A DNA stretch of 26,187 nucleotides, taken from positions 1 to 26,187 of IMG/VR virus record IMGVR_UViG_3300042922_000237; one strand, given 5' to 3'. Shown one piece after another: positions 1-26,187 of this stretch. The number at the start of each line of letters is the position of its first letter. The first letter of the stretch is position 1. The position numbers were made by a program, and so were the translations under genes. Below the pieces are notes generated by a model. It saw only the letters and a program-made list of their open reading frames with translations, searched no databases and was not told where the DNA came from. The stretch is from a virus.

Positions 1-138
1 AAAAGTATATCGATAGCATTTAGTTTGCAAAAGATAAAGCCACTTTCGATAAATATTGAAATTAATGATGAAAAATTAAAAGAAATTAAAGAAATGTTAG
101 ATAATCAAAGAAATGATATGCGAGGTGCTATGATATGA
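1..138 (+). CDS. C-terminal end of unknown phage protein (partial)
   Basis: An open frame enters from the left edge and ends at TGA 136-138, giving 45 residues. The tail is lysine- and glutamate-rich and probably helical (about residues 22-45). The stop overlaps the next gene's start as ATGA, so the two are translationally coupled. I do not recognise the family from this fragment. Its place just before the capsid cassette fits a portal- or minor-head-module gene, but that is inference from position only. Confidence 0.6.
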   Translation, partial: KSISIAFSLQKIKPLSINIEINDEKLKEIKEMLDNQRNDMRGAMI

Positions 139-368
139 AATGCCCACAATGCGAAACAGACATAACCCCATTATATAAGTCATCAATACAACTTAGTTAC
201 ATAGCATTATTTATTATCTCTGCAATCACGCAGGGATATTTTTTAATCCCTTATGGTTTGTTTAGGCTATATTCAATATTTTTCACAGGAGAACATCATT
301 GCCCGTTATGCAATCATAATTTTGGGAGGGCAACTAAGTACTTTGATAGACAAATTATGAGGAGGTGA
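135..368 (+). CDS. Small zinc-ribbon membrane protein, unknown function
   Basis: A 77-residue protein with two CxxC knuckles, C3/C6 and C56/C59, that could together bind one zinc ion. They are separated by a hydrophobic stretch (about residues 18-50) long enough for one or two membrane segments. The C-terminus is basic. It starts inside the stop of the preceding frame (ATGA), so it belongs to the same transcript. The last codons and stop spell GGAGGTGATC, a perfect ribosome-binding sequence, but no convincing start follows it. No family is recognised. A membrane-bound accessory protein is an inference. Confidence 0.7.
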   Translation: MKCPQCETDITPLYKSSIQLSYIALFIISAITQGYFLIPYGLFRLYSIFFTGEHHCPLCNHNFGRATKYFDRQIMRR

Positions 369-481
369 TCATCTCTATACAGGGACAAGCCCCCTGATGT
401 TAATGAAAGGAGCATTCGGTACATATTTATATTTTACAATAGGAACTACACGAAGCGTAGTAATTTAAGGGAGGAAACAAA

Positions 482-1024
482 ATGGCATTAGATTTAAACG
501 TAATAACTTCGGCTGGTAGTAAAACTAGTACAGAAGGTATTTATTCAACTTACGGGATCACAGGAGTAGCAAATACACCGGCCGCAACACCAACCGATGT
601 ATTTATCTTAAATGGGTCCGCAACAAAAACAATTAAAATTAAAAGAGTAACAGTATCAGGTCTTGCAACAACAGCAGGTAGCATGAATGTATCGCTTGTT
701 AAACGTACAGTAGTTAATACAGCAGGAACCTCAACAGCTCCTAGTATTGCACAATTTGATAGTTTAGACGCATCCGCAACAGCAGTTCCTAAATTATATA
801 CTGCAAATCCATCCGCATTAGGTGCAGGAGTTTCATTATCTTCTCAAACATTAAATTTTGGTGTAGCTGGTGCAGCTGGTACAGTTATTTTTGATTTTGC
901 TAATCGCAACGATAAAGCAATTTATTTACATGGAGTTGCAGAAGGCTTGGCAATTAATTTAAATGGTGGAGCAGTTCCATCTGGCGGTACATTTGGTTAT
1001 ACGATCGAATTTGAAGAAATCTAA
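482..1024 (+). CDS. Putative phage head structural or decoration protein
   Basis: A 180-residue protein rich in Ala, Thr, Ser, Gly and Val, with alternating hydrophobic and small residues typical of beta-rich virion proteins. There is no signal peptide or membrane segment. A strong GGGAGG site at about 469-474 precedes the ATG. It lies immediately upstream of the protease/scaffold gene, in the same transcript. The strong ribosome site and composition suggest an abundant virion component such as a decoration protein or head fibre. No specific family is recognised, so the role is inferred from context. Confidence 0.65.
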   Translation: MALDLNVITSAGSKTSTEGIYSTYGITGVANTPAATPTDVFILNGSATKTIKIKRVTVSGLATTAGSMNVSLVKRTVVNTAGTSTAPSIAQFDSLDASATAVPKLYTANPSALGAGVSLSSQTLNFGVAGAAGTVIFDFANRNDKAIYLHGVAEGLAINLNGGAVPSGGTFGYTIEFEEI

Positions 1025-1037
1025 CAGGGGTGATTAA

Positions 1038-2297
1038 ATGCTATATTATGGCGATAAGATATCCCCTAACATGGTCAAAACTCCAGAAGGATATTTAATA
1101 TGTAAGAATGTAAATCTTGGGCGTACGGGAACAATGGATTATTTAGGCAGTGAATTACCACAAGAATTTAACTTACCATCAAACGAAATATTTCATGTGT
1201 CTAGAACAGCCGATAATTTATTTTCTAAAGAGACTATTGCAAGTTTTGAAGGTAAACCAATTACGGATAATCATCCAACTAACAATTTAACAGTTGATAC
1301 AGCGTCAGTTATAGGACGTGGGCATGTACAAAATGTTCATCCTGCTGGCGTTTTTTTAGTTGGAGATTTATATATAACCGATAACGGACTAATTAATCAG
1401 ATTGAAAATAACAACAAAAGAGAAGTTTCGTGTGGATATGACGCAGGTTGGCGTATGAACGAAGACGGTAAGATTGAACAAATTGATATTGTCGGGAATC
1501 ATGTTGCTGTCGTAAATTCAGGACGAGCAGGTCACTCAGTTGCGATTAAAGATTCTAGTCCAGAAATTAAAAAAAATATTGGAGGAAATAAAATGACAAT
1601 TACAAAGAAAATGTTAACGGCATTAGGGTTTAAACATTTTGCCGCTGATGCTGAACCAGAAGAAATTGCTAAAGCAATGGACGCTATAGGCGATGAAGAA
1701 GCACCTCAAAAAACTACAGTTACAAAAGATGATGATGTGGCTATTCAAAAACAAGAACCAGAACAAAAAGTTGATCCAATGATAGAAGTTAACGCTAAAA
1801 TTGATAAATTAGCATCTATTATTAGTGCTCTTGTAGAGTCTGATAAAAAAGTACATGAAGAAGCTGGAGCTAAAGAAGCTTTTGATGACCTTGAAGGAGA
1901 ACTTGGAAAGCCGGAAGATGAAGAAACTTTAGAAGATGAACAAAAAGAAACACCTGATGTGCAAGAAGAAGAAGAAAATACAGGTGAAGAAGAACATGAA
2001 TTTGCCAATGACGAAGAAGCAGTTAAAAAGATCGTCAAAGATATGAAACCTATTATTATGAATATTAAAGATAAAATTGTACGTGACGCGGTTGCTAAAG
2101 AATTCGTTAAAACAGTACGTGATAGCCGCCCTACCGGCAAGAATGGGTATTCACAAATTGCTAAAAATGTATCCGCAACTCGTAAAGTAGCACTTGACAA
2201 AGCAACGACTCCTACAACAGGAAATCTATACAAAGCCGTAGACGCAGCTAGTGCATGGGCAAATTACGGTAAAACATTATCAAAGGGGGATAAATAA
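1038..2297 (+). CDS. DUF2213-type prohead protease fused to scaffold
   Basis: A 419-residue protein in two parts. Residues about 1-172 resemble the DUF2213 phage family, related to HK97-like prohead proteases: a conserved DNHP segment holds H79, and REVSCGYDA holds S131, the likely catalytic pair, followed by a GNHVAVV segment. Residues about 186-419 are highly charged and acidic (Glu-rich at about 280-330) with predicted helices, as in scaffolding proteins. The expected role is to scaffold the procapsid, then cleave itself and other head proteins. It is followed by the cement and capsid genes. An internal ribosome site near residue 186 suggests the scaffold is also made alone. The active-site assignment is by pattern, not alignment. 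Confidence 0.85.
   Translation: MLYYGDKISPNMVKTPEGYLICKNVNLGRTGTMDYLGSELPQEFNLPSNEIFHVSRTADNLFSKETIASFEGKPITDNHPTNNLTVDTASVIGRGHVQNVHPAGVFLVGDLYITDNGLINQIENNNKREVSCGYDAGWRMNEDGKIEQIDIVGNHVAVVNSGRAGHSVAIKDSSPEIKKNIGGNKMTITKKMLTALGFKHFAADAEPEEIAKAMDAIGDEEAPQKTTVTKDDDVAIQKQEPEQKVDPMIEVNAKIDKLASIISALVESDKKVHEEAGAKEAFDDLEGELGKPEDEETLEDEQKETPDVQEEEENTGEEEHEFANDEEAVKKIVKDMKPIIMNIKDKIVRDAVAKEFVKTVRDSRPTGKNGYSQIAKNVSATRKVALDKATTPTTGNLYKAVDAASAWANYGKTLSKGDK
1593..2297 (+). CDS. Nested in-frame scaffold protein (internal start)
   Basis: Inside the protease/scaffold gene a textbook GGAGG at 1581-1585 lies 7 nt before an in-frame ATG at 1593 (codon 186). The start falls exactly at the join between the protease-like domain and the acidic helical region. 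Initiation here would give a 234-residue scaffold without protease. Lambda Nu3 within gene C is the known precedent for a nested scaffold. The site and its position are seen directly; that it is used is inferred. Confidence 0.6.
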   Translation: MTITKKMLTALGFKHFAADAEPEEIAKAMDAIGDEEAPQKTTVTKDDDVAIQKQEPEQKVDPMIEVNAKIDKLASIISALVESDKKVHEEAGAKEAFDDLEGELGKPEDEETLEDEQKETPDVQEEEENTGEEEHEFANDEEAVKKIVKDMKPIIMNIKDKIVRDAVAKEFVKTVRDSRPTGKNGYSQIAKNVSATRKVALDKATTPTTGNLYKAVDAASAWANYGKTLSKGDK

Positions 2298-2299
2298 TT

Positions 2300-2875
2300 A
2301 TGCCAGTATCAGTAATTGGAAGAAATTTAGGATTAGGTTATGCAGGTAAGGTATCTCGTAATCCGTACAATAAAATTAATGCTCGTATGGTAAAAAGTAT
2401 TCTTGATGGCAATAGTGCTGAAACACAACCAGTGATTCCTTTTGGAGCTGCAGTGTTAACAAATACCGATAATACATATTCGAAATTTGGCGCATCTGGA
2501 TCAGGCGTATCTGCATCAACAATGGCAAACTTCGCAGGGATTGCAGTATCAGAAGTTAAACAGGGTATGACATATAGCTATGGAGCAAATACAACGGCTG
2601 GTAGTTACGAACCGGGTCGCCCTTGCGATGTATTACAAATGGGGACAACTACAATTATTATCCAGTCTGGTACACCTGTAGCAAATGGTCAACTAGGCAT
2701 TGTTACGGTTGCAGGTTCTACGCTTTCAGCAGGCGATTTTACAGCAGAAGCAGCAGGCACAGCAACTGATGGATCAACCGTTATTGCTGTAACTGGTGCT
2801 AAATTCACAAGTGGCAAAATTGATTCCGCGACAGGGATTGCCGAAGTAGTATTGTTAACGCAATTGAACGCGTAA
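2300..2875 (+). CDS. Capsid structural cement protein, Gp24-like
   Basis: A 191-residue protein with the layout of the phage structural cement (Gp24-like) family: an N-terminal basic region, a PVIPFGAAV segment (about residues 45-53), FAGIAVSEVKQG (about 78-89) and a YEPGRPCDVLQMGT segment (about 103-116), then a beta-rich tail. The ATG follows AAGGGGGA that overlaps the end of the scaffold gene. These proteins bind the outside of the capsid lattice and stabilise it. The position between scaffold and major capsid gene fits. Confidence 0.8.
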   Translation: MPVSVIGRNLGLGYAGKVSRNPYNKINARMVKSILDGNSAETQPVIPFGAAVLTNTDNTYSKFGASGSGVSASTMANFAGIAVSEVKQGMTYSYGANTTAGSYEPGRPCDVLQMGTTTIIIQSGTPVANGQLGIVTVAGSTLSAGDFTAEAAGTATDGSTVIAVTGAKFTSGKIDSATGIAEVVLLTQLNA

Positions 2876-2890
2876 GAGGAGGATAAATAA

Positions 2891-3958
2891 ATGGGTAAAG
2901 TTACACAATCACAAGTAATGGATGCAATCGCAGCAGCAAAAAGTCAAGGAATCATCGTCCCTTCAATGGGCGCATATAGTCAAGTACATGATGCTAGTGG
3001 TGGCACTGGAACAGGCATGGCATTCTTAGTAGGCGAACTTGAAAAACAAGATCCTAAATTGCTAGAACCAATGACAAGTATTACAGCACCGCGCGATATT
3101 GATATGATCCCCGGCGGTGGTTGGGTTGATATTACATCAAATGTATTTGTTCATTATGCAACTAGTGGATCAGATGAAGATTCTATCGGCGCAGGCGAAA
3201 CAAATAACATTCCAGTTTCTACTGCAAATATCAGTAAAGATGTATTTAAAGTGCATACATTCATGGAAAACCTTAAAATTCCAATTTATGATGACTTAAA
3301 ACTACAACAAATCGGTAAATCATTAAGTCAAATTCTTGATGATGGTTTACGTTTAAATTTCAATAAATTACTTGATCGTAATGTATATGTCGGTATTTCT
3401 AAAACAGGTACATATGGCCTTGTAAATAATCCATTAGTAATAGCTACAAACGCAGCTTTAAACCAAGCTGGTACGTCTCGCCTATGGACGCAGAAAACTC
3501 CACTTGAAATTATGGCAGATGTAAATACAGCTATTAATACTACGTGGGCACAGAGTGAATATGACTTAGATGGTATGGCAAATCACATTTTGATTGATCC
3601 TGCAAACTTTGCATATATCACAAATACTCCTGTTACTGTCGCAGGTACACAAAGTATTTTAAATTATTTACTTGAAAATAATATCGCAACTTCACAAGGC
3701 AGAAAAATGGATATTTTCCCTTCGAGATGGTGCGGTGATAATTCAGGAGCGACTAAACCGGGTGTTGGTGGTACAAATCGTATGGTTGCATATGTAAAAT
3801 TACCTAAACGTGTTAATATTGATTTACCTGTACCACTTAGCAGAGTTATGCAAGGCCCTAACACTTCACAAGGAAGTTATGAAACATTGTATGCTGGACA
3901 GTTCTCGCAAACCAAAATTCTTGCACCTACAGCATGTGCTTACTATGATGGGATTTAA
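2891..3958 (+). CDS. Major capsid protein, DUF2184 family
   Basis: A 355-residue protein resembling the DUF2184 (HK97-fold) major capsid family. Landmarks include the N-terminal segment up to LVGELEKQDPKLLEP, the IPGGGWVDITSNVFVHY region (about residues 73-89), the KVHTFMENLKIPIYDDLKLQ segment and a C-terminal region ending in APTACAYYDGI. An ideal AGGAGG precedes the ATG. A terminator-like hairpin follows directly, as for a highly expressed gene. It assembles the icosahedral shell on the scaffold encoded upstream and is decorated by the preceding cement protein. Confidence 0.88.
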   Translation: MGKVTQSQVMDAIAAAKSQGIIVPSMGAYSQVHDASGGTGTGMAFLVGELEKQDPKLLEPMTSITAPRDIDMIPGGGWVDITSNVFVHYATSGSDEDSIGAGETNNIPVSTANISKDVFKVHTFMENLKIPIYDDLKLQQIGKSLSQILDDGLRLNFNKLLDRNVYVGISKTGTYGLVNNPLVIATNAALNQAGTSRLWTQKTPLEIMADVNTAINTTWAQSEYDLDGMANHILIDPANFAYITNTPVTVAGTQSILNYLLENNIATSQGRKMDIFPSRWCGDNSGATKPGVGGTNRMVAYVKLPKRVNIDLPVPLSRVMQGPNTSQGSYETLYAGQFSQTKILAPTACAYYDGI

Positions 3959-3991
3959 GGTAAACAATTAAAATAGAATAAATGATTGTTA

Positions 3992-4024
3992 TAAGGATGA
4001 CTTAATTGTCATCCTTAAATTTTT
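3992..4024 (+). terminator. Terminator-like hairpin after the capsid gene
   Basis: A perfect 10-bp stem (TAAGGATGAC, 3992-4001, with its complement at 4008-4017), a 6-nt loop and a run of five T (4020-4024). The structure fits a rho-independent terminator or an RNA 3' end. Because the downstream neck genes have no clear promoter of their own, partial termination or RNA processing is likely. Confidence 0.75.
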
Positions 4025-4037
4025 AGGGGGAAAATAA

Positions 4038-4358
4038 ATGATTAGTGTTTTAGCAGATAGATGTTTAGCGTTTGACCGTGGTGAAAAAGATAGCCATGGC
4101 GTATTACAAAAAATTCATGTGAATATTGGTTTTAATGATGTTCCTGACTGGGTTGAAAAAACAGATTATTTTCAAGCAGCATTAAAAGATAAAATTATTC
4201 ATGTTGCTAGTAAACATAAAGATGAAGATGCTGTAAAAGCATTAGAAGAAAATCAAAAATTACAATTAAGAGTAAAAGAACTTGAAGAAAAACTAGAAAA
4301 GCAAGAAACAGTTGATGAAATTACTCGTAAAGCAGGCCGCCCTAAAAAAGGAGAATAA
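4038..4358 (+). CDS. Small phage head-module protein with C-terminal coiled coil
   Basis: A 106-residue protein. Residues about 1-62 form a compact domain with an aromatic VPDWVEKTDYFQAAL segment. Residues about 65-95 form a heptad-like, Glu/Lys-rich coiled coil. The tail is basic and AT-hook-like (KAGRPKKGE). It is preceded by GGGGGA and sits between the major capsid gene and the DUF4054 connector, where many such phages encode a small protein of unknown function. No named family is recognised. The basic tail could contact DNA or the capsid, which is speculation. Confidence 0.7.
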   Translation: MISVLADRCLAFDRGEKDSHGVLQKIHVNIGFNDVPDWVEKTDYFQAALKDKIIHVASKHKDEDAVKALEENQKLQLRVKELEEKLEKQETVDEITRKAGRPKKGE

Positions 4359-4361
4359 ACC

Positions 4362-4877
4362 ATGGCTTCATATTATGGAACGACAGATGATGCACAAAAC
4401 CAAAATATTATTACAACAGCATCAAATATCATTGACGGTACTAATCCAACTTATACATTGTCAGATTTCTACGCTAGTTATCCGGCATTTGCTCCAAGAA
4501 CAGTAAATACTACAACAACATATTTAGTTGATCCTACAATTATACAAATGTATATTGACCTAGCAACAGCTTGCGTAAAACAAGCAAGATACCATAGTTA
4601 TTGGAAAAACTGCATGGGTTGGTTTGTAGCTCATTTTATTACATTATATTTGCAATCGACAACTAACGCCAATAGCACAGCCGCGCAAGTTATAGCCGCA
4701 GGAAAAGCAAAAGGTCTTGCTACAAGTAAAAGCGTTGGTGATGTATCGGCTGGATATGACTATAGTTTGATAGGAAATGATTTAGATGGATGGGCGCAAT
4801 GGAAATTAACGATATTTGGTACTCAATTTGCTTCAATTAGTAAATTATTAGGTCGTGGTGGAATGTATATATGGTAA
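4362..4877 (+). CDS. DUF4054 head-tail connector (adaptor) protein
   Basis: A 171-residue protein matching the DUF4054 pattern: an early FYASYPAF motif (about residues 37-44), a helical segment leading to WFVAHFITLYLQ (about 87-98), a KGLATSKSVGDVSAGYDYS stretch (about 116-134) and a C-terminal WAQWKLTIFG. Members act as head-completion adaptors under the portal. The gene starts 3 nt after the preceding stop and overlaps the next gene by 7 nt, so translation is coupled through the neck cassette. Confidence 0.8.
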   Translation: MASYYGTTDDAQNQNIITTASNIIDGTNPTYTLSDFYASYPAFAPRTVNTTTTYLVDPTIIQMYIDLATACVKQARYHSYWKNCMGWFVAHFITLYLQSTTNANSTAAQVIAAGKAKGLATSKSVGDVSAGYDYSLIGNDLDGWAQWKLTIFGTQFASISKLLGRGGMYIW

Positions 4878-5437
4878 CGCTTACTTCATCTGGTCAAGGA
4901 TTAGATAAAATAAAATCAGATATGGCTAAATTAATGAAAACAGACGTATATGTTGGTATTCCACAAGAAAAATCTTCACGTCAAGGTGATCCAATAACTA
5001 ATGCTGAATTGGCTTTTATACATACAAACGGTGCTAGATCAGTTAGTATGCGTAACGAAATGCAACCTAATTTAAATGGTGGTATGGCATATTCACAAGC
5101 ACATCAAATGTATGTTCAGGAACATGGTTCTGAATTATGGCAAGTTCCACCAAGACCAATCATTGAGCCAGTAATCAATAAAAATAAAGATTTAATCGGT
5201 AAATATATGAAAGAAGCTGGACAATTAATATTAAGTGGTGATCCTGAAAGCGGAAAATCAAAACTTGAAGAAATAGGCTTGCGAATAGCGACAAAAGTTA
5301 AAGAAAACTTTGTTAGTCCTGAAAATGGCTGGGCGACCAATGCACCATCGACAATTGCAGCTAAAGGCTCAGATAAACCATTGATTGATACTGGATCGTT
5401 AATGAATTCCATAACAAGTGTGGTGGCTGATAAATGA
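4871..5437 (+). CDS. Neck or tail-completion protein, HK97 gp10-like / virion morphogenesis
   Basis: A 188-residue protein with the pattern of gp10-like virion-morphogenesis proteins: a YVGIP start to the core (about residues 27-31), ITNAELAFIHTNGA, a PPRPIIEPVI segment (about 92-101), a helical middle, and a C-terminal NAPSTIAAKGSDKPLIDTG region followed by SLMNSI. Such proteins complete the neck or join tail to head. The start overlaps the DUF4054 gene and the end overlaps the next gene by 4 nt. Confidence 0.75.
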   Translation: MVTLTSSGQGLDKIKSDMAKLMKTDVYVGIPQEKSSRQGDPITNAELAFIHTNGARSVSMRNEMQPNLNGGMAYSQAHQMYVQEHGSELWQVPPRPIIEPVINKNKDLIGKYMKEAGQLILSGDPESGKSKLEEIGLRIATKVKENFVSPENGWATNAPSTIAAKGSDKPLIDTGSLMNSITSVVADK

Positions 5438-5823
5438 TAAATGTTGAAGAATTAATTTATGATGAAGATTTTGCACAAGAATATACGGTTTATCGTGAAA
5501 CATGTACATGGTCAGGCGGTCGTCCTGTTACAACAGAAGCAACACTCAATTATACAGGCGTAGTTACAGCTGCAATGCCAAAAGAACTAATTATATTGCC
5601 AGAAGCTGACCGCGTTAGTGGCATGATGACGTTTTACAGTGGATCAGAATATCCGCTATATGAAACACGGTTATCATCAACCACGAACACGGATTCAGAT
5701 GGCAATGATGGTACAAGCGATCAACTAGAATGGCATGGAATGAGATATAAAATTATTAAAGTATGGCCTTATGTGGATTATGGATACTGGAAAGCACTTG
5801 CAACACGGATGGAGGGGGCTTAA
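5434..5823 (+). CDS. Putative head-closure (stopper) protein
   Basis: A 129-residue beta-rich protein overlapping the preceding gene as ATGA. Recognisable pieces are EADRVSGMMTFYSG (about residues 57-70), an acidic loop at about 85-95 and a C-terminal WHGMRYKIIKVWPYVDYGYW segment. The pattern 'W-G-x-Y-K-I-x-x-V' with a following DYG is common in small neck proteins of contractile-tailed phages. Size and place between the gp10-like and terminator-like genes suggest the stopper that plugs the portal. The function is inferred from gene order. Confidence 0.65.
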   Translation: MINVEELIYDEDFAQEYTVYRETCTWSGGRPVTTEATLNYTGVVTAAMPKELIILPEADRVSGMMTFYSGSEYPLYETRLSSTTNTDSDGNDGTSDQLEWHGMRYKIIKVWPYVDYGYWKALATRMEGA

Positions 5824-6375
5824 TTGGCTAATATATTTCTAAAACGAACCGATTTGGAAGATGTGTTTTGGAATGTAACTGAAAAATTAATTGGACTTGA
5901 CCCAACACTCCAAGCGAATGCAAATAAGGTTCGTATTGCATGGCCCACTGGTGGTTCTCCGGCATGGAAAATTAATGATGATGTTACGTTTATTCGAATT
6001 GGTGACGCTGACGATCCTCTTAATATTCCTAGAGATACAACATCTACACCAATTGATAATTTAACAACAACGTTGTCTATGACGTATACAAGAGTATTAA
6101 CAGTCCATTGGTCGCTATATGGCCCTAATTCATATGATAATGCGTTTCTAATACGAAACAATTTATATAACCAAGCCATCCACGACCAATTAGCTAATAG
6201 CAACATATATATTGTAACTGAAATTTCTATACCTATTCGTTCGCCTGAACTATTTGCTGATCAGTGGTGGGAACATACTTCCATGCAAGCAACATTTAAC
6301 GAATATATTAAAATTGATAATACGGCTAATTTAATTACAACGCCTGTTATTATAACTAAAACTACAACAATTTAG
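5824..6375 (+). CDS. Neck/tail terminator protein, gp12-like
   Basis: A 183-residue protein with a TTG start directly after the previous stop. GGAGG at 5811-5815 lies 8 nt upstream, which decides this start. Its tryptophan-rich N-terminus, the YTRVLTVHWSLYGPNSYDNA segment (about residues 87-106) and the C-terminal WWEHTSMQATFNEY resemble the phage neck terminator family (gp12-like, LIC_12616 type). It should cap the tail tube and sheath before head joining. Position just before the sheath gene is the usual one. Confidence 0.72.
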   Translation: MANIFLKRTDLEDVFWNVTEKLIGLDPTLQANANKVRIAWPTGGSPAWKINDDVTFIRIGDADDPLNIPRDTTSTPIDNLTTTLSMTYTRVLTVHWSLYGPNSYDNAFLIRNNLYNQAIHDQLANSNIYIVTEISIPIRSPELFADQWWEHTSMQATFNEYIKIDNTANLITTPVIITKTTTI

Positions 6376-6389
6376 AAAGAGGTGATACC

Positions 6390-7877
6390 TTGTCTACTTT
6401 AAGTTTAAATGAAATCGTCAAAGTAACGATTAACTTATCTCCATTATCAGCTGTTCGAAACGCTTTTAATCTTGGATTAATTATCGGAACATCAACAGTT
6501 ATTCCAGCTTTAGAAAGAGTACGAAAATACACAAGTACAACAGATATGATATCAGATGGTTTTTCATTATCAAGCCCTGAATATATCGCAGCAAGCATAT
6601 TTTTATCACAAAGTTTAGTACCAACTTATGTATATATAGGTCGTCAAGATTTAACAGCGACTGAAACACCATTACAAGCAGTAGAAGCATGCAGATTAGC
6701 AAATTCTGATTGGTACACAGTAACATTTGCTAATGTAATTCCAAAAGCAGATATTTTAGCAGTCGCTGGATATCTTGAACCAGCAACACCAGCAAGCGCA
6801 TATTTTTACACAACTCATGATACTGATGCACTTAGCGGAGCGGCTGGCAATGTGTTTACTTCATTAAAAGCTCTTAGCTATAAACGTTCTATTGGACAAT
6901 ATTCTACATACGCAAATACTACAGCGGGTTTTGAAACTGGTGCAATTAATGCAGCTATTGATATTCACAGCGGTACAGCTTCAACGTTTAAAATTGCGGT
7001 TGATGGTGATGCAACTCCAAAATCAATCGTATTAACATTAGCAAATTGTACAAGTGGTGTAAATATTGCTACAGAAATGCAATATCAAATTCGTAGTATT
7101 GGTGGGGCATACGCAAACGTTAGCGTAGTGTTTAACCCAACTACAGTAAACTATATTATTACATCTGGAACGACTGGATCATTATCGACTGTGGTTGTTA
7201 CGGCAGGAGCTACTAACGATGTATCTACAACACTTAAAATTGGTGTAGCAAATGGAGCAACTGATACAACAGGGACTACAACTTATGTACCTTCCGTTGT
7301 CGCTATCATGGGTTATGCGATGGGCGCAAACGATGGTACTGCAAACAGTACATATACATTAGCATACAAACAAGAAGTTGGAGTAACTACCGAAAATCTT
7401 ACAACTACGCAAGTATCTACAATTAAAGGTAATAACGGTAATGTATATATAAATCGTGGTAGTCAATATAACTTATTCGAACAGGGTCATATGGCAAATG
7501 GCACTAGTTTTGACGAATTAATTAATTTAGATAAATTACAAAACGATATCCAACTTACTGTTATGGATCTATTGTATCAAAACCGCAAGATTGCACAAAC
7601 AGATGCAGGTGTAAACCAAATCGTACATGCATTAAATGTTGTATGTGAAAGCAATGTGACGATTGGATTTATTGCACCGGGTATTTGGAATGCAGCAGCA
7701 GTCAAAAATTTAGCAACAGGTGATACTTTGCCAAAAGGCTATTTAATTCAAGCTGACACGGTAGCTAGTCAATCGCAAGCCGATAGAGATGCAAGAAAAT
7801 CACCAAACATTTATATTGCTGTAAAACTTGCGGGTGCTATAGAGTATGTGCTTATTACGGTAGATGTAAATCGTTAA
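6390..7877 (+). CDS. Contractile tail sheath protein, DUF3383 family
   Basis: A 495-residue protein with a TTG start placed by AAGAGGTG at 6378-6384. The N-terminal part (residues about 1-190) has the DUF3383 features NLGLIIGTS, an EYIAASIFLSQ segment and a VYIGRQD strand. The C-terminal part has a NIYIAVKLAGAIEYVLITVDV beta end and a VNQIVHALN helix. Residues about 197-297 look like an inserted beta domain (FKIAVDG at the start, IITSGTTGSLSTVVV in the middle) as in other sheaths of this type. The sheath polymer contracts to drive the tube into the cell. The tube gene follows, after a hairpin. Confidence 0.85.
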   Translation: MSTLSLNEIVKVTINLSPLSAVRNAFNLGLIIGTSTVIPALERVRKYTSTTDMISDGFSLSSPEYIAASIFLSQSLVPTYVYIGRQDLTATETPLQAVEACRLANSDWYTVTFANVIPKADILAVAGYLEPATPASAYFYTTHDTDALSGAAGNVFTSLKALSYKRSIGQYSTYANTTAGFETGAINAAIDIHSGTASTFKIAVDGDATPKSIVLTLANCTSGVNIATEMQYQIRSIGGAYANVSVVFNPTTVNYIITSGTTGSLSTVVVTAGATNDVSTTLKIGVANGATDTTGTTTYVPSVVAIMGYAMGANDGTANSTYTLAYKQEVGVTTENLTTTQVSTIKGNNGNVYINRGSQYNLFEQGHMANGTSFDELINLDKLQNDIQLTVMDLLYQNRKIAQTDAGVNQIVHALNVVCESNVTIGFIAPGIWNAAAVKNLATGDTLPKGYLIQADTVASQSQADRDARKSPNIYIAVKLAGAIEYVLITVDVNR

Positions 7878-7892
7878 TTAAAAATTTTATAA

Positions 7893-7940
7893 TTATTGCA
7901 AAGTAAAGACGTTAAAATACGTTCTTTTTTTATGCAATAA
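7893..7940 (+). terminator. Hairpin between sheath and tube genes
   Basis: An outer perfect inverted repeat TTATTGCA (7893-7900) and TGCAATAA (7933-7940) encloses an inner imperfect stem, AAAGACG with CGTTCTTT, ending in a run of seven T. The inner part looks like a rho-independent terminator and the outer repeat could close a larger stem. It probably tunes the sheath-to-tube ratio or protects RNA ends. Confidence 0.6.
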
Positions 7941-7957
7941 ATTAAGGAGGTAAATAA

Positions 7958-8395
7958 ATGGCAAACTCTACTTATTCGTTTAGCGATATTATAGGAACAA
8001 TGTCTAACCCATCGATAGGATCATATACGTTCACTGGTCAAGGTATTGGTGAAATGTCAATTACTTATGCAGCAGAACGTACCGTACATGATGTGGCAGC
8101 CGATGGGTCAGTTATGGCTTCAAAAATAGCTAATAACACAGGTACATGTACAATCCAAGTACAACAAACATCTGATTTACAGAAATATTTGATTGATTGG
8201 TTTAATTATTTAATATCAGCTAGTACTGCTGAATGGGTAAATACATCAATTACGATTCGCTCATTAACGATGAATCGAACTCATATTTTAACAGGTGTTT
8301 CCCCTCAAAAAATTGGCGATCAACCATACCAGGCGCAAGGACAAAGATGCACATGGGTGCTTATGGCATGCTCAGTTGATACGTTATCATCATAA
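7958..8395 (+). CDS. Tail tube protein, DUF3277 family
   Basis: A 145-residue protein with the DUF3277 pattern: YSFSDIIGTMSNP at the N-terminus, a GIGEMSITYAAERTVHDVAADG segment (about residues 29-50), TIQVQQTSDLQKYL, and a C-terminal AQGQRCTWVLMACS strand. It stacks as rings inside the sheath to form the DNA channel. A strong AAGGAGG precedes it. It is bracketed by hairpins on both sides, fitting a very highly expressed gene. A second, related protein is encoded at 9047-9604. Confidence 0.85.
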   Translation: MANSTYSFSDIIGTMSNPSIGSYTFTGQGIGEMSITYAAERTVHDVAADGSVMASKIANNTGTCTIQVQQTSDLQKYLIDWFNYLISASTAEWVNTSITIRSLTMNRTHILTGVSPQKIGDQPYQAQGQRCTWVLMACSVDTLSS

Positions 8396-8398
8396 TTT

Positions 8399-8426
8399 AA
8401 AGGTGGCTTATGCTGCCTTTATTTTA
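8399..8426 (+). terminator. Hairpin after the tail tube gene
   Basis: AAAGGTGGC (8399-8407) pairs with GCTGCCTTT (8412-8420) through nine base pairs, two of them G-U wobbles, around a TTAT loop. ATTTT follows. This is a weak terminator or mRNA-stabilising hairpin. Confidence 0.55.
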
Positions 8427-8444
8427 ATATAAGGAGAATACAAA

Positions 8445-8906
8445 ATGATTCGTGAAGAATGTAAAGAATTAACACTTTCTGATAGAAAATTTTTAATTGA
8501 AAAATTTGACGCAATGACAGCTCTATATATAGCTTATCAAATTATGAGTCAAATGCTACCGGGTGGGCTTGATAAACAAGTTTCTGGGATGTTACCAAGT
8601 GGCACGCAGGACAGTAGAAAAATGATGACAGAAGAAGAATTTAAATCATTAATGAAAAAATGTCTTAGTGTTTGCTATGAAGATTTACCAGCAGGGCCAG
8701 CGCAAGTAATTCGTGCTAATGGTGGCTGGGGTGTTATGAATATTGAAAAAAATCTAAGCATTGTTTTACCTTTAGTAATTAATGCAATTATGTTTAATGT
8801 ACAAGGTTTTTTCGAAGGAGGGGCATTGACGGAATTGAAAACGAGCCTTGCGGATATCAACCTGCCCGGTGTGTCAATGTCAACGAATTCCTCTACGCCC
8901 CTGTAA
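8445..8906 (+). CDS. Tail assembly chaperone (zero-frame product)
   Basis: A 153-residue, mostly helical protein between the tube and tape-measure regions, the standard place for a tail assembly chaperone. Features are LTLSDRKFLIEKFDAMTALYIAYQIM near the start (residues about 9-34), a charged EEEFKSLMKKC helix and an LPAGPAQVI loop. The zero frame ends at TAA 8904-8906. A slippery T TTT TTC at 8807-8813, which the zero frame reads as TTT TTC, and an open -1 frame beyond it suggest a longer fused product (described separately). Chaperones of this type coat the tape measure during tube polymerisation. Confidence 0.75.
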   Translation: MIREECKELTLSDRKFLIEKFDAMTALYIAYQIMSQMLPGGLDKQVSGMLPSGTQDSRKMMTEEEFKSLMKKCLSVCYEDLPAGPAQVIRANGGWGVMNIEKNLSIVLPLVINAIMFNVQGFFEGGALTELKTSLADINLPGVSMSTNSSTPL

Positions 8907-9043
8907 TGTCTAAGGATTGGTCACAGCACGAAGTCTGGGATAGAACATATAGCTTAGATGATTTGTTAGATTGGCATGAAATGGCGACAGTTAAAGCGGA
9001 AAATCAAAAACGCTTTAATGCAAGTCAGCAACAGGGGGTGTAA
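8813..9043 (+). CDS. -1 frameshift extension of the tail assembly chaperone (GT-like)
   Basis: The -1 frame is open from 8798 to TAA 9041-9043. If ribosomes slip at TTTTTTC (8807-8813), 123 zero-frame residues are joined to 76 more, giving 199 residues. The extension contains CVNVNEFLYAPVMSKDW followed by YSLDDLLDWHEMATVKAENQKR. This recalls small phage proteins, often tagged DUF6889, with an FxxRPV...LxDLxxAxExxxVxxEN pattern. The conserved-looking FLYAPV part lies upstream of the only ATG of this frame (8906, overlapping the zero-frame stop as TAATG), which favours frameshifting over an independent 45-residue gene. Both are possible. Confidence 0.6.
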   Translation, partial: RRRGIDGIENEPCGYQPARCVNVNEFLYAPVMSKDWSQHEVWDRTYSLDDLLDWHEMATVKAENQKRFNASQQQGV

Positions 9044-9046
9044 TAA

Positions 9047-9604
9047 TTGAGTTTTACCTCCATCTTAGGTGGACTATATTCCACTTTAAAAACAGCTGGA
9101 TTGATTGGTAATAATCCAACCGTATATAGTTTTTCTAATATAACAGCTTCAATTTCACATCCGAGCACTGGTGCAATATCTACTAATAATAATGGTATAG
9201 GTTCTCTTGGCATATCAATGCTTACTGAACGAACTACACACGATATATCAGCAGATGGCGGTATATTTATTTTAAAAGTAGATGGAAACAACGGAATAGT
9301 TAATCTGCAAGTACAGCAAACATCTGAATTACATAGATGGCTGTTACAACTTGCAGGTTTTTTAATGACACCAACTATTGATCATAGTACTTGGGCTGAA
9401 ATTAATATGTCAATTCAAGATAATAATATGACTACTTTATACAACTGCACTGGTGGTAGTTTATTAAAAATACCTGATTTAACATTTTCGGCACAAGGGC
9501 AATCCGTAACATGGATTATTTATTTTGCTGATATTACCCTAACAACAACATCTGCATCAACAGATTTATCAAATATCCAAGGAGTTATACGCTCTATCTT
9601 ATAG
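9047..9604 (+). CDS. Second DUF3277-like tail tube paralogue
   Basis: A 185-residue protein with a TTG start 3 nt after the preceding stop. Residues about 27-165 align by eye with the tail tube protein at 7958-8395: YSFS, GIG, ERTxHDxxADG, the QVQQTSxL segment, a WxxxxxxI region and AQGQxxTW all recur in the same order. It adds about 25 residues at the N-terminus and a longer C-terminus. Lying between the chaperone and the tape measure, it may be a tube initiator, a hub adaptor or a minor tube subunit. The homology is seen in the sequence; the role is inference. Confidence 0.75.
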   Translation: MSFTSILGGLYSTLKTAGLIGNNPTVYSFSNITASISHPSTGAISTNNNGIGSLGISMLTERTTHDISADGGIFILKVDGNNGIVNLQVQQTSELHRWLLQLAGFLMTPTIDHSTWAEINMSIQDNNMTTLYNCTGGSLLKIPDLTFSAQGQSVTWIIYFADITLTTTSASTDLSNIQGVIRSIL

Positions 9605-9618
9605 GAAGGAGGTAAATT

Positions 9619-11700
9619 ATGTTAGATGTCATAAAAAGTTATTTAGTATCATTAGGATTTTCGGTTAATGACGCTGAATTTAATAAAGCTACTCAATCAA
9701 TGAATGATTTAAATAAAACTATAACATCCGTAACGGCAGGAATGGCGAAACAATTTGCAGTTGCAGGAACGGAAGTTGTTGGAGTTTTAGCAACAATAAC
9801 AGGAGCTACAGGAGCACTCATAAAAGAGACTGCTGAACTTGATATGCAGTATCAGAAATTTGCACTTCGCATGTGGATGGCGAAAGACTCTGCTAAAGAT
9901 TTACAAGTTACATTAAAGGCTATGGGTGAATCTGTAGAAGACGTTGCATGGATCCCAGAACTTAGACAACAGTATTTCCAACTGATAAATCAGGGAAATG
10001 AAATGAAAACCCCTGGTGATGCCGGAGAACAGCTTAAATATATTAGAAGTATATTGTTTGAGTTTACGCGACTAAAATTAGAAGTTAGTTATGCAGCCGA
10101 ATGGATTAGTTATTATTTAATTAAATATTTGTCAGGGCCACTTGCTAAAATAAAAGAATCTATGCAAGGACTCAATGGTTGGATTGTGCAAAAAATGCCA
10201 GAATGGACAAATAAAGTCGCAAAAGTATTATCAATGATTGTCACTTTATTTATTAACGTCGGAAGATTTATTTACGATGCATTTATGAGCGTAGAAAGGT
10301 TCTTTATGGCATTCCCAAAAGGGTTACGACTTGCATTAGGAGCAATTGCAGCATTAACACTAGCATTTAAAATGAATCCAATATTATTAGCTTTAACAAC
10401 AGCTATATTGCTGATTGACGATTTTTATTCCTATCTTGATGGTCGCAAAAGTTTAAAAATGTTACAACCAGTTTGGGCTAAAATTATAGAATGGTCAAAA
10501 GATTTTAATAAATTAATTATTGATAATAAAGAAAATTTAAGTGATTTATGGAATGAATTTTTAAAATCAGCAACTTATAAAAATATGATTGATGCGCTTA
10601 AGAATTCATTTGAAGCTTTAAAAGAAGGATTATTAGCACTAAAAGAAATTTTTGACGAATTTATGATTGATTTAGGGAAAAGCATAGAGAAAAAAGGCTT
10701 AATACCTGAATTTAAAATGTTTATGCAAACAACATCTCAAGCCGTTGATGATGTTGCTGAATCAATAAAAAAATTAATGATACAATTACATCTTTTATCG
10801 AACGATACTCAAACTAAAAGTTTTATGCAATGGTTTTCAGATGAGATTGCTAAAATAGCTAAAAATACAATGATTTTAGGCGAAGTTTTAAGTCATGTAT
10901 TTTCTGCCGTAGCGAAAGCTGCCGTTGGCGATGTTAAAGGCGCAACTAAAGAAATGACTCAAGCAATGGTAGGAGTAGTTAGATACACTGGTGAAAATAA
11001 AGATTCTATGTTTTTGATTAATACCGATAATGGCGGAATAACAAACGATGCTGCCGGGCGTGATTTACTTCGAAGAAAAATTGCTCAACAAGAATCGCAT
11101 GGTGATCCACAAGCATTAAGTTATGATGAAGCTCATTTCGGCAAATATCAATTTGGACAAAGTACATGGGATAGTGCCGCTAGTGATGCTAATAGACCAG
11201 ACTTAGTGGGAATTGACCCAAGAAACGTAAGTGAATCCGATCAAGATTTAGTTGCTCAAACATATATAAATGAATTAATGGATAAGTTTGGCGGTGATGC
11301 TGCACGAGTTGCAGGATCTTGGTATGCCGGTGAAGGTTCTGGGGAATGGTCAGAAGCAGCTAGAAATAGAAAGCAAGTAAGTGACAATGGTTTAGTCGGT
11401 CCTAGTGTAAATGAATATGCAATGGGCGTTCTTAAACAGCAACCAACTATGATGTCATATACAGGCATGGCACAAAATGGCATGAGCACTCTAGCTGGTT
11501 CATATGCCCAACCAATGCAAAATATATATAATACTTCTGCTGGCGAAGGTAATGTAATAATTGAAAGCATTAACTTATCATTTGGCGGAACAAATGCTAC
11601 AGTCGCAGAAATTCAACAGGCAACAATTGCAGGTGTCCAACAAGCAACTGGTAAACAAGTAGCACGTCAAACACGTGACATGCAAGGGGTGTTTGCATGA
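9619..11700 (+). CDS. Tail tape measure protein with lysozyme-like transglycosylase domain
   Basis: A 693-residue protein. The N-terminus is coiled-coil-like (about residues 1-60). Hydrophobic segments at about 205-225 and 235-270 are typical of tape measures and may enter the membrane during injection. Long charged helices follow (about 285-440). Residues about 480-600 form a lytic-transglycosylase-like domain: QQESHGDP with candidate catalytic Glu492, GKYQFGQSTW (about 508-517) and an AGSWYAGEG segment. The protein sets tail length and the enzyme domain would open peptidoglycan during infection. At about 1.5 angstroms per residue, 693 residues suggest a tail near 100 nm. It overlaps the next gene by 4 nt. 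Confidence 0.88.
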   Translation: MLDVIKSYLVSLGFSVNDAEFNKATQSMNDLNKTITSVTAGMAKQFAVAGTEVVGVLATITGATGALIKETAELDMQYQKFALRMWMAKDSAKDLQVTLKAMGESVEDVAWIPELRQQYFQLINQGNEMKTPGDAGEQLKYIRSILFEFTRLKLEVSYAAEWISYYLIKYLSGPLAKIKESMQGLNGWIVQKMPEWTNKVAKVLSMIVTLFINVGRFIYDAFMSVERFFMAFPKGLRLALGAIAALTLAFKMNPILLALTTAILLIDDFYSYLDGRKSLKMLQPVWAKIIEWSKDFNKLIIDNKENLSDLWNEFLKSATYKNMIDALKNSFEALKEGLLALKEIFDEFMIDLGKSIEKKGLIPEFKMFMQTTSQAVDDVAESIKKLMIQLHLLSNDTQTKSFMQWFSDEIAKIAKNTMILGEVLSHVFSAVAKAAVGDVKGATKEMTQAMVGVVRYTGENKDSMFLINTDNGGITNDAAGRDLLRRKIAQQESHGDPQALSYDEAHFGKYQFGQSTWDSAASDANRPDLVGIDPRNVSESDQDLVAQTYINELMDKFGGDAARVAGSWYAGEGSGEWSEAARNRKQVSDNGLVGPSVNEYAMGVLKQQPTMMSYTGMAQNGMSTLAGSYAQPMQNIYNTSAGEGNVIIESINLSFGGTNATVAEIQQATIAGVQQATGKQVARQTRDMQGVFA

Positions 11701-12359
11701 ATTTAGCTAATGTATGGACGTTATACAATAACATTCGCAGTATTACATCATCTACTAGTCTAGTTGCAGGCGCAACACAACCTTGGACACCTACACAATG
11801 GGCGCAATTATCATCTAAAGACCTTGTCTATTTAAAAACCAACAAATCTAATATTGGCGGTTTATTTTTTGATGCGGTTTTTCACGAAGAAACAGTCAAT
11901 AGTATTAAAATTACAGATCATCCAGTCCAAAACGGTAGCAATATTGTTGACCATTCATATGTACAACCAACTACATTAACAATGGATATTGGTGTTTCTG
12001 ATTCTATGGGTAGTATCCTTGATGGACAATTTGCAGGAAGTTATACTAAGTCTGTTTCAGCTTATCAGATGTTACTTGCTTTACAACAATCACGAATACC
12101 TATCGAAGTTCATACACGATTAAATCATTATTATAATATGCTAATTGAGCAAATTACTGCACCTGATGATTATAAGACTTTGCATGGATTAAAATGCTCT
12201 GTACAGATGAAAGAAATTTTTGTAGTTGAAGTTAGTACAACAACCGTTTCAGCAAGAGCACAGACTAGTGGCGGCTCGTCAGGTGGTACAGCTCAACCAG
12301 TACAAGCAACTGGTTCTATATTGGCAGAAGCAAGCGAAGCGGCAACGGGGAGTAATTAA
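11697..12359 (+). CDS. Dit-like baseplate protein
   Basis: A 220-residue protein starting inside the tape-measure stop (ATGA). Its core reads GGLFFDAVFHEETVNSIKIT, then DHPVQNGSNIVDHSYVQPT (about residues 54-92) and a TLTMDIGVSDSMGS stretch, matching the N-terminal domain of Dit-like baseplate proteins. A helical YQMLLALQQSRIPIEVHTRL region follows. The last 35 residues are low-complexity Ser/Gly/Ala. It should form the ring where the tail tube meets the baseplate. Confidence 0.75.
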   Translation: MNLANVWTLYNNIRSITSSTSLVAGATQPWTPTQWAQLSSKDLVYLKTNKSNIGGLFFDAVFHEETVNSIKITDHPVQNGSNIVDHSYVQPTTLTMDIGVSDSMGSILDGQFAGSYTKSVSAYQMLLALQQSRIPIEVHTRLNHYYNMLIEQITAPDDYKTLHGLKCSVQMKEIFVVEVSTTTVSARAQTSGGSSGGTAQPVQATGSILAEASEAATGSN

Positions 12360-12361
12360 TT

Positions 12362-12691
12362 ATGTATCAAATTATACCATTAACAAACGATCCAAACAAA
12401 ACAATACAGACAACAGTCGAAGTTAATAATGCAAATATTACATTAAAATTATTCTTTCATTATAATGAAATGGCGAATTATTGGTGTATGAGTATAACGA
12501 ATTCAAACAATACATTGTTAATTGATTCATTGCCACTTGTAACTGGTGTTTATCCATCTGCAAACATTTTAGGGCAATATAGTTACCTTGGCATTGGTAG
12601 CGCATATCTGATAAAAATAACTCAAAGCACTCTTGATTATCCAGACGATAACACTTTAGGAACTACTTTTCAATTAGTGTGGTCGTCATGA
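12362..12691 (+). CDS. Baseplate plug protein, Pam3 gp18-like
   Basis: A 109-residue beta protein. The start, MYQIIPLTNDPNKTIQTTVE, and the FHYNEMANYWCMSITN segment (about residues 32-47), plus LIDSLPLVTGVYPSANIL, resemble the small baseplate plug family described from cyanophage Pam3 (gp18-like). It begins 2 nt after the Dit-like gene and overlaps the next gene at ATGA, so it is part of the tightly coupled baseplate cluster. Confidence 0.72.
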   Translation: MYQIIPLTNDPNKTIQTTVEVNNANITLKLFFHYNEMANYWCMSITNSNNTLLIDSLPLVTGVYPSANILGQYSYLGIGSAYLIKITQSTLDYPDDNTLGTTFQLVWSS

Positions 12692-13623
12692 GCAATTTTC
12701 TATATGGACGTAAATATCAAATATTAGTTGCTAAATCAGATGGTACTGCTTTAGATGTTTCCAATTTAAGATGCACATTTAGAATTGAAAAAACATATCA
12801 TTCAGTTGCAAATTATTCCGAAATAACTATTTATAATCTATCAGCAGAAACCGAAGGAACAATTATCAATGAATACAATCGTGTAATCGTAAATGCAGGA
12901 TATCGAGGTACTGATGCAAATGATAATCCAAAACAATATGGGAAAATATTTGATGGAAATATAATTCAAGTTCTAAGAGATAAGGACGATAATAATGTTG
13001 ATTACAGATTAACGTTACATTGTGGTGATGGCGATAATTTTCTTAATAGCAATTTTATAAAAATGACAATGAATGCAGGAGCTACACATAGACAAGCAAT
13101 TGAAAACATTGCAACTGTAGCAACTGTACCAACTAATATTGCTAAAATTACACCGGATTTAAATCCTATATCTCTTCCACGTGGCAAGGTATTTTTTGGA
13201 GCACCTAAGAAATATTTACGTGAAATAGCATCTGATAACAACGCAAGTTTCTGGGTTGATAATGGTGAAATTCACGTTGAAAAAACTACAGATACAGCAG
13301 GTGAAGCTGTTGTAGTTACTCCAACAACAGGCCTAATTGGCACTCCTCAAATGGTGCAAGATGGTATAACAATTAAGATGTTGTTAAATGCAAATATAGG
13401 CTTAATGAGTATGATTAAACTTGATAATTCAAATATTCGTCAAATGAAACAACAGATAGGTCAAGTGCCTGTTATGTTAGATCAAGACGGACAATATCAA
13501 GCCTATAAAATCGTGCATGAAGGTGATACTAGAGGTCAAAACTGGTACACAGAAATAACAGGTGTTTCAAGATATGGGAAAATACCAATTATGCTTGCGG
13601 CAGGTAATCAAAATGCACATTAA
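12688..13623 (+). CDS. Baseplate hub protein (gp27/protein D-like)
   Basis: A 311-residue protein counted from ATG 12688, chosen because it overlaps the previous stop as ATGA. An in-frame GTG at 12679 is a weaker option. Features include LYGRKYQILVAKSDG at the start, LRCTFRIEKTYHSVANYSEITIYNLS (about residues 21-46), a KIFDGNIIQV strand, and the ASFWVDNGEIHV region typical of hub proteins of the gp27/D type. It would form the trimeric hub to which the spike (next gene) attaches. Confidence 0.75.
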   Translation: MSNFLYGRKYQILVAKSDGTALDVSNLRCTFRIEKTYHSVANYSEITIYNLSAETEGTIINEYNRVIVNAGYRGTDANDNPKQYGKIFDGNIIQVLRDKDDNNVDYRLTLHCGDGDNFLNSNFIKMTMNAGATHRQAIENIATVATVPTNIAKITPDLNPISLPRGKVFFGAPKKYLREIASDNNASFWVDNGEIHVEKTTDTAGEAVVVTPTTGLIGTPQMVQDGITIKMLLNANIGLMSMIKLDNSNIRQMKQQIGQVPVMLDQDGQYQAYKIVHEGDTRGQNWYTEITGVSRYGKIPIMLAAGNQNAH

Positions 13624-13635
13624 GAAGGTGTTTGA

Positions 13636-14238
13636 ATGCTAACAATAGCACAGCGATTAGAGAATGAAAATGAAATGCAACGGCTATCTATTGAGGATTA
13701 TTTAAAAAATCTTCGTGTTGCATGTCCTGGAATTATACAAAGTTATGATGAATCAGCGCAAACAGTTACAGTGTTACCAGCAATTAAAGATAAAATAAAA
13801 ATCAATGGCAATGTTTCAGACGAAGCATTGCCGTTATTAGTTGATGTACCTGTTTACTTTCCTTCTGGTGGTGGTTATTCGTTAACATTTCCGATTGTTG
13901 CAGGTGATGAATGCTTGGTAGTATTTGCTGATTCGTGCATTGATGCATGGTGGCAATCCAGCGGTGTTCAAAACCAACTTGATAAGAGAAGACATGACTT
14001 GTCAGATGGATTTGCATTTGTAGGCTTTAAAAGTAAACCTAACGCAGTACCAGCAGGGGCAGGAACAACTTTACAAGGATCATCTGGAAGTATAAATTTC
14101 AACGGTGGAACAATCACAATAACGGATGCAAATGTAATTATAAATTCAAGTAATGTAACAATAGCTGGTAAAGATTTTTTGTCACATACACATGGTGGAG
14201 TACAGCCGGGCGGCGGTAATACTGGTGGCGTATCATGA
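13636..14238 (+). CDS. Membrane-puncturing spike protein, Gp138 family
   Basis: A 200-residue protein. Residues about 15-130 resemble the Gp138 N-terminal OB-type domain (RVACPGIIQSYDESAQTVTV, VPVYFPSGGGYSLTFPIVAGD, and a WWQSSG motif). Residues about 145-180 are a beta-helical stalk with alternating residues. The tip has a SHTHGGVQPGGGNTGG motif whose HTH histidines could bind a metal ion, as in other spike tips. It pierces the outer cell layers upon sheath contraction. It overlaps the next gene by 4 nt. Confidence 0.82.
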   Translation: MLTIAQRLENENEMQRLSIEDYLKNLRVACPGIIQSYDESAQTVTVLPAIKDKIKINGNVSDEALPLLVDVPVYFPSGGGYSLTFPIVAGDECLVVFADSCIDAWWQSSGVQNQLDKRRHDLSDGFAFVGFKSKPNAVPAGAGTTLQGSSGSINFNGGTITITDANVIINSSNVTIAGKDFLSHTHGGVQPGGGNTGGVS

Positions 14239-14615
14239 GTATGAAATATAGAATGCTATCACCCACAACAAATGGAGCAGGTTCAGGAGATTATAGTTTT
14301 GGTAATGGATTAAGTAATTTTGTTACAGAAGTAAACGCAGTAGCACAAGCCGTATATACTCGTTTATATCTACTCTACGGTGAATGGTGGGAAAATGCAG
14401 AGGATGGTTTACCGTTTTGGCAAAAAATTATTGGTGTGTCTGGTAAACCACAAAATATTGCAGCAATTGATTTGATTTTTCAAACTAGAATATCAGAAAC
14501 AAAAGGCGTTAAAAGCATTGTGAATTATAGTAGTACATGGGATTCTCAAACAAGAAAATATAGTTTTACATGCACTATTGACACAGATTACGGAACTACT
14601 ACATTAACAATTTAA
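14235..14615 (+). CDS. Baseplate wedge protein, gp25/W-like
   Basis: A 126-residue protein. The start MKYRMLSPTTNGAGSGDYSFG, the AVAQAVYTRLYLLYGEWWEN segment (about residues 35-54), DGLPFWQKIIG, and IDLIFQTRISETKGVKSI match the GPW/gp25-like wedge proteins. They anchor and initiate the sheath at the baseplate. It starts in the spike gene's stop (ATGA). A terminator-like hairpin follows it. Confidence 0.8.
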   Translation: MSMKYRMLSPTTNGAGSGDYSFGNGLSNFVTEVNAVAQAVYTRLYLLYGEWWENAEDGLPFWQKIIGVSGKPQNIAAIDLIFQTRISETKGVKSIVNYSSTWDSQTRKYSFTCTIDTDYGTTTLTI

Positions 14616-14630
14616 TTTATAACATTTTTA

Positions 14631-14659
14631 AAACTGATCAATTAGATCAGTTTATTTTT
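14631..14659 (+). terminator. Terminator-like hairpin in the baseplate cluster
   Basis: AAACTGATC (14631-14639) and GATCAGTTT (14645-14653) form a perfect 9-bp stem with a 5-nt loop, followed by A and five T. It separates the wedge gp25-like gene from the J-like gene. Confidence 0.7.
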
Positions 14660-14681
14660 ATGCCCTAAGGAGGTGTAAATT

Positions 14682-15860
14682 TTGTCATATACAGCACCTA
14701 CAATAACATCCGCAGGATTAACAATACCGTTATATAGTGACGTATTAGCAGATTTAATTGAACTTGCAAAATCCATTTATGGTGATGATATCTATTTAGG
14801 ACAAGATAGCTTAGATTATCAATTTATTAGTATCTTTGCGCTTAAACTAACAGATGCATATAATACAGCTCAATTAATTTATAACAACAGAAGTCCATCT
14901 ACTGCAATTGGTAGCGCACTTGATGGAATAGTAAAAATAAATGGACTAGAACGCAAATCAGCTTCATATTCAACTTGTCAAGTAACCTTAACAGGGACTT
15001 ATGGGACTACTATAACAGGCGGTATAGTTGCTGACGTTGCAGGTAATTCATGGTCATTACCAACCCCAATAACAATTCCGATTGGCGGAACATTAACAGT
15101 ATCGGCTACATGTCAAACGCTCGGTGCAATTACGGCAACGATTGGGCAAATATCAACGATATCAACACCGACGCAGGGATGGACTTCTGTTACTAATTCA
15201 ATTCCGGCAGTTGCAGGACAGGCGGCAGAAGTTGACTCGCAATTACGATCAAGACAAGCAATTAGCACACAATTACCATCACAATCATTGCTAGGCGGAA
15301 CAATCGCAGGAATCGCAGGTATAGCTGATGTAGTAAGATATAAAGTTTATGAAAACGATACAGATGCAACAGATTCAAATGGCATACCTTCACATTCGAT
15401 ATGCGTCGTAGTTGAAGGTGGAACTGACTCAGATATTGCAAGCGAAATATATTATCGTAAAAATGGCGGTTGTGGTGTGTATGGAACAACTTCTATAAAT
15501 GTTGCCGATCCAACTTATGATACTACAACAACGATAAAATTCTATCGCCCAACATATGTTCCAATATTTGCGACATTAGGCGTACATCCATTAGCAGGTT
15601 ACACAACAGCAAATACAACAGCAATTCAAACGGCAATTACAAATTATTTAAATAGTTTAGCTATTGGCGAAGAACTAACAATTTCCGCATTATGGGGTGT
15701 GGCTATGGCGACAATGCCAGATATGACTAATCCAGTATTTTCATTAAAAACAGTAGTCGCAGGTACTGCAATAGGAAGTCAGACAACATCTGATATAGTA
15801 ATTGCTTTTAATGCTGTGACGCAAGGAGTAACGGCAAATGTCGTTATTAATTTAGTATGA
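14682..15860 (+). CDS. Baseplate J-like wedge protein
   Basis: A 392-residue protein with a TTG start 6 nt after AAGGAGGTG (14667-14675). The helical N-terminus (SDVLADLIELAKSIYG, residues about 19-34, and LDYQFISIFALKLTDAYN) followed by ALDGIVKINGLERKSAS is typical of Baseplate_J (P2 gpJ/T4 gp6-like) proteins. The middle is beta-rich. A LRSRQAISTQLPSQSLLGG helix and a SICVVVEGG strand follow, as in the family. With gp25-like and DUF2612 proteins it should form the baseplate wedge. Its stop overlaps the next start (ATGA). Confidence 0.85.
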   Translation: MSYTAPTITSAGLTIPLYSDVLADLIELAKSIYGDDIYLGQDSLDYQFISIFALKLTDAYNTAQLIYNNRSPSTAIGSALDGIVKINGLERKSASYSTCQVTLTGTYGTTITGGIVADVAGNSWSLPTPITIPIGGTLTVSATCQTLGAITATIGQISTISTPTQGWTSVTNSIPAVAGQAAEVDSQLRSRQAISTQLPSQSLLGGTIAGIAGIADVVRYKVYENDTDATDSNGIPSHSICVVVEGGTDSDIASEIYYRKNGGCGVYGTTSINVADPTYDTTTTIKFYRPTYVPIFATLGVHPLAGYTTANTTAIQTAITNYLNSLAIGEELTISALWGVAMATMPDMTNPVFSLKTVVAGTAIGSQTTSDIVIAFNAVTQGVTANVVINLV

Positions 15861-16507
15861 GTAAACCATTAGATTATTATTTAGGATTAGTCACTTCTGA
15901 ATATCAAAATTCGCCAAAATTCTTAGCGTGGCTACAAGGATTTATAGAACATATATCTGATGCAACAACTGTTTTGGATAGCATGGATGCTTGCTTTGAT
16001 ATTGATATAGCTGTAGGCAATCAACTCGACATATTAGGAGTTATTACCGGACAAGATCGACAAGTAAACTTTCAACCAACAAATGGCGGTTCGCCTATTC
16101 TTGATGATGATAATTATAGGATTTTATTGAAAGCAAAAATTTTAAAAAATCAATGGAATGGTTTAAATCAATCTATCGCTGAGTTGTGGAAAATATTATT
16201 ACCACAAACTACAATTTTAGTACAAGACAATTTAGATATGACAGAAAATGTTTATATTGGCGGTGATTTAAATCAAACTATACGCGATTTAATTCGGAAT
16301 GGATATATCGTTCCAAAGCCACAGGGAGTTAGAATAAATTATTTTTATTTTGGTGGTGCTCCATTCTTTGGCTTTGATTTAGATAATGGTTATATAGCTG
16401 GTTTTGATAAAGGTTCATGGGTTCACGATAACGATCCTAAAGCGTTCGGTTTTGATTTAGATAATAGTATTATTTCAGGACTTGACACAGGGGCATGGGC
16501 AGATTAA
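15857..16507 (+). CDS. DUF2612 baseplate wedge protein (tail protein I-like)
   Basis: A 216-residue protein. Residues about 1-155 match the DUF2612 pattern: KFLAWLQGFIEHISDATTVLD, a GNQLDILGVITGQDR motif (about 55-68) and DDDNYRILLKAKILKNQWNG. It is the likely equivalent of P2 gpI. The C-terminus has a duplicated unit, FGFDLDN at 171-177 and again at 197-203, each followed by an I-x-G-x-D-x-G-x-W pattern. This may dock the fibre encoded next. Confidence 0.8.
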   Translation: MSKPLDYYLGLVTSEYQNSPKFLAWLQGFIEHISDATTVLDSMDACFDIDIAVGNQLDILGVITGQDRQVNFQPTNGGSPILDDDNYRILLKAKILKNQWNGLNQSIAELWKILLPQTTILVQDNLDMTENVYIGGDLNQTIRDLIRNGYIVPKPQGVRINYFYFGGAPFFGFDLDNGYIAGFDKGSWVHDNDPKAFGFDLDNSIISGLDTGAWAD

Positions 16508-16522
16508 CTAAGGAGGGATATT

Positions 16523-17602
16523 ATGGCAGGTAGTAATAATTTTTTACAATGGAATCCAGCTGAAAATAATATGCAAACAGATGCACAGTATTTGGCAGAT
16601 TCCATGAGATTAAACGGTGCAACGGCACAAATTTATCCTAGTAATTTACATAATAAATTTGCATATCAAGCAACTTCATTTATTTATGCATTGGCACAAA
16701 TGTTAGCAAATAAAGGATATACTGTAAGCGATACAAGTTTATCTTCGTTAATAAGTGTATTTAATTCAGCATTAAATAACAAAGAGTGGTTAAAAAGTAC
16801 AGCTTATGCGGTTGGTGATGTAGTTGATAGCGTAAACTTGCCACAATGGGCGCAAGCAGTTTGTACTACAGCAGGTACAACAGGTTCTAGCGAACCAACT
16901 TGGGGGACAACGGTTGGTGCTAGTATTACGGATGGTACAGTAGTATGGTTGATTGTTAATAAGGTAAATAGTATTCCGTATGGTCAGCAAATTTATAGTA
17001 CAGCAGGAACTTATACATTTGTTGCGCCAATAGATGCACGTTATAAAGTTATTGCAGTCGGCGGTGGTGGCGGTGGTGGTGGTGCACTTGGTTCATCTAG
17101 TATTTCGGCTGCTGGCGGTGGCGGTGGTGGCGGTGGTGTATCAATTAAATATATATACATTACTAAAGGAACTAGCATTTCTGTAACAACAGGCATAGGA
17201 GGCACTGGTGGAACTGGTGAAGTTAGCGGAAATACTGGTGGAACAACATCGTTTGGTTCATATTGTTCCGCTACTGGTGGCGGTGGTGGCAGTTTTGGCG
17301 GAACAACAGCTAATAGATTTGGTGGAGGTTCGCCTGGAGGTGTTGGTTCGAACGGTGATATTAATGGTTATGGCGGATCTGGTACAGGGCCAGTAGTAGC
17401 TAATCCATTACTAGCAAACACTGGCGGCAATGGAGGTAATGGTGGAAGCTCTTATTTTTCTGGAAGTTCTGGCGTATCCAATAATGGAACTATTATAAAT
17501 GGTATTTTGGGATCTGGAGGTTCTGGAGCTGATGCAACTAATCTAACTGGATCATACACTGGCGGTGTTGGTGGTGCTGGAGTTGTAGTTATCGAATGGT
17601 AA
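16523..17602 (+). CDS. Tail fibre/adhesin with glycine-rich C-terminal domain
   Basis: A 359-residue protein. Residues about 1-85 are helical and would attach to the baseplate. Residues about 90-150 form a module with EWLKSTAYAVGDVV and EPTWGTTVG, a small carbohydrate-binding-like unit seen in phage fibres. Residues about 165-359 are a glycine-rich domain with poly-Gly runs, GGTGGTG and GGNGGNGG blocks and a closing GAGVVVIEW strand, similar in style to adhesins built from polyglycine helices (T2/S16 gp38 type). It is the best receptor-binding candidate. The poly-Gly runs are coded by repeated GGY codons at about 17060-17083 and 17114-17137. Confidence 0.78.
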   Translation: MAGSNNFLQWNPAENNMQTDAQYLADSMRLNGATAQIYPSNLHNKFAYQATSFIYALAQMLANKGYTVSDTSLSSLISVFNSALNNKEWLKSTAYAVGDVVDSVNLPQWAQAVCTTAGTTGSSEPTWGTTVGASITDGTVVWLIVNKVNSIPYGQQIYSTAGTYTFVAPIDARYKVIAVGGGGGGGGALGSSSISAAGGGGGGGGVSIKYIYITKGTSISVTTGIGGTGGTGEVSGNTGGTTSFGSYCSATGGGGGSFGGTTANRFGGGSPGGVGSNGDINGYGGSGTGPVVANPLLANTGGNGGNGGSSYFSGSSGVSNNGTIINGILGSGGSGADATNLTGSYTGGVGGAGVVVIEW

Positions 17603-17614
17603 GGAGTGATATAA

Positions 17615-18436
17615 ATGAGTAAATGGGCTAGAGTTGTAGATGGTATAGTAGTTGAAACTACAAATATTGATCCTATGGGAAGATTTACTGATGAATTAGT
17701 TGCGCAATTTAAAGAATGTCCAGAAGAAGTAGAACAGGGATGGCAATATGTAAATGGAGTATTTTCAATTCGGACACAATCATATGTAATTCGTAACGGT
17801 ATATATATGTATGATTATTACCAGTCGGGCGATACAGTAGTTACAGAGCGACCAACAGCGACAAATACATATACATCATACGAATGGGGTACTATCCCAG
17901 CAATCGCAGGTAAACGTAGTTACGCAATAACAACTAATTTTGTTGCAGGCGATACATTAACTTTATGTGGAGTAACATTAACTCTAGGAACTGATGTAAT
18001 TGGTCAAGATACAGCAACTACAGCAACAAATCTACAAACTGTATTGTCTGCAAATACAACAATTAACGCATTATATGCAGTTACGGTGGCAGATACAACA
18101 ATTACACTAACCGAAATAACGGCAGGTGGCGAGAATGCTCCTAGCGAAGCAACAACGACAGGGACAGGCGTTATTGCAAACGGTACTGCAACAACTAGTA
18201 CACCACAAACTACAGGGTGGAAAATTGACTTAGCAACTTCGTTAGATGCATTAAATTCATCTTACGATACTGGTAAGAAAAGAATGCATGAAGCGCATTC
18301 AACCGTTTTAATAGCATTAGCACTTGGTAAAATAACGCAAGAACAGTCGGTAGAACGAATAAATGTCGTCGCAAGTGAGTACGGAGTAATGTGGAATGAT
18401 ATTTTAGCAAAACAGGAGGTACTTAAAAATGGATAG
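17615..18436 (+). CDS. Tail fibre-associated or fibre-assembly protein
   Basis: A 273-residue protein preceded by AAGGAGTGAT. The N-terminus (MSKWARVVDGIVVETTNIDP, then CPEEVEQGWQYVNGVFS) resembles the first domain of phage fibre and fibre-assembly proteins that read 'V-x-x-G-x-V...G-W-x-Y-x-x-G'. Residues about 105-200 are Thr/Ala-rich and look like a beta domain. Residues about 205-270 are helical (LDALNSSYDTGKKRMHEA and a QEQSVERINVVASEYGVMW segment). Lying right after the adhesin, it is likely to assemble or cap the fibre. Whether it is virion-borne is unknown. Confidence 0.65.
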   Translation: MSKWARVVDGIVVETTNIDPMGRFTDELVAQFKECPEEVEQGWQYVNGVFSIRTQSYVIRNGIYMYDYYQSGDTVVTERPTATNTYTSYEWGTIPAIAGKRSYAITTNFVAGDTLTLCGVTLTLGTDVIGQDTATTATNLQTVLSANTTINALYAVTVADTTITLTEITAGGENAPSEATTTGTGVIANGTATTSTPQTTGWKIDLATSLDALNSSYDTGKKRMHEAHSTVLIALALGKITQEQSVERINVVASEYGVMWNDILAKQEVLKNG

Positions 18437-18578
18437 ACAATGCCCAATGGATAGAAAAACTATGATAACTACTATTATTGATGGTCAAGAATACCATCAA
18501 TGTCCTGAGTGTGGATATATGGAGTATAATGAAGTTTTATCATGTAATACAAATGTAACAGATATAACGGAAAACTAA
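18429..18578 (+). CDS. Small zinc-ribbon-like protein, 49 residues
   Basis: A short gene with AGGAGG at 18414-18419 and ATG 9 nt further on, overlapping the previous gene's end by 8 nt. The product has C5, a CPEC knuckle (C26/C29) and C39 or near it, suggesting a small metal-binding fold. No family is recognised. The strong ribosome site and the fit between neighbours support it being real. Confidence 0.6.
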   Translation: MDRQCPMDRKTMITTIIDGQEYHQCPECGYMEYNEVLSCNTNVTDITEN

Positions 18579-18582
18579 GCTT

Positions 18583-18849
18583 ATGTATACTGCAAAATAT
18601 TTAATATATGCTTATATACTTATTACGTTTTCATTATTAATGTTAAGTTTTATATTGACTTTAATCATAATTAGTATGAAATCAAAAATTAAAAGTAAAG
18701 TACCAATTATAAATATAATATCCGATAATATATCTAAGGAAATATACAGCTCATTGAAAATAGTTGGCGTTACACTAACTATAGAGCAACAAAGAGCCTT
18801 TGAATTAAATGTAAGACAAAAACATAAGGAAATGGGGTTTAAGCTGTGA
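18583..18849 (+). CDS. Small single-pass membrane protein, unknown function
   Basis: An 88-residue protein with one long hydrophobic segment (about residues 6-32), a basic linker (MKSKIKSKV) and a soluble helical tail ending in RQKHKEMGFKL. It begins 4 nt after the small zinc-ribbon gene and overlaps the next gene as GTGA. Its ribosome site is weak, so it probably relies on coupled translation. Position next to lysis genes suggests a lysis accessory protein. That is inference. Confidence 0.6.
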   Translation: MYTAKYLIYAYILITFSLLMLSFILTLIIISMKSKIKSKVPIINIISDNISKEIYSSLKIVGVTLTIEQQRAFELNVRQKHKEMGFKL

Positions 18850-19217
18850 ATCAAGGGATAACAAGTATGATAACGGCATTAGCAGAAGCACCACCAAGCG
18901 TTGTAACAATAATTTGTGTTGTTATTGTGATACTTCCAATTATCGCATTGATTGCATATTGGGGCAGAGAGATGCCAAAGGCATTTATGGCAATAAGTAA
19001 GTCAATGAATTCATTAGAAATGTTAGCAACAGCTCATCAAGGCGATACAAATCATCAAGGAACTATAATTACAGCAGTTTGCCATGATGTAAAAGAAATT
19101 AGGGCAGATTTAACAGAAGTACAGCAAAACATGGTAACGAAACAAGAATTGCAAGGATTGAATGGACGAGTTGATAGTGTAGTTAATACCGTTGGTAGGA
19201 TAGAAGGACGCATTTAA
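18846..19217 (+). CDS. Membrane protein with coiled coil, lysis-module accessory
   Basis: A 123-residue protein with a GTG start overlapping the previous stop (GTGA). One membrane helix (about residues 18-39) is followed by a long helical and coiled-coil part (about 45-123) with a VKEIRADLTEVQQNMVTKQE segment. The design, one membrane anchor plus coiled coil, recalls holin-associated proteins such as XhlA, although there the anchor is C-terminal. No direct family match is claimed. Confidence 0.6.
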   Translation: MNQGITSMITALAEAPPSVVTIICVVIVILPIIALIAYWGREMPKAFMAISKSMNSLEMLATAHQGDTNHQGTIITAVCHDVKEIRADLTEVQQNMVTKQELQGLNGRVDSVVNTVGRIEGRI

Positions 19218-19232
19218 TGCGTCCTATTTTAT
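19205..19232 (+). terminator. Hairpin at the end of the coiled-coil membrane gene
   Basis: AGGACGCAT (19205-19213) and ATGCGTCCT (19217-19225) form a perfect 9-bp stem with a TTA loop, followed by ATTTTATTT. The left arm contains the gene's last codons. It may attenuate transcription before the holin candidate. Confidence 0.65.
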
Positions 19233-19245
19233 TTGGAGGTGTTTT

Positions 19246-19557
19246 ATGAAGCTTCAAACACATATAACCCATTTCAATAATTGGGTAGCAGAGCAAGGAA
19301 CTAAAATATTCGGGACTATGATAATGACATATTTATTTATTTTCCTTGGATTGTTACCGTTATTGTTTCCAGATGAGCAAAGCAATTTATTGTATGTAAG
19401 TAATGTAATCCAGCTATTTAGCTTGCCTTTACTAGCAGTAGGACAAAATTTAGCAAGCAAGGCCGCTGATAGACGATCATTAAAAACATATGAAATGGTC
19501 AAAGAGTTAATTAATGAACTTGATCCAGGGTACAACGAAAAGAAGAAAAAGAGATAG
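19246..19557 (+). CDS. Putative holin (two membrane segments)
   Basis: A 103-residue protein with two hydrophobic segments (about residues 22-42 and 48-67) joined by a short polar turn (FPDEQSN), then a charged soluble tail ending KKKKR. This is the layout of class II-type holins. A strong GGAGGTG precedes the ATG. The amidase endolysin begins 11 nt after its stop. Holin identity rests on topology and neighbourhood, with no sequence family recognised. Confidence 0.6.
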   Translation: MKLQTHITHFNNWVAEQGTKIFGTMIMTYLFIFLGLLPLLFPDEQSNLLYVSNVIQLFSLPLLAVGQNLASKAADRRSLKTYEMVKELINELDPGYNEKKKKR

Positions 19558-19568
19558 GAGGTAGATTT

Positions 19569-20105
19569 ATGAGAAAAGTATCATTAGACGAAATCAAACA
19601 ACTATCTTTAGATAGTAAAAATGAATTATGGAATAACGCTAGTTCAGTTGGAAGAGATGTAATAATTTATTTGCATTGGTCAGCCGGAAAATATGGACAG
19701 TTTTTTGAGGACTATCACATCAATATTGATGCAGATGGTTCTTTTTTTATTTCTAATGATAATCTAGCAACTGTATTAGCTCACACATGGCATCGTAACA
19801 CAGGAGCTATTGGAATATCTTTGGCGGCTTGTTATGGAGCTACTACAAACGATTTAGGTGATTATCCTCCAACGCAAAAACAAATTGAAGCAATAGCACA
19901 ACTAACCGCTGTATTATGTACTACTCTTGATTTAACTTGCGATAAAGATCATGTAATGACACATGCAGAAGCCGCTGAACTTGATAATTATGGTTATAGT
20001 ACAACTTGTGAACGCTGGGATTTACTTATATTAGCTAATGGTGATGATGTTTGGTCGGGTGGAGATACATTACGAGGTAAAGCGATATTTTATCAATTAA
20101 ACTAA
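19569..20105 (+). CDS. Endolysin: N-acetylmuramoyl-L-alanine amidase
   Basis: A 178-residue single-domain enzyme of the amidase_2/PGRP type. Landmarks are YLHWSAG (His36), EDYHINI (His50), AHTWHRNTGAIGISLAAC (about residues 71-88), the MTHAEAA motif (His132) and ERWDL (Asp151). His36, His132 and a downstream Asp or Cys (Asp151 or Cys147) are the likely zinc ligands. It cuts the bond between N-acetylmuramic acid and L-alanine of peptidoglycan. There is no signal peptide, so release depends on the holin. No cell-wall-binding domain is visible, and the downstream gene order was interrupted by an HNH element. Confidence 0.85.
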   Translation: MRKVSLDEIKQLSLDSKNELWNNASSVGRDVIIYLHWSAGKYGQFFEDYHINIDADGSFFISNDNLATVLAHTWHRNTGAIGISLAACYGATTNDLGDYPPTQKQIEAIAQLTAVLCTTLDLTCDKDHVMTHAEAAELDNYGYSTTCERWDLLILANGDDVWSGGDTLRGKAIFYQLN

Positions 20106-20125
20106 TTTATAAGAGGAATAAATTT

Positions 20126-20590
20126 ATGAAAATAAATATATCTAACAATAAAACCGCTTTAATTGATGATGATTTATTTTAAGAATTAAATAAATTCAAA
20201 TGGACGTATCATCCTAATGGATATGCATATAGACATAAAAGAGAAAACGGTAAAATATTAAAAATATATATGCATCATCAAGTTTTAAAAACAAAAAGTA
20301 CTATTGATCATATAGATGGTAACGGTTTAAACAATAAAATAAATAATTTAAGGAAATGTACTCAACAAGAAAATTGTTTCAATCAAAAAATTCAATCTAG
20401 GTTAAAAACATCAAAATTTAAAGGTGTATGCTTTGATAAAAGTAGAAATAAATGGATATCAAGCATTCATTTTAATGGAAAACAATATTATTTAGGAAGA
20501 TATGATAATGAAGTTGATGCTGGATTAGCTTACGACAAAAAAGCAATTTCACTTTTTGGAAAATTTGCAAATACCAATGAATTGAGGTGA
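20126..20590 (+). pseudogene. HNH/AP2 homing-type endonuclease broken by in-frame TAA
   Basis: From ATG 20126 (after AGAGGAAT) the frame reads MKINISNNKTALIDDDLF, then TAA at 20180-20182, and continues open in the same frame to 20590. The rest has the phage HNH layout: NKFKW and GYAYRHKR, MHHQVL, an IDHIDGNGLNNKINNLRKC HNH core, and an AP2-like tail (FKGVCFDKSRNKW, YLGRYDNEVDAGLAYDKKA, LFGKFANTN). Family members usually read through the position of the stop (DDD-x-x-x-L-x-x-x-KW), so this is a nonsense mutation. The ATG at 20270 could give a 106-residue product that lacks the first strands. The gene splits the lysis module and is probably a decayed selfish insertion. Confidence 0.8.
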
Positions 20591-20594
20591 TTAA

Positions 20595-21113
20595 ATGGAC
20601 AAAGTGGTAATCGGTTTTGTCGGTGGAGATACAAACTTAGATAGAGCAATTGAATTTTTCAGTGACGCAGAACATTACGACATATCGCATACTTTTATAA
20701 TGCTGTTCGATTCTGTGTTGGAAAGTACAGGATGTAAAGAAGAACATGACCCTTATCCGGGTGTTTGGCTTCATAGCCCAAATAAATATATCAATAATGA
20801 GCATGCTCGCTTTATTGAAGTTGAAATAAAAGAAATGGCAGCGTTGCAAGCAGAAGCTAGAAAAATGATAGGTTCTTTCTATTCGATTGGCTCTTGTTTG
20901 GCATTCATCTTAAAAAAGATAGCTAATATCAATCTCCCTGATTTTATGCGTACATGTGACTGCTCAGAACTTGGCTCACAGCTTTTAAGAGCTGGCAATA
21001 GGAAAGTATTACAAAGATATCAAGCAAATCAAATATCGCCTTTGATGTTGTTTAAATGGTGTATGCAAAATGGCGGTAAAGATGTAACAACAAGATATAG
21101 AAAGGTGGCTTAA
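20595..21113 (+). CDS. Permuted papain-like (YiiX/NlpC-P60 type) hydrolase
   Basis: A 172-residue protein with the order of a circularly permuted papain-fold enzyme: His first (DISHTFIMLF, His32), an acidic residue in RFIEVEI (Glu75), and Cys last in CDCSELGSQLL (Cys123 most likely, by analogy with the CSEL motif of YiiX-type proteins). Such enzymes act as amidases or peptidases. Next to the amidase it could be a second lytic enzyme, a peptidoglycan endopeptidase, but a virion or regulatory role is possible. GAGGTG precedes the ATG and lies in the stop region of the HNH remnant. Confidence 0.68.
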   Translation: MDKVVIGFVGGDTNLDRAIEFFSDAEHYDISHTFIMLFDSVLESTGCKEEHDPYPGVWLHSPNKYINNEHARFIEVEIKEMAALQAEARKMIGSFYSIGSCLAFILKKIANINLPDFMRTCDCSELGSQLLRAGNRKVLQRYQANQISPLMLFKWCMQNGGKDVTTRYRKVA

Positions 21114-21115
21114 AT

Positions 21116-21223
21116 ATGAATTGGCTAAAATCAGCATGGGTAAAAATTCGTGATGCAACGTATAACGCAGGAGCGGCTGCAATCGGAGCTAGTATCGTAA
21201 ATGCGATTAAAAAGAAGGGGTAA
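21116..21223 (+). CDS. 35-residue cationic amphipathic peptide
   Basis: A very short gene just after the papain-like gene, with AAAGGTGG upstream. The peptide has Trp at 3 and 8, a run of small residues (AGAAAIGAS) and ends in KKKG, giving a probable amphipathic helix with net positive charge. Its stop is one base before the next ATG. It may be a membrane-active lysis helper, but no family is recognised and it could be non-coding chance. Confidence 0.45.
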   Translation: MNWLKSAWVKIRDATYNAGAAAIGASIVNAIKKKG

Positions 21224-21224
21224 T

Positions 21225-21599
21225 ATGCAATACATAACACCTATTATAAAATGGTTATTGCCATATTTTTTAAAAATCGCTGACAAGTATTTGCCGAAAC
21301 TTTTAGAAGATATCATAAATAAAATTAAAAATAACAAAAAGAAGGATGATGTAAAAATGAGTGAAGAAAATACAACTACAGCAACAACAGTAACTAGCGA
21401 GGTAGCAACAACGGTAGCACCAGTAATCATTAATGCCGTCGAAGAAAAGAAAGATGAATTACTTGCTAAATTAAAAGCAGAAATTACAACTACATCTAGC
21501 TCGTATGTAAAATTTAGGAATACAATGTATATTGCGTTACTAAATGGTGCAGACGATTATTTAGTTGAAAAACTAATGGACAAACTAGCTAAGCTATAG
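21225..21599 (+). CDS. Small helical protein, last gene of the late transcript
   Basis: A 124-residue protein if started at ATG 21225, which has AAGGGG close upstream; an ATG at 21201 inside the preceding peptide gene is less likely. The N-terminus (ITPIIKWLLPYFLKIADKYL) is an amphipathic or membrane-seeking helix, then a lysine cluster (KNNKKKDD), a Thr/Glu/Val-rich middle and a helical C-terminus. A second in-frame ATG at 21357 with AAGGA upstream could give an 80-residue form. The gene ends immediately before a strong terminator. Function is unknown. Confidence 0.6.
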   Translation: MQYITPIIKWLLPYFLKIADKYLPKLLEDIINKIKNNKKKDDVKMSEENTTTATTVTSEVATTVAPVIINAVEEKKDELLAKLKAEITTTSSSYVKFRNTMYIALLNGADDYLVEKLMDKLAKL

Positions 21600-21600
21600 T

Positions 21601-21640
21601 AAAAAGCCCCAGCCTGTTAATTTAGGTTGGGGCTTTTTTA
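21601..21640 (+). terminator. Strong terminator ending the late operon
   Basis: AGCCCCAGCCT (21605-21615) pairs with AGGTTGGGGCT (21624-21634) over 11 bp with one G-U pair, flanked by A-rich and T6 tracts (AAAAA at 21601, TTTTTT at 21634-21639). It is a classical, possibly bidirectional, rho-independent terminator. Confidence 0.92.
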
Positions 21641-21655
21641 TTTTACGGTTAATTA

Positions 21656-21684
21656 TTTACAACTATAAACTAAGCGTATATTAT
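21656..21684 (+). promoter_or_regulatory. Sigma-A-type promoter for the acyltransferase gene
   Basis: TTTACA (21656-21661), a 17-nt spacer and TATTAT (21679-21684) lie just after the late terminator and 45 nt before the acyltransferase start. It would allow expression in lysogens when late genes are silent. Identified by consensus only. Confidence 0.55.
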
Positions 21685-21729
21685 TAATATATTAATATGT
21701 CGATACATTAAGTATATAGGAGCGTTCGT

Positions 21730-22911
21730 ATGGAAAATAAAATTAGTAGCAAATTAATATATCTTGATGGGTTACGCGGAGTTGCTTCTGTAATGGTTTT
21801 TTTGTTGCATTTTATATTAGCATTTTTGCCAGCTATGCACCGAGGAACACCAGAACAAGCCCATAATAACATTGAAATATGGTTTGCAAGTAATCCGATC
21901 AATATTATTTATGATGGCCATTTTGCTGTTTATATTTTTTTTATTTTAAGTGGATTTGTTTTAAGTGCAGGGTTTTTTATTAAAAAAGATAAAAAATATT
22001 TAGTAAAGTCTTTTTTTAAAAGATATATTCGCTTAGAAATTCCTATTTTTGTTTCAATTTTTATATCATATTTGTTTTTGAAATTTCATATATATAATAA
22101 TGTAGAAACTTCTATAATTACGTTTTCGTTTGATTGGTTAAAAAACTTTTGGCAATTAGAAGCAAACTTTATTAACATGTTTAAACAATCATTTGTGGAT
22201 GTTTTTTTAAAAAACGAATATACATATAATCCAAATTTATGGACAATGCAGATTGAATTATTTGGTTCTTATTTAGTATATTCGTTTTTATTCGTTTTTG
22301 GTAGACGATCAATTAGGGGATTTGGTTATATAATTTTATTAATTATATTCTACGATACATTCTATTTAGCGTTTATTTTGGGCATGATTTTAAGTGATAT
22401 TTATAATAATAATAATAATAAATATTTGCACTATGTTAATAAATGCAAATATTGCGGATGGTTATTTCTAATAATAGGAATTATTTTAGGTTCATTTACT
22501 TTAATTAATATTGATCATACTTTTTATCGCTTTTTAAAAATAGATTTCTTGTCAAATAAATATAGAATGATAGGATCATTTTTTATTGTTTTGTCAGTTA
22601 TTAGTTCATATAATTTACAAAAAATATTATCAATGCATATATTCCAGTTTTTAGGAAAGATATCGTTTTCTTTATATTTATTACATTTATTAATTTTGGG
22701 GTCTTTTTCCTGTAATTTGTTTTTATATTTAATAAACATTGTTTCTTATAATATGAGCGTATTTATTGTATTTATCTCTACAACAATTGTAGCAATTATA
22801 TCATCATGGTTTATGTATAAGTATGTAGATCTATTTAGTATAAAAACATCTGCTTTTTTCGTGACAAAATTGACAGAACTTCTGAAACAAATTAAATCAA
22901 TACACCAATAA
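21730..22911 (+). CDS. Acyltransferase-3 family membrane O-acyltransferase (conversion gene)
   Basis: A 393-residue integral membrane protein with about ten hydrophobic segments. The signature LDGLRGVAS (residues 12-20) with Arg16, then His27 in FLLHF, FFILSGFVLSAGFF (about 70-83) and LWTMQIELFG (Trp171, Glu176) are diagnostic of the OafA/acyltransferase-3 family, which adds acyl groups, commonly acetyl, to surface sugars. It lies between the late terminator and the attachment region and has its own promoter and AGGAG site. It probably modifies host surface polysaccharide in lysogens, blocking superinfection or changing serotype. The acceptor substrate cannot be told from sequence. Confidence 0.85.
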   Translation: MENKISSKLIYLDGLRGVASVMVFLLHFILAFLPAMHRGTPEQAHNNIEIWFASNPINIIYDGHFAVYIFFILSGFVLSAGFFIKKDKKYLVKSFFKRYIRLEIPIFVSIFISYLFLKFHIYNNVETSIITFSFDWLKNFWQLEANFINMFKQSFVDVFLKNEYTYNPNLWTMQIELFGSYLVYSFLFVFGRRSIRGFGYIILLIIFYDTFYLAFILGMILSDIYNNNNNKYLHYVNKCKYCGWLFLIIGIILGSFTLINIDHTFYRFLKIDFLSNKYRMIGSFFIVLSVISSYNLQKILSMHIFQFLGKISFSLYLLHLLILGSFSCNLFLYLINIVSYNMSVFIVFISTTIVAIISSWFMYKYVDLFSIKTSAFFVTKLTELLKQIKSIHQ

Positions 22912-22969
22912 TAATATCTCTCGATTTACCATTCACAATTCCTCTAGCTGCATTTAATTCACTTTTCAT
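22892..22969 (-). CDS. Minus-strand micro-ORF, possible truncated gene
   Basis: On the minus strand AGGAAGTGA (22981-22973) precedes ATG at 22969, giving a 25-residue peptide beginning MKSELNAARGIVNG and ending at TAA 22892-22894 inside the acyltransferase 3' end. A TATAAT at 22987-22982 lies directly upstream, so close that the transcript might start within the ribosome site. It looks like the start of a small phage protein cut short when the acyltransferase segment was acquired. Low certainty. Confidence 0.35.
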   Translation of the reverse strand: MKSELNAARGIVNGKSRDIIIGVLI

Positions 22970-23217
22970 GCGTCACTTCCTATTATAAGTATTTCTAAAG
23001 ACATATGAAAATTGATTCGCTAGATACTTACTAGTAACAAAAACCCTTTTAAACCCTAATAAATTCAGTGCTTTGTATTATGATTTTGTTAATTTTTCAG
23101 TATCTATATAATCAATAAATCCAGTATAACCAATAAATTAAAGCCTAGATAAACTATTTAAAAACATATAAAAATCGAATCGCTAGTAACAAACTAGTAA
23201 CGTACTAGTAACATAGA
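22912..23217. other. Probable attP region with integrase-type repeats
   Basis: This 306-bp stretch has no full-length gene. Two imperfect 23-bp direct repeats (23001-23023 and 23164-23186, 20 of 23 identical, ending TCGCTAG) flank an AT-rich middle. ACTAGTAAC occurs at 23030-23038, 23193-23201 and 23204-23212, with the variant GCTAGTAAC at 23182-23190. The last three are exactly 11 bp apart, one helical turn. Placed at the 3' end of the integrase gene, these look like integrase arm sites of an attachment site, with the crossover core between the repeats. The core itself cannot be identified without the bacterial target. Confidence 0.6.
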
Positions 23218-24240
23218 TTATATCATATTAATAGCATCTACAAGCTGTTGTATTGTTTTATGAGTATATGTTTTTTCAGTTTCATCACTAACGGCATGTC
23301 CTAATATTTTTTTTGTTAATAGTTTATTGATAACTACGTTATCTAACATAGTAGCGCATGTATGCCTACCATCATGTGGCAAGTGATCCATATTCAATAT
23401 TTGCATTAGTGGATCCCAGTAGTAATTCCTTAGTTTTGGATAGCTTAATGGTTTATTTTCAAATTCTATTAAAAATTTATTTTTTGGATTATACAATTCT
23501 TCGATAAATTTAAATATTTTTTCTGATATTGGTATAGCCCTATTCTTGCCTGCTTTGGTTTTTATACCCCCCCTCATGTAACGTTTATCTAAATGCACAT
23601 TAGCTGTCTCTATTTTTAATAATTCAGTAGGACGTAATCCAGTATAGCAAAGTATCAATGCAAATTTCACAGCTATATCGTCAGTATTTTTCCATAGTAC
23701 TACAAGCTCTTCTTTAGTAAATGCCTTATGTATATCGCTTTTTTCTTCTGGTGACTCTAATTTTACATATTTAGAATAATCTTTTTTAACAAGATCGTTT
23801 TCCATCGCTAAACTAAAGAGAAATCCGAATAATATTTTCATATTACTTTTTGATGCATAGCTTTTATCCCAGTTGTTTAATTCTTTTTGCATATGTTCAG
23901 CTCTTATATCAATAAATTTCATACTTACAAATTTATCACTGCATGCATTACGTGCAGCTCTATAACCGCTTGTTATCTCTTTCCCATTATCAGTGTATTT
24001 TCTCTTTACCCATAGCTCGTAAATAGCCGAAAAAGTTAAATCTCTATTTGACATATCGTATGGATCCGCATTGTATGAAGCCAAAGTCATCATTGCGTCT
24101 TGCGATTTTTCAAAATATCCTAAGATGTTATATATCGGATGACCTTTTTCGTTAAATCCTTCTGTTTTTCTAGCAACAAATGGCTTTCTTCTGTTACCTT
24201 TTAATTTAAATACACTTCCATAACCGTTTGGTAATCTCAC
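23218..24240 (-). CDS. int: Tyrosine-recombinase integrase
   Basis: A 340-residue protein counted from GTG at 24240, chosen because GAGGTGG lies 6 nt upstream and the product then begins LPNGYGSVFKLKGNRR, the usual start of this family; an ATG at 24255 is in frame but overlaps that ribosome site. An arm-binding N-terminus is followed by a core-binding domain (about 70-165) and a catalytic domain with Arg203 (YTGLRPTE), HDGRH (His289, Arg292), LGH (His315) and nucleophile Tyr325 (TYTHKT). All key residues are present. It integrates and excises the phage at the adjacent repeat region. It is probably cotranscribed with the 98-residue gene upstream. Confidence 0.92.
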   Translation of the reverse strand: MRLPNGYGSVFKLKGNRRKPFVARKTEGFNEKGHPIYNILGYFEKSQDAMMTLASYNADPYDMSNRDLTFSAIYELWVKRKYTDNGKEITSGYRAARNACSDKFVSMKFIDIRAEHMQKELNNWDKSYASKSNMKILFGFLFSLAMENDLVKKDYSKYVKLESPEEKSDIHKAFTKEELVVLWKNTDDIAVKFALILCYTGLRPTELLKIETANVHLDKRYMRGGIKTKAGKNRAIPISEKIFKFIEELYNPKNKFLIEFENKPLSYPKLRNYYWDPLMQILNMDHLPHDGRHTCATMLDNVVINKLLTKKILGHAVSDETEKTYTHKTIQQLVDAINMI

Positions 24241-24281
24241 AATGAACCACCTCATTTCTTTAATATATTTTTTATTGTTCG

Positions 24282-24578
24282 TTAGAAATACTTTGACTTT
24301 CCTTTATGTCCTTCTGGAACAATTGGCTTTTCATGTAAATATTGAAAATCTTTTCGGTAGTGTCGATGGTTGTGTAAAGAAAAGTAAATATAGTTTTTAT
24401 CATCAACCTCTAACGCCCGAAGAAAATAAGCTTTTTTCCCGCCATGCATTACCGTTGCACCGAAAACATAGTCTTTTTCAAAATTAACTTCGTACAATAT
24501 TATTTGTAACATCGAAGCAATAGCCAAATAATCTTCCCGATCTTTATACTTTTCAATCAATTCTTTTTTATTAACCAC
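24282..24578 (-). CDS. Unknown 98-residue protein upstream of integrase
   Basis: Start GTG at 24578 is preferred because AAAGGAG lies 8 nt upstream; a GTG at 24587 overlaps that site. The protein begins with a charged helix (NKKELIEKYKDREDYLAIASM), has a beta-like middle (DYVFGATVMHGGKKAYFL) and a His-rich SLHNHRHYRKDFQYLH segment. No family is recognised. The integrase starts 41 nt after its stop, so the two form an operon from the promoter at 24635-24663. The TTTGTCGAAT motif overlaps its ribosome site. It could help recombination directionality or immunity, but that is only position-based. Confidence 0.65.
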   Translation of the reverse strand: MVNKKELIEKYKDREDYLAIASMLQIILYEVNFEKDYVFGATVMHGGKKAYFLRALEVDDKNYIYFSLHNHRHYRKDFQYLHEKPIVPEGHKGKSKYF

Positions 24579-24590
24579 AATAAACACTCC

Positions 24591-24600
24591 TTTGTCGAAT
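24591..24600 (-). promoter_or_regulatory. ATTCGACAAA motif, copy 1
   Basis: TTTGTCGAAT on the plus strand, i.e. ATTCGACAAA read along the leftward gene, overlapping its ribosome site. It is a perfect inverted partner of copy 2, and together they flank the two interleaved promoters. It contains TGTCGAA, identical to the Spo0A box consensus. Confidence 0.55.
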
Positions 24601-24621
24601 TTTGTATTGTTTTGCGTTTTA

Positions 24622-24650
24622 TTGAAACTTACCTATAGTATGTGTACAAT
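24622..24650 (+). promoter_or_regulatory. Rightward promoter for the 45-residue gene
   Basis: TTGAAA (24622-24627), a 17-nt spacer and TACAAT (24645-24650), expected start near 24657. This excludes the ATG at 24642 as a start and supports GTG 24705. Confidence 0.65.
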
Positions 24651-24663
24651 AAAGATAAGTCAA
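24635..24663 (-). promoter_or_regulatory. Leftward promoter for the 98-residue gene and integrase
   Basis: On the minus strand TTGACT (24663-24658), 17 nt, TACTAT (24640-24635). It is interleaved with a rightward promoter on the other strand. Consensus-based. Confidence 0.6.
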
Positions 24664-24668
24664 TCGCG

Positions 24669-24678
24669 ATTCGACAAA
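24669..24678 (+). promoter_or_regulatory. ATTCGACAAA motif, copy 2
   Basis: Lies about 12 nt after the expected start of the rightward transcript and 12 nt before the ribosome site of the 45-residue gene. Probably an operator or leader element. Confidence 0.55.
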
Positions 24679-24704
24679 TTAATAAAAAATGGAGATGCTT
24701 ATTT

Positions 24705-24842
24705 GTGATAGTGAATGAAGTTGACAACGATATTGAGCTAAAAGTTGAGCTGTTAAAAGGAATCGGTCTGCTTAATGATAATCATAAAAATGAATTATTA
24801 GAAATAATACATAACTATGTAATCAATGAAATAAAAAAATAG
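24705..24842 (+). CDS. Unknown 45-residue protein convergent with the repressor
   Basis: GTG at 24705 follows GGAGA (24691-24695) by 9 nt and lies downstream of a good promoter. The product (MIVNEVDNDIELKVELLKG..., rich in Glu, Leu and Asn) is helical and acidic in its first half, with no known motif. Its stop lies 2 nt from the end of the repressor gene on the other strand, leaving no room for a terminator. It may be an antirepressor or other switch peptide. That is inference from position. Confidence 0.55.
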   Translation: MIVNEVDNDIELKVELLKGIGLLNDNHKNELLEIIHNYVINEIKK

Positions 24843-24844
24843 AA

Positions 24845-25273
24845 TTATAACATATCTTTAATAGCTTTTCTGTCTTCGGCAGAAAGGCTTTTTATTATTT
24901 CTATAGCTTTTTCTTTTTCTTCTTCTTCACGCATTCTAGCAACGGTTCTTGTTATTAAATCAAATAATTCATTTTGACTCTCTTCGGAGAGCTTTTTTAT
25001 CGCTTCCATATCAATAGATATTTGGTTGTTTACATCAATAGAAGAAAGTTCTTCCATAACTAAACTAATTTTTTCTAAAGAAGATTCGTCAGAAACTAAA
25101 TAATCAACAGAAACACCAAAATAATCCGCTATTTTTTTTAGCGTCGAGTTTCTAGGAACAGCTCCGTTTTGCCAACTATCAATATTTGATTTACTCATTT
25201 TTAAAGTTGTTATCATTTTAGTTATTGATATTCCATCTCTTTTACATAAAGCTAAAACATGTTTATAAAACAT
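24845..25273 (-). CDS. XRE-family (CI-like) phage repressor
   Basis: A 142-residue protein. Residues about 5-60 form an HTH_3 domain (ISITKMITTLKMSKSNIDSWQNG, then TLKKIADYFGVSVDYLVS). The rest is helical and acidic (about 65-142) with a charged REEEEKEKAIEIIKSLSAEDRK segment, presumably for oligomerisation. There is no LexA-like peptidase domain, so induction must differ from lambda. GGGAGGA precedes the ATG. It is transcribed away from the strong rightward promoter and should bind the ATAGRACA repeats between them to keep lysogeny. Confidence 0.88.
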   Translation of the reverse strand: MFYKHVLALCKRDGISITKMITTLKMSKSNIDSWQNGAVPRNSTLKKIADYFGVSVDYLVSDESSLEKISLVMEELSSIDVNNQISIDMEAIKKLSEESQNELFDLITRTVARMREEEEKEKAIEIIKSLSAEDRKAIKDML

Positions 25274-25296
25274 TCAAAAATCCTCCCCAGTTTAAA

Positions 25297-25336
25297 ATAG
25301 AACAAAATAGGATAAAAATATATTGACAATAGGACA
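25297..25336. promoter_or_regulatory. Candidate repressor operators (ATAGRACA-type repeats)
   Basis: ATAGAACA (25297-25304), ATAGGATA (25307-25314) and ATAGGACA (25329-25336) are direct repeats whose starts lie 10 and 22 bp apart, about one and two helical turns. The last lies inside the rightward promoter spacer. An inverted copy, TGTTCTAT, is at 25430-25437. Fits repressor binding, not proven. Confidence 0.5.
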
Positions 25337-25351
25337 ATACCGAACTATAAT
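25323..25351 (+). promoter_or_regulatory. Perfect-consensus early rightward promoter
   Basis: TTGACA (25323-25328), exactly 17 nt, TATAAT (25346-25351): an exact sigma-70/sigma-A consensus in the divergent region from the repressor gene. It should drive the early lytic genes unless the repressor is bound. Confidence 0.85.
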
Positions 25352-25568
25352 GAAGACATCCCAAAGAAAAGACAATAAAAAACACACCTCCTGCAAAAAT
25401 AAATTTTGGGAGAATAAAAAGTTCAGTTATGTTCTATTATGTTTCCCTAAGCAAGAATTATTATACAACAAAACCGAACTAAACACAACTACTGGAATAA
25501 AATTGGTACAGAAAGGAGAACAAAATAAGTAATTAGTCCTAAATAAATTAAGAAAGAGGATGAAATTT
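25352..25568 (+). other. Long untranslated leader of the early transcript
   Basis: About 210 nt between the promoter and the first supported gene hold no credible gene. A small hairpin is possible at 25388-25412 (CTCC and CAAAA pairing with TTTTG and GGAG). A lone AAAGGAG at 25512-25518 has no start codon in range. Short frames here lack ribosome sites. Confidence 0.45.
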
Positions 25569-25799
25569 ATGAGTGAACAAAAAAGTGCAGTTCAACCGCT
25601 AGAACGGTTAAACCGCAAAAAGGAAATACTTCTAAATTGTTTTCCAGAACGAAGATTAAACGAGTTGGTCGAAGAAATTACAGTATTCCTCCAAGGGAGG
25701 AATTTAGATGCAACCGGTGGTATAACAATGGATTTAATTGAATTTACCTTACTAAGTATTAGTCTTGATCTTGAGTTGAAGACTCTTGCCAAAAGATAG
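25569..25799 (+). CDS. First early gene, unknown 76-residue protein
   Basis: ATG 25569 is chosen because AAAGAGG (25553-25559) lies 9 nt upstream; ATG 25560 abuts that site. The product starts MSEQKSAVQPLERLNRKKEI and is helical, with a conspicuous LLNCFPERRLNELVEEI segment and a hydrophobic C-terminal helix. It takes the place where Cro usually sits but shows no clear helix-turn-helix. Its last 41 nt overlap, tail to tail, the minus-strand zinc-ribbon gene. Confidence 0.65.
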   Translation: MSEQKSAVQPLERLNRKKEILLNCFPERRLNELVEEITVFLQGRNLDATGGITMDLIEFTLLSISLDLELKTLAKR

Positions 25800-26022
25800 A
25801 TTTTGCGATCATTTTTGGTTCATTTCGTTCTAAATGATATTTAATAATGTGCTGATTGAAATCTTTAAAACTTCCCATTAAATTTCGTAACGTATGATGT
25901 GAATCTAAATCCATTTCCAGATGACAAAACGGACATCGAATAGGTTCATCATGTTTTGTATCTTCAAAATTAACATCAAACAATTTATTACATTGACATT
26001 TAATTTTAACAACCGAATACAT
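25759..26022 (-). CDS. Zinc-ribbon protein, 87 residues
   Basis: Start ATG 26022 is set by AAAGGGGGTGAT just upstream; a longer reading from 26049 would ignore it. A CQC pair (C9/C11) and CPFC (C30/C33) suggest one zinc site in the first 35 residues. Residues 45-87 are helical with several histidines and aromatic residues (FKDFNQHIIKYHLERNE). Family not recognised. It runs against the early transcript and overlaps the end of the preceding plus-strand gene, so it may be expressed in lysogens. Confidence 0.6.
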   Translation of the reverse strand: MYSVVKIKCQCNKLFDVNFEDTKHDEPIRCPFCHLEMDLDSHHTLRNLMGSFKDFNQHIIKYHLERNEPKMIAKSIFWQESSTQDQD

Positions 26023-26047
26023 AGTATCACCCCCTTTTAATGGGGAC

Positions 26048-26057
26048 ATTCGACAAA
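26048..26057 (+). promoter_or_regulatory. ATTCGACAAA motif, copy 3
   Basis: Identical to copies 1 and 2. It lies in the divergent gap between the zinc-ribbon gene and the excisionase-like gene, 20 nt before the latter's ribosome site. Confidence 0.55.
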
Positions 26058-26091
26058 ATCCATTAATTACCTTTAGAAAGGAGGAAACAAC

Positions 26092-26187
26092 TTGGGAAAA
26101 TATTTAACCTGTGAAGATGTAGCAAGTTTATATGGAGTAAAAAAACTCACTATTTGGGGTTGGATTAGAGATAAAAAATTAAACGCA
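26092..26187 (+). CDS. Excisionase-like helix-turn-helix protein (partial, cut by window end)
   Basis: TTG at 26092 follows AAAGGAGG (26078-26085) by 6 nt. The visible 32 residues read YLTCEDVASLYGVKKLTIWG and then WIRDKKLNA, the helix-turn-helix 'YLTxxEVAxLxxVxxxTVxxWIRxGKL' pattern of the excisionase/MerR-like helix_turn_helix_17 group. It could be an excisionase or an early regulator. The gene continues beyond the window. Confidence 0.75.
   Translation, partial: MGKYLTCEDVASLYGVKKLTIWGWIRDKKLNA

Follow-up and report, generated by a model that had tools for sequence, protein, structure and literature searches.

Gene organization around the integrase promoter region

The right end of the window (the whole 26,187-nt stretch of DNA analyzed here) carries a leftward integrase operon, a small rightward gene and a repressor gene. 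The first gene of the operon is ORF98 (24282-24578, minus strand), and the tyrosine integrase itself lies at 23218-24255 on the same strand (PF00589, E 1.5e-16; phrog_1, E 5e-37). ORF98 was listed as a 101-amino-acid frame from GTG 24587, and an earlier reading of the DNA without database searches (the sequence-only reading) took that codon as its start. A GTG start is retained but is probably the one at 24578, because AAAGGAG lies 8 nt upstream of it and the homologue in a distantly related prophage, L045, aligns from there. Family searches with ORF98 gave no match, and its predicted structure (pLDDT 46) is too poor to judge. On the other side, ORF45 (24705-24842, plus strand) is a small frame of 45 amino acids with a GTG start and a 90% identical homologue in a third phage, L047. 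No DNA-binding domain was recognized in either ORF98 or ORF45. ORF45 was also considered as a Spo0E-like protein, and no Spo0E match was obtained. A predicted rightward terminator with a TTCG loop (24863-24889, plus strand) would end the ORF45 transcript within the 3' end of the repressor coding sequence; L047 retains this terminator with altered base pairs.

Family searches identified the repressor (24845-25273, minus strand) as a CI-type HTH protein, RstR-like. An early promoter, TTGACA-17-TATAAT (25323-25351, plus strand), matches among CI-type operator repeats (ATAGGACAATACCGAACTA). Farther right, a gene for a small zinc-ribbon-like protein, ORF87 (25759-26022, minus strand; phrog_15404), is divergent from an xis-like HTH_17 gene with a TTG start, of which the window holds the 5' part (26092-26187, plus strand). 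The first bases of the IMG/VR contig G002 (50,912 bp) continue this gene, as read by eye, with a few bases apparently missing between the contigs, and positions 31883-50912 of G002 correspond to window positions 1-19030 at 99.99% identity. Because of this overlap and the continuing HTH_17 gene, the window and G002 are very likely parts of one phage of ~58 kb. Its closest capsid relative (81%) is found in Megasphaera cerevisiae, and further capsid relatives are in other Negativicutes. The GC content of the phage is 0.337, and in a comparison of eight genomes with small samples, GC and tetranucleotide use were nearest to those of the Spo0A-bearing genome G094 (0.349, r 0.805). It is probably a temperate phage of Negativicutes.

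The integrase is mosaic: in the N-terminal part (24102-24255) it closely resembles the integrase of a sister phage, G001, but overall the two proteins are just 42% identical. For this reason, ORF98 and the promoter region seem to travel as a module. Between the integrase gene and an acyltransferase-like gene are four copies of TAGTAAC (23032-23212) that resemble integrase arm sites. A small gene at 22911-22975 that starts MKSELNAARGIVNG is intact in G001 and G003 and has lost its C-terminal part beside the acyltransferase-like gene (21730-22911); the latter gene may have been inserted later. We considered 22928-22975 as an attachment core and rejected it, since it is the start of the small phage gene common to G001 and G003.

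A repeated 10-mer and overlapping divergent promoters

The 10-mer ATTCGACAAA is present in three exact copies, at 24591-24600 (minus strand; TTTGTCGAAT on the plus strand), 24669-24678 (plus strand) and 26048-26057 (plus strand). This is where the sequence-only reading had found them, and as it reported, the window holds no further copy; a motif search of the other ~32 kb of this phage, in G002, added none. The expected number of copies in the window is 0.13, and none of 100 shuffles contained three. The 7-base core TTCGACA/TGTCGAA occurs in the window at the same three sites only, and its count alone is unremarkable because ~2.4 copies are expected by chance. When the clustering test was run post hoc on every possible 10-mer containing three or more G/C, 21% of dinucleotide-shuffled windows contained some 10-mer three times within 1.5 kb, so the 10-mer count alone is only moderate evidence. 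That all three copies lie in leader or promoter DNA is a stronger point than their number. Beyond the 10 bases, no similarity was found among the surroundings of the three copies.

Each copy matches the core of the 0A box at 7/7 positions (TGTCGAA with G2, C4 and G5), and the proposal that the core equals the Spo0A-box consensus agrees with the published consensus and contact bases (PMC3485338). The sequence-only reading also placed each copy just upstream of or overlapping a ribosome site. The left copy, in the ORF98-integrase leader, overlaps the ribosome site of ORF98; no such overlap occurs at ORF45, whose leader contains the right copy, or at the xis-like gene. The third copy, which had been assigned to the xis-like gene, also precedes the leftward ORF87 and could serve either gene. 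An IMG/VR search for the motif pair (TTTGTCGAAT N55-85 ATTCGACAAA) returned 4 contigs, of which the sister phage alone was real; the other three belong to unrelated viruses in which the pair falls within coding sequence.

The region from 24576 to 24708, referred to here as the switch, contains two overlapping divergent promoters that face away from each other. The rightward promoter, TTGAAA-17-TACAAT (24622-24650, plus strand), precedes ORF45 and appears in L045 as TTGTAA-17-TATAAT; the leftward promoter for ORF98 and the integrase, TTGACT-17-TACTAT (24635-24663, minus strand), appears there as TTAACT-17-TACTAA. A dyad, GTCAATCGCGATT[C]GAC (24659-24675), which is a 16-bp palindrome perfect but for one inserted C, overlaps the leftward -35 and also the right copy of the 10-mer. 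The core TGTCGAA inside the left copy (24593-24599, minus strand) begins a series of four TG-starting 7-mers at exact 10-bp steps, recorded on the plus strand at 24593-24629 (TGTCGAA, TGTATTG, TGCGTTT and TGAAACT). 0A boxes are often tandem at 10-bp steps. Here, the first 7-mer alone fits the 0A consensus well, its neighbors matching at only 2-3/7 positions, and four such 7-mers in 10-bp register were found in 0.3% of shuffles. The register could alternatively come from T-rich DNA in helical phase, e.g., curved or UP-element DNA.

Conservation in related phages

Comparison with the sister phage G001 (locus L001) revealed no differences over 121 intergenic positions, compared with 21/306 in ORF98 and 38/187 in the stretch beyond, and both the left and right copies of the 10-mer are identical there. 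In L047, for which the comparison covers 24611-24708, all 98 bases of this interval, including the right copy, are identical, whereas the CI repressor is just 66% identical. Part of the match between G001 and L047 could be due to an assembly break at common sequence, since both contigs end in the shared stretch. We regard a conserved integrase switch as well supported. A pentapeptide-repeat-like gene (RANLRGADL type; L023 1186-1406 and L047 9534-9890) appears to differ in repeat number between sister phages.

The conserved DNA is distinct from the CI operators. The phage has short repeated operators in a second divergent control region 0.7 kb away (25296-25481), but their sequence (ATAGNACA..ACCGAACTA) is unlike the 10-mer, as had been noted before; the ATAGGACAATACCGAACTA-type repeats have no 10-base word in common with the switch and share only one A-rich 9-mer with it. 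Moreover, the repressor next to them differs between sister phages whose switch sequences are identical. Since the CI operators differ and the switch is identical in L047 despite 66% identity in CI, there is support for the suggestion of a second regulator other than the CI-type repressor.

The third copy behaves differently. L047 has no counterpart of window positions 25524-26074, which contain ORF79, ORF87 and the third 10-mer, and its xis-like gene directly follows the CI-controlled promoter. Because this whole segment is missing at the same place, the third copy is, on this comparison, not a fixed part of xis control, and the idea that the 10-mer sets integrase and excisionase-like genes together is not supported. 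A distant relative of ORF87 is present in G006.

When phage records were searched with the DNA of the control region, nothing matched. ORF98 had no relative among phage or plasmid records, draws of 398 genomes from the phylum yielded no second carrier of it, and searches of IMG/VR with an ORF98 alignment and with the L045 ORF98 gave nothing new. An ORF98 relative (47%) was present in 1 of 380 Negativicutes genomes, namely in prophage L045 of G094. The order of genes in L045 is integrase, zinc-ribbon gene, ORF98, switch, small ORF and repressor; its switch aligns with that of the window, and gene order and both promoters are kept. The left box is TGTCGCT in L045, keeping the TGTCG core with G2, C4 and G5. 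The right box is gone (ATTAACAAA); a perfect 16-bp palindrome, GTTAATCGCGATTAAC, occupies its position. Shuffling this region of L045 gave a perfect palindrome of that length in 24 of 2000 cases. The window dyad differs from the L045 palindrome by a matched C/G for T/A change and one inserted C, and on this alignment it is the inserted C that creates the right 10-mer. Across these relatives, the left and right copies are unchanged in the sister phage and the core of the left is kept in L045, but the right is lost in L045 and the third is absent from L047.

L045 also contains five TG-starting 7-mers at 10-bp steps, which occurred in 0 of 3000 shuffles, and an exact 10-mer of its own, with the ORF98 homologue on one side and the zinc-ribbon and integrase genes on the other. 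This 10-mer ends a tandem array, TGTCCTA-TAA-TATCGAA-TTT-TGTCGAA (5/7, 6/7 and 7/7), at 10-bp steps; a neighbor matching at 6/7 or better at that spacing is found at 0.23% of random places.

Candidate regulators of the switch

Spo0A is encoded in three related genomes, G094, G312 and G314, none of which is the proven host of this phage, and in all three of these Spo0A-bearing Negativicutes genomes examined, TGTCGAAT, which carries the same 0A core, lies just upstream of spo0A. The perfect 0A core, this upstream sequence and the tandem array near the L045 integrase make Spo0A a reasonable candidate regulator. The sequence-only reading had invoked host Spo0A control or a phage regulator of like specificity, and the first is plausible, but carriers of relatives of the phage are found both with and without Spo0A. 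Megasphaera cerevisiae has no Spo0A_C domain, nor have two other genomes with capsid relatives; Spo0A is absent from G011, G015 and G253. In addition, Spo0A-bearing genomes showed no excess of ATTCGACAAA compared with the reversed word used as a control.

The reading that we favor, tentatively and at slightly less than an even chance, is that the 10-mers are 0A boxes through which host Spo0A controls the integrase switch. Both promoters would be sigma-A promoters, with leftward RNA from the switch encoding ORF98 and the integrase, and rightward RNA encoding ORF45 and stopping at the terminator inside the repressor gene. Phosphorylated host Spo0A would bind the 10-mers as 0A boxes. The left box would precede the -35 of the ORF45 promoter and fall ~29-38 bp inside the ORF98-integrase transcript; the right box would fall ~13-22 bp inside the ORF45 transcript and immediately precede the -35 of the integrase promoter (distances assume transcription starts 7 bases after the -10). 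Bound Spo0A~P would block one promoter or both in the manner of the abrB roadblock; integrase expression would then depend on the starvation state of the host, and the copy at 26048 may be a third such site. That the host of this phage has Spo0A, that Spo0A binds the switch and in which direction it acts are points that we infer.

The reading of the 10-mers as 0A boxes is weakened by the absence of Spo0A from Megasphaera, the carrier of the closest capsid relative, and by the right copy being the dyad plus a C where the L045 dyad has no box. A rather unlikely alternative is that a phage-encoded regulator (e.g., ORF98, ORF45 or an early G002 protein) binds the switch, its main operator being the dyad GTYAATCGCGATTRAC over the integrase -35 and the 10-mers being secondary half-sites for the same or another phage protein. 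Consistent with this, the dyad overlaps the -35 of the leftward promoter. In L045 it is a perfect palindrome that carries a compensating C/G to T/A change, and in the window a single inserted C is all that interrupts it; ORF98 and the intergenic region stand together in all carriers found with both. We also tried the dyad as a host regulon motif and rejected it for these genomes, since its core matches just one other site in G094, the L045 host genome (two places in all), and has no match in Megasphaera. However, neither small protein has a recognized DNA-binding domain, the CI repressor has other operators, and the 10-mer fits a known host box too well to dismiss.

The missing third-copy segment in L047 and the 21% of shuffled windows that cluster some 10-mer likewise also weaken the case for Spo0A, and they agree with coincidence, which we consider distinctly unlikely. 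The right copy would come from a one-base insertion in the dyad and the left from conserved T-rich DNA flanking the promoter, and the third would have appeared by chance in a segment acquired recently; the right copy is not kept in L045, and the similarity stops at the 10 bases. Chance, however, sits poorly with the location of all three copies in leader or promoter DNA and none in the ~32-kb rest of the phage, with the two flanking copies unchanged in the sister phage and with the exact copy that L045 has in a tandem array of its own integrase operon. It is very improbable that the word acts in RNA, as an untranslated-leader motif that an RNA-binding regulator recognizes or that governs translation. 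It does lie in the same sense ~12-35 bases before the weak start codons of ORF98, ORF45 and xis (GTG, GTG and TTG), but the sense is opposite at the third site if that copy serves ORF87, the corresponding L045 leaders lack the word, and no known RNA-binding protein with such a site was found.

If Spo0A does control the switch, a temperate phage of Gram-negative-walled spore formers uses the starvation and sporulation signal of its host for its integrase genes. This would extend a principle known from virulent Bacillus phage and offer a simple reporter test of a phage reading host development. If the Spo0A reading is false, the conserved switch with its dyad is still a small integrase control module of which we found no description.

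Spo0A boxes in the Bacillus phages phi29 and Nf are reported by Meijer (2005) and Castilla-Llorente (2009), both referenced in PMC9437464. In these phages, the 0A-box core likewise lies in a phage promoter region and could defer phage genes under starvation, and phi29 has Spo0A sites (PMC9437464). Unlike phi29, which is virulent and whose sites hold back lytic genes, the phage described here is temperate, belongs with another bacterial class and has its putative sites flanking an integrase promoter. The broader proposition, that a temperate Negativicutes phage family outside the phi29 group wired its integrase switch to Spo0A through boxes flanking divergent promoters, so that lysogeny choice or stability follows sporulation entry, remains doubtful. 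The abrB and spo0A Pv promoters of Bacillus subtilis likewise have 0A boxes downstream of a sigma-A promoter, in a position where Spo0A acts as a roadblock (PMC12090719), whereas the present switch has one perfect box per promoter with weak neighbors. A further parallel is provided by CtrA sites in phages of Alphaproteobacteria, where a host master response regulator is likewise proposed to report host state from a gap between divergent genes (PMC9437464), although regulator and motif differ and the proposed outcome is lytic deferment rather than integrase control.
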